This document shows, one piece after another, positions 1-47,166 of a DNA stretch of 47,166 nucleotides. The stretch's first letter is position 1. Every line of letters starts with the position of its first letter. A program made the translations under genes and the position numbers. Below the pieces are notes generated by a model. It made no database searches, was not told the DNA's origin, and saw only the letters and a list, made by a program, of their open reading frames with translations. Source of the stretch: Parafilimonas sp. (GTDB taxonomy: Bacteria; Bacteroidota; Bacteroidia; Chitinophagales; Chitinophagaceae); NCBI GenBank assembly GCA_019247895.1, contig JAFBAF010000253.1, forward strand, positions 1 to 47,166, read 5' to 3'.

Positions 1-699
1 AAAAATCTCAACGACATAAATCTTTTAAATCGCCTTGAAAAAATTCTTGATTTTACAAATTATGATACATTAGAATTTATTGACCATATTGAACAAAGGG
101 AAAAAGAGATATTAAAAATTAAATCGCAAATTGATGAATTGAAATCACTTAAAAAAGCGGAAGTTAATGAAGTAAAAAAAGAAGTTGATGAATTGAGAAA
201 TCAAATTCAAGAACTAAATAAACAAATAAAACTTAAAGAAAAGTTCATTAGCGAAGTTGAAAGCGGAAATATCCCTGAACTTGAAAGTCTTGCTTCTAAT
301 TATCTTATCCCGTTTCTTGTGACAAAGCCAAATATTATAATTTCTAAACCATTACCGAGTTTAAACGTGTCAACAATACAGCCGGCTAACAAGGCAAAAA
401 AAGTTGGACAAAGACTAACGATTAATTCACCGAAAAATGGAATTCTTGCGTTTGGTTATTTATTGGAAAATGAAGAATTCTTTGTTGAGAAAGGCTCGAC
501 AATTTCAATGGACACAGCACCAAAATTTCAAACAAGCGCAAGAAAAGCGTATGAACTTAGAGAAAGTTTTTTAAGGCAAGGAATAATAAATTCAGAAAGG
601 CAATTTACAATTGATAAAACATTTAATTCAATAAGCCAGGCTGCAAGTGTAATAATGGGAGACAGTAAAAATGGTAACAAAGAGTGGGGGATTTCATAA
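1..699 (+). CDS. Coiled-coil protein with C-terminal DUF4357 domain (5' end missing)
   Basis: The frame is open from base 1, so the true start lies outside the window; a TTG at 139 is only an internal candidate. The visible 232 residues begin with about 90 charged residues rich in Lys, Glu, Leu and Ile (for example KSQIDELKSLKKAEV), which look like a coiled coil. A linker follows, then a C-terminal block of about 95 residues with the DUF4357 signature: a central FFVEKGSTI strand, an RESFLRQGII helix, and the ending FNSISQAASVIMGDSKNG followed by W. DUF4357 is known at the C-terminus of GIY-YIG nucleases and other DNA-related proteins, but no nuclease motif is visible here because the N-terminus is missing. 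It converges with hutI and no terminator is obvious. The function is unknown; the DUF4357 assignment is by pattern only. Confidence 0.7.
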   Translation, partial: KNLNDINLLNRLEKILDFTNYDTLEFIDHIEQREKEILKIKSQIDELKSLKKAEVNEVKKEVDELRNQIQELNKQIKLKEKFISEVESGNIPELESLASNYLIPFLVTKPNIIISKPLPSLNVSTIQPANKAKKVGQRLTINSPKNGILAFGYLLENEEFFVEKGSTISMDTAPKFQTSARKAYELRESFLRQGIINSERQFTIDKTFNSISQAASVIMGDSKNGNKEWGIS

Positions 700-764
700 A
701 AAGCAGACAACAAAATACTCACAATCGTAAGAAACAGTTAACCATAATCTCAAATTATACGTGT

Positions 765-2000
765 TTAAACAAACTCTCCCTCAATCATCACCTTATCAAT
801 CAAATTATTGCCAAAAGCATAAGGCAAATAAGCAAGTGAAGAAATTGGTTTTGTAAAAATCAGGTTTGCTTTTTTCCCAATTGTTATACTGCCAACCTCA
901 TTTTCTAATTCCATTGCATAAGCGCCGTTAATTGTTGCTGCATTAATGGCTTCTTCAGGCAACATGCGCATTTGAATACAACTCATACTAACAACAGTAT
1001 TCATATTTCCGCTTGGTGATGAACCAGGATTAAAATCAGAAGCCAAAGCAACCGCACAATTGTTATCAATCAATTTTCTTGCAGGCGGATATTGCATGCG
1101 TAAAAAATAAGCAGCGGTAGGCAATAAAGTTCCAATGGTTTCAGAGTTTGAAAGTTTCAAAATTTCATCATCGGTCATTGTTTCCAAATGGTCAACACTT
1201 AAAGCATTTAATTCAATTGCTGCTTCAATTCCACCAATACTGTTCAACTGATTTACATGCAGCTTTGGTTTCAAATTATATTTTGCGCCAGCTTCGCAAA
1301 TACGTTTCATTTCATCAACAGAAAAAAATCCCTGTTCACAAAAACAATCAATATAATCAGCTAATTTTTCTTTTGCAATGTTGGGCAGCATTTCATCAAC
1401 AATCAATTTTATATACGCTTCATGATCATTTTTATATTGCAATGGATAAGCATGCGCTCCTAAAAAAGTTGCCTTAATCGGTATAAGAGATTTCTCTTTT
1501 AATTGTTTTATTACACGCAACATTTTCAACTCGCCTTCAACACTTAAACCATAACCGCTTTTTATTTCAACAGCGCCTGTACCGAGTTGTATTACTTCAT
1601 TTAATCTCTTTAAAGCAAGATTGAAAAGTTCATCTTCATTCATTGCATTCAACTTGTTTGCAGAATTTAAAATACCACCGCCTTTAGCGGCAATGTCTGC
1701 ATAACTTAAACCTTTTATCTTGTCAACAAATTCTTCTTCGCGGCTTGCGGCAAAAACCAAATGCGTATGACTATCGCACCAGCATGGAAAAACGGTAGCA
1801 CCATTTGCATTTATAGTTGACAGTTGATTGTTGTAAGTTGGCAGATTACTCATCGTTCCATAATCCGCAATCTTTCCATCTTCAATAATTAAATATGCAT
1901 TTTGTATGCAAGGCAATTGAGACAACTCTTTTCCACGCAGTAAAAAATTCTTATCTCGAACATTTACAAGCAAGCCAATGTTAGTGATGATTGTTTTCAT
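765..2000 (-). CDS. hutI: Imidazolonepropionase
   Basis: This cytosolic amidohydrolase opens 4-imidazolone-5-propionate to N-formimino-L-glutamate, the third step of histidine degradation. At 411 residues it has normal family length. The metal-binding pair sits in DSHTHLVF (H78, H80). Further on are the substrate-loop motif VEIKSGYG (about 144-151), GAHAYP (H183), HVNQ (H248), DHLE (D270, H271) and ASDFNPGSSPS (D322), all in the order expected of HutI. The other hut genes (hutH, hutU, hutG) are not in the window, so it stands apart from a hut operon here. The upstream small gene is separated from it by a strong terminator, so hutI probably has its own promoter close to or overlapping that hairpin. 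Confidence 0.95.
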   Translation of the reverse strand: MKTIITNIGLLVNVRDKNFLLRGKELSQLPCIQNAYLIIEDGKIADYGTMSNLPTYNNQLSTINANGATVFPCWCDSHTHLVFAASREEEFVDKIKGLSYADIAAKGGGILNSANKLNAMNEDELFNLALKRLNEVIQLGTGAVEIKSGYGLSVEGELKMLRVIKQLKEKSLIPIKATFLGAHAYPLQYKNDHEAYIKLIVDEMLPNIAKEKLADYIDCFCEQGFFSVDEMKRICEAGAKYNLKPKLHVNQLNSIGGIEAAIELNALSVDHLETMTDDEILKLSNSETIGTLLPTAAYFLRMQYPPARKLIDNNCAVALASDFNPGSSPSGNMNTVVSMSCIQMRMLPEEAINAATINGAYAMELENEVGSITIGKKANLIFTKPISSLAYLPYAFGNNLIDKVMIEGEFV

Positions 2001-2031
2001 TAAAAACCTCTTTTAACGGGCTTAAGTTAAA

Positions 2032-2064
2032 ACAAAAAAATTCCCGTTTCAACAACGGGAATTT
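2032..2064 (-). terminator. Rho-independent terminator of the 66-residue gene
   Basis: A perfect 11-bp inverted repeat (arms 2038-2048 and 2054-2064, loop of 5) has core arms TTCCCGTT and AACGGGAA. On the minus strand it is followed by a run of seven T (complement of 2034-2040). It lies just downstream of the small gene at 2086-2286 and upstream of hutI, and so should separate the two transcription units. Confidence 0.85.
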
Positions 2065-2085
2065 CATCTATATATTAAGCGTAAA

Positions 2086-2286
2086 TTAAAGACTGATACT
2101 AATATTCATTAATTCAGTTAATCTTTTATCAACATCTTTCAAACTCATGTAAAGTGTTTTTACCTCGTGCAGCTTCTCTCCTTTTGTAATAGCCTGGTGA
2201 TAAATTACAGTAAGTTCTTCTTTTTGCTTTTGAAGCTGGGAGATTACGGCATTTAATCCTGTTTGAGTAGCGGTAGCAACATTCAT
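2086..2286 (-). CDS. Small hypothetical protein, probably helical
   Basis: This 66-residue protein starts MNVATATQTG. It contains two predicted amphipathic helices rich in Leu, Lys, Glu and Gln (around 14-35 and 43-60), with no membrane segment, Cys pair or signal peptide. I do not recognise the family. Support for a real gene comes from context: it fills the gap between hutI and the ABC permease on the same strand, has coding-like composition, and is followed within about 20 bases by a strong intrinsic terminator that serves nothing else on that strand. It might be a small coiled-coil or adaptor protein; that is a guess. Confidence 0.6.
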   Translation of the reverse strand: MNVATATQTGLNAVISQLQKQKEELTVIYHQAITKGEKLHEVKTLYMSLKDVDKRLTELMNISISL

Positions 2287-2446
2287 AAAAAATTTTTATT
2301 CGGTTTTAGATTTTAAAAAAAATAAAAGTCAAAATCCGTACCTAAAATTCAAAACATGAAAAGTTTTCCGTAATGTAACAATTAGAGTTGGTAAAGATGG
2401 CTTTCATTGTGTAGAACGTACATATTCAAAGGAAGAAAAATCAGCA

Positions 2447-3553
2447 TTATTCCCAACGAAAGACTTTAATGGCCACAGTATAGATAATAACACCCCAAAT
2501 TAAAAGCACGCCTACATCTTGCCAGCAACTGATAAAGCTTGCTCCTTCAAACGAAATATTGCGCATTGCATTGTTGAAGTGTGTTAGCGGAAGAATATTA
2601 CAGAATACTTGCAGCCATTTTGGAAAAACACTTACAGGAAAAAATGTTCCGGCTAAAAGAAATTGTGGCAGTGTGAACATGTTTGCAAAAGGCGGAATAG
2701 TGCTTTCGTTTTTTGCAACACTGCTTACAACAAACCCAAAACCCATGAAAACAATTAAAGCAATAAAACTTAGCAGCATAATTTCAAGAAAGGTTGCAAA
2801 GCCATGCACAAGAGTGAAATTAAAAGCAAGCACGCCAATAGCAATAATAATAACCGCCGTCATCATTTGAAATAATACACGGCTTAAAGCTTCACCTAAA
2901 ACAATATAAGTGCGGCGAATTGGCGTGGCAAAAAATCTTTTTAAGATTAGTTGCTGGCGCAGATTGAAAAAAGTAAAAGCAACACCAAACACACCAGCAC
3001 TTAATAAAGAAAATCCTAATTGTCCGGGCAGAATAAAATCTATGCGGCGATAAACTCTGCCGGGAATTTTTTCTATTTTATTACTTATAGTGGCAATGGT
3101 TTGGGCCTGCGGATATTTACTTTGATTGATATTATTAATTACATTTTTTAAGATGGATTCAAGCACATCTATATTTTGCGGATTAACGGCTTCTGAACTT
3201 TTTAATTCAATCGTATAGTCAGGATTCGCAGCATTATTTTTTACGATATTGATTACAGCAGTAATATTTCCTTTTTCAAGATCTTCTTTTAACAAGCTGT
3301 CGTTTTCATTTACAAAATGAATGCTACCGATATTTTTTATAGCATTGTAAACAGGATTTAATGTGTCGGCATTCTTGCTTAACGCTACATCTAATGAAAT
3401 ACCGCCGCCTTCGCCGATAAAACCAAACACGAGTATAAAAACCAATGGAAAAACAATGCTGAAAATAACTGCAGAAGGACTTCTGAAAATGGAACGAAGA
3501 CTTCCTTTTGAAATTGCAAGCATTGCTTTAAACTGGCTATACTTTGTTTGCAT
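2447..3553 (-). CDS. ABC-2 type transporter permease
   Basis: This 368-residue membrane subunit has the ABC2_membrane_3 layout. There is one N-terminal transmembrane helix (about 27-46, AVIFSIVFPLVFILVFGF), an external domain of about 120 residues, then five hydrophobic segments from about 175 to 365 around the cytosolic stretch LRQQLILKRFFATPIRRT. Such proteins pair with a separate ATPase to move drugs, lipids or polysaccharide precursors. No ATPase gene is present on either side in this window, which is unusual because the two are commonly adjacent. The substrate cannot be told. A candidate -7 element lies directly upstream, and a terminator of the FAD oxidase gene separates it from that gene. 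Confidence 0.85.
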   Translation of the reverse strand: MQTKYSQFKAMLAISKGSLRSIFRSPSAVIFSIVFPLVFILVFGFIGEGGGISLDVALSKNADTLNPVYNAIKNIGSIHFVNENDSLLKEDLEKGNITAVINIVKNNAANPDYTIELKSSEAVNPQNIDVLESILKNVINNINQSKYPQAQTIATISNKIEKIPGRVYRRIDFILPGQLGFSLLSAGVFGVAFTFFNLRQQLILKRFFATPIRRTYIVLGEALSRVLFQMMTAVIIIAIGVLAFNFTLVHGFATFLEIMLLSFIALIVFMGFGFVVSSVAKNESTIPPFANMFTLPQFLLAGTFFPVSVFPKWLQVFCNILPLTHFNNAMRNISFEGASFISCWQDVGVLLIWGVIIYTVAIKVFRWE

Positions 3554-3569
3554 AAAAAATAAATTGGCG

Positions 3570-3577
3570 CAAAACTA
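3570..3577 (-). promoter_or_regulatory. Candidate Bacteroidota -7 promoter element
   Basis: On the minus strand this reads TAGTTTTG, an exact match to the TAnnTTTG -7 consensus of Bacteroidota, 16 bases upstream of the ABC permease start. No convincing TTTG -33 box is seen about 20 bases further upstream, so support is limited to the one element and its position. Confidence 0.3.
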
Positions 3578-3615
3578 TTCTATGATTTATTATGCAGGGA
3601 AATAATTTTTCATAT

Positions 3616-3648
3616 AACAAACAAAAAGCTTCCGTATTGGAAGCTTTT
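3616..3648 (-). terminator. Rho-independent terminator of the FAD oxidase gene
   Basis: A perfect 10-bp inverted repeat (3624-3633 and 3639-3648, arms AAAAGCTTCC and GGAAGCTTTT, loop of 5) is followed on the minus strand by TTTTTGTTTG. It lies 22 bases past the stop codon of the FAD-binding oxidase. AT-rich flanks on both sides could allow weak activity in the other direction too. Confidence 0.8.
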
Positions 3649-3670
3649 ACGATTAAAAAGTGTTTGTTGA

Positions 3671-5104
3671 TTATACTTTTTGTGAAGCGGCTTTTTCATC
3701 AGCAGTTATAACGGTTACTTTCACATCCATTTCTTTAGGCTTTATATTTTGGTTTACGCGGAATAAATTTCCGGGATCATACTTTGCTTTTACAGCTGCG
3801 AGCCTTTCATAATTGCTTCCGTAAGTAGCTTTAATTCTACCTTCTCCTTCATCCATCATAAAATTAATATAAGCACCACCGGCAGAATATGGATGCAGTG
3901 CATTCCAATAATCTTTTGCCCAGGTAATGATCTTTTCATTATTGGCAGGATCAGGATCGATACCTGCAATTACCATTGCCCAGTTAGCATTGCGATAATT
4001 CCACGCAGTATCTGTGTTATCAACTTTTGCTGCGGCTCCATTTATTGGGTATAAATGCATCGTTGATAGCGGTGTTGGCAATTCGTTTCCATACCTAAGA
4101 TGAATGTTGATTGCATCATCACTTAATTCGTTTATGAAATCGGCTTTCCAATACCACTGCAAGCCAGCGGGCATTAATGCATCAAACATTGTTTGTAATG
4201 CAGGAAAAGGAATTGGTCCGCACCAATCGAGTGCAGGTGTTTTAAATGCACGCACTGCTTTAAAGGCTTCTGCCGATTTTTCAATTGAACCTGTACAACA
4301 CCACACAATGCCGCACATTTTCTTTAAATGCAAATTTTCCGGAAATGGAGGAAAAGGCGGCACAGTAAGAAAAGCAAAAAATCCGTTTATATCTTCAGGT
4401 GCATTTACAATAAAATCGCGATACCATTCCATTACTTCTTTTGCTTCTGAAATATCATACAAAACCGGGCCGCCATATACTATGCCTGCAGGTTGCAGCT
4501 TAAACAAAAAAGATACTACAACTCCAAAATTGCCGCCACCTCCTCTCAATGCCCAGAACAAATCTGAGTTTTCTTTTGCAGATGCTTTTACATAACGGCC
4601 ATCAGCCAAAACAACATTTGCTTCCAAAAGATTGTCAATTGATAAACCATATTTACGGGTGAGATGGCCAAGCCCTCCACCTAAAGTAAGACCACTAACA
4701 CCAGTGGTACCAAATATTCCGGCCGGCACGGCCATGCCAATTGAATTGGTTGCATGATCTGCTTCCTTTAACAGACAACCACCTTGCACCAATACTGTAT
4801 TTTCAGCAGGATCAACAGAAACTCCTTTCATGTTTGAAAGATCAATTACCAATGCACAGTCGGTTACGCCTAAACCTCCTGCATTGTGCCCGCCGCCACG
4901 TACGGCAAGCAGCAATTTATTCTCCCTTGCAAAATTTACGCATGTTATAACATCTGAAACATCAGTACAATAAGCAATGGCATCAGGATGTTTATCGATC
5001 ATTCCATTATATACTTTCCTGGCACTGTTGTACTCAGTATAATCTGGTGTAATGAGTTTACCGGATAAATTTGCTTGTAATTTTTCAAGTTCTGTGTTAA
5101 CCAT
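3671..5104 (-). CDS. FAD-binding oxidoreductase, berberine-bridge type
   Basis: This 477-residue flavoprotein belongs to the PCMH/VAO superfamily. The FAD-binding domain covers about 40-215. RGGGHNAGG carries H73, which in this family anchors FAD by an 8-alpha-histidyl bond. GLTLGGGLGHLTRKYG (about 138-153) binds the cofactor. In bicovalent relatives a Cys sits where this protein has F131 (AGIFGTTG), so only the His link is predicted. The C-terminal BBE domain ends with YINFMMDEG and YDPGNLFRVNQNI. Such enzymes oxidise sugars, alcohols or aromatic compounds; the substrate is unknown. There is no signal peptide, so it is probably cytosolic. It is monocistronic by its terminator. Confidence 0.88.
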   Translation of the reverse strand: MVNTELEKLQANLSGKLITPDYTEYNSARKVYNGMIDKHPDAIAYCTDVSDVITCVNFARENKLLLAVRGGGHNAGGLGVTDCALVIDLSNMKGVSVDPAENTVLVQGGCLLKEADHATNSIGMAVPAGIFGTTGVSGLTLGGGLGHLTRKYGLSIDNLLEANVVLADGRYVKASAKENSDLFWALRGGGGNFGVVVSFLFKLQPAGIVYGGPVLYDISEAKEVMEWYRDFIVNAPEDINGFFAFLTVPPFPPFPENLHLKKMCGIVWCCTGSIEKSAEAFKAVRAFKTPALDWCGPIPFPALQTMFDALMPAGLQWYWKADFINELSDDAINIHLRYGNELPTPLSTMHLYPINGAAAKVDNTDTAWNYRNANWAMVIAGIDPDPANNEKIITWAKDYWNALHPYSAGGAYINFMMDEGEGRIKATYGSNYERLAAVKAKYDPGNLFRVNQNIKPKEMDVKVTVITADEKAASQKV

Positions 5105-5328
5105 AAGGCAAGTTTTAATGATTAAAAAGAAAACAATGTATCAACTCTGTTAGCAAGAGTTTAATAAGATGAAGATTAAAAATAAAGCGGATGAAGAGCG
5201 CCTGTTTAAAGATGTGCCCGGCTAAATATTAGTGAAGCCTAAGGTACGAAGTTTATATAAACAGCCAATTTTTTGAAAATTGAATTCATGTTTACTGAAA
5301 GAAAATTAAAATCGCAAGCAGGTTCAAC

Positions 5329-5853
5329 TCAAAAATTCATTATCCTGAAAAATTCTACCCACGGGCCGATGGCAGTTTTATATTGCTTCGCCATCACTCT
5401 TGTTATTTGAGCGGTATGGCTTAAATCATGCGCTACCCAGGTTGCAAGCAAATTGCTCAATGTTACTTCTCCAAATTTTGGATGCATGCCTTTTTTATCG
5501 TAATCGGTTTGGTTTAAATTAAGTGATTTAAGCCAGTCAAGGTTTTGTTTACGGTGTTTTTCAAATTCATTCAATAGTACATCTAATGTTTTGCCTTTAC
5601 TTTCTTCATACATCGCAAAACGGTCAAATGAATCGAAAGGTTGTGTTATACCGAATTCAAGAATGCGTTTTATTCTTCCGTGCCAATCTACTTTTTCACC
5701 ATGCAATAAATGGCCAACAACATCATAAGCACTAAATGTGTTTTCACCTTCATTATTCATTATCCAATCATTATCCAATCCTGAAAGCAAGGTTTTAAGT
5801 ACAGCAGGAGTTCTTTCCAAAATTTGTATTGCTTGTGTTTGGTTATATTCCAT
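5329..5853 (-). CDS. DinB family / metal-dependent hydrolase-like protein
   Basis: This 174-residue four-helix-bundle protein belongs to the DinB/YfiT superfamily. The three metal-ligand histidines are visible: H48 in VVGHLLHGE, and H142 and H146 in AHDLSHTAQI. DinB-like proteins bind a divalent metal and include thiol transferases (bacillithiol or mycothiol dependent), but most Bacteroidota members are uncharacterised. It stands alone between the FAD oxidase and a pseudogene remnant. I see no promoter box or terminator I would defend. Confidence 0.85.
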   Translation of the reverse strand: MEYNQTQAIQILERTPAVLKTLLSGLDNDWIMNNEGENTFSAYDVVGHLLHGEKVDWHGRIKRILEFGITQPFDSFDRFAMYEESKGKTLDVLLNEFEKHRKQNLDWLKSLNLNQTDYDKKGMHPKFGEVTLSNLLATWVAHDLSHTAQITRVMAKQYKTAIGPWVEFFRIMNF

Positions 5854-5967
5854 AGACAGTCATTATGAAATTTTAGAAGAAAGCAGCAAATCAATTGTTA
5901 CAATCTATCGATAAAATTATTATACTCTTTGTTATAACATTATATTATTTCAATAAATGTTTTTTAT

Positions 5968-6076
5968 GTGAACAGAGTTGTACATTTTGAATACCTGCCG
6001 CTGATGCAGATTGGTTACAAAAATTTATAGTGATGTGTTTGGATGGAACCTCACAAATTTTGGTAAGCATGTGTAA
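5968..6076 (+). pseudogene. Remnant of a VOC (glyoxalase/bleomycin-resistance) family gene, 5' part only
   Basis: Three short reading-frame pieces join into a typical VOC N-terminus. From GTG at 5968 the frame reads NRVVHFE. After one missing A near 5991 it reads IPAADADWLQKF. After one missing T near 6026 it reads YSDVFGWNLTNFG, then a stop at 6074. VOC proteins of this group commonly begin with a His-Phe-Glu strand, an Ile-Pro-Ala-x-Asp turn, and an Arg/Gln-Lys-Phe-Tyr...Val-Phe-Gly-Trp helix, which is what the joined pieces give. About 36 codons remain; the rest of the roughly 120-residue domain is absent. Frameshifts and truncation make this a decayed gene. Identity rests on motif recognition over a short stretch. 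Confidence 0.6.
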
Positions 6077-6114
6077 TGCTGCAACCGCTTAAAGTAAGCA
6101 TACCTATTATAACA

Positions 6115-7152
6115 TCAATCGAAAAAATTTTCAAAAGTTTTGTATATATTTCTTAAATAAGCAGCACGCTTTGGAGAAAATGCAGAAAGAAATTTCAGTG
6201 CTCTTTTTTTTATGACAAACGTATAATATGGTGGCTTTTCAATTTCGATTGGATTGAAAAGGTCTTTAAAGCGTATCAGATTATCGCTTCCGCCAAAACT
6301 TATATTATAATAAGTTTTATGTTCATTGTAAAAACAATCCTGCATAACAAAAAAATGCAGTTTTGCGGGTGGTGATTCGCTGGGTTTATATGTTGTAACA
6401 TGCAATGCACTTGTATAATGATAATACGATTGCGCATCCTTTACAATAAAAATCACATTTACCAGTTCGCCATCCAGATAAGCAGTATAGAAATCGCATA
6501 AGTTATACTTTTTACCTTCTTTATAAATGGCTTCATACACTTTAAACGGTAGAAAGCCATACCCTTTTGTTTTACTTACTTTTTTAAAAAGCTGGCGTAT
6601 ATCGTCAAGTGTTTTATCATCATCCACTTTTTTAAATTCATATGGCACCCTGCCTGCTAAAACTATCTTGCGTCTGCATTGCAGTTTAAAACCGGCCAAT
6701 AATTCTTTCTCAGGTTTGTTATAAATATTAAGATCAAACTCAACTTTTAAATGAAACGGAAAACGCAGTTCATTATCAAAATCCGCATCGGCGCATAAAA
6801 GATCATTAAACGGAGAATTTAGAGGCGGCCGTATTTGTAAATGCATGTAACTAATAGTTCGGGCAAACTCTTTTAATTCAAGATATAATTGCTTAATCTC
6901 AACACCGCTCGCCAACAGAACGGGGCCACCGTCAATTACTCCAACTTTAAAAGGATACATTCCAATCTCGATTATTGCTGCAAAAGCAATATCGTTTTGA
7001 TGGTGAGTATATTTTATATAAAGCGCTTTAGAGAAAACAGAGTTATATTCACTTGATACATAATATGGATATTGGGTGAACGACGCGTTGGTGGTTTTAA
7101 GTTTCTCATTCCAGTTAAAAGCTTCTTTTTCCGATACTCTTTGCCAGGGCAT
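6115..7152 (-). CDS. FemAB/GNAT-like acyltransferase
   Basis: This 345-residue soluble protein resembles the tandem-GNAT 'FemAB-like' (Acetyltransf_6) group. The second half has the core pattern GYGFLPFKVYEAIYKEGK, then strands YTAYLDGELVNVIFIV and YYHYTSALH, and a later SPPAKLHFFVMQDCF helix with YNISFGGSDNLIRFK. Members transfer amino-acyl or acyl groups and are frequent in polysaccharide and cell-wall loci; the closest known roles are peptidoglycan cross-bridge addition and exopolysaccharide modification. It lies a few kilobases from the polysaccharide cluster in this window, so modification of a surface glycan is possible, but it is not in an operon with those genes. The substrate is unknown. 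Confidence 0.65.
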   Translation of the reverse strand: MPWQRVSEKEAFNWNEKLKTTNASFTQYPYYVSSEYNSVFSKALYIKYTHHQNDIAFAAIIEIGMYPFKVGVIDGGPVLLASGVEIKQLYLELKEFARTISYMHLQIRPPLNSPFNDLLCADADFDNELRFPFHLKVEFDLNIYNKPEKELLAGFKLQCRRKIVLAGRVPYEFKKVDDDKTLDDIRQLFKKVSKTKGYGFLPFKVYEAIYKEGKKYNLCDFYTAYLDGELVNVIFIVKDAQSYYHYTSALHVTTYKPSESPPAKLHFFVMQDCFYNEHKTYYNISFGGSDNLIRFKDLFNPIEIEKPPYYTFVIKKRALKFLSAFSPKRAAYLRNIYKTFENFFD

Positions 7153-7308
7153 GAAATAAAATTAATATTATTTAGTTTATAAGCTATAGAGCAAATTGTG
7201 TACTCGTTTGCGGTGAAAATAAAATATCTTCATTTTATTTAACCGAAAAAGTTTTAAACGAATACTTTAATTTGGTTTTCATTCAAATCCATACAACTAA
7301 TAATTGCT

Positions 7309-8058
7309 ATGAGTTTAGCCATTTTCGCTTACTATCTTTTACTGGCTGTTATTGCTTTTGGCGTTTTTTTCTATAATCGAACGTATAATAATCTTACTGC
7401 CAGGAACAAAGAATTACTGCATGAAAAAAATCTCATCGAACTAAAAACTAAGGCATTCAGCAGCCAAATGAATCCTCATTTTGTTTACAATTCTTTAAGT
7501 GCTGCCCAATATCTTGTAATGATTAATGAAAATAAGAAAGCATTTAATTATTTATCAGACTTTTCATTGCTGCTTCGTCAAATGTTTGAAAATGCTAAGA
7601 AAACTTACGTGCCACTTACAGACGAAATAACTTTTGTAAAACGTTATATTGAACTGGAAAGACTCAGGTTTAATAATAGTTTTACATATTCAATTAACCA
7701 GGAAAAAATTGACGAATCAAAAAACTATTACATTCCCACAATGATGATCCAGCCTATTGTTGAAAATGCTATACGGCATGGGCTGGCTCCCAAAAAAGTG
7801 GATGCAGAATTAAAGATTGACTTTGAAACAAAAGATGATTTGTTAATGATATGGATAGATGATAATGGTATTGGATTAAAAAAAGATCTGCAGAGCTTTC
7901 CAAAATATGAAAATTCAGCTTTAAAAATTATTAGTGAACGTTTACGACTAATAAATGAAACAAATCACAGGAATAGCTATATAAAAATAACAGACAAAAA
8001 AACGACTGGTATGGATGGAGTTTTGGTTGAATTGGCGCTACCGGTTCAAAATAATTAA
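7309..8058 (+). CDS. LytS-type sensor histidine kinase
   Basis: This 249-residue kinase of the His_kinase (LytS/YehU) family has one N-terminal transmembrane helix (about 4-22), a short linker helix, the phosphoacceptor motif QMNPHFVYNSL (H57), and an ATPase domain with MIQPIVENAIRHGL (N153) and DDNGIGL (about 184-190). The usual multi-helix or TPR sensor region of the family is missing, so any signal must be sensed through the single helix or by a partner. It is followed 29 bases later by a LytTR regulator, with which it should form a two-component pair in one operon. Its target genes cannot be read from the sequence. Confidence 0.92.
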   Translation: MSLAIFAYYLLLAVIAFGVFFYNRTYNNLTARNKELLHEKNLIELKTKAFSSQMNPHFVYNSLSAAQYLVMINENKKAFNYLSDFSLLLRQMFENAKKTYVPLTDEITFVKRYIELERLRFNNSFTYSINQEKIDESKNYYIPTMMIQPIVENAIRHGLAPKKVDAELKIDFETKDDLLMIWIDDNGIGLKKDLQSFPKYENSALKIISERLRLINETNHRNSYIKITDKKTTGMDGVLVELALPVQNN

Positions 8059-8087
8059 TCATATTTGTTGTAAAATAATCCTATATT

Positions 8088-8843
8088 ATGAAAAATGTAA
8101 GAGCTGCTATCCTTGATGACGAAATCTCTAATATTGAGATTTTAAAAAAAGTTCTTCTTGATCTCGAAAATGTTGAAGTTGTTTGGACTGCCGACAACCT
8201 TGACACTGCATTAACCAATATTGAAACTGAAAGAGTAGATGTTGTGTTTATGGATATTCAATTACCACCGTACACTTCATTTGAACTGCTTCCAAAAATT
8301 ACCAACTTAAATTTTGAAATTGTATTCGTAACTGCTTACCAGGAATATGCTGTTCGTGCTTTAAAAATGGCAGCTATGGATTATATCCTGAAGCCATTTA
8401 AAGAATCAGATATAATTGCGGCTATAGAAAAAGTAAGAAACAAACAAAACAAGTTTGGTGAAATTACAGGCCTTGTAAAAAATTATTTCAGCAATTCGCC
8501 TGAAAATTTTTCAAAAATTGTAGTACATGTTGCCGATGGTTATGACATTGTTGACATCAATAAGATCATGTACATTGAAGCTTTAGATAGTTATTCAAAA
8601 ATAAAACTAAGCGGCAACCAAACTTATGTTGCATCAAGATCACTTAAAGATTTTGAAGAACTGCTAACTGAAAAAGGGTTTTACCGGGTACACAAATCTT
8701 ATTTGATAAATGTGCGCCATATGATCAAAATTGTAAAAGGTGTTGGCGCTTCCATTATAATGACAGATGGCGCATCCATACCAATTTCTGCACGAAAAAA
8801 AGATGTTTTCTTTGAAGAATTAAAAGGTGTAATTTCTTTCTGA
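8088..8843 (+). CDS. LytTR family response regulator
   Basis: This 251-residue regulator has a receiver domain (about 5-118) with phosphoacceptor D56 in VVFMDIQLP, T82 in VFVTAYQE and K102 in YILKPF, followed by a LytTR DNA-binding domain (about 145-248). The LytTR hallmarks are IMYIEALDSYSKI, a GFYRVHKSYLINV strand-helix and IPISARKKDVF. It is the likely partner of the LytS-type kinase just upstream. LytTR regulators bind imperfect direct repeats upstream of targets and often control extracellular products. Its stop lies 2 bases from the stop of the convergent membrane glycosyltransferase gene, so the two transcripts must overlap at their ends. Confidence 0.93.
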   Translation: MKNVRAAILDDEISNIEILKKVLLDLENVEVVWTADNLDTALTNIETERVDVVFMDIQLPPYTSFELLPKITNLNFEIVFVTAYQEYAVRALKMAAMDYILKPFKESDIIAAIEKVRNKQNKFGEITGLVKNYFSNSPENFSKIVVHVADGYDIVDINKIMYIEALDSYSKIKLSGNQTYVASRSLKDFEELLTEKGFYRVHKSYLINVRHMIKIVKGVGASIIMTDGASIPISARKKDVFFEELKGVISF

Positions 8844-8845
8844 TA

Positions 8846-10483
8846 CTACTTCACGTACACTTCAATCATTCCGTTGGTTGGCCTTCGCGGTGCAAAAAAA
8901 CTATCGATTATATGGTAGTTTGTTTGCAAAGAATCTCTTATTCTGAAAGGATAAAAATTATTTAGCGAAGGAATGTTTTCGTATAGCACAACATCATATT
9001 GTTTGTTATGAATCTTATTGCAAAAATCAGTGCACTGCTTATTAAACATGCAAACACCGAGATGATCCCATAACGGGTAGTTTTCTCCTGTTTCCAACTT
9101 ATAACCAAATTCATAATCCAGCGGCGTTAGTTCGGTCATATTCAATACATGCGCATTTTTTTCTTTTAATTCCGGTATTTTTTCCAGGCGTTGTATGCCT
9201 GCTATAGTTGATGGCGGCAAATACATTTTTTTAAACGATTTGAATGAATCTATTGTTCGCCATGTACTTTCATCTTCGTAATGTGCCGTATCTAAATTCA
9301 ACATATAAGTATGTTGATTGATCACATTTTCTTTTGCAGTATCGTTTGCAACCGCAACAGTTGCTTGTGCAGGAAAAAAGCGTGCTGTTATTCGATTTAA
9401 GTATTGCCAGTAATTGCCTGACCACCAAAAGAGAATTAAAAAGGCAAGACCAAAAAAGTACCTGTATCGATTAAAATCAATTGCAGTCATACCCGCAAAG
9501 CCGGTAATAATATACGCCAACGCAAAGCTGTGATAGAAAATATTATTGTCCGGCGGCGTATAACTTGTTATTCCGAATATCAATGCTTCGGCAAGAATAC
9601 CTAAAGTAAGCAACAGAAAAAGCATCTCCATCTTATTATAAAAAAACCTTTTGTTGTTTCTAACTTTAAATACAACAATTATTGCAATTAATAAAAGATA
9701 GAATTTTATCCATTGTGAAGCGCCGAATAATTCATTCAACATATCCTGCATACTAAATCTTGCAGTATGCGGCGGTTGGCCATGATTAAACCAATAACCA
9801 AAACTATATTTTGTAAAAGGGAAAATTATAATGAAGGCTATCAGTATGTATATTCCAAAAAACAGAAAAAAATCTTTCCATTTTTTTGTAACGAATGAAT
9901 GATATAAAACCAAAGCTGATGCAATTGCAAAGGCAAGAAAGCCGCCGTCTTGTTTTGTAAAAAAAGATAGAAAAAGGAAAAAGCAGCTTAAAACCAGGTT
10001 GATATATTTTCTCTTTTCGTTTACCAAAAATCCAAACAAAAAATTCAATCCAACTATTTCATAAATAATAACCGAATTGTTATACCACGGCCAAAAATTG
10101 ATCATTATATAAGAAAGGCAAAAAATAATAATTACCGAAATACGGATTCCGTCGGCAACGTTTAGTTTCTTTAAAATACTTCTAAACGAAAAACCGGCTA
10201 TTAGATTTAGAAAAACCTGGGCCTTAACCAAGGTAATTAAATAAGGTCCGAAAATTTTAAAGAAAATTGCCGGTACAACCCAATAAGTAAAACCCATCGG
10301 TAACCCAAAATCTTTATAAGGAATTTCGCCCAAATACAGGCGGTATGCGCCTTCCCATGATAGAAAAATATTTACACGATAAGGAAAACTTAAAAATAAT
10401 GGAACGCAACAAAAGAAAATAATAATATATATATCAGCGTTCTTAAGCAGGAAACTTTTGGAAAACAGGGATTTCGACTTCAT
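8846..10483 (-). CDS. GT-C fold membrane glycosyltransferase (GT39/ArnT-like)
   Basis: This 545-residue integral membrane protein has about ten hydrophobic segments up to residue 365 and a C-terminal soluble, probably periplasmic, domain of about 180 residues. The first external loop has the pattern SWEGAYRLYLGEIPYKDFG, typical of polyprenyl-phosphate-sugar-dependent GT-C enzymes (a Glu/Asp followed by GxIPYxDF). Such enzymes use lipid-linked sugars at the outer face of the inner membrane. It flanks the polysaccharide locus and may be one of the users of the polyprenyl-phosphate pentose made by the neighbouring operon; this is inference. It could instead be an uncharacterised membrane protein with the same fold. 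Confidence 0.7.
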   Translation of the reverse strand: MKSKSLFSKSFLLKNADIYIIIFFCCVPLFLSFPYRVNIFLSWEGAYRLYLGEIPYKDFGLPMGFTYWVVPAIFFKIFGPYLITLVKAQVFLNLIAGFSFRSILKKLNVADGIRISVIIIFCLSYIMINFWPWYNNSVIIYEIVGLNFLFGFLVNEKRKYINLVLSCFFLFLSFFTKQDGGFLAFAIASALVLYHSFVTKKWKDFFLFFGIYILIAFIIIFPFTKYSFGYWFNHGQPPHTARFSMQDMLNELFGASQWIKFYLLLIAIIVVFKVRNNKRFFYNKMEMLFLLLTLGILAEALIFGITSYTPPDNNIFYHSFALAYIITGFAGMTAIDFNRYRYFFGLAFLILFWWSGNYWQYLNRITARFFPAQATVAVANDTAKENVINQHTYMLNLDTAHYEDESTWRTIDSFKSFKKMYLPPSTIAGIQRLEKIPELKEKNAHVLNMTELTPLDYEFGYKLETGENYPLWDHLGVCMFNKQCTDFCNKIHNKQYDVVLYENIPSLNNFYPFRIRDSLQTNYHIIDSFFAPRRPTNGMIEVYVK

Positions 10484-10641
10484 TAAGTTGCTAAGATATT
10501 AATCAATAACCAAATCGTTTAACTGCTAAATTTAAACGTATATAGAATAAAAAAGACGATTTACTTAAAAAGGTAGTGTATGCTGCCATTGTTCAGTAAT
10601 TTTATACTTTCAAAATACATTATTCAGATAAAAAAAGCGCC

Positions 10642-11457
10642 ATGAATTTTATTGAAAAATCTTCTGAAGAACTAAGGCAATTTGCCAGCGAATATAAAAC
10701 TGCGTATGCTTCAGCAGATCCTTTTCCAAGCATTTATTTTGATAACTTTTTTAACCCGGACGTTCTAAAAAAGATATTGACTGAGTTTCCCGACATGTCT
10801 AAAAATCCTGATCTTAAATACAATGATGCTAACCAGGTGAAACTGGCCTCAAAGGGCGAATACAGGTTTGGAGAAACTACAAGAGAGTTTATGCATTATT
10901 TAAACTCTCAGCCGTTTCTTGAATTTTTAACGGAGCTTACCGGTATCGAAAATTTAATTCCAGACCCGTTTTATGATGGTGGTGGAATGCACCAGATTCA
11001 ACCCGGCGGAATGCTGAAAATTCATGCAGATTTTAATAAACATCCAAGAACAAAATTAGACCGAAGATTAAATGTGCTTATTTATTTAAATGAAGACTGG
11101 AAAGAAGAATATGGCGGTCAATTTGAATTGTGGGATCTTGAAATGAAGGAATGCCGCAAATCAATTTTGCCAATCTTTAACCGGATGGCCATGTTTTCAA
11201 CAACCAGCACTTCATGGCACGGCAATCCAAATGTTGTTAAATGTCCTGAAGGAAGATCAAGAAAATCTCTTGCGTTATATTATTATACAAACGGAAGACC
11301 TGTAGAAGAACAATCTGTTAGCGATGCAGATCATAACACAATCTTTAAATACAGAAAGGAAGATAAAAAATCCCGCTTTGTAACTTCAATGAAAGAAACA
11401 ATAAGGTTGATTACGCCACCGATTTTATTGCAAGGTTTAAATAAAGCAAAAAATTAA
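10642..11457 (+). CDS. 2-oxoglutarate/Fe(II)-dependent oxygenase
   Basis: This 271-residue protein has the prolyl-4-hydroxylase-like jelly-roll domain. Iron ligands are H128 and D130 (KIHADFNKH) and H193 (STSWHGNP). The 2-oxoglutarate-binding Arg is R207 in SRKSLALYYYT. The strands LNVLIYLNEDW and EEYGGQFELWD are typical of the family. These enzymes hydroxylate peptides, sugars or small molecules. It is the first gene of a tight six-gene operon with a glycosyltransferase and the putative arabinofuranose-donor genes, so a hydroxylating or oxidising step on the glycan or its lipid carrier is plausible but unproven. The C-terminal 45 residues are basic and lie outside the catalytic fold. Confidence 0.88.
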   Translation: MNFIEKSSEELRQFASEYKTAYASADPFPSIYFDNFFNPDVLKKILTEFPDMSKNPDLKYNDANQVKLASKGEYRFGETTREFMHYLNSQPFLEFLTELTGIENLIPDPFYDGGGMHQIQPGGMLKIHADFNKHPRTKLDRRLNVLIYLNEDWKEEYGGQFELWDLEMKECRKSILPIFNRMAMFSTTSTSWHGNPNVVKCPEGRSRKSLALYYYTNGRPVEEQSVSDADHNTIFKYRKEDKKSRFVTSMKETIRLITPPILLQGLNKAKN

Positions 11458-11474
11458 TCAAAACAATTAAATAA

Positions 11475-12722
11475 ATGGAAGCTTTATCTCTCGTAAGTAA
11501 CGAGGTGAATATTTCCAACCGGAGTGAATTGCGCGGCAAGGATATTGTGATTATCGGGTTGCAGCCATGGTATTATAATATTGGCAGCAATTGCAAAGAT
11601 ATTGCAACACGGCTTGCTAAGCATAATCGCGTGTTGTATATAAATAAACCTATCAACCGTAAAACGTGGTATTCAAAAGAAAAAGATGATGGCGTTCAAT
11701 TACACTTTGATGTAATTAAGAAAAATAAGAATAAGATTCAGAAAGTACAAAAAAACATGTGGCAGTTATTTCCTGAATCTATGATTGAATCCATCAATTG
11801 GCTACCTTCTACGTCAGCATTTAAAAGGGTAAATTATTTCAACAATAAGCGTTTGGCAAATAATGTCAAATCAGCCTTAAGGCAGCTTGGTTTCCAGGAT
11901 ATCATTTTGTTTAATGATAATGATATTTACAATGGCTTTTACCTGAAAGAATTTTTATCACCATCATTATATATTTATTATTGCCGCGATTATTTAAGAG
12001 GCTACGATTACTGGAAAAAGCATTGCGATATTTTAGAGCCGGAGCTTATTAAGAAGGCTGATGCAGTAGTTGCCAATTCAGAATATTATGAAAGTTATTG
12101 CAAACAGTACAACGCTGCATCTTATTATATCGGCCAGGGATGCAACATAGATTTGTTTGATGGCAACAAGCAGTACGATTTACCTGTTGATATGGAAGAT
12201 ATGGCTTATCCAATTATTGGCTATACAGGCACCTTAGATTCAGACCGGCTTGATGAAAAAATCATTGCAGGTATTGCAGAAACGCTTACTAAAGTAAATA
12301 TTGTTTTGGTTGGGCCTGAATTAAAGAACTTTGAAAACACAGTATTACGAAATTTTGACAATGTTCATTTCTTAGGCAGAAAGCCATTGCATGAATTACC
12401 TTCATATATAAACGCTTTTGATGTTTGTATAAATCCGCAGGTGAAAAATGAAATAACTAAAGGCAATTATCCTTTAAAAATTGATGAATACCTTGCAATG
12501 GGCAAACCCGTTGTAGCAACAAGAACTGAAGCTATGCGCATGTTTGAACCATATACTTATCTTTCTGATTCACCATTGGAGTTTATAAGTTTAGTAAAAA
12601 AGGCGCTTGCAGAAAATAAGGGTGAATTACCAGCAGCCAGAAAAGCTTTTGCAAGAACACATACATGGGAAAAAAGCTTGGAAGAATTAAGTAAAGTAAT
12701 CAACAAACATTTAGCTAATTAA
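11475..12722 (+). CDS. Glycosyltransferase, GT-B fold (TuaH/GT4-like)
   Basis: This 415-residue cytosolic glycosyltransferase has an N-terminal Rossmann half starting at IVIIGLQPWYYNIGSN, which also contains VLYINKPINRKTWY. The C-terminal half contains IGYTGTLDSDRLDEKI, NVHFLGRKPLHELPSY, and the donor-binding helix with LKIDEYLAMGKPVVATRT, where E491-type acidic pairs of the family correspond to the Glu of KIDEYLA. This pattern is common in teichuronic or exopolysaccharide loci. It is 17 bases downstream of the oxygenase gene and 2 bases upstream of the UbiA-type gene, so it is co-transcribed with both. Donor and acceptor sugars are unknown. Confidence 0.85.
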   Translation: MEALSLVSNEVNISNRSELRGKDIVIIGLQPWYYNIGSNCKDIATRLAKHNRVLYINKPINRKTWYSKEKDDGVQLHFDVIKKNKNKIQKVQKNMWQLFPESMIESINWLPSTSAFKRVNYFNNKRLANNVKSALRQLGFQDIILFNDNDIYNGFYLKEFLSPSLYIYYCRDYLRGYDYWKKHCDILEPELIKKADAVVANSEYYESYCKQYNAASYYIGQGCNIDLFDGNKQYDLPVDMEDMAYPIIGYTGTLDSDRLDEKIIAGIAETLTKVNIVLVGPELKNFENTVLRNFDNVHFLGRKPLHELPSYINAFDVCINPQVKNEITKGNYPLKIDEYLAMGKPVVATRTEAMRMFEPYTYLSDSPLEFISLVKKALAENKGELPAARKAFARTHTWEKSLEELSKVINKHLAN

Positions 12723-12724
12723 TT

Positions 12725-13648
12725 ATGATGACCACCGGTTTAACTGCAGATAACAAAGGCATGTTGCAATATATAAGTTTAATGCGCCCAAAACACTGGA
12801 TTAAAAACTCATTTATTTTTCTTCCATTATTTTTTTCTGGCGATTTATTTCATATTGATAAAATTTTAGCCTGCCTCGCAGGCTTCATTGCATTTTCATT
12901 TATTGCAAGCTCCATTTATATCATCAACGATTATATGGATATTGAAGCCGATAAAAAACATCCTACAAAATGTTTAAGGCCATTGGCTTCAGGTGCAGTT
13001 TCAAAGAAAGCAGCAATAACTTTGTTTGTAATGTGCGTTGCTTTAGGCATTACAACAGCAGCATTTATAAAAATGAAATTTTTATTTGTGCTGATGATCT
13101 ACTTTGTAATGAATCTTGGTTATTCATTCGGCTTAAAAAATATTTCTGTTCTTGATATTGTGCTGGTCGCAATGGGATTTGTGCTAAGAATAAAAGCCGG
13201 TGGTGTAATTGCATACATCGGCATTTCGCAATGGCTGATGATAATGGTTTTTCTGCTGGCAATGTTTATGGCTATCGCAAAACGCAGGGATGATGTTTTA
13301 ATAAAGTTAGATTCAGGCCTTGACATGCGCAAAGCGATCAAAGGATATAATCTTGAATTCTTAAACGCAATGTTGTCACTGTTCACAGGCATTATTATCA
13401 TCGCATATTTAATGTACACAATTTCACCTGAAGTAATGCAGCACTGGAATACATACAGGCTCTATTACACAACCATATTTGTAATAGTTGGTCTAATGCG
13501 ATATTTGCAAATAACTTTCATTGAAAAAGACAGTGGTTCACCGACGGATCTTTTATATAAGGACAAATTTTTGCAGGTAACATTGGTTTTATGGATCGTA
13601 AGTTTTTACACCATCATTTATTTACCTAACCTTACAATATTCAAATAA
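12725..13648 (+). CDS. UbiA-family polyprenyl-phosphate phosphoribosyltransferase (DPPR synthase-like)
   Basis: This 307-residue integral membrane prenyl-phosphate transferase has about eight or nine helices. The aspartate motif is N68-D69-x-x-D72-x-x-x-D76, embedded in a context specific for decaprenyl-phosphate phosphoribosyltransferases: RPKHWIKN near residue 21 and DKKHPTKCLRPLASG at 76-90. The second motif region has LKNISVLDIVLVAMGFVLR. Mycobacterial Rv3806c, the reference enzyme, transfers 5-phosphoribose from PRPP to polyprenyl phosphate. The following DprE1-like, DprE2-like and phosphatase genes match the rest of that pathway, which favours this role over quinone or haem prenylation. 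ATG at 12725 or 12728 could be used. Confidence 0.88.
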   Translation: MMTTGLTADNKGMLQYISLMRPKHWIKNSFIFLPLFFSGDLFHIDKILACLAGFIAFSFIASSIYIINDYMDIEADKKHPTKCLRPLASGAVSKKAAITLFVMCVALGITTAAFIKMKFLFVLMIYFVMNLGYSFGLKNISVLDIVLVAMGFVLRIKAGGVIAYIGISQWLMIMVFLLAMFMAIAKRRDDVLIKLDSGLDMRKAIKGYNLEFLNAMLSLFTGIIIIAYLMYTISPEVMQHWNTYRLYYTTIFVIVGLMRYLQITFIEKDSGSPTDLLYKDKFLQVTLVLWIVSFYTIIYLPNLTIFK

Positions 13649-13651
13649 ATA

Positions 13652-14992
13652 ATGGCGCAGAAAAACATAGCAAACTGGGGAAACTATCCGGTAATGGAAA
13701 GCGATGAACGTTTTTTCAGCTTTGATGACCAGTTGCAAAAGCTCGTAGATGAAAGCACGCATTTTATTCCACGTGGCAACGGCCGTTGTTACGGTGATGC
13801 TTCACTTTCAACCGAAACAATTAATACACTTAAATACGATAAAGTACTCTCATTTGATATTGAAAATGGAATTTTAGAATGTCAAAGCGGTTTAACGCTT
13901 GATAAGATCCTTGAATTCATTGTTCCCAAAGGTTGGTTTCTGCCTGTAACGCCGGGAACAAAATTTATCACAGTTGGCGGCGCTGTTGGCAGCGATGTGC
14001 ATGGAAAAAATCATCATGTTGATGGTTCATTTTCTAATCATATTGTTGAGATGGAATTGATACTCGCTGATGGAACTAAGACTGTTTGTTCACCTGAAAA
14101 AAATATTGAACTGTTTGATGCAACATGTGGCGGAATGGGCTTAACGGGTTTAATAACCAAAGTAAAATTCAGGCTCAAAAAAATTGAAACTTCTTACATC
14201 AAACAAAAACAGGTTAAAGCCGAAAATTTAGATGAAGTAATTCGTTTGTTTGAAGAATATAATCATTACACTTATTCTGTTGCATGGATTGACTGTTTGA
14301 AAAAAGGGAGTCATTTTGGAAGAAGCATTTTGATTTTAGGTGAACATGCAAAAGTTGATCAATTGCCTGAAAAGTATAAAGCTGCTCCATTAAAATTGCC
14401 TGCAAAAAAAAGTATCCCTTTTCCAATCAATCTTCCTTCATGGGTGTTGAATACATTTACAGTTAAGCTTTTCAACTTTTTATATTACGGTAAAAACTTC
14501 AAGAAAGAAATCAATAACGTTGTTAGCTATGAACCATTTTTTTACCCGCTTGATGCAATTCTGAATTGGAATCGCGGTTATGGTAAAAAAGGTTTTGTGC
14601 AATACCAATTTGTATTGCCGCTTAAAGCTAAACAAGGTTTAGTTGAAATTCTGAATCGCATTAGTGATGAAGGTTTGGGTTCTTTTTTGGCTGTATTAAA
14701 AGTGTTTGGCAAACAAGACAGTCTGATTTCATTTCCAACGGAAGGTTATACTTTGGCGCTTGATTTTCCTGTGAGAAAAGGCTTATTTGAATTTTTGGAT
14801 GAGCTTGATAAAATTGTTCTGAATTATGGTGGCCGTTTGTATATGAGCAAGGATGCAAGAATGAAACCTGAAGTTTTAAAAGCCGGCTATCCTCGCCTTG
14901 AAGAATTCAAGCGCATCATTAATAAATATAATCCAAAAGGAAAGATCCGTTCAATACAATCAGACCGCTTACAACTAACTCCCGAATTTTAG
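13652..14992 (+). CDS. DprE1-like FAD-dependent polyprenylphosphoryl-ribose 2'-oxidase
   Basis: This 446-residue FAD enzyme closely follows M. tuberculosis DprE1 along its whole length. The FAD-binding part has RGNGRCYGDASLS, PVTPGTKFITVGGAVGSD and VHGKNHH (H117, equivalent to H132). The C-terminal part has GFVQYQFVLP, LAVLKVFGKQ and GGRLYMSKDAR, whose K400 aligns with the essential K418. DprE1 oxidises the 2' hydroxyl of decaprenylphosphoryl-ribose to a keto group. The residue aligned with Cys387, the covalent target of benzothiazinones, is A369 (YTLALDFP). There is no signal peptide. The gene starts 3 bases after the UbiA-type gene and ends 1 base before the DprE2-like gene. Confidence 0.9.
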   Translation: MAQKNIANWGNYPVMESDERFFSFDDQLQKLVDESTHFIPRGNGRCYGDASLSTETINTLKYDKVLSFDIENGILECQSGLTLDKILEFIVPKGWFLPVTPGTKFITVGGAVGSDVHGKNHHVDGSFSNHIVEMELILADGTKTVCSPEKNIELFDATCGGMGLTGLITKVKFRLKKIETSYIKQKQVKAENLDEVIRLFEEYNHYTYSVAWIDCLKKGSHFGRSILILGEHAKVDQLPEKYKAAPLKLPAKKSIPFPINLPSWVLNTFTVKLFNFLYYGKNFKKEINNVVSYEPFFYPLDAILNWNRGYGKKGFVQYQFVLPLKAKQGLVEILNRISDEGLGSFLAVLKVFGKQDSLISFPTEGYTLALDFPVRKGLFEFLDELDKIVLNYGGRLYMSKDARMKPEVLKAGYPRLEEFKRIINKYNPKGKIRSIQSDRLQLTPEF

Positions 14993-14993
14993 T

Positions 14994-15725
14994 ATGTCAA
15001 CAGTTTTATTGTTAGGAGCAACATCGGATATGGCTGTTGCCATTGCACGCAAAATGGCTGAAAAAGGAAATAATATTCAGCTTGCCGCAAGAAATGCAAA
15101 CCGTTTGCAGGCATTGCAATCCGATATTTCAGTTCGATACAATGTCAACTGCACTATTCATGAATTTGACGCAACCAACTTCGCATTACACGAACCTTTT
15201 TATCAATCATTGTCACCTAAACCTTGTATAACAATTTGTGTGTTTGGATACATGAGCGATAATATTGCCGCAATAAAAAATTGGAATGAAGCGCAAAAAA
15301 TGATCAACAGTAATTATACAGGCGCTGTTTCAATTTTAAATATTATTGCTGAAGATTATGCAGTAAAGAAAAATGGAACTATTGTTGGGATAAGTTCTGT
15401 TGCCGGTGAAAGAGGAAGGCAAAGCAATTATATTTATGGAAGCGCAAAAGCAGGGTTCACTGCATACTTATCAGGATTAAGAAATAAATTGTTTCATGAT
15501 AATGTGCATGTGGTAACCGTTTTGCCTGGTTTTGTAAATACAAAAATGACGGCTGAATTAAATTTGCCACCTTTGCTTACAGCAAATACAGAGCAGGTTG
15601 CAGATGCTGTTGAAAAGGCCATTAGAAAAAAACAAAATGTTGTTTATGTAAAGTGGTTCTGGAAATGGATTATGAAGATCATAAAAACTATTCCGGAAAA
15701 TATGTTTAAGAAAAAGAAATTGTAA
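14994..15725 (+). CDS. DprE2-like short-chain reductase (polyprenylphosphoryl-2-keto-ribose reductase)
   Basis: This 243-residue SDR is matched to the DprE1-like enzyme upstream. The nucleotide-binding start is VLLLGATSDMAVAIA, with two of the usual glycines replaced (D12, A14). The catalytic set is N107 (NSNYTG), S135 (GISSVAGERGRQ), Y148 and K152 (YIYGSAKAG). The SxAGER-RxxN-xYGSxKAG block is what DprE2 proteins show rather than generic SDRs. The basic, hydrophobic C-terminus (WFWKWIMKIIKTIP) could touch the membrane where the lipid substrate lies. Together with DprE1 it would complete epimerisation of ribose to arabinose on the lipid carrier. Its stop overlaps the next start by one base (TAATG). 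Confidence 0.88.
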   Translation: MSTVLLLGATSDMAVAIARKMAEKGNNIQLAARNANRLQALQSDISVRYNVNCTIHEFDATNFALHEPFYQSLSPKPCITICVFGYMSDNIAAIKNWNEAQKMINSNYTGAVSILNIIAEDYAVKKNGTIVGISSVAGERGRQSNYIYGSAKAGFTAYLSGLRNKLFHDNVHVVTVLPGFVNTKMTAELNLPPLLTANTEQVADAVEKAIRKKQNVVYVKWFWKWIMKIIKTIPENMFKKKKL

Positions 15726-16351
15726 TGATCGCTGATATAAAAATTGATAATACAGAAATAGCTTTTTTTGATTTTGACGGAACAATCACATCAAAAGATA
15801 CACTTGCTGAAGTGTTGAAGTTTATTAAAGGCAAAACCAATTACTATTTTGGCCTGCTTGTTCTTTCACCAATTATTGTTTCATATAAAATCGGTTTACT
15901 TTCCAATCATCGTGCTAAAGAAATTTTGCTTACTTATTTTTTAAAAGAAATGGACGCCAGTAAGTTCAATGCTTTATGCAGGGAGTTTACAGAAAAAAAA
16001 TTACCACATTTATTAAAGAAAAGTGCGCTGCATGAAATAAGAAAGCACTTGCAAAACAGAACGCCGGTAATCGTCATTTCTGCTTCACCTGAAAATTGGA
16101 TTTTTCCATGGTGTTCCAAATTCAATATTGAATGCATTGCCACAAAGCTTGAAGTGAAAGATGGAAAGCTTACAGGAAAAATAGAAGGACGAAATTGTTC
16201 AGGCCTTGAGAAAGTAAAACATATTCAAACAAGATATAAGCTTTCTGATTATAAAAAGATACATGCGTACGGCGATTCAAAAGATGATTTGCCAATGCTA
16301 AATTTAGCAACAGAAAAAAACTATAAACCTTTTAGGAAATATTCGTACTAA
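15725..16351 (+). CDS. HAD-IB phosphatase, candidate 5-phosphoribosyl-lipid phosphatase
   Basis: This 208-residue HAD superfamily hydrolase is SerB/CicA-like. Motif I is FFDFDGTITSKDT (D16, D18), motif II VIVISASPENW (S119-S121), and motif IV AYGDSKDDLPML (D184, D187, D188). The cap between motifs I and II is a small helical C1 cap. In mycobacteria a phosphatase must remove the 5-phosphate after the UbiA-type step, and this HAD enzyme, translationally coupled to the DprE2-like gene, is the natural candidate here. Mycobacteria are thought to use a PAP2-type enzyme (Rv3807c) instead, so this would be a substitution. Its stop is 5 bases from the stop of the convergent beta-helix gene. Confidence 0.85.
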   Translation: MIADIKIDNTEIAFFDFDGTITSKDTLAEVLKFIKGKTNYYFGLLVLSPIIVSYKIGLLSNHRAKEILLTYFLKEMDASKFNALCREFTEKKLPHLLKKSALHEIRKHLQNRTPVIVISASPENWIFPWCSKFNIECIATKLEVKDGKLTGKIEGRNCSGLEKVKHIQTRYKLSDYKKIHAYGDSKDDLPMLNLATEKNYKPFRKYSY

Positions 16352-16356
16352 AGAAA

Positions 16357-17643
16357 TTATTTTTTATTAGTGCAGTTTGTCCAATCTACTCCTTTTGCAA
16401 CTTCAGCATTACCGGAATTATTACAGATTACGTTTGCTTTAGCATAACTGTCAACGGTTTTATATACACGAATCGAATGATCGGTGTTTGAACCAATTTT
16501 ATTATTCAATATAAAAAAGTTTGTGCTGTCAACAGGGTTTGTCGGTCTTGTATCGATCATAATTCCAGCCATACCATTTGCTTTTTTTTCATTTAAATTT
16601 CCGCTGTTATCAATCGTATTATCTTTAATTAAAATTTTACCACTTCCCAAACACATAATACCTAACGCATAAGTGTGATCAATTTTATTGTTATAAATTT
16701 TTGCGTTTGAATATCCGCCCAGGCTAATTCCGTTTCCCTGGATGTCGCTCATTTCAAAACCACAATTAGTAACAGTGTTATTGAATATTTCATTCATCAT
16801 TTCAGAGCCGCATGAAAGTTGAATGCCTGAACGGTTGGTACTATCAACAATATTATTATACACTTTTATGTTGCCTAAATGCAAAGGTTTTGGGTGGAGT
16901 GCATGACCGTTGCACTGAATATCTCTTGCGCCGTTTGGATCAGTTGAACCAAGATACATTCCTTCCTGGTTCATCTTTACAATTTTATTATCATGAATAA
17001 AAATATTCCTGATAATCCAATTGGGAAACTGTAATGAATCAATACAACTTCCCTCCTGCTTTACCCAAAAACCGTATGTTTTATTATGAATGAAAATATG
17101 CTGCACCTCAATATTTGATGATCTGCCATGTATATCAATTCCAACTCCGTTTGAATTTGGGTCTTCGATCTTAAAACCGTAGTTTTCTTTTGCATCACCA
17201 GTGCCTGTGATATTTACAAAACGCGAATTATCTATCGCCATGCCATTGATAAGATAAACTTGTCCACCTTCATTGATGATTGTTATAGGACAATCTTTAG
17301 TTCCATATAGATTACCAACGGCGAAATAAGAATATGGATTTGCAGACGCACTTAAAACAATTGTATCTCCGGCTTTAATGCCGCTTCCATCAATATAAAT
17401 TCCATTATTGCCGCCTTTAGTTGCATAAATTTTATGGCCTTTACAATTTGTTTTTCGTAAAGTTATTTCCAGCAAAGAAGCATCGGTTATTGCTTCATGA
17501 ATGGTTGTATCCGCAAAATTTATCGGTTGCGATGAACTATGATTGGATGGCTTGCAAAAACTGTTTGCATACAACACACAAAGCAAAAAGATTAGCGGGT
17601 ATTTTTGTATAAGGAAGATTTTTAAATAAGAAGAATTATTCAT
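16357..17643 (-). CDS. Secreted right-handed parallel beta-helix protein
   Basis: This 428-residue protein has an N-terminal hydrophobic signal (about 14-29, PLIFLLCVLYANSF), without a proper lipobox before its Cys. It continues with a beta-helix made of repeated coils from about residue 100 to 410, with recurring patterns such as IYNNKIDHTYALGI, ILIKDNTIDNSGN and FILNNKIGSN (PbH1-type Asn-rich turns). Beta-helix proteins include polysaccharide lyases, epimerases and glycan-binding proteins. No lyase catalytic triad can be picked with confidence. There is no T9SS sorting domain at the C-terminus, so it is probably periplasmic. It lies 18 bases downstream of the DUF707 gene on the same strand, inside the polysaccharide locus, which suggests glycan processing. 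Confidence 0.8.
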   Translation of the reverse strand: MNNSSYLKIFLIQKYPLIFLLCVLYANSFCKPSNHSSSQPINFADTTIHEAITDASLLEITLRKTNCKGHKIYATKGGNNGIYIDGSGIKAGDTIVLSASANPYSYFAVGNLYGTKDCPITIINEGGQVYLINGMAIDNSRFVNITGTGDAKENYGFKIEDPNSNGVGIDIHGRSSNIEVQHIFIHNKTYGFWVKQEGSCIDSLQFPNWIIRNIFIHDNKIVKMNQEGMYLGSTDPNGARDIQCNGHALHPKPLHLGNIKVYNNIVDSTNRSGIQLSCGSEMMNEIFNNTVTNCGFEMSDIQGNGISLGGYSNAKIYNNKIDHTYALGIMCLGSGKILIKDNTIDNSGNLNEKKANGMAGIMIDTRPTNPVDSTNFFILNNKIGSNTDHSIRVYKTVDSYAKANVICNNSGNAEVAKGVDWTNCTNKK

Positions 17644-17661
17644 TTTGTTACGTTGCTTTTT

Positions 17662-18522
17662 TTATTTTTTCTTATCTTTCTTAACAAGCCCTGCTTTTTT
17701 TAATTGGCTCTTTACCCTTGATGGCAGATCGTAATCGTTTATATAACGCTGAACCGTTGTCAAAAATTCTTTGCCTTTAATTGATAAGAAGTTAAACAAG
17801 TAATGATCTTTATTAATAATGGCAAGCCTTCCGTATTCCTGGTAGTTCTGTTTTTTGGCGCCAAATTTTGTTGTAATATTAATCCAGTCTTCCTGCGGGT
17901 CAACACCAATCTTTTGATATAATTCACCGCCACCAACCGGTTTCGTATGTTCCATAATAACGTCATCAAAAACAAGTAATCTATTTTCCGGGTAATCTAA
18001 AATTTTCGACCAAACTGAATCAACACCCCAACTTGATTTATTACCTACAAAACTTGGTAAACATTTTTCAAGTGCCATCGCATTAAAAAGTGGTGCCATC
18101 ACTTCAATTTGGCCAACAAAGCGGCAAAAAGTATCCGGTTGTTTTTTAAACATCGGCCAACTGCAAAAAGAATTTTGAGACAAAGATGCCTGGCTTATCC
18201 AGCTATCAAAAACGGCGCTTAATGCAAACATGCGATTGATCTGCGCTGTATCAATTTTTATATCATCATCTAAAAAATAAAAATATTTGTATTGTTTAAG
18301 CCAGCCTGGTTGAACTTCGGTAAACAGCTTGTACAACATGTGATATTTAAAATCTTTAAGATGATAGAAGTAGTCAACATCTTTATACAAATCTGGATTT
18401 TGTATGTTTTCATGGTAAAAAAGAAGGCACAGATCAAAGTTCTTATTCTCTTTATCCTTTAACCAAAAATCATTAAACATGTCGGACTTATTACCACATG
18501 GTGCTATAACAATATTTTGCAT
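17662..18522 (-). CDS. DUF707 family protein, glycosyltransferase-like
   Basis: This 286-residue protein matches the DUF707 pattern, with an N-terminal VIAPCGNKSDMFNDFWL strand-helix, the acidic cluster YFYFLDDDIKID (about 100-111), FVGQIEVMAPLFN, and the signature SSWGVDSVWSKIL followed by VIMEHTKPVGG. The DDD cluster after a beta-strand is like the metal-binding DxD of GT-A enzymes, and the family is found in plants and bacterial glycan loci, so a glycosyltransferase role is reasonable though not demonstrated. The basic tail (VKSQLKKAGLVKKDKKK) may contact membrane. It is the first gene of a two-gene unit with the beta-helix gene, divergent from the flippase. Confidence 0.8.
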   Translation of the reverse strand: MQNIVIAPCGNKSDMFNDFWLKDKENKNFDLCLLFYHENIQNPDLYKDVDYFYHLKDFKYHMLYKLFTEVQPGWLKQYKYFYFLDDDIKIDTAQINRMFALSAVFDSWISQASLSQNSFCSWPMFKKQPDTFCRFVGQIEVMAPLFNAMALEKCLPSFVGNKSSWGVDSVWSKILDYPENRLLVFDDVIMEHTKPVGGGELYQKIGVDPQEDWINITTKFGAKKQNYQEYGRLAIINKDHYLFNFLSIKGKEFLTTVQRYINDYDLPSRVKSQLKKAGLVKKDKKK

Positions 18523-18613
18523 AATTTAAACTCTTTCAGCAATTACTTTGCGTATATTTTACGTTTACAAAATAGAATTTGTATTTCGCCTTCAATTTAA
18601 AGTAAATTCTGTT

Positions 18614-18640
18614 TTTGAATAGCTTTTTACTGTAAGTTTG
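18614..18640 (+). promoter_or_regulatory. Candidate promoter of the flippase operon
   Basis: TAAGTTTG at 18633-18640 matches the Bacteroidota -7 consensus TAnnTTTG exactly and lies 30 bases before the proposed start at 18671. TTTG at 18614-18617 could be the -33 box, but the 15-base gap is shorter than the usual 19-21, so the pair is imperfect. Confidence 0.35.
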
Positions 18641-18670
18641 AACCTAAGTGACTATTTAACTGCATAAAAA

Positions 18671-20032
18671 TTGAAACTGCAATTTTCATCTTATTGGGTC
18701 CGTTCCGCTTTCTACACAATCCTGCAACGTTTTTCGTTAACCATTTTTGGTTTAATTAATTTTGTAATCCTGGTTCGTGTTTTAACCACACAGCAAGTAG
18801 GCACCTGGGCTTTGTTTTTGGCAGTTACTTCAGTTTTTGAAACCACTAAAAGCGGTCTTTTAAAAAATGCACATATACGATATGTAAGCAGTGAAAATAA
18901 CGTAGAAAATAAAATCTCCATTGCTTCATCTTCTTTATTAATAAATAGCTTGATAAGCATTGTATTTATCATTTTTCTTATCTTTTTTTCCGGTTGGATG
19001 AGTGTAAAATTGCATGCAGGCAACGATCTTTCCAACACGCTTTTATGGTTCATCCCGGGTTTGTTTTTCATGATATTCTTTTCTCATTTTGAAGCCATTC
19101 AACAATCGTTTCTTGATTTTAAAGGTGTGCTTGCAGGTTATTTAACAAGGCAATTATTTTTCTTCCTGTGCCTGGTAGCTCATTTTGTTTTAAAGAAGCC
19201 TTTTACGCTGCAGGAGCTTGCACTGTATTATTCAATCGCTGTTTTTCTGGGCACCATTTCATTATACATTTTCTGCAGAAAGTATATTCATCATAAATTC
19301 AATCCGGCAAAAAAATGGATCAGAAGTATTTTTGGTTATGGCGGGTATATTTTTGGATCAGGGGTAATGTCTAACATTTTTTCAAACTTAGACCAGGTGA
19401 TGACAGGTGCTTTTATTTCCAGCTCTGCTGTAGCTTTTTACAATGCAGCTTCGCGCATAAATGGTTTGGTTGATATTCCTTCTTATGCGGCAGCAGATAT
19501 TATATTCCCTAAGACCGCAAAAGCTGTTGTTGAAGATGGTAATGAAAAAGTGAAATATTTATATGAACGAATGGTTGGAATCTTGCTTTCATTTACTACG
19601 CCTGCAGCCATATTCATCATTATATTTCCCAATATTGTTATTACGATAATTGCCGGTTCAAAATATAGCTCAGCTGCGCCAATTTTACAGATGTACATGA
19701 TCACAGGGTTAATGCGCCCAATGCAAAACCAAGCCGCTAATTTGTTAAACTCGATTGGCAAACCATCCTTATGCTTTGTTATCAACACCGTTTCATTAGT
19801 CATAAATCTTATTGTTTCTTACTTCTGCATTAAATACATCCAGTTTTATGGAGCAGCGGTAGGAACTTTGATTGCAGGTGCAATTGGTTTTACCATTTGG
19901 TATTTTGTTATGAAAAAAGAGATTGGTCTGCACTTATCAAAAATCGGTGCTTATATTATTGAGGCGTATAAAGACATTTATACTTATGGATTAAGTTTTT
20001 ATAAGCGTATTAATTTGCGTTCACAGCAATAA
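18671..20032 (+). CDS. Wzx-like polysaccharide flippase (MOP superfamily)
   Basis: This 453-residue protein has 12 or more predicted transmembrane helices and the typical start of the oligosaccharide flippase family (SSYWVRSAFYTILQRFSLT, then ILVRVLTTQQVGTWALF). It would flip undecaprenyl-linked repeat units across the inner membrane. The start is a TTG at 18671: a TAA stop in the same frame lies directly upstream (18665-18667) and the next Met is far inside the conserved N-terminus, so TTG is the only reasonable choice. It is followed after one base by the GT14 gene and then by a GT-C gene, as one operon. Confidence 0.9.
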   Translation: MKLQFSSYWVRSAFYTILQRFSLTIFGLINFVILVRVLTTQQVGTWALFLAVTSVFETTKSGLLKNAHIRYVSSENNVENKISIASSSLLINSLISIVFIIFLIFFSGWMSVKLHAGNDLSNTLLWFIPGLFFMIFFSHFEAIQQSFLDFKGVLAGYLTRQLFFFLCLVAHFVLKKPFTLQELALYYSIAVFLGTISLYIFCRKYIHHKFNPAKKWIRSIFGYGGYIFGSGVMSNIFSNLDQVMTGAFISSSAVAFYNAASRINGLVDIPSYAAADIIFPKTAKAVVEDGNEKVKYLYERMVGILLSFTTPAAIFIIIFPNIVITIIAGSKYSSAAPILQMYMITGLMRPMQNQAANLLNSIGKPSLCFVINTVSLVINLIVSYFCIKYIQFYGAAVGTLIAGAIGFTIWYFVMKKEIGLHLSKIGAYIIEAYKDIYTYGLSFYKRINLRSQQ

Positions 20033-20033
20033 T

Positions 20034-20882
20034 ATGAAGGTAGCTTTCCTGATACTTGCGCATAAACACCCCAAACAATTGCAACGGCTTTTAGATGCAT
20101 TACAACACCCGGAATTTGATTTTTATATTCATATCGATGCAAAAGCTGATGCGGAACCTTTTAAATATCTAATAGATAATAAAACTATTTTCTTTGTAAA
20201 AAAACGAACAAAAATTTATTGGGCAGGATACGGAACTATTCAAGCTACAATAAACGGACTTAAGGAAATTTCGCTACCAGATTATGATTATGTGAACGTA
20301 ATCTCTGCACAGGATTTTCCGTTGAAACCGGCCGGTGAAATTTACAATTATATTTTGGAAAGAAAAGGAACCGAGTTTATTACCTGTCATAGTTTTGAAG
20401 AATGGCCGGTTGCGCCGCGAGTGCAAAAATACCATTTTATCAACTGGCAAATTCCCGGAAAATATCGTTTGGAAAAAATAGCAAATTTGATTTTACCCAA
20501 AAGAAAATTCCCCCTTGATCATAAAATCGTAGGCCGCGCAAATTGGTTTACTATTACAACTAAGGCAGCTAAATATATTCTTGACTTTCTTGATCAAAAC
20601 CCAAAAGTTATAAAGTATTATAAATACTGCTGGGGAGCGGATGAATTTATATTTTCAACGATATTATATAATTCCTCTTTCCACGATAAAATTGCAGACA
20701 ATCTTATCTATGTTGACTGGAGCTCAGGCACAGCGCACCCAAAAATTTTAACCGTTGATGATTATGCAGCAATGAAATCATCTTTAAAATTATTTGCACG
20801 AAAATTTGACGCGGATACAGATCCTGTAATTTTAAATATGCTTGAGGCATCAATCGGAATTGAAAACAAAACAACTGCGTAA
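20034..20882 (+). CDS. GT14 family glycosyltransferase (core-2/I-branching-like)
   Basis: This 282-residue protein has the pattern of the bacterial GT14 branch: FLILAHKHPKQLQRLLDAL, then FDFYIHIDAKAD, IYWAGYGTIQATINGL, and YVNVISAQDFPLKP, followed by GRANWFTITTKAAKYI and CWGADEFIFSTIL. GT14 enzymes characterised in eukaryotes add beta-1,6-GlcNAc or xylose; bacterial donors are mostly unknown. It is soluble and cytosolic, and tightly coupled to the flippase gene (one base gap) and the following membrane enzyme, so it should act on the lipid-linked repeat unit before flipping. Confidence 0.88.
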   Translation: MKVAFLILAHKHPKQLQRLLDALQHPEFDFYIHIDAKADAEPFKYLIDNKTIFFVKKRTKIYWAGYGTIQATINGLKEISLPDYDYVNVISAQDFPLKPAGEIYNYILERKGTEFITCHSFEEWPVAPRVQKYHFINWQIPGKYRLEKIANLILPKRKFPLDHKIVGRANWFTITTKAAKYILDFLDQNPKVIKYYKYCWGADEFIFSTILYNSSFHDKIADNLIYVDWSSGTAHPKILTVDDYAAMKSSLKLFARKFDADTDPVILNMLEASIGIENKTTA

Positions 20883-20888
20883 AAATTT

Positions 20889-22589
20889 ATGTCGTTATTT
20901 CTAAAGCAATTTTCTTTTTTTTTATTTCTTGTTGCAGCAATTTGTTTCTGTGATTATATATATATCAACACAGGTGCAATTGGCATTGACGATGGTAATA
21001 TTTTTTTAAATTATGCACAACACATAGCGCAAGGACAGGGTTTTGTTTTTAATACTAATGGAGAAAGAGTTGAAGGCTTTACTTCTTTTTTATGGGTTTT
21101 AATTTGTGCACTTGGTTATTTAATTACATCAAATCCTGAGTTAATACTTATTTGTTTTTCAGCGCTGTTAACTACGTTTACTATCACGATTATTTACCAA
21201 ACTATAAAAAGGGATATTCAAATTCTGCAGCCACAATTTGAAAGGCATTTTTTTTGGATATATACAGCGTTTATAATTTGCATTGGACCGTCTTACATTG
21301 CATGGAGCGTTTTAAGCTTAATGGAAAATGCTTTATGGAATTTTGTGTTTACACTTCTTGTTGTATTAGTATCAAAAACAATTGAAAAGGAGAACGTTTC
21401 TCTTACAAGAAAAATTATCATTGTACTATCGGGTTGCGTTTTAACGCTGACAAGACCTGAAGCTTTAGCATGGAATTTTATATTCACATGTATTTTATTA
21501 TGGACATTCAGTCAACATAAGAGGAAAATATTTTTTCCATTAGTTTACTTTATTTGTTTTGCACTTGTAAGCGCGTGCCTAACTGCGTTTCGATTACATT
21601 ATTTTGGATTTCAATTCCCGAATACTTATTACGCAAAAATTTCTCCAGACAAAATTTATAATATTATTGAAGGCTCAAAATATGCTTTAAGTTTTCTTAC
21701 AGGTTATCAGCCAATAATTACTTTCTTGTTTGTGTTAATGACAGTTATGCTATTGTATAGCCTGTTTAATTTTAAATTACTAAAAAGTAACACCGATGAT
21801 TTTTTACCAAATGCATCTATCATAAAAAGATGTTGCATTGTAACTGTTATAATTTTAGTTGGATTTGCTTTGCCATTAACCACCGGCGGTGATCATTTTG
21901 GCGGCTTTAGATTTTATCAATCTTTATTATTGCTGTTTGCTTTTGGACTTTTAATGATTGTTTGGTTAATGAAAAATTATAAAGCTTATCGATCATCAAC
22001 CAATATTATTTTGCTTTCTGCTATTGTGTTATTTCTTTCAGTAATTGGGTTGAACGATTTGACAGATTTAAAAAATCCTGCAAAAACCCAATTGAATTTT
22101 GAGTTTTTATTGGCAAGGGAAGGAAGAGATATGGCGGAAAATTTAAACGCTTCCTTCAATGCAAATAAGCCTGCAGTTGGAATGATAGCAGTAGGTGGCT
22201 TTGGGTTGAAGTATAGAGGAATTACAATTGATTTGATGGGTTTGAATAATATTTTAATGGGTCATAGCCCTGGTGACAGAAAAGGAATAAAAAATCATGC
22301 AGCTTTTAATAAAAATGTTTTTTATAAATTAAACCCTGATTTGTTATTGCCGGCAAATGCAAGGGATTTTAAAGAAGCAACTATTGAATATTTTAACCTG
22401 CTTGACGTAAATAATTTTGATAACGAGGCGATGAAAAATATCTTTAATGATGATGCTTTTAAAAAAGTTTACACTCCTGTTTTCATTTCAAACAGAAAAA
22501 ATAACACAAGCTTATTTGCTTTTGTTAATGCAAACTTTATGCAGCTTGAAAAAAATAATCCAGATATTTCAGTTCAAAAAATACTTTAA
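20889..22589 (+). CDS. GT-C membrane glycosyltransferase resembling AftB-type arabinofuranosyltransferases
   Basis: This 566-residue protein has about ten hydrophobic helices to residue 390 and a C-terminal soluble domain of about 170 residues, probably periplasmic. Its first external loop reads DDGNIFLNYAQHIAQG then FNTNGERVEGFTSFLW; the Asp-Asp-Gly start, the Gly-x-Gly-x-Val-Phe-Asn spacing and the GERVE-xxT-x-LW ending resemble mycobacterial AftB (Rv3805c), which uses decaprenylphosphoryl-arabinose. The C-terminal ITIDLMGLNNILMGH and later HAAFNKN segments resemble the tail of the same group. D34 and D35 are candidate catalytic or metal residues. With the donor pathway encoded 5 kb away, pentose transfer at the periplasmic face is the best guess. 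Its stop codon shares bases with that of the convergent GT4 gene. Confidence 0.72.
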   Translation: MSLFLKQFSFFLFLVAAICFCDYIYINTGAIGIDDGNIFLNYAQHIAQGQGFVFNTNGERVEGFTSFLWVLICALGYLITSNPELILICFSALLTTFTITIIYQTIKRDIQILQPQFERHFFWIYTAFIICIGPSYIAWSVLSLMENALWNFVFTLLVVLVSKTIEKENVSLTRKIIIVLSGCVLTLTRPEALAWNFIFTCILLWTFSQHKRKIFFPLVYFICFALVSACLTAFRLHYFGFQFPNTYYAKISPDKIYNIIEGSKYALSFLTGYQPIITFLFVLMTVMLLYSLFNFKLLKSNTDDFLPNASIIKRCCIVTVIILVGFALPLTTGGDHFGGFRFYQSLLLLFAFGLLMIVWLMKNYKAYRSSTNIILLSAIVLFLSVIGLNDLTDLKNPAKTQLNFEFLLAREGRDMAENLNASFNANKPAVGMIAVGGFGLKYRGITIDLMGLNNILMGHSPGDRKGIKNHAAFNKNVFYKLNPDLLLPANARDFKEATIEYFNLLDVNNFDNEAMKNIFNDDAFKKVYTPVFISNRKNNTSLFAFVNANFMQLEKNNPDISVQKIL

Positions 22590-23779
22590 TTTAGGGAAGA
22601 CATTTCGAGTTCAGCAGTTTGCGGTTGTTGTTTAAGTACCGTCTTTTTATACACTTCACTAAAATTCTCAAACCATTTTTGCCAGGTCAAATATTCATCG
22701 AAACGCTGTCTGCTTGTGGTAATAAGTTCTTTAAATTTTCCCTGGTTCAAAAATAATTCGGCTATCAACGCAGCATAAATGTTTGCATCAGCAGTGTAAG
22801 GCAAACAATAACCGTTCACTCCATCCTTTATAATTTCAGGTACGCCACCTGTTTCAGTTGTAATTGCAGGCATGCCATAAGCATTCGCTTCGCTTCCAAC
22901 AAGCAAGGAGCAATCTGCTCTTGTAGGCACTAACAAAAAATGAGAAGTTGACATGATATTTACAAATCTTTCGTAATCTTCTTTTTTATTCTTGTCGAGA
23001 AATGGAATTACTTCCATGTTTGGATGAGAAATATGTGCCGGTGGAACACAACCGCAAACAATAAGCTTTGCCTGCATTCCGTGCGTGAAATGCAAGAACT
23101 TTAAAACGTCAAAAGCAATATTGCCCCCTTTTCTTTCCCAATCAACTGCTAAAAAAAGAACTGTAAGCTGGTGATTATTTAATTTATTAAAAATGATACT
23201 TTCGTCAGGAACCCTGTCAATATTAGCTCCAAACGGCGCAACAAAAATCTTTTCGTTCGATACATGATAATCATTTACCGCAGATTCTGCAGCCCACATT
23301 GAAGGATACATTACAGCAGCGCTTTTTCTTAATGCATGTTTCTCCAATAAATTCCCTTCAAATTTGGTAAGCCATGAAACTTTAATAAATTCATTGTAAG
23401 CATAATTGCGCATTAACTGGAAAGTTGCATCTGTAATATAAATAACAGGCAATTTTGTTTTTAAAAACCCAAGCTCGGGTGCGGCAGCCGGTGCACAAAT
23501 ACAATCGTATGATTTAGCTTTTAGTTTTTTGTTGAATTGCTTGGCAGAATACCAGCTTAAAAGTAAACTGTATTTTGTGATGTATTCTTTTCTGAAAAGT
23601 ATGCGGTTAAGCTTTGCAAGCGCACGCAATGTCTTATCTAACCATTTAGGCAACACCAAAGGGCCAAAAAAATCCACATCATTACCATTTCGTTGCAAGG
23701 TTTTTGCAATATAATATGTTGTTCCAGACCACGACCTTTTATCCAACGGATCGTTGATGGCCAAATATGCGATTCTCAT
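22586..23779 (-). CDS. GT4 family glycosyltransferase
   Basis: This 397-residue GT-B enzyme has an N-terminal acceptor domain starting MRIAYLAINDPLDKRSW with GTTYYIAKTLQRNG, and a C-terminal donor domain with VLFLAVDWERKGG, LIVCGCVPP and the motif VGSEANAYGMPAITTETGG, which carries the two acidic residues of the family's E-x7-E region. It is the last gene of the minus-strand polysaccharide operon. Donor and acceptor are unknown. It ends tail to tail with the GT-C gene: both stop codons share the tetranucleotide TTAA at 22586-22589, leaving no room for an intrinsic terminator between them. Confidence 0.88.
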   Translation of the reverse strand: MRIAYLAINDPLDKRSWSGTTYYIAKTLQRNGNDVDFFGPLVLPKWLDKTLRALAKLNRILFRKEYITKYSLLLSWYSAKQFNKKLKAKSYDCICAPAAAPELGFLKTKLPVIYITDATFQLMRNYAYNEFIKVSWLTKFEGNLLEKHALRKSAAVMYPSMWAAESAVNDYHVSNEKIFVAPFGANIDRVPDESIIFNKLNNHQLTVLFLAVDWERKGGNIAFDVLKFLHFTHGMQAKLIVCGCVPPAHISHPNMEVIPFLDKNKKEDYERFVNIMSTSHFLLVPTRADCSLLVGSEANAYGMPAITTETGGVPEIIKDGVNGYCLPYTADANIYAALIAELFLNQGKFKELITTSRQRFDEYLTWQKWFENFSEVYKKTVLKQQPQTAELEMSSLN

Positions 23780-23801
23780 TATTGTTGTTAATTCAAAAGT
23801 G

Positions 23802-24575
23802 TTAACTGTTGTTTTTTTCGCACACGAAAAAAAAGCCGCCTGTGAAATTATAAGGTAACCAATCTGCCAGCTTGCAATCTATTTTTTGCAAAAGTTTTAT
23901 ACGTTTTGAAAAAAAAGAAAACGGAAAAACATCTTCAACAAAATTGGCTTTGCCGAAACGCACAATTTTTAAATTATGCTTTTGAGAAAGCTGCTGAATA
24001 TCTTTCTTTGAAAAAAACTGAACATGATCCAAATTATCTGCTGCTGATTGTACTGTTGTGCCGCTGTAACCTAAGCTCTTCTTCACTCCTACAATTATTT
24101 TCCAAATCCAGTTATTTTTATTCCGGAGTTTTAAAACAGGTTTTGTAACAAGGCTTTCTCTTGGCCCTTTTCCGTTTGGAACAGTAATAATTAATTTTCC
24201 GTTTCCAACAAGACTTTTATTCAACACGTCAAGCAACGCATCAGGATCGTTTAAATGTTCCAACACTTCGCTGCAAATAATCGCATCATATTTTGCGCCT
24301 TCTGCAATTAATTCTTCAGCGCTCTTCTTCATAAACTGAACATTACGATATGTGTTCAACGCCTGTGCTTTTTCAATTGCTTTTTCACTCACATCAATGC
24401 CGGTTACATTAAAACCAAACTGGCCAAGATGACGGCTTATAACGCCGTTACCACAACCAACATCTAATATATTTGCATGAGATGGCAACGCATGCTGTAA
24501 AAAATCTGCAATAAAATCTACTCGCTTACGATCTGCGATTCTTTCAAATTCATAATTTCTTACCTGTACCTGCAT
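23802..24575 (-). CDS. Class I SAM-dependent methyltransferase
   Basis: This 257-residue protein has a Rossmann methyltransferase core. Motif I is NILDVGCGNGVISRHL (about 35-50), followed by VTGIDVSEKAIEKA with the acidic residue that binds the ribose of SAM, and ICSEVLEHLNDPDALL as the post-motif region of UbiG-like enzymes. The C-terminal part is longer than in small UbiG proteins and ends with hydrophobic FTGGFFFVCEKN. It sits between two GT4 genes in the operon, so O-methylation of a sugar in the polysaccharide or capping of the chain is likely, but this is inferred from position only. Confidence 0.88.
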   Translation of the reverse strand: MQVQVRNYEFERIADRKRVDFIADFLQHALPSHANILDVGCGNGVISRHLGQFGFNVTGIDVSEKAIEKAQALNTYRNVQFMKKSAEELIAEGAKYDAIICSEVLEHLNDPDALLDVLNKSLVGNGKLIITVPNGKGPRESLVTKPVLKLRNKNNWIWKIIVGVKKSLGYSGTTVQSAADNLDHVQFFSKKDIQQLSQKHNLKIVRFGKANFVEDVFPFSFFSKRIKLLQKIDCKLADWLPYNFTGGFFFVCEKNNS

Positions 24576-24580
24576 TGTTT

Positions 24581-25714
24581 TTAATTTTCAGATAAAACAT
24601 TTGTGTAAACAGCTTCAATTTTTTTAGTCATCTTACAAACATCAAAATCTTTTACAATTGTTTCTCTTGCTGTATTACCTAATTGTGTTCTTAAATTTTT
24701 ATTACTGATTAAATTATTCAGCGCATCAACCAGCATTTTTTTGTTTTGCGGGTTGATTAAAATTCCGTTTTTATTATTTTGAATGATCTCAACTGAACCA
24801 TCAACATTTGTTGCAATTACCGGTTTACACATTGCCATTGCTTCGAGCAAACCGATAGGAAATCCTTCCCACAAAGAAGGCAGGCAATAGATATCAGATG
24901 AAAACAAAATATCAGCAACATCTGTTCTGAAATTTTCAAAAATTATTTTGTCTTGAATGTTTAACTCTTTTGCAGATTGAATTGCTTCTGCTTTCATATC
25001 TCCATCTCCAATCATCAACAATACAGCATTTGCATTTCGTTCTGCAACTTCTTTAAATGCTTTTATTAAACTAAGCGGATCTTTTTGCAAAGTTATTCTT
25101 CCAATAAAACATATAACAATTGCATCGCCAGCAATATTTAATTGCCTGCGAAGATTTTTTCTTTCTCTACTTAAAGGATTAAACTTTTCAAGATCAATTC
25201 CATTATAAATAACTTCTGATTGAAAACCGTCAATATTATCTTTTCCTGTTTTTTGATTAGATGATGAAACAGAAATATTACGATTAGTTTTTTTAGTGAT
25301 CCAATTCTCAAAATATATGCGTGCCTTTTTCACCAACGTTGATTGATCATCGTGAAAAGACCAGCCATGAATTGAATAAATAACAGGCAGTTTCAAATTT
25401 TTTGCAGCCCAATAAATATTAGATGTTGCCCTTGTGCCATGAATATGCACAAGATCAATTTTTTCTTTTTGCATAAGGGCTTTCACTTGCTTCCATTTAG
25501 TAAGGTCAAACGCTTTGTTTGAAGGAATTACAAAATTGTCAACACCAATATTTTTTAATTCAGTAATCATTTGTCCATCTGTAAACGATAATACGACCGG
25601 TTCAAAACGGTTTTTATCAATATGTTTTACCAGGCTTAGTATATGCGACTCACCACCGCCAACCATACCCTGCCGTATAGCTTGTAAAACTTTTATTTTT
25701 TTATTTTCATCCAT
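24581..25714 (-). CDS. GT4 family glycosyltransferase
   Basis: This 377-residue GT-B enzyme starts at the ATG at 25714 (MDENKKIKVLQAIRQGMVGG). An upstream in-frame ATG at 25753 would add 13 residues but overlaps the asnB coding region by 29 bases and gives an untypical start, so I prefer the shorter form. Family motifs are GGGESHILSLVKHI, VHIHGTRATSNIYWA, ISIHGWSFHD-like strand, FIGRITLQKDPLSLIKAF, and the E-x7-E donor region SLWEGFPIGLLEAMAMCKP. It lies 10 bases after asnB and 5 bases before the methyltransferase gene, in one operon. The sugar is unknown. Confidence 0.88.
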   Translation of the reverse strand: MDENKKIKVLQAIRQGMVGGGESHILSLVKHIDKNRFEPVVLSFTDGQMITELKNIGVDNFVIPSNKAFDLTKWKQVKALMQKEKIDLVHIHGTRATSNIYWAAKNLKLPVIYSIHGWSFHDDQSTLVKKARIYFENWITKKTNRNISVSSSNQKTGKDNIDGFQSEVIYNGIDLEKFNPLSRERKNLRRQLNIAGDAIVICFIGRITLQKDPLSLIKAFKEVAERNANAVLLMIGDGDMKAEAIQSAKELNIQDKIIFENFRTDVADILFSSDIYCLPSLWEGFPIGLLEAMAMCKPVIATNVDGSVEIIQNNKNGILINPQNKKMLVDALNNLISNKNLRTQLGNTARETIVKDFDVCKMTKKIEAVYTNVLSEN

Positions 25715-25724
25715 TATAATGGTG

Positions 25725-27629
25725 TTAAGCCGCACCGTTAAACCACTTTTCATACCATAACTGAAACACCAGTATGTTCCAAACTTTTTGATATGTTACG
25801 CGCTTTCCATCCAAATAATCTTTGCTTAGTTTTATAACAGGAGCGTTATTAAATAAGCCAGATTCATTTAATTTTTTCTCGCTTAAATAATACTGGATCT
25901 TTTCTTTCAGTTCATCCTTAAACCAAACAGTTAATGGTGCAATAAAAGGCATCTTCGGCCTGTCCATTAAATGCTGCGGTACATACTTATGAACGATTTG
26001 TTTAAGAATATATTTGTTAGTTTGGTTTCTTATTTTAAGATGCGCCGGTAATTGCGCTACAAATTCTATAATGCGGTGATCGAGCATAGGCTCACGGCCT
26101 TCGAGACCAACAGACATTGTTGCCCTGTCAACCTTCACCAAATTGTTATCAACTAAAAAAGTTTGATAATCTATTGCCAGTAATTTGTTTAATGTATTTA
26201 CATCAGGAAACAAGTTTTTCTCGCTTTCAAAGTTTGTTTTGTAGCCGGCATATTTATGTTTTAAAAAAACGTTGGCCTCATCTTCGGTAATATACTGGCT
26301 GATATATTTCATTGCAGCAGCAGGAGATTTTTCCTGCCATATCTTCTGCATTTTTTTATAACGCGTTGCGAAATTGTATTGCTTATTAAAATAAGGAATG
26401 CTTTCAGGATTGATATAACTCATCATGTTTCCAAAAAGCGACTGAATAAAAGTTGGAACTGCTTCAGTATACTTTATTGACTGGTTGAATTTATTATAAC
26501 CCGCAAACACTTCATCGCCTCCATCTGCGGAGAGAGAAACTTTTACATACCGGCTTGCAAGTTTGCTTACCAAAGCAGTTGGAACAACAGAATTATCAGC
26601 AAAAGGTTCATCGTAAATTTCCGGAAGTTTATGAAAAATGTCTGCAGCGTCGAATGCTGTTACATACCATTCATGATGATCTGTTCCCAAATATTCAGCT
26701 ATTTTTTTTGCCTCAGGTGCTTCATTAAAGGATGCTTCTTTATAGCCGATTGTAAAAGTCTTTAATTTTTCAGTTCTGTTCTTTTGTAAGATAGCTGCAA
26801 CACTCGTGCTATCATAACCGCCACTCAAAAACAAGCCAACAGGTACATCTGCAACCATGCGGTATTCATAAGCTGATATCAATAATCTTTCTACTTCAGC
26901 AATTGCATCATTTTCTGAAATAGATAATGTTGGTTTATTATAGTAATCACAAACATCCCAATATTTAGTTTCTGTAATTCTTTTATCCCCGAGTGATAAT
27001 TTAAGATAATGCGCCGGTTTTAATTTGAAAGTGTTTTTAAAAATTGTATGGGGTGCGGGTATGTAACTATATTGTAAAAAAAGTGAAAGACTATTTACAT
27101 CTATTTCTTTATGAAAATCTGAATGCTTATGCAGGCTTTTTAATTCGGATGCAAATAAGAATGAAGAACCGTTCCAATAATAATATAAAGGCTTTACTCC
27201 TGCCCGGTCTCTGCAAATAGTTATCTCCTGTTTTTCATTATCATACATAACAAAAACAAACATGCCAATGAATTTTTCTACCACTTCAATTCCCCAGCGA
27301 TGAAAGCCTTTCAAAATAACTTCCGAATCTGAAGTTGAATTAAAGCAATAACCTTCCATTATTAATTCATTGCGTATCTCGTTATAATTATATATTTCTC
27401 CGTTAAAGATCATTGAAAGATTTTCAAATTCCATTGGCTGCCTTCCGTTCGCAGAAAGATCAATGATGGATAATCTTCTTTGACCTAAACCAATCAACGC
27501 ATTTTTTGCATCATATACCTCATAGCCGGAATCATTAGGACCTCGATGTGTTAGTGCATCAGTCATTTCATGCAACACTTGTGCAGATGAATTTTTATTG
27601 AAATCGCAAAAGCCTGCTATTCCGCACAT
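25725..27629 (-). CDS. asnB: Asparagine synthase-type glutamine amidotransferase
   Basis: This 634-residue protein has both AsnB domains. The N-terminal glutaminase has the nucleophile C2 (MCGIAGFCDF) plus RRLSIIDLSANGRQP and FNGEIYNYNEIR. The C-terminal ATP-pyrophosphatase domain has the PP-loop FLSGGYDSTSVAAIL and later LSADGGDEVFAGYNKF and GREPMLDHRIIEF. It could make asparagine. However, AsnB homologues embedded in polysaccharide loci often amidate a sugar carboxyl group such as a uronic acid, and the tight packing here (13-base overlap with the upstream GT2 gene, 10 bases before the next GT4) favours that role. The choice between the two is inference. Confidence 0.9.
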   Translation of the reverse strand: MCGIAGFCDFNKNSSAQVLHEMTDALTHRGPNDSGYEVYDAKNALIGLGQRRLSIIDLSANGRQPMEFENLSMIFNGEIYNYNEIRNELIMEGYCFNSTSDSEVILKGFHRWGIEVVEKFIGMFVFVMYDNEKQEITICRDRAGVKPLYYYWNGSSFLFASELKSLHKHSDFHKEIDVNSLSLFLQYSYIPAPHTIFKNTFKLKPAHYLKLSLGDKRITETKYWDVCDYYNKPTLSISENDAIAEVERLLISAYEYRMVADVPVGLFLSGGYDSTSVAAILQKNRTEKLKTFTIGYKEASFNEAPEAKKIAEYLGTDHHEWYVTAFDAADIFHKLPEIYDEPFADNSVVPTALVSKLASRYVKVSLSADGGDEVFAGYNKFNQSIKYTEAVPTFIQSLFGNMMSYINPESIPYFNKQYNFATRYKKMQKIWQEKSPAAAMKYISQYITEDEANVFLKHKYAGYKTNFESEKNLFPDVNTLNKLLAIDYQTFLVDNNLVKVDRATMSVGLEGREPMLDHRIIEFVAQLPAHLKIRNQTNKYILKQIVHKYVPQHLMDRPKMPFIAPLTVWFKDELKEKIQYYLSEKKLNESGLFNNAPVIKLSKDYLDGKRVTYQKVWNILVFQLWYEKWFNGAA

Positions 27630-28531
27630 ACATCAACTTTTTTTAAATTATAATTTGAAAGATTCCAAAACAAACCTTTCCAGAATGCTTTCAAATGGTC
27701 AAGCTCTTTTTTGAATAGAAATTCCAATGTGTTTTTTGGAAGCGTAAAAAAAGAATAATAAAAAGCAAACCCGAGAAACGAAATTCCTTTTACATTTCTG
27801 CGCATGAACAGAATTCTGTTCCTGTTTAAATAGAATGTTTTTAAAACGCTTTTTTTACCAACCGACATTGACTCTTTATGATATATCAGAGATTTATATT
27901 GATAATAAATTCCGTAACCTTTTTTCTTTATTTGTTCGCACCAGTCAAACTCTTCATAATATAAAAAGTATATTTCCGGCATCGGGCCAACATCTTCAAT
28001 CACTTTACGTGAGATCATCATGCCGCCGCCGTGTGCATAATTTGTTCTGGCAATTGCATCATACTGGCCTTCATCTTTTGTTCTGCAGCCGATCATGCTG
28101 TTGCGGCCTGTAAACACATTTACTTCTCTGTATCCTGCAAACTCAATCGTACCGGGCGCATAGTAATAATGAAATTTGGGACTTACCACGCCGGCATCAG
28201 GATAATCTTCAAACACCTCTAATAAACCTTCAATTATTTGCGGTGAAAGCTCAGTATCATTATTTACAAAAAATAAATAATCTCCTTTTGCTGCTTTTAT
28301 TCCAAGATTATTGCCGCCGGCAAAACCAAGGTTTTTTTCTGCCAAAATAATATTGGCCGAAGGAAGTATTTTTTTTAATCTTTCAGTGGGATTTTCGGAC
28401 GAACCATTATCCACAACAATCACTTCTACGTTTGGATAGTCAAGCCAAACTATTGATTTCAGCAAATCTGCCGTAACATTTGTGTTGTTATAATTAACTG
28501 TAATGATTGATATGAGTGGCTTAATTATCAT
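27617..28531 (-). CDS. GT2 family glycosyltransferase (WbbL/rhamnosyltransferase-like)
   Basis: This 304-residue GT-A enzyme has SIITVNYNNTNVTADLL, VEVIVVDNGSSENP, NLGFAGGNNLGIKAA, YLFFVNNDTELSP (the NND corresponds to the DxD metal site) and GGGMMISRKVIEDVG, followed by YEEFDWCEQIKKKGY as the base region. This motif order is that of the WbbL-like rhamnosyltransferase branch, though the sugar is not certain. The C-terminus carries a hydrophobic stretch (FLGFAFYYSFFTLP) that may sit on the membrane. The gene overlaps its neighbours on both sides (11 bases upstream, 13 downstream), indicating translational coupling. Confidence 0.9.
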   Translation of the reverse strand: MIIKPLISIITVNYNNTNVTADLLKSIVWLDYPNVEVIVVDNGSSENPTERLKKILPSANIILAEKNLGFAGGNNLGIKAAKGDYLFFVNNDTELSPQIIEGLLEVFEDYPDAGVVSPKFHYYYAPGTIEFAGYREVNVFTGRNSMIGCRTKDEGQYDAIARTNYAHGGGMMISRKVIEDVGPMPEIYFLYYEEFDWCEQIKKKGYGIYYQYKSLIYHKESMSVGKKSVLKTFYLNRNRILFMRRNVKGISFLGFAFYYSFFTLPKNTLEFLFKKELDHLKAFWKGLFWNLSNYNLKKVDVCAE

Positions 28532-29738
28532 TTGTTGTTTGATAAAGCGGATTGCTTATTTCTGTTTTTGTATGAATGGTATGAATAAAAATATTTTTTG
28601 CTTTTTTAATGCTGAATAAAGATGCCGTCATTAGCAGCATAGCTTTCGGCAATTGTAATACAGCATTAAATGTTTTCTTGTTGATAAAATGCGCAGGCAA
28701 AGCCATTGCAAGTGTTATAAAATATAATATTGTTAAACCTGTAAATGATAAGTAAATGAAAGCATTATTGAAAGCATAACTAATGAGAGTAAATAAAAAT
28801 AATGCGGCGATTAAAAGCACTCTTGGAGGAACAAGATTGTTTAAAACAGCAAGATTAAAATAACTGAAATTACCTTTTACAAGCTGCTTAAAACCTGGAA
28901 TAAAAAATTCTTTCAAATAGGTAAACTGGCTAAGCAACCATCTTTTTCTTTGTTGTTTGAAAGCATTCGGGTTATCAATTTTTTCGTCAAACACCAATGC
29001 CTCGTCCAAAAATTTTATTTTGTGTCCTGCTTCAACAATTTTTAATTGTAAAGGTTTATCGAATCCGCTTACCACAGAAATTTTAGCTAAAACGTTTTTT
29101 ACCATATTGAATTCGAACGCCATTCCTGAACCAATTACAGCAGATGATAAACCAAGCGCATTAGCACCTTTACGAAAAATATGATTATTGATTGCTTCGC
29201 TGCAGCCATCAAGCACAGCAAAATCTGTATTAATATTTTTGGCTACACGCCTGCCTTGTATTGCTTTAGCACCGTTTACGAATTCGTAATTCACTTGGCG
29301 CAAAAAATCTTCTGATAAAATATTATCTGCATCACAAATCAATGCAATATCATAAGGCTTATTAATTTGTTTAAAAGCCTCGTTTAATGATTTTGATTTT
29401 GTGCTGTTTTGAAACGCCACTTCGATAACCTTTACACGCAGCTGTTGCAATTGCTGAATAGTTGAAGGTTGAAATGAATCGGCTATAATATATATATCAT
29501 ACCAAAACTTGGGATAATCTAACTTTAAAAGGTTTTGCGCAGTCGACAAAATAATATTGTCTTCTTTATAAGCAGGAACTAATACAGCTATGCGTTTTAC
29601 GGGTTGTGAGTAATTTAAATTCTTATCGCCTTTCTTTTGCAAAGCGCCGGCAACAGAAAAGATAAAAAAGTACAACACTGAAAGACTGCAGTAAGCTAAT
29701 AATACAAGCAGTATTGTTTTCAAAATAAGATCAAACAT
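28521..29738 (-). CDS. Membrane-bound GT2 glycosyltransferase
   Basis: This 405-residue protein has an N-terminal transmembrane helix (about 5-30), a GT-A domain with IAVLVPAYKEDNIIL, DIALICDADNILSEDFL (DAD metal site), GSGMAFEFNMVKN, and the processive-type motif QQRKRWLLSQF (Q-x-x-RW), then three C-terminal hydrophobic segments (about 285-385). The layout resembles cellulose or hyaluronan synthase-like GT2 enzymes and suggests coupling of synthesis to the membrane. It overlaps the sugar transferase gene upstream by 8 bases and the next GT2 gene by 11 bases. Confidence 0.88.
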   Translation of the reverse strand: MFDLILKTILLVLLAYCSLSVLYFFIFSVAGALQKKGDKNLNYSQPVKRIAVLVPAYKEDNIILSTAQNLLKLDYPKFWYDIYIIADSFQPSTIQQLQQLRVKVIEVAFQNSTKSKSLNEAFKQINKPYDIALICDADNILSEDFLRQVNYEFVNGAKAIQGRRVAKNINTDFAVLDGCSEAINNHIFRKGANALGLSSAVIGSGMAFEFNMVKNVLAKISVVSGFDKPLQLKIVEAGHKIKFLDEALVFDEKIDNPNAFKQQRKRWLLSQFTYLKEFFIPGFKQLVKGNFSYFNLAVLNNLVPPRVLLIAALFLFTLISYAFNNAFIYLSFTGLTILYFITLAMALPAHFINKKTFNAVLQLPKAMLLMTASLFSIKKAKNIFIHTIHTKTEISNPLYQTTNDN

Positions 29739-30846
29739 TATGTTTCTGTATTAATTCTTTTGGAGTTTTAAGCAAAATCTTCAGGTCAAAAAGAAAAGAA
29801 TGTTTATCGGCATAATCAATATCCATATTAATTCTTTCCTGCACAGTAAGATCGTAATTTGATCTTCCTTTCACCTGCCAAAGACCTGTAATACCTGCAG
29901 GCGCAAAAAATCTTTTTGCGGATTTATCAACAGTTATTGTTTTTGCTTCATATAAAGGCAAAGGCCTGTTGCCAACCAAGCTCATATCACCTTTTAAAAC
30001 ATTAAAGAGTTGCGGTAATTCATCCAAACTGGTTTTACGCAAAACTTTTCCTACACGGGTTACTCTTGGGTCATCTTTTAGTTTAAAAAAGAATGACTGT
30101 TGAAAATCCTTGTATTCATTCATATATTGCAGGTCAGCGATCATGCTGTCTGCATTTACAACCATTGTTCTGAATTTGAAGAACGTAAATACTTTGTACC
30201 ATTCTCCGGCGCGCTTTGATCTGTAAAAAACCGGTCCCTTGCTTTCCAACTTTATTGCTATTGAAATCAGAACAATCAATGGAGTTAATACGAGCAAACA
30301 GGTTGCCGAAAGAAGAATATCCAAACTGCGCTTTAAAATGTATTGATGATCTAAAAATCTCTTTTTAGGCACTTCAACATGGTAAGGCATTTTGCCCTGG
30401 TAAAACTTAAACTTCTTTAATATTTTTACTTTTTCCGCCAGATCTGTAACGGAAGTATTGCACGAGATAACATCATCAACACCTTCAACCCGCAGTAAAT
30501 GCAAAGGCTGCGCCTGTTCCTTTAATTGAAGTAAAAGAAAAGGTGTAATTGCCGCTAATTTCTTAGAAGTCAAAAAAGAGCTTATTTCTATAATGCTTTT
30601 CTTGCCAATTTCATAATCGCAAACAACAGCATCAAAGAAATGCTTGGTTGATACATTCAAAATTTGCTTTGCTTCACCAATATTTTGAGCAACTATTACA
30701 TCAACCCCGGTAAAACATATTTCGCCTTTTTCTAAAGCAGTGGATGAAAGGATTAAGAGCAGCCTTAATCTTTGCTTTTGCGGAAAATTTCCACCATGCG
30801 GGGCCTGCGGATTGCTTTTGGTTAGTAAGTTCGGTCGTCTTGTCAT
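29731..30846 (-). CDS. Initiating sugar-phosphate transferase with N-terminal receiver-like domain
   Basis: Residues 165-371 of this 371-residue protein form a bacterial sugar transferase (polyprenyl glycosylphosphotransferase): [17 protein letters not shown] (reentrant membrane helix), [54 protein letters not shown] and [14 protein letters not shown]. It would load the first sugar on undecaprenyl phosphate. Residues 27-148 look like a two-component receiver fold: LRLLLILSS, phosphoacceptor-like D77 in AVVCDYEIG, then TPFLLLQL and GVDDVIS. The usual Lys before Pro is absent (ISCN), and the acidic pair after strand 1 is missing, so it is a degenerate receiver. The gene follows a stand-alone receiver by 5 bases. 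Confidence 0.9.
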
Positions 30847-30851
30847 AACGG

Positions 30852-31238
30852 TTAATTGTTACAAGTTAGTTGTGTAGCCATGTGTTTTATGGTTGCATCT
30901 ACAAGGCTTTTAAGTTCTAACGGGTCGAAAGGTTTGTTTATAATATCAACAGCTGGAAATTCTTTGGAAAATTCATTTGCCGGGGAGCTAGAAACTACAA
31001 TTACAGGAATTCTTTTATATACAGCGCTGGTTAACAAATGTTTAATAAATTCATAACCTGTAATATTTTCCATTAAAAGATCGCTGATTATTAAATCTGG
31101 TGTTATACCACGGTTAAGATAACACATCGCTTCTACGCCGTCGCTCGCTGTAAAAACAATATATTTTTTTTCAAACAGTTTTTTTAACAACAAAACCATT
31201 ACTTCGTCATCATCAACAATAAGTAGCGTATTTTTCAT
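30852..31238 (-). CDS. Stand-alone response-regulator receiver domain
   Basis: This 128-residue protein is a single receiver domain with all key residues: D9-D11 after strand 1 (LLIVDDDEV), phosphoacceptor D53 (LIISDLLMEN), S83 or S84 (VIVVSSSP) and K102 (IINKPFDP). There is no output domain. It is the first gene of the minus-strand polysaccharide operon and lies 5 bases before the sugar transferase that itself carries a degenerate receiver-like domain. It may therefore act by protein contact on that enzyme or as a phosphorelay element, rather than on DNA. No kinase gene is adjacent; the LytS-type kinase lies 23 kb away and has its own partner. Confidence 0.92.
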   Translation of the reverse strand: MKNTLLIVDDDEVMVLLLKKLFEKKYIVFTASDGVEAMCYLNRGITPDLIISDLLMENITGYEFIKHLLTSAVYKRIPVIVVSSSPANEFSKEFPAVDIINKPFDPLELKSLVDATIKHMATQLTCNN

Positions 31239-31413
31239 CGTTATATTTGAGTTTGCTGTTTTTGATTGGTTTATGAGATAAAATTAGTTGTAGTAAATGG
31301 CCTTTATCCTGAAAATTGGTAAACGTTAAAAAAATGCTCGGGAACGCGAAGAAACCATTGGGGTAAATCTATAATAAAATAGGTGAATGAACGATTAAAC
31401 TTAATTTGCGTTT

Positions 31414-32601
31414 ATGTCCGTCTGGAAATGTATCTTTTTTTCATGCATTTTTATTTTTTTATACAACTACTTTGGTTACGCAATTTTAGCTTATTTTATT
31501 AACCTGGTATATCCTAAATTCAAAAAACGAGCCACTACAGATTATTATCCTACAATCTCATTTATTGTAGCGGCTTTTAATGAAGCAGCCATCATTGAAA
31601 AGAAAATTGAAAACTCATTAAAGCTGCATTATCCGCAAGAGAAAGTTGAATTTATTTTTATTACAGACGGCTCAACCGATAATACTCCTGGAATAGTCAG
31701 TCAGTATCCGCAAATTAAGTTACTGCATTCCCCGGAACGAAAGGGGAAATCATCGGCTTTAAACCGGGCAGTAAAATCGGCCGTAAATGATATACTAATA
31801 ATAAACGACGCCAATACTTTTCTAAATACTGATTCATTAAAAAACATAACAAGACATTATAGTGATAATATGACCGGCGGTGTGGCAGGCGAAAAAAGAG
31901 TGGTTGAATCCCCTGATGATAGTGACAATGTAGGTGGTCAGGAAGGTTTATATTGGAAATATGAAGCAGCATTAAAAAAAATTGATTCAGATTTTTATTC
32001 TGTGGTAGGAGCTGCGGGAGAATTATTTTCTGTTCGCAGAGAATTATATGAAGACATACCTGAAGCAACTATTCTTGATGACTTTGTGATATCGCTTAAA
32101 ATAGCAGAGAAAGGTTACAGGATAATTTACGAACCCAAGGCTTATGCAATGGAGTTTGCCTCTGCGTCCCTCGGAGATGAGAAGAAACGGAAAGTTCGGA
32201 TTGCGGCTGGTGGCTTTCAGTCAATATTAATGCTTACCTCGTTGTTTAAATTTTGGAAACATCCAAGACTAACATTTTTGTATATATCCCATCGCGTTTT
32301 GCGCTGGGCCTTAAGTCCGTTTTGTTTAATTTTAATATTTATTTCAAACCTTTTTCTTGCCTTTATAACAAACAATTTCTATTATAATATTTGTTTACTT
32401 TTTCAAATAATTTTTTATTCAATATCTTTTATATCAAATTATATTTCAGTTAATTCTAAATTTAAATTTCTCAAATTTTCCGGATATTTCGTGTTTATGA
32501 ACCTTTCTGTTATTCAGGGTTTTTTCCGATTTATATTTAAACGACAAACAACGAACTGGGAAAAGGCTACGCGCTCCTCCGCTGTAATTAATGTTGAATA
32601 A
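31414..32601 (+). CDS. Membrane-bound GT2 glycosyltransferase (processive-like)
   Basis: This 395-residue protein has an N-terminal membrane helix (about 5-33), then a GT-A domain with SFIVAAFNEAAIIEKKI, FIFITDGSTDNTP, ILIINDANTFL (DAN metal site), VVGAAGELFSVRREL, ILDDFVISLKIAEKGY (base residues) and KRKVRIAAGGFQS at the place of the Q-x-x-RW motif. Three or four hydrophobic segments follow (about 290-370). The shape resembles poly-N-acetylglucosamine or hyaluronan synthase-like GT2 enzymes. It is transcribed away from the operon headed by the stand-alone receiver, from a shared 175-base intergenic region. Confidence 0.88.
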   Translation: MSVWKCIFFSCIFIFLYNYFGYAILAYFINLVYPKFKKRATTDYYPTISFIVAAFNEAAIIEKKIENSLKLHYPQEKVEFIFITDGSTDNTPGIVSQYPQIKLLHSPERKGKSSALNRAVKSAVNDILIINDANTFLNTDSLKNITRHYSDNMTGGVAGEKRVVESPDDSDNVGGQEGLYWKYEAALKKIDSDFYSVVGAAGELFSVRRELYEDIPEATILDDFVISLKIAEKGYRIIYEPKAYAMEFASASLGDEKKRKVRIAAGGFQSILMLTSLFKFWKHPRLTFLYISHRVLRWALSPFCLILIFISNLFLAFITNNFYYNICLLFQIIFYSISFISNYISVNSKFKFLKFSGYFVFMNLSVIQGFFRFIFKRQTTNWEKATRSSAVINVE

Positions 32602-32618
32602 ATAACCGATTTGGTTAT
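32602..32618 (+). terminator. Weak hairpin after the GT2 gene
   Basis: A 6-bp inverted repeat (ATAACC and GGTTAT, loop of 5) starts directly after the stop codon. The T-run follows only after an intervening AGAAAA, so this may be a poor terminator or chance. Confidence 0.25.
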
Positions 32619-32770
32619 AGAAAATTTTTCCTTCTCACTAACATCACTTTCTTTTTTACCGCTTAATAATGAGCAATTACGAAGTAAAATCACCTTCTTG
32701 CCAATACTTTGTCTTTAATAATAAATCCATGCATAATTTGTACGTGCATTACCGGTAATAGAAAAGTTGA

Positions 32771-33356
32771 ATGAAAAAGCTTTACATATTATTTACTGCT
32801 AACTGCATGTGTCTTAGTGTTTTAAGACCATTCTTTGCACAATCTGTTTGGACGCTGCCGCAACAATTTTTTACTAATAAAACGGCTTCAATGAAGAATA
32901 ATTCTACAACTGTTACATCAACACAAATAAATAAAGCAGAGGCAATAGTTGCCTACCCAAATCCATTTATTAAATTTTACAATTTCGTTTTTGCTGATAA
33001 AGAAGATCGCATTCATGCACAATTATTCGATTTAAATGAAGGGTTATTTGTAAAAAAGATTTTGGAAATATTTTAAACGGGGGAGCAAAACCTGGAAATT
33101 CAAAATTGAAAAAAATATTCCTGCTGGCACATATGTATTAAAAGTTATTATGCAAAATTCAAAAACAATTAATTATAAAAAAATTGGCAAAACAGTGACT
33201 GTGAAAAAAAAGTTTCATAATGGCAAACCGTTTCCCAAAAAGCAGAGTATTTTATTAAAGGGTGATAAAACTAATGAAAAAGATGCATCTATCAGTGCAA
33301 AAAAAATGTCATGTAATATAAAGGGGTTTACTTTTAAGATAAACATTGGTTTTTAA
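32771..33356 (+). pseudogene. Frameshifted remnant of a T9SS-secreted protein: signal peptide joined to sorting domain
   Basis: The first frame (32771-33076) gives a signal peptide ending LRPFFAQSV, about 40 linker residues, and the start of a T9SS sorting domain (AIVAYPNPF, HAQLFDLNEG). It then stops early. The rest of the domain (GSKTWKFKI, NIPAGTYVLKVIMQNS) continues in another frame. Removing one A from the A6 run at 33052-33057 joins the two parts and gives a gap-free alignment with the sorting domain of the giant protein downstream. The FAQSV signal end is shared with that protein. A large passenger region that such proteins carry is absent. After the sorting domain the frame runs about 50 residues beyond the normal end, to 33356. 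It could be a decayed paralogue with internal deletion; a sequencing error in the A-run must be excluded. Confidence 0.7.
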
Positions 33357-33496
33357 TGGCAGCATAAACGAAACGGATTGCGTAAAACAGGATTAATTAC
33401 ATTATTTTGCTTAAAGTTTAACCCACTGTTTTGAAAACTAAATTTATTTGACCACCAAATCCCAGATGATTATCTGTGGATTATATCCCATCTGAA

Positions 33497-36400
33497 ATGA
33501 CAAAATGTTACATTTTCTTGCTATTGGGTTGTATATATGCTAACTTTCAAAACACTTTGTTTGCACAGTCAGTATTAGACCCTAATGATCCTATTGTTGA
33601 ATATGATGCAACAAACCCACCGGTACAACCACCCTACGGACAAATAGGTAAATGGGTAAGAACAAAAAGCTTGTCATGGAATTCTGATTCTTATAAGTGT
33701 TACATATATGAAGGTTCATGCTTTCGTCTGAAATTTCCAAAAACATATAATCCAACCGCAAACGATGGTAAAAAATATCCTTTAGCGATACTATTTCATG
33801 GCGCCGGCGAAGCAGGCCCCATCACTGATAACGAATCACAATTATATCATGGTGGGCCCGAGTATAAGAACGCTGTTGACAACGGCAGTTTTGATGGTTA
33901 TGTACTGTTTATGCAAAGCCAGGGCCTTTGGGGCATTACGTCTTATGCAAGAATAATTGATGTTATTAATTACATGATAACTAATAATAAACTTGACCCG
34001 TTCAGAATAAGCGTTAATGGGCTATCTTCAGGAGGGCAGGCAGCGTGGGATATGATTATCAACTATCCTAATTATGTTACTGCATCGTTACCAATGTCAA
34101 GTGTTTCTATTGGTTACAAAGACCCTTCTGTGGTAAATAAGGTTAAGTTTACACCAATGTGGGATTTCCAGGGAGAATTGGATGGATCTCCTGATGTTTC
34201 TACTGCGCAACAGGTAAGAGATGCGATGATAAACGCTGGAGGGAATTATCGTTACACAGAATATCAGAATACGGGTCACAACACATGGGACAGTGCTTTT
34301 ATAGAGCCTGATTTTTTTCCTTTTATGAGCAGAGGATACGCATCTAATCCCTGGCCACTATTCGGCAGAACAGGTTTTTGTCCGGGCAACACAATTAATG
34401 TAACACTTGGCGTTGCACCCGGGTATAACAGTTATCAGTGGAGAAAAGACAGTACGGTAATTCAAGGCGCTACATCAAACACTATTATTGCTACTTCTTT
34501 AGGCACTTACGATGCAAGAGTTTTAAGAGGCTCCATATGGTCTGATTGGTCGCATATTCCTGTTGTATTGCAAATAACACCACCAACGGTAACGCCGCCA
34601 ATACGTGTTTCAGGTTTAATGAGTAATGTACTTATTTCAGGAGACGGCAAAAATTATGTAAATCTGGAAGTGCCTGATAGCGGGTACACAAGTTATACAT
34701 GGAAAAAAGTTGGTAGTGACAGCGTTATTGGTACTCAAAGAATTTATACCGCAACTCAAACTGGTCAGTATATTGTAGCCGTTACTCAGCAATATGGTTG
34801 TTCGAGTATCTATTCACCACCGTTCGCTGTAGTTAATGCTAATGGTTTAAATGCGCCTGATGCTGCTTCAAAACTTACCGCAACAACTTTGTCAAGCACA
34901 GAAATAGTGCTTAACTGGGAAAACAATCCTCATCCATTAAACAATGAAACCTTTTTTGAAATTTACAGAAGCACATCACAAAGCGGAGCTTATAGTTTTA
35001 TTGGTAAAGCACCTGCAGATGTTTTGAAATATGAAGATTCCAAATTATCGCCAGGGCTTAATTATTATTATAAGATAAGAGCAATCAACAATAATGGAGC
35101 CGCTGCAATGTCGAATATTGCAAACGCATCTACACAAGCTGACCAGACTCCTCCATCAGCCCCAGGTAATTTGCGTATAAAATATGCTACTAATTCGTCT
35201 ATAAGTATTATATGGAATCCCTCTACAGATAATGTTGGTGTTGCAAACTATGATATCTATATTAATAATGTAAAAAGTTATACAACATCAGCCGATAGCT
35301 TTATTGTAAATGCATTACAACAGGGCAAACAATATACATTTTATGTAAAAGCAAAAGATTCAAGCAATAATTATTCTGTTCAAAGTAATCTTGCCAGTTC
35401 GCCTGCTGTTTTAAACGGCCTTATGTGGAAATATTATGAGGGTTATTGGGAAGCATTACCAGATTTTAATACATTAAACGCATTAGATGCCGGTGTAACT
35501 CCAAATATTGATCTTAGTGTAAAAAAACGGCTAACCTTGTTTGGCATTTTATGGCAGGGATTTTTAAATGTTCCGGTTACAGGCACATATCGCTTCAGCA
35601 CTACTTCTGACGATGGAAGCCGTGTGTGGCTGAATGCTTATGATCCGTCTATAAAACCGCTTGTTGATAACGATCATGTAAATGCGAAAAAAACTAAGCC
35701 CAGCACAAATATTACCCTGCAAAAAGGATTATATCCAATTTCAATTGCATATTATCAAAACAAGAATGGCAGGGTAATGGAATTAAACTGGACATGCCCT
35801 GCATTATTCGGCGACTCAGCTTCTCACCCAATTGAAGATAAATATTTTGTTAGCAATTATGTTGCGCCCGATTCTGCACCGAAAACACCAACTAATTTAA
35901 CGGCAACTGCGCTTTCATCCAGTGCAGTAAAACTTTCATGGAGTGATAAGAGCAATAATGAAACAGGTTTTCAAATTTACAGGTCTGCAAAAACTGCAAA
36001 CAATTATACAGTAGTTTTCACCACTCAATCAAATATCACTTCTTTTACAGATTCAAATCTTGTTGATGGCGTTAAGTATTATTACTTTATAAATGCCGTG
36101 AATAATTATGGCGCTTCCACATTTACAAGCTCAGTAACGGCAACTACATTAAAATTGCCTTTACCAAAAGCACCAACACTTGTAAAAGCCAAAACGGTAT
36201 CATCTTCTTCTATTCAAATTACATGGAACGATATAGACACAACAGAAACAAATTACCAGGTTTTAAGATCTGTAGTGGATACATTCAATTTTAAGCCTGC
36301 GGCTTTATTACCTGCAAACAGCACTTCATTTACCGATTCTGCTTTATATGGCAACACGAATTATTATTATAAAGTGAATGCGATTCGCGGAACAGCTTCT

Positions 36401-39400
36401 TCGGTTAATAAACCTGCTGTAACGGCTAAAACTTCGAACAATGGTCCACTTATAAATAATAAATTCAATCAGAAAAATGTGCCCTATGGTGTTCAAACAA
36501 ACATACAGGTAACAGCAACAGATTCAAATGCCGACCCTGTAACTTTTACAGCAGTTAATCTTCCTTCATTTGCAAACTTTACCGATAATGGAAATGGAAT
36601 GGCAACAATTTCTTTCAATCCAACTTCTGCACAACAGGGAAATTATCAGAATATTAAAATCGTAGTAAAAGATAGTTATAATGCATCTGATACGGATGTT
36701 TTCACGCTTACTGTAAATAACAATTTTTATCCTGTTATCGATACAATTGCTGATTACACATTGAATGAAGGTGATGTGCTTACGATTCCGCTATCTGCTT
36801 CTGATCAAAATTCGGGTGATGCATTAAGCTGGTCTGTAAATAATATTCCAAATAACTATTCCATAATAACTGTAAACAACAGCGCTGCTAACTTAGTATT
36901 TAAGCCAACTTACGGTGCATCTGGTGTTTACAAAGTAGTGGTTACTGTAAACGATGGTAATGGCGGTGCATGTACAAGACAATTTAATATAACCGTAAAT
37001 GATAAAGATCCAACTCAGGTTGTTTATTTAAGATTTAAAGACCAGGATGTAATTGGCTCGCCATGGAATAATTTAACGGCAGTAAACTCATTAAACTTTA
37101 AAGACAATTTAAACAGGAGTACAAGCCTTGGTTTATCAATGCAAACAAGCTGGTGGGCAACCTGGCATGAAGGACCAAATACAGGCAATAACTCAGGCAT
37201 TTATCCTGATGCTGTAATGAAGGATTATTACTACTTTGGAAACCTTGGAGGCCCGCAAACGGTCACAAGTAAGATCACAGGTTTAGATACATCAAAATTA
37301 TATTCAGTAAGCTTTTATGGTGGAAGTGTGTGGTCTGGTGCCAGTAATAATGGCACTACCATTTACTCCATAGGTTCTCAATCTATACCATTAAATGTAC
37401 AAAACAATACAACCGCAACCGCTGATTTTGATAATACTAAACCGGCAGCAGATGGCACAATAACATTTACTATGTCTAAAGGCAGTAACACACCTTCAGG
37501 ATATATCAATGCAATTGTTATTAAATCTGTTTATACTGATACAGCAAAACCTGCGGCTCCAACATTTTTGGCTGCGGCAGATATCAGCGGTACGGGTGTG
37601 CGGTTGACATGGAATGATAATGCTTATAATGAAACAAATTACAACGTTTACCGTGCTGTAAACGCAACAGGGCCGTTTGTAATAATAACCGGAAAAATAT
37701 CATGTAATACAACAAACTATCTTGATACTTCCGCTGCTGGAAACACACAATATTATTATTATGTGAAGGCCTCCAGTTTGCAAAACATTTCGGATTCTTC
37801 AAATGTGGTTAGTATTCAAACTTCGGATCGTGTACCGGTTATTACACCAATACCAAGCATTACAATAAAAAATAATCAACAGCAAACACTTAATATAATT
37901 ACTCACGATGACGCTTCAGACCATGTTAGTCTATCTGTAAGTAACCTTCCATCGTTTGTAACATTTACTGACAATGGCAACGGAACAGGGTTGCTTCAAG
38001 TAACTCCTTCCAATGGTATAACAGGGACTTTTGAGAATATAACTGTGACCGCAACCGATAACAGCGATTCAGTTGCTTCAACATCGTTTAATATTACGGT
38101 TACCGATCAGAACATAACTTCTGTTTACGTAAATTTTTCAAGTGGAAGTCTTGCTACAGCGCCATGGAATAATCTTACTGCCTGGCCATTTGCAAATACA
38201 ACTATTTCTAATTTAATAGATGATAATAACACCACCACTTCAATTTCATTAAAACTGAAAAATGGGTTTCAGGGCAATTTTGCAGCAGGAATGCAACCCG
38301 GGAATAATAAGGGTGTGTATCCTGAAGTTGTTATGAAAACAGGAGAATATGAAAGCAGCACAAAAACAGATTCAATACAAGTTTCAGGATTGGCGCAAAA
38401 TAAAAAATACAACTTTGTATTCTTTAATAGCCATGACGATGGCAATAAAGGTGTTACTAATTTTACTATAAATAGTCAAACAGTAAGTTTAAATGCAACG
38501 CACAACATAAATACAACGGCTGAAATAAATGGCGTTACTGCTGATGCAAACGGGCAGGTTATGATCAAAGTTGCAAAGGGTGCAGGTTCAGATTATGCCT
38601 ATATCAATAGTTTAATTATTCAAAGTTTTGATAACTCGCTTACACTGCTTCCGCCATCAGATCTTCGTGTTACCGGCATTACAAAAACATCAGTAAAATT
38701 ACAATGGGCAGATAAAAGTTCAGACGAAACAGGCTTTGAAATATGGAAAGCCACAGACAGTAATTCAACTTATACTTTATTGAAAACTGTTACCGCAAAT
38801 GTTACAGGTCTTATTGATTCCGATCTTATTCCGGGCCATAATTATTATTATACGGTAAGAGCAGTCAACAATTCAACATCGTCAGCATTTTGCAACGCTG
38901 TATCGGCCACAACGTATTCACAAGTTGTGTATGTAAACTTTACTTATACAAACAATGCAAATACACCATGGAACAATACTTTGCAATTGCCACAGCAAGG
39001 CTTGGAATGGAATAATTTTTATGATGATACCGGCGTTCCTTCAAGCATCAGCATGCAGGAAACAAGCGCATTTGCAGGATTATACGGGGCCGGCGTGAGT
39101 ACAGGTAATAACTCAGGCATCTTCCCTGATAAAGTTTTGATTGACAGTTACGGATTATTTGTAGGCGAATCAGGAAGCCTAAAGATCACTGGCCTTAATA
39201 TAAACAGTGTATACGATTTTACATTCTTTGCAAGCTCACAGGCATACGGAGATGTTAATTCACTTTACACAGTAAATGGGAAAAAAGGTGTATTGAACGC
39301 TTCATTAAATACAGACGGAACAGTTACAGTTTATAATATTGTTCCAGATAAAAATGGTGAAGCAGTAATAACAATTTCGCCAAACAGTTTCTCATCACAA

Positions 39401-39799
39401 TATGGATTGATCGGCGCATTGATTATGCAGGAATACACTCCGAACAACAACAGTATACCGTCACCAAAAGCCCGTAAATCAAACAAAATTTCCGGCAATC
39501 AACCAATTTCCCAGGCAACAAAATCAAGTACAATAAAAAATGCTGCTGTAGCTTATCCAAATCCTTTCAATAATGACTTTACATTATCAATTTCTTTACA
39601 AAAACAAGAGAATGTTCAGGCTGAATTGTATGATATAAACGGTAAGTTGATATTGCGAAAAAACTTTGGAGAGCTTCAGCAAGGATCGCACGAATTAAGA
39701 ATAATTCCTGGTACGAATATCTCCCGTGGCATGTATGTGTTAAAGATTATATATAGAAATACCGCAACTACCAGCCACATTAAAGTTTTAAAACAATAA
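33497..39799 (+). CDS. Giant T9SS-secreted multidomain esterase-like protein
   Basis: This protein has 2100 residues from the ATG at 33497, which gives a clean signal peptide ending FAQS; a GTG at 33476 would add seven untypical residues. The N-terminal alpha/beta-hydrolase domain (about 35-330) has FHGAGEAG (oxyanion), nucleophile S177 in NGLSSGG, D229 (GELDG) and H261 (NTGHNTWD), as in PHB depolymerase or feruloyl-esterase-like enzymes. Then come an Ig-like region, two FN3 domains, one PA14 domain (near 35415-35870), two FN3, two cadherin-like domains, and three copies of an unnamed module separated by FN3 and cadherin-like domains. Residues about 2015-2100 form the T9SS sorting domain (VAYPNPFNN, GMYVLKI, IKVLKQ). 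It should be cell-surface attached or released. The substrate may be an acylated plant or microbial polysaccharide. Confidence 0.88.
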   Translation: MTKCYIFLLLGCIYANFQNTLFAQSVLDPNDPIVEYDATNPPVQPPYGQIGKWVRTKSLSWNSDSYKCYIYEGSCFRLKFPKTYNPTANDGKKYPLAILFHGAGEAGPITDNESQLYHGGPEYKNAVDNGSFDGYVLFMQSQGLWGITSYARIIDVINYMITNNKLDPFRISVNGLSSGGQAAWDMIINYPNYVTASLPMSSVSIGYKDPSVVNKVKFTPMWDFQGELDGSPDVSTAQQVRDAMINAGGNYRYTEYQNTGHNTWDSAFIEPDFFPFMSRGYASNPWPLFGRTGFCPGNTINVTLGVAPGYNSYQWRKDSTVIQGATSNTIIATSLGTYDARVLRGSIWSDWSHIPVVLQITPPTVTPPIRVSGLMSNVLISGDGKNYVNLEVPDSGYTSYTWKKVGSDSVIGTQRIYTATQTGQYIVAVTQQYGCSSIYSPPFAVVNANGLNAPDAASKLTATTLSSTEIVLNWENNPHPLNNETFFEIYRSTSQSGAYSFIGKAPADVLKYEDSKLSPGLNYYYKIRAINNNGAAAMSNIANASTQADQTPPSAPGNLRIKYATNSSISIIWNPSTDNVGVANYDIYINNVKSYTTSADSFIVNALQQGKQYTFYVKAKDSSNNYSVQSNLASSPAVLNGLMWKYYEGYWEALPDFNTLNALDAGVTPNIDLSVKKRLTLFGILWQGFLNVPVTGTYRFSTTSDDGSRVWLNAYDPSIKPLVDNDHVNAKKTKPSTNITLQKGLYPISIAYYQNKNGRVMELNWTCPALFGDSASHPIEDKYFVSNYVAPDSAPKTPTNLTATALSSSAVKLSWSDKSNNETGFQIYRSAKTANNYTVVFTTQSNITSFTDSNLVDGVKYYYFINAVNNYGASTFTSSVTATTLKLPLPKAPTLVKAKTVSSSSIQITWNDIDTTETNYQVLRSVVDTFNFKPAALLPANSTSFTDSALYGNTNYYYKVNAIRGTASSVNKPAVTAKTSNNGPLINNKFNQKNVPYGVQTNIQVTATDSNADPVTFTAVNLPSFANFTDNGNGMATISFNPTSAQQGNYQNIKIVVKDSYNASDTDVFTLTVNNNFYPVIDTIADYTLNEGDVLTIPLSASDQNSGDALSWSVNNIPNNYSIITVNNSAANLVFKPTYGASGVYKVVVTVNDGNGGACTRQFNITVNDKDPTQVVYLRFKDQDVIGSPWNNLTAVNSLNFKDNLNRSTSLGLSMQTSWWATWHEGPNTGNNSGIYPDAVMKDYYYFGNLGGPQTVTSKITGLDTSKLYSVSFYGGSVWSGASNNGTTIYSIGSQSIPLNVQNNTTATADFDNTKPAADGTITFTMSKGSNTPSGYINAIVIKSVYTDTAKPAAPTFLAAADISGTGVRLTWNDNAYNETNYNVYRAVNATGPFVIITGKISCNTTNYLDTSAAGNTQYYYYVKASSLQNISDSSNVVSIQTSDRVPVITPIPSITIKNNQQQTLNIITHDDASDHVSLSVSNLPSFVTFTDNGNGTGLLQVTPSNGITGTFENITVTATDNSDSVASTSFNITVTDQNITSVYVNFSSGSLATAPWNNLTAWPFANTTISNLIDDNNTTTSISLKLKNGFQGNFAAGMQPGNNKGVYPEVVMKTGEYESSTKTDSIQVSGLAQNKKYNFVFFNSHDDGNKGVTNFTINSQTVSLNATHNINTTAEINGVTADANGQVMIKVAKGAGSDYAYINSLIIQSFDNSLTLLPPSDLRVTGITKTSVKLQWADKSSDETGFEIWKATDSNSTYTLLKTVTANVTGLIDSDLIPGHNYYYTVRAVNNSTSSAFCNAVSATTYSQVVYVNFTYTNNANTPWNNTLQLPQQGLEWNNFYDDTGVPSSISMQETSAFAGLYGAGVSTGNNSGIFPDKVLIDSYGLFVGESGSLKITGLNINSVYDFTFFASSQAYGDVNSLYTVNGKKGVLNASLNTDGTVTVYNIVPDKNGEAVITISPNSFSSQYGLIGALIMQEYTPNNNSIPSPKARKSNKISGNQPISQATKSSTIKNAAVAYPNPFNNDFTLSISLQKQENVQAELYDINGKLILRKNFGELQQGSHELRIIPGTNISRGMYVLKIIYRNTATTSHIKVLKQ
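37019..39440 (+). repeat. Three copies of an unnamed ~170-residue beta-rich module
   Basis: Copies lie at about 37019-37535, 38119-38635 and 38921-39440 within the giant protein gene. Each begins with a V-Y-V/L-x-F strand, then PWNN, a G-N-N-S/K-G-I/V-Y/F-P-D/E turn, a hydrophobic strand after SGL or TGL, and ends with a Y-I/L-x-x-I/L-I/V-I-strand (for example YINAIVI). The same module occurs at about 45424-45945 and 46525-47035 in the second giant gene. I know no domain name for it; it may be malectin-like or carbohydrate-binding. Confidence 0.6.
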
Positions 39800-39834
39800 C
39801 TTTAAGCCTAAATATATTAGGTTACCAGATAACT

Positions 39835-39871
39835 ATAAGCGGCATTCACAAGTAATGCCGCTTATTTTTTT
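39835..39871 (+). terminator. Rho-independent terminator of the first giant gene
   Basis: A perfect 12-bp inverted repeat (39835-39846 and 39854-39865, arms ATAAGCGGCATT and AATGCCGCTTAT, loop of 7) is followed by a run of seven T, about 35 bases after the stop codon. It separates the two giant paralogues into independent transcription units. Confidence 0.9.
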
Positions 39872-40017
39872 AGTGAACGTTTTGTTTTTCCCGATAAAAG
39901 TAATTTTCCCGTGTTTTACACACTTACGAGTAAGAATTCGCCTTTCACTGATTTCGCATTATTGCTGTTTTTGAGTGTATCTAATTTTATGTTTTGATTA
40001 CTTATATACACCGAAAC

Positions 40018-43000
40018 ATGCAAAAGCTCTACACTATCCTGCTTATATTTTTTACAGTTGCTGCCTCAAAAATTTGTATGGCGCAATCTGTATTAAATCC
40101 GAATGATGCGATTGTTACATACAATTCAGCCAATCCTCCAACACAGCCAGCCTATGGCCAGATCGGTAAATGGGTTCGCACAAAAAGATTAAGCTGGAAC
40201 ACTGATTCCTACAAGGCTTATATCTATAAAGGTTGTGCGTTTCGTCTTAAATTTCCTAAAAGCTATAATCCAACAGCAAACGATGGAAAGAAATATCCAA
40301 TGATCGTTTTCTTTCATGGTTTAGGTGAAACAGGAAGTATTTATGACAACGAATACCAACTTTATCATGGTGGCCAGGGATTTTCTGATGCAGTTGACAA
40401 CGGAACATTCGATGGATATATACTTTGCATGCAAAGCCAGGGATTTTGGGGTGCCGGTCAATATCAATATATAAGTGAGATCATTGATTACATGACTGCA
40501 AATAATAAACTTGATCCTTTTCATATTGCTGCAAACGGGCTTTCTGCTGGCGGCCAGGGAACATGGGAAATGCTGATGGCTCATCCAAATTATTTATCTG
40601 CTGCTTTACCAATGTCTGAAGTATCTATTGGTTATAATGATACAAGTGTAGTGAATGTAGTAAAGTTTACTCCGATGTGGTATTTCCAGGGTGGACTTGA
40701 TGGCGCACCTGCACCGTCAACTGCACAACAGGTTAGAGATGCAATATTAAATGCAGGTGGAAATTATAAATACACAGAGTATGCTGATCTTGGTCATGGC
40801 ACTTGGGACAGAGCATGGAGCGAGCCTGATTTTTATCCCTTTATTTTAAGAAGCTATTCCTCTAACCCGTGGGCTTTATACGGAAGAACACAATTCTGTA
40901 CATTAGATTCAGTTAATGTTACGCTTGGTTTAGCAAGAGGTTTTGACGCTTATCAATGGCGTAAAGATGGAAAAGTAATAGATAGTGCAACATCAAATAC
41001 ATTCATGGCTACACAACCCGGCACCTACGATGCAAGGGTGCTAAAGGGCTCAACCTGGTCTGATTGGTCTCATACACCTGTATCAATACAAGTAAAAACG
41101 GGAGCAACTGCCCCATCAATACAGGTAAGTGGATTGGCAAGTAAAGTATTGCCTGCATTAGACGGAAGCACCACTGTAAAATTGGAAGTGCCTGATGGTT
41201 ATTCAACTTATTTATGGCAGAAGGCTGGAAGCAATGATACCGTAAGCACTACCAGATTTGCAACCGCAACAACCGGAGATTATAAAGTAAAAGTGACACA
41301 GCAATTTGGTTGTGCAAGTGCATTCTCTAATACATTCAGTGTTATTGATGCAAACGGCCAGAACAAACCTGATGCGCCAATCAACTTAACAGCAACAACT
41401 GTTTCAAAAACTGGCATCCGTTTAAATTGGACAGATAATCCTTCGCCAAAATATAATGAAACAAATTTTGAAGTATATCAAGCGTTGCAATCTGGCAGCA
41501 ATTACAAATTAATTGGCATCACAGATGCAAATGTTAATGTATTTAATATTGACGGATTAAATTCAAACACAAAATATTATTTTAAAGTAAGAGCGATTAA
41601 TAATTCTGCTGCATCTGCTGCTTCAAATGAAGCGAATGCAATCACTGCAGCAGATACACAAGCGCCAACTGCGCCAACCAATCTTGCAATTGCAAGCAGC
41701 ACCACAACATCTATTTCATTAACCTGGAATGCATCTTCAGATGATGTTGGTGTTTTTAAATATGATATTTACATCAACGGTGTAAAATCTTATGCAACCA
41801 GTGCAACGCAGTTCACTGTAAATGGATTGCAGATAGGACAGTATTTTAATTTTACGGTGAAGGCGAGGGATGCAGCAGGCAATGTTTCTGATGCAAGCAA
41901 CCAGGTTTCGAGCCAGCCATTATTAACAGGTTTAAACTACAAATATTATACGTTTACAGGAACATGGAATAATCTTCCGGACTTTAATACACTTACTCCT
42001 AAAGCAACAGGTGTTGTAGCAAATATTACGTTAGATAACAAAACACAAAGCGACAATTTTGCTTATTTGTGGGAAGGTTATATCAACATACCTGTTAGCG
42101 GTACATATTATTTCCGCACTAATTCAGATGATGGAAGTAAAGTGTATTTAGGCAATCTGAATCAAACAGGTTCACCATATAGCTATAATGCAACTGCTAT
42201 TGTAAACAATGATGGATTGCACAGTCCACAGGATAAAACGTCGTCGGCTATTACATTAACTGCAGGCGTTTATCCAATCGCTATAACTTATTACGAGCAA
42301 ACGGGCGGAGAAACAATGGCGCTTTCATGGCAAACACCACAAACAGATGGCGACTATGTTACGATACCTTCATCTGCCTGGGCAAATGCGCCTGTTGTAA
42401 GCGGGCAAGTTGGCGGTTTAAATTATAAGTATTACACATTCACCGGAACATGGAGTAATCTTCCTGACTTTAGTACGCTTACACCCAAATCAACAGGCAG
42501 TGTTCCAAATGTAACAATTGCAAATGCAACACAACAAGATAATTTTGCTTACCTGTGGGAAGGTTATATCAACATTCCTGTAACCGGAACTTACTATTTC
42601 AAAACTAATTCTGATGATGGAAGTAAATTATATCTCGGTGCATTAAATCAAACTACATCTGCATATAGTTTTTCTGCAACAGCAATTGTAAATAATGATG
42701 GATTGCATAGTGCACAAGATAAAACTTCATCAGCTATAACATTAACAGCAGGTGTTTATCCAATTGCTATAACTTTCTTTGAACAAACTGGTTCGCAAAG
42801 TATAAATGTTTCATGGCAAACACCGCAAACAAATAGTGCTTTTGTTGCAATACCAAATACTGCATTTGTAAACGCACCGGTTATTACACAAAGCGGTGGA
42901 TTAAAATATAAGTATTACAACTTTACAGGCACATGGAACAGCATGCCTGATTTTAAAACCCTAACTCCTGCAGCAACAGGTTCTGTTCCAAACATTACAT

Positions 43001-46000
43001 TAGATAAAGCAACGCAGGCTGATAATTTTGCTTTCTTGTGGGAAGGTTATATCAACATTCCAACAACAGGTTATTATACTTTCAAAACAAGTTCTGATGA
43101 TGGAAGCAAATTATATCTCGGTGCATTAAACCAGCTTTCTTCACCATATAATTATGCTGCTACGGCAATTGTAAATAATGACGGATTACACAGCGCACAG
43201 GATAAAACTTCATCATCGTTATATCTGACTGCAGGGGTTTATCCAATCGCGATTACTTATTATGAACAAACAGGTTCATCAACAATGACGGTTTCATGGA
43301 AGACGCCGCAATCAGGCACTAACTATGTTATCATACCAAACAGCGCTTTTGTTGATGCGCCAAAAGGTCCTTTAAAATATAAATATTATACAACTACAAG
43401 TTACTGGACAAAGCTGCCCGATTATAACACACTTACGCCGGCATTTACTGGCGTTGCCACCAACATTGCAACAGACAGCAAAACGCAATATTACCAGTTT
43501 GGTTATTTGTGGGAAGGTTATATCAACATTCCTGTAACCGGCACTTATACTTTCAAAACAAATTCTGATGATGGAAGCAAATTATATTTGGGTGCATTAA
43601 ATCAAATCACATCGCCATATAACTACAATGCAACTGCTGTTGTTGATAATGATGGCGTACATTTTGCGCAGGATAAATATTCTGCAACGCTTACTTTAAC
43701 TGCGGGCGTTTATCCAATTGCATTAAGTTATTTCCAGCAAACATTGTTTACTAATGTTTCGCTTTCATGGAAAACGCCGCAATCAAACGGTAATTATGTT
43801 ACTATTCCTTCTTCAGCGTTTGTTGATACACCTGTTGTAAAACAAATTCCTGCAAAGCCAGGTAATTTAACAGCCGTTGCAGTATCACCTAAAAAAATAA
43901 ATTTAACGTGGGCAGATAATAGCAACAACGAAACTGTATTTGAAATATGGAGATCAACAGATGCGCTTACAGGTTTTGCGACAGTAGGTACAGCATTGGC
44001 AAATAAAACAACTTATACTGACAGTAATTTAACTGCTAACACAACTTATTATTATCGCATAAGAGCAGTTGGCACTGATGGTGAATCTGATTTTGATAAA
44101 GAAGGAAGTGGTGTTGCTTATGCATATTATGAACAAACTGGCTTAACTACATTGCCGGATTTCACTTCGCTTACGCCAAAGAAAACTGGCCGTGTACTAA
44201 CGTTTGGTTTGGGTATGCAGGCGCAGAGTGATAATTTCCAATTGAAGTTTAGCGGCACAATTAATATTCCAACAACAGGCACATATACGTTCTACACTTC
44301 GTCAGACGATGGTTCTAAATTATATATTGATGGTTTTACTGAAACCAGCAAAGTAGTTGATAATAATGGCGTGCACAACCTGCAGGAAAAATCGGGAACA
44401 AAATATCTCACTGCTGGTGCACACAGTATTTATGTTACCTTCTTTGCAACAACAGGCACTGAAGCTTTAACTGTAAGTTATGCCGGCCCGGGAATTTCCA
44501 AACAACAAATTCCTTCATCAGTATTAGGACAGGCATATACAAGCGCAACTACGCCTGCAACACAAACAGCGCCAATTGCACCGGCAAGTTTAATTGCAAC
44601 AGGCGCATCAACTTCATCAATTAAGATATCATGGGCTGATAAGTCAAGCAATGAAAATAATTTTGAGTTATGGAGATCAAGCAATACAAATACAAATTAT
44701 GTTTTTGTAGCAAGCTTGCCTGCAAATACTATTTCTTATAATGATTCAAATCTCGTTTCAAATTCCATTTATTATTATAAAGTAAGAGCGATTAATGAAG
44801 GCGGCGCTTCTGTTTACAGTAATGAAGACAGCGGAAAGACAAGTAATACACCACCGGTCATTGCAGATATTACAAACCAGTATGTGCGTTATGGTACACA
44901 ATTGCAATTGAATGTTTCAGGAACTGATGCAGATGGTTACCAGCTTAATTTCTCTATGCAGAATCAACCTTCATTTGCAACGCTTGTAAATAATGGAAAT
45001 GAAACAGCAACATTAACTTTCAATCCTGCTTCATCTAATATCGGAACATATAGCAACATCATGATCATCGCAACTGATGCAAATGGTGGTTCCGATACAA
45101 CGAAGTTTAACCTCACCGTTGGTTCAAATTACAATCCTGTTATTACATCATTGCCTGATTATGTGATGAGTGAAAGTGATACATTAACTATCCCGCTTGC
45201 GGCGCAAGACCAGGATAATGCTGATGTATTAACATGGTCTGTTGTAAATCAACCGGCGGGTTCTGTAATAACACCGGTTGCGAATGGTGTAATTAATTTG
45301 TTTTTGAAGCCTGGTTATGCGGCAGCCGGTGTTTATTATTTACAAGCAACTGTAAGTGATAATAACGGTGGCTCTTCAACTGCACAGTTTAAATTAACGG
45401 TTACAGATAAAGATCCAAACACACGCATCTATGTAAGGTTTATGGAGCAAGATGCTGCGCCATCTCCATGGAATAGTGCAACAGGTGTTTTAACATATAA
45501 TTTGCAGGATTCGCGTGGCAATAATTCGCATGTAAATCTTCTGATGCAAACTGATTGGTGGGCTGCTTTCCATGAAGGCCCGCAAACGGGAAACAATTCA
45601 GGAATTTATCCCGATGCTGTGTTAAAAGATTATTATTACTTCGGAGTATTTGGCGGACCCGAAACAGTAAGTGCAAAGCTTACAGGGCTTGATACTTCTG
45701 CAACATATAATCTTAGTTTTTATGCAGGAAGTGTTTATGCCGGTGCAGCAGATAACGGTACAACAACCTACACTGCAGGCGGGCAAACAGTTTCACTGGC
45801 TGTTCAAAACAATACACAAAATACTGTTGCTATTAATGGGTTGAAACCAGATGCAGATGGCAGCATAACATTTACAATGGCTAAAGGCGCCAACACACCG
45901 GTTGGCTACATTAATGCCCTTGTGATAAGTACATTGTATGATGACAAAACTGTTCCTGCAGCACCAAAATCTCTGATCGCTCAAAATGTTTCAGGCCAGG

Positions 46001-47166
46001 GTGTGCAATTAAACTGGACAGATGTTTCTTACAATGAAACAGGTTATGAAGTGTATCGTTCATTAACCGCAGCAGGCCCTTATGCAAAGCTTGCGCAAAC
46101 TTTACCTGCTGATGCTATTATGTATCTTGATACAACAGTAAGCGGTACAACTCAGTACTATTATAAAGTAAGAGCCATTAACACTTATGGAGCTTCACTA
46201 TATTCAGATAGCACCAGCATTACAACACTTGGCAGAATTCCACAAGTAAATGCAATCAGTGATGTTACTATAAAAAATAATCAGCCGGTTTCTGTTACGG
46301 TTTCTGCGAAAGATGACAGTTCAGATCATATAAGATTATTTGCTTCAAATCTTCCATCATTCGCAACATTTATTGACAATGGAAATGGAACAGGAACAAT
46401 CAACATCACGCCAATATCAAATTCAATTGGTATTTACCAGGGCGTTACAATCACTGCAAAAGATAACAACGATTCAAGCCGTTCTGCTTCATTCAATATT
46501 TCTGTTGTTGATAAAGATGTTACTTCGGTTTACTTGAATTTCTCTGACGGAAGTTTAGCCGGCAAACCATGGAACAATCTTGCAGGCTGGCCATTTGCGG
46601 GAACTACATTCAATAATTTGAATGATGATAACAACCAGGCATCAGGTATAACCGTAACATTGGTTAATGGGTTCCAGGGAGTTGTTGCATCAGGTTTGCG
46701 ACCGGGTAATGGCAAAGGTGTTTATCCTGAAGTAGTAATGCGCACAGCAGAATTTGAAGGTTCAACTAATAAAGATTCAATCAAAATTTCAGGCTTATCA
46801 TCGTCGAAGAAATACAATTTTGTTTTCTTCAATAGCCATGATGATGGATTGAATGGCCTTACAAACTTTACCATCAATGGTCAAACTGTTTCTTTAAATG
46901 CAACCAACAATTTAAATAAAACAGTTCAGATAAATGGCATTACACCAGATGCAAACGGCAATGTAATGATCGCTGTTGCTAAAGGCGCAGGTGCAGATTA
47001 TGCTTATATCAGTTCATTAGTAATACAAAGCTATACTTCATCATTAAGCACATTAAGCCCAACTGATCTGCGTGTTACTGACACGAAACGTACATCTGTA
47101 ACATTGCAATGGCAAGACAGGGCTTACAATGAAACGGGTTACGAAGTATGGAGAGCCACAACAAGC
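40018..47166 (+). CDS. Second giant secreted esterase-like protein with PA14 expansion (3' end missing)
   Basis: The frame is open from the ATG at 40018 to the last base, at least 2383 codons, and the stop lies outside the window. The signal peptide is MQKLYTILLIFFTVAA to MAQS. The hydrolase domain is a clear paralogue of the upstream protein: FHGLGETG, S176 in NGLSAGG, D228 (GGLDG), H260 (DLGHGTWD). Next come an Ig-like region, two FN3, four tandem PA14 domains (41929-43845), FN3, a fifth PA14 (about 44110-44530), FN3, two cadherin-like domains, an unnamed module, FN3, a cadherin-like domain, a second unnamed module and the start of another FN3. The order equals that of its neighbour apart from the extra PA14 copies, so a third module and a T9SS sorting domain are expected beyond the edge. 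PA14 domains often bind glycans. Confidence 0.88.
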   Translation, partial: MQKLYTILLIFFTVAASKICMAQSVLNPNDAIVTYNSANPPTQPAYGQIGKWVRTKRLSWNTDSYKAYIYKGCAFRLKFPKSYNPTANDGKKYPMIVFFHGLGETGSIYDNEYQLYHGGQGFSDAVDNGTFDGYILCMQSQGFWGAGQYQYISEIIDYMTANNKLDPFHIAANGLSAGGQGTWEMLMAHPNYLSAALPMSEVSIGYNDTSVVNVVKFTPMWYFQGGLDGAPAPSTAQQVRDAILNAGGNYKYTEYADLGHGTWDRAWSEPDFYPFILRSYSSNPWALYGRTQFCTLDSVNVTLGLARGFDAYQWRKDGKVIDSATSNTFMATQPGTYDARVLKGSTWSDWSHTPVSIQVKTGATAPSIQVSGLASKVLPALDGSTTVKLEVPDGYSTYLWQKAGSNDTVSTTRFATATTGDYKVKVTQQFGCASAFSNTFSVIDANGQNKPDAPINLTATTVSKTGIRLNWTDNPSPKYNETNFEVYQALQSGSNYKLIGITDANVNVFNIDGLNSNTKYYFKVRAINNSAASAASNEANAITAADTQAPTAPTNLAIASSTTTSISLTWNASSDDVGVFKYDIYINGVKSYATSATQFTVNGLQIGQYFNFTVKARDAAGNVSDASNQVSSQPLLTGLNYKYYTFTGTWNNLPDFNTLTPKATGVVANITLDNKTQSDNFAYLWEGYINIPVSGTYYFRTNSDDGSKVYLGNLNQTGSPYSYNATAIVNNDGLHSPQDKTSSAITLTAGVYPIAITYYEQTGGETMALSWQTPQTDGDYVTIPSSAWANAPVVSGQVGGLNYKYYTFTGTWSNLPDFSTLTPKSTGSVPNVTIANATQQDNFAYLWEGYINIPVTGTYYFKTNSDDGSKLYLGALNQTTSAYSFSATAIVNNDGLHSAQDKTSSAITLTAGVYPIAITFFEQTGSQSINVSWQTPQTNSAFVAIPNTAFVNAPVITQSGGLKYKYYNFTGTWNSMPDFKTLTPAATGSVPNITLDKATQADNFAFLWEGYINIPTTGYYTFKTSSDDGSKLYLGALNQLSSPYNYAATAIVNNDGLHSAQDKTSSSLYLTAGVYPIAITYYEQTGSSTMTVSWKTPQSGTNYVIIPNSAFVDAPKGPLKYKYYTTTSYWTKLPDYNTLTPAFTGVATNIATDSKTQYYQFGYLWEGYINIPVTGTYTFKTNSDDGSKLYLGALNQITSPYNYNATAVVDNDGVHFAQDKYSATLTLTAGVYPIALSYFQQTLFTNVSLSWKTPQSNGNYVTIPSSAFVDTPVVKQIPAKPGNLTAVAVSPKKINLTWADNSNNETVFEIWRSTDALTGFATVGTALANKTTYTDSNLTANTTYYYRIRAVGTDGESDFDKEGSGVAYAYYEQTGLTTLPDFTSLTPKKTGRVLTFGLGMQAQSDNFQLKFSGTINIPTTGTYTFYTSSDDGSKLYIDGFTETSKVVDNNGVHNLQEKSGTKYLTAGAHSIYVTFFATTGTEALTVSYAGPGISKQQIPSSVLGQAYTSATTPATQTAPIAPASLIATGASTSSIKISWADKSSNENNFELWRSSNTNTNYVFVASLPANTISYNDSNLVSNSIYYYKVRAINEGGASVYSNEDSGKTSNTPPVIADITNQYVRYGTQLQLNVSGTDADGYQLNFSMQNQPSFATLVNNGNETATLTFNPASSNIGTYSNIMIIATDANGGSDTTKFNLTVGSNYNPVITSLPDYVMSESDTLTIPLAAQDQDNADVLTWSVVNQPAGSVITPVANGVINLFLKPGYAAAGVYYLQATVSDNNGGSSTAQFKLTVTDKDPNTRIYVRFMEQDAAPSPWNSATGVLTYNLQDSRGNNSHVNLLMQTDWWAAFHEGPQTGNNSGIYPDAVLKDYYYFGVFGGPETVSAKLTGLDTSATYNLSFYAGSVYAGAADNGTTTYTAGGQTVSLAVQNNTQNTVAINGLKPDADGSITFTMAKGANTPVGYINALVISTLYDDKTVPAAPKSLIAQNVSGQGVQLNWTDVSYNETGYEVYRSLTAAGPYAKLAQTLPADAIMYLDTTVSGTTQYYYKVRAINTYGASLYSDSTSITTLGRIPQVNAISDVTIKNNQPVSVTVSAKDDSSDHIRLFASNLPSFATFIDNGNGTGTINITPISNSIGIYQGVTITAKDNNDSSRSASFNISVVDKDVTSVYLNFSDGSLAGKPWNNLAGWPFAGTTFNNLNDDNNQASGITVTLVNGFQGVVASGLRPGNGKGVYPEVVMRTAEFEGSTNKDSIKISGLSSSKKYNFVFFNSHDDGLNGLTNFTINGQTVSLNATNNLNKTVQINGITPDANGNVMIAVAKGAGADYAYISSLVIQSYTSSLSTLSPTDLRVTDTKRTSVTLQWQDRAYNETGYEVWRATTS
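41929..43845 (+). repeat. Four tandem PA14 repeats of ~470-486 bp
   Basis: Repeat starts are at about 41929, 42415, 42898 and 43366. Each unit encodes KYYxxTGTW-like, LPDFxTLTP, LWEGYINIP, TNSDDGSKLYLG, ATAIVNNDGLHSAQDK, LTAGVYPIAI and a W-x-TPQ end. DNA similarity is high, especially around the GAAGGTTATATCAACAT stretch and the DDGSK block. The fifth PA14 near 44110-44530 is more divergent and separated by an FN3 domain. The array is coding and in frame. Confidence 0.85.

Follow-up and report, generated by a model that had tools for sequence, protein, structure and literature searches.

A stand-alone response regulator paired with a predicted pseudo-receiver-fused phosphoglycosyl transferase in Bacteroidota

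Why should an enzyme that starts a glycan carry a receiver-like domain, and why should the gene for a complete receiver without an output domain stand directly in front of it? The question is raised by a stretch of 47,166 nucleotides from Parafilimonas sp. (contig JAFBAF010000253.1), hereafter referred to as the window, in which the gene for a stand-alone receiver, or single-domain response regulator (RR), of 128 aa (30852..31238, minus strand) precedes that for a monotopic phosphoglycosyl transferase (PGT) of 371 aa (29731..30846, minus strand). A previous sequence-only reading proposed that phospho-signalling acts here on the first membrane step of glycan synthesis by protein contact instead of transcription.

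The RR gene is the first of an operon of eight genes extending from 31238 down to 22586, with successive gaps of +5, -8, -11, -13, -29, +5 and +22 nt. Beyond the PGT gene, and on the same minus strand, domain searches identified a GT2 glycosyltransferase (28521..29738), the ORF of which overlaps the PGT gene by 8 nt, a second GT2 glycosyltransferase (27617..28531), an asparagine-synthase-type amidotransferase (25725..27629), a GT4 glycosyltransferase (24581..25753), a SAM methyltransferase (23802..24575) and a GT4-type glycosyltransferase (22586..23779), the last gene of the operon according to its spacing. On the other side, an intergenic region of 175 bp separates the RR gene from a divergent gene (31414..32601, plus strand) for a GT2 that is PgaC-like but scores under the NCBIfam cut-off. 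The tight spacing of the eight genes and the divergent gene beyond the RR bear out the earlier suggestion that the two genes lead a polysaccharide operon. The -7 box motif of Bacteroidota is TAnnTTTG; on the RR strand, the intergenic region upstream of the RR gene contains no such box, and there is one on the plus strand at 31242. A Wzx-type flippase gene near the operon (18671..20032, plus strand; Pfam Polysacc_synt, 5.3e-22) suggests a Wzx/Wzy-type pathway.

The RR matches Pfam Response_reg (PF00072; 6.8e-18) over residues 6-113, has no output domain and retains all five residues associated with phosphorylation (the acidic pair D9/D10, the phospho-acceptor D53, S83 and K102), as expected of the complete receiver without output described in the sequence-only reading. 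All five residues are present in 179 of 218 RR homologues, with D53 found in 208 and Lys102 in 214. The active site is incomplete in the other 39 (18%), mostly at the acidic pair, and one of these sequences is a mere fragment; loci of the Flavihumibacter type have T-A or T-E in place of the acidic pair.

The PGT has a catalytic domain in residues 166-371 (29734..30351), with a Bac_transf (PF02397) match at residues 172-366 (E 6.2e-62; 208.7 bits for a cut-off of 27). The DX12P motif and the catalytic DE dyad are named for monotopic PGTs (monoPGTs) in the text of Schwabe et al. 2025 (PMC12802240), and the corresponding four residues, D176-X12-P189 in the re-entrant helix and the dyad D275-E276, are invariant in 80/80 aligned homologues. 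The AlphaFold2 (AF2) model of the PGT aligned with the small monoPGT PglC of C. concisus (8e37) with a Z of 19.6 and 37% identity over 179 residues, consistent with the same fold for the catalytic domain; PglC, as described in PMC12802240, consists of the catalytic domain alone, whereas the window PGT has an additional N-terminal domain. In the model, residues 1-165 form no helix bundle, and they have no Pfam match to PF13727, placing the protein outside the large monoPGTs (WbaP/EpsZ class). Judging from its sequence and model, the window PGT is a small-type monotopic PGT with a degenerate receiver ahead of its catalytic domain.

A Pfam search with residues 1-165 yielded no match, and the identity of the N-terminal domain was established by profile comparison, predicted fold, structure alignment and HMM searches with homologues. 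The AF2 model of the 371-aa protein has a mean pLDDT of 86.9, and the ten-residue blocks between residues 21 and 150 range from 81 to 96, with the exception of residues 111-120 (69). The model of the domain comprises β1 (28-32), α1 (35-40), β2 (49-53), α2 (56-65), β3 (73-77), α3 (82-94), β4 (103-107), β5 (125-128) and α5 (133-152), and helix α4 is absent. VIA-align superimposed the PhoB receiver on residues 26-147 with a Z of 12.7, and PDB receivers gave values of about 12. The profile of the N-terminal domain matched that of the neighbouring receivers with a probability of 99.1% in hhalign (E 7.5e-19), and a receiver HMM directly matched the domain in 115 of 224 domain-bearing PGTs (E up to 0.01). 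By homology and predicted fold, residues 25-155 (30382..30774) are thus a degenerate receiver, and the structure prediction, one of the checks named in the sequence-only reading, returned the receiver fold that this reading had anticipated. The absence of the lysine and of the acidic pair was also noted correctly, these positions being occupied, in our reading of the profile alignment, by C129 and L33/S34. The retained aspartate proved a more complicated matter: D77 is the final residue of β3 and, in the same reading, is matched with RR residue D53, so it does sit at the phospho-site, but it is not conserved, with D in 24, E in 25 and other residues in 31 of 80 aligned PGTs. We therefore reject D77 as a working phospho-site. 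Nor is a recent duplication supported as the origin of the pseudo-receiver, since in local alignments the domain scored barely higher with its own RR (47.2) than with other RRs (44.2; shuffled sequences 29.2), the own RR being the higher in 116 of 211 cases (Wilcoxon p 0.004).

The conservation of the pair was analysed in 240 distinct PGTs of the subfamily, obtained by collapsing identical proteins from 269, of which 224 were classified as domain-bearing and 16 as short. A length of 340 aa or more defined the domain-bearing class; the start of the domain was unsuitable for this purpose, the catalytic match being split by insertions in some proteins. Of the 224 domain-bearing PGTs, 211 are immediately preceded by an RR gene on their own strand (median gap 31 nt), and in 34 of these cases the two genes abut or overlap; the corresponding figure is 0 of 53 for other monoPGTs used as controls, all from one genome set of the homologue survey. 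For 11 of the 224, no RR was found in the DNA stretch examined. The pair is therefore conserved across the phylum Bacteroidota and specific to one PGT subfamily, and the survey of co-occurrence, another check named in the sequence-only reading, came out in favour of a conserved pair. Neither of the two outcomes that this reading gave as refuting it was thus obtained. For the 16 short PGTs, which lack the N-terminal domain, the RR is directly upstream in 7, displaced beyond an inserted gene in 5 (the RR of L137, for example, is 2.3 kb upstream in the longer copy L159) and absent in 4. In a phylum sample of 47 collapsed proteins, the RR was directly upstream of 34/35 domain-bearing PGTs vs 4/12 short ones (4 displaced, 4 none). 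A sister-pair test for the joint loss of domain and RR gave a median p of 0.5, from just 4 pairs on supported branches or 6 in all. The open frames of the subfamily are of at most 458 aa (400 aa in one set), except for L086 (958 aa), in which Pfam detected no Response_reg at E values up to 0.1; L086 was excluded from alignments A3 and A4, and L009, which has no RR, is absent from A2.

The window contains no kinase gene adjoining the pair, the sole kinase among the 28 ORFs scanned being LytS-type and more than 22 kb away. In six other loci from three lineages (L143, L147, L153, L220, L265 and L267), a gene for a hybrid kinase (kinase-REC-Hpt) precedes the RR gene, and in each it is the next same-strand ORF of at least 100 aa upstream of the RR, 17-33 nt away in L143, L147 and L153. 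These last three loci display a full kinase-RR-short PGT gene row (kinase domains identified by Pfam in L143 and L153, and by close match in L147), and L220 belongs to the window's own family. When an orthologue of this neighbouring hybrid kinase was sought in the window's genome, the matches covered the kinase/receiver core only, the best with 36% over residues 187-560.

A precedent for such a pair is provided by Myxococcus xanthus, in which phosphorylated EpsW contacts the initiating PGT EpsZ and stimulates it post-translationally, as reported by Schwabe et al. 2025 (PMC12802240). The two systems are alike in that a single-domain RR is tied to the monoPGT with which an exopolysaccharide pathway begins (PMC12802240), and the consistent position of the RR beside one initiating PGT is also found here (211/224, with 0/53 in controls). 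They differ in that EpsZ, according to the same paper, belongs to the large monoPGTs and has a DUF and a membrane bundle of four helices, whereas the enzyme here is small-type with a pseudo-receiver. Both window proteins fell far below the curated cut-offs of the corresponding models (NF041866, EpsW: 41.5 bits for a cut-off of 200; NF041877, EpsZ: 181.3 bits, over residues 164-362 only, for a cut-off of 800).

Given a pseudo-receiver on the PGT and an intact RR gene in front of it, the cell probably relies on phosphate signals passed on by contact between proteins, not on gene expression, to turn glycan synthesis on or off. In our view, the first committed step of the glycan is likely to be governed by a phosphorelay that acts through contact between the RR and the PGT, most plausibly via the pseudo-receiver. 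The two genes would form the control head of a surface-polysaccharide operon; the PGT, working on the cytoplasmic side of the inner membrane leaflet, would start the glycan on its lipid carrier, and a hybrid kinase of the kinase-REC-Hpt type, presumably encoded elsewhere in genomes like that of the window, would phosphorylate the RR. The phosphorylated RR would then bind the PGT, most likely by pairing with the pseudo-receiver as in a receiver dimer, and alter the activity of the catalytic domain, with activation suggested by analogy with EpsW/EpsZ, so that control would fall on the opening reaction of synthesis and would not involve transcription. The proposal of phospho-signalling by contact thus gains from the conserved pair, the complete RRs, the six kinase loci and the EpsW/EpsZ precedent, but it does not extend to every member, since the 39 RRs with an incomplete active site imply that phosphorylation cannot drive every pair.

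The RR could instead act on the PGT through the catalytic domain or a membrane-proximal helix, while the pseudo-receiver, itself no binding site for the RR, would mediate homodimerisation or act as a spacer. The 7 of 16 short PGTs that keep a directly adjacent RR, among them those with the complete kinase-RR-short PGT row, indicate that the pseudo-receiver is not the sole possible contact and that the RR may touch the catalytic domain. The partial correlation of distances between RR and N-terminal domain, with the catalytic domain controlled for, was 0.25 (reached by 0 of 500 permutations), in favour of a link between these two; that between RR and catalytic domain was higher (0.36), which speaks for the catalytic domain, though the pseudo-receiver distances are saturated. 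The modelled EpsW touches both the DUF and the catalytic domain of EpsZ, as described in PMC12802240. The phylum sample, in which direct adjacency of the RR goes with the domain, speaks against this explanation, which we consider unlikely. Receivers also commonly pair with receivers, a further point in favour of contact through the pseudo-receiver. Mean-field DCA of the 211 RR/PGT pairs (Meff 181) gave top inter-protein z-scores no better than those of three shuffled pairings (raw values 1.08 vs 0.66-1.01, the shuffling also removing shared ancestry), and several of the top intra-domain couplings were consistent with receiver strand contacts.

It is improbable that the two proteins form a constitutive structural complex, each receiver having turned or being about to turn into a scaffold, with no role for phosphorylation. 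The persistence of the pair with 39 of 218 RRs incomplete, and the altered acidic pair of the Flavihumibacter-type loci, would fit such a complex, but most of the RRs are complete, D53 is retained in 208 and kinase genes adjoin the RR in three lineages. Very improbable is an RR that serves as a phosphate sink or as the intermediate of a relay ending elsewhere, linked to the PGT for co-expression only. An intermediary role was proposed for EpsW by Black et al. 2015 (PMC4671073), and the kinases adjoining the pair have Hpt domains, as in relays; however, pairing with one PGT subfamily at this frequency exceeds the needs of co-expression, and proximity labelling, together with an activity assay in a heterologous system, later located EpsW at EpsZ (PMC12802240). 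The notion that the N-terminal part is a cut-down relic of the large-PGT domain (PF13727) shares with it the position of the DUF in the WbaP/EpsZ chain and an alignment of WbaP (8t53) with model residues 26-367, yet with an rmsd of 17, and it is rejected as barely credible, given that hhalign gave 4.1% for large-PGT N-terminal parts against 99.1% for receivers, and that Response_reg matched 9 of 80 homologues (E up to 1; best 2.4e-10) whereas PF13727 was absent among the best 25 of 39 families.

The diguanylate cyclase PleD has the architecture REC, degenerate REC, GGDEF, and the order of phospho-receiver, degenerate receiver and enzyme domain is the same here; PleD is, however, a single chain, whereas the phospho-receiver considered here is encoded by a separate gene, giving two polypeptides. 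A linked read-through AF2 model of the RR and PGT (alignment A6, 19 rows) was of low confidence (pLDDT 67, pTM 0.52), and PleD chain 2v0n_A aligned with its residues 7-280 at an rmsd of 13.3, not as a rigid unit. We also put forward, at somewhat less than even odds, a scenario of a split switch spanning the phylum, in which an entire Bacteroidota PGT subfamily came under a kinase-Hpt relay, with the separate RR, as its last receiver, docking on a pseudo-receiver that evolved solely as its landing site; some lineages would have gone on to have two pseudo-receivers, and others would have dropped the landing domain.

Small monoPGTs with fused receiver domains were reported by O'Toole et al. 2021, according to PMC12802240, and resemble the window PGT in combining a receiver-type domain and a small monoPGT in one chain. 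No title or abstract in the open-access literature searched describes the pair in Bacteroidota, O'Toole et al. 2021 lying outside that search, and words beginning with "bacteroid" are absent from the main text of PMC12802240. We regard the Bacteroidota pair as a new, phylum-wide variant of the principle shown for EpsW/EpsZ in 2025. With EpsW/EpsZ, late 2025 brought a direct answer to the question of how bacterial cells throttle the initial reaction of polysaccharide synthesis, which consumes the carrier, and control of this type was proposed in PMC12802240 to extend past the myxobacteria. The pair adds more than 200 distinct cases from another phylum, with small-type PGTs and, in some, kinases attached, so that this extension can be put to the test using receivers that are soluble and a membrane enzyme that is small. 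The loci also form a natural series for dissecting the signal carrier, with complete RRs beside a pseudo-receiver, decayed RRs beside a pseudo-receiver, and RRs without one.

The genes for the stand-alone response regulator (RR, 128 aa; 30852-31238, minus strand) and the 371-aa monotopic phosphoglycosyl transferase (monoPGT; 29731-30846, minus strand) lie where the sequence-only reading had placed them. They belong to a minus-strand operon of eight genes running from 31238 to 22586, with the RR gene first and spacings from there onward of +5, -8, -11, -13, -29, +5 and +22 nt. Its products are, in order, the receiver, the PGT, two GT2 enzymes, an Asn-synthase-type amidotransferase, a GT4, a methyltransferase and a GT4-type enzyme; past its end, the opposite strand encodes a Wzx-type flippase and a branching enzyme.

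The monoPGT domain of the fusion spans residues 166-371 (Pfam Bac_transf, E 6.2e-62) and matches PglC by Foldseek (E 2.8e-14) and VIA (Z 19.6, predicted model). The DX12P motif and the DE dyad are invariant in all 80 aligned homologues, and the protein scores under the cut-off of all 10 NCBIfam models listed for it. In an AF2 model built from the same 80-row alignment (mean pLDDT 86.9), the N-terminal domain has the element order β-α-β-α-β-α-β-β-α over residues 28-152. The Foldseek matches listed from rank 5 onward are, with few exceptions, receivers or receiver-bearing chains, and VIA superimposed the domain on the PhoB receiver 2jb9 (Z 12.7, 115 residues, 3.0 Å). Profile-profile comparison yielded 99.1% with the RR profile vs 4.1% with the N-terminal parts of large PGTs (a profile of 11 sequences). 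Response_reg was found by Pfam (E up to 1) in 9/80 members (best 2.4e-10), and an RR HMM, applied with an E limit of 0.01, matched 115 of 224 domain-bearing PGTs (best 3e-22). Judged from its residues, the receiver active site of this domain is gone: the acidic pair would be expected to begin at position 33, which is Gly in 71/80 sequences, the phospho-site is D in 24/80 and E in 25/80, and Lys is not dominant at position 129. A D-D motif before β5 is retained (D124 in 73/80, D125 in 60/80); a comparable motif occurs in many intact receivers, and one of the same kind is present in three of the RRs (loci L013-L015).

Of the 218 RRs encoded immediately before a subfamily PGT, 179 have the acidic pair, D53, Ser/Thr83 and Lys102, with D53 kept in 208 and K102 in 214. 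The 78-row RR alignment contained 59 complete RRs (D53 in 74, K102 in 76). One of the RRs counted as incomplete, L049, is a fragment lying at the edge of a contig. Losses concentrate in the acidic pair, as with T-A in Flavihumibacter-type loci. In five RRs from Flavihumibacter- or Flavipsychrobacter-type loci (L075, L080, L087, L092, L095), T-A or T-E replaces the pair; Asp, Ser and Lys are retained and pairing with the PGT persists.

A search of genome contigs confirmed 569 relatives; of the best 80 of these, 79 were analysed and one (L086) was set apart. An RR lay directly upstream in 77/79, the exceptions being L103, without an RR, and L038, whose stretch ends 204 nt upstream. Among these best 80 were Chitinophaga, Parafilimonas, Flavihumibacter, Fulvivirga, Chryseolinea, Marivirga, Pedobacter, Parapedobacter, Saprospiraceae and Phaeocystidibacter. 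Of 392 genomes drawn evenly from the phylum, 102 had a match (E up to 1e-60), and among these the subfamily, at 323 bits and more, was separate from the rest, at 230 and less; of 393 genomes drawn likewise from the order, 122 had one (E up to 1e-90). Pooling and collapsing all loci left 240 distinct PGTs, 224 domain-bearing and 16 short (lacking the N-terminal domain), with genus-level redundancy remaining. The RR was directly upstream of 211 of the 224 and at 486 nt from one; one lay at a contig edge and 11 had none. For the short PGTs, it was directly upstream in seven, displaced in four and absent in five; for one of these five, a longer copy of the locus shows a displaced RR. No RR preceded any of 53 control monoPGTs with at least 450 nt upstream (55 in total, from the genome set that includes the window's; two lay at contig edges).

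A FastTree phylogeny built on 213 columns of the catalytic domain showed 6 changes in domain presence and 15 in RR adjacency, with short forms dispersed among domain-bearing ones. We read the six changes and the scattered short forms as repeated loss of the pseudo-receiver; the tree alone cannot separate gain from loss, and several deep branches are weak.

Receivers without an output domain act through contact. The PGT is the constant neighbour of the RR and would be its contact partner, and direct control of the PGT by the RR is the best-supported reading of our analysis and a probable one. Docking on the pseudo-receiver, which would be a natural dimer partner, is somewhat less probable. The contact may alternatively not be confined to the pseudo-receiver, as some short PGTs still have an RR, and the partial distance correlation was 0.36 for RR and catalytic domain vs 0.25 for RR and N-terminal domain, whose distances are saturated. 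Control by contact has a precedent in EpsW, an RR of Myxococcus xanthus, and EpsZ, a large monoPGT: according to PMC12802240, proximity labelling enriched EpsZ in strains able to phosphorylate EpsW and not in the absence of the DifE kinase, and EpsW raised EpsZ activity in Salmonella, so such contact can raise PGT activity. There the RR was modelled against the DUF (PF13727) and catalytic domain of EpsZ, whereas in window-type PGTs the pseudo-receiver replaces the DUF. The principle of RR control of a monoPGT has been known since 2025, and the same paper cites a 2021 mention of receiver-fused small monoPGTs. As far as searches of an open-access library show, four points are new: that the fused domain is degenerate, that it is almost always paired with a mostly intact RR, the spread through Bacteroidota and the kinase-RR-PGT gene rows.

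Most pairs, that of the window included, look orphan, without an adjoining kinase. In at least six loci, the first same-strand ORF upstream of the RR encodes a hybrid kinase (HATPase, REC, Hpt); this number is a lower bound, since the scan covered ~1.5-6 kb of upstream sequence, varying with the locus. Three (L143, L147, L153) are from one genus, with a short PGT and the kinase 17-33 nt from the RR (domains by Pfam for L143 and L153, inferred from a close match for L147). L220, from the window's family, has a pseudo-receiver PGT and an Hpt of 22.8 bits, under the 24.6 cut-off; in L265 and L267, of one genus, the kinase ORF is incomplete at the edge of the examined stretch. Other kinase genes lie close by in L142 (REC-HisKA-HATPase), L146 (HMM match only) and L136 (HisKA-HATPase), where the RR was not found. 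In the window itself, a LytS-type kinase (PF06580) and LytTR response regulator pair (7309-8843, plus strand) resembles an ordinary two-component system.

In L031, L032, L045 and L052, the stop codon of the RR gene shares its frame with the PGT start only two codons further on, so that one stop codon alone separates the products. An LruC-type DUF4842/DUF4114 gene lies between the RR and a short PGT of the subfamily in L144, L149, L152, L155 and L159 (Pfam for L144 and L155, similar by eye for the others); by eye, the RRs of L144 and L159 seem partly degenerate. L033, from a record titled Beijerinckiaceae (Alphaproteobacteria), has a cluster of this type, with RR, PGT and GT genes, and is probably a mis-binned metagenome assembly. 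The L086 locus set apart (3877-6753, Flexithrix dorotheae draft record) encodes 958 aa, with ~600 residues without a Pfam match followed by pseudo-receiver and PGT; it could be a genuine fusion or an assembly error, the stretch having 3 N, and by eye the two preceding ORFs are TIR-type protein-like and MoxR-type ATPase-like.

Elsewhere in the window, UbiA prenyltransferase, FAD-binding, short-chain dehydrogenase and HAD genes stand in a row (12725-16351, plus strand), adjoined by a GT gene (11475-12722), a row which we take to resemble a decaprenylphosphoryl-arabinose-type donor pathway. A 2107-aa ORF with a GTG start (33476-39799, plus strand) has, by eye, a hydrolase-like N-terminal part, fibronectin type III-like repeats and a type IX secretion signal-like C-terminal tail.
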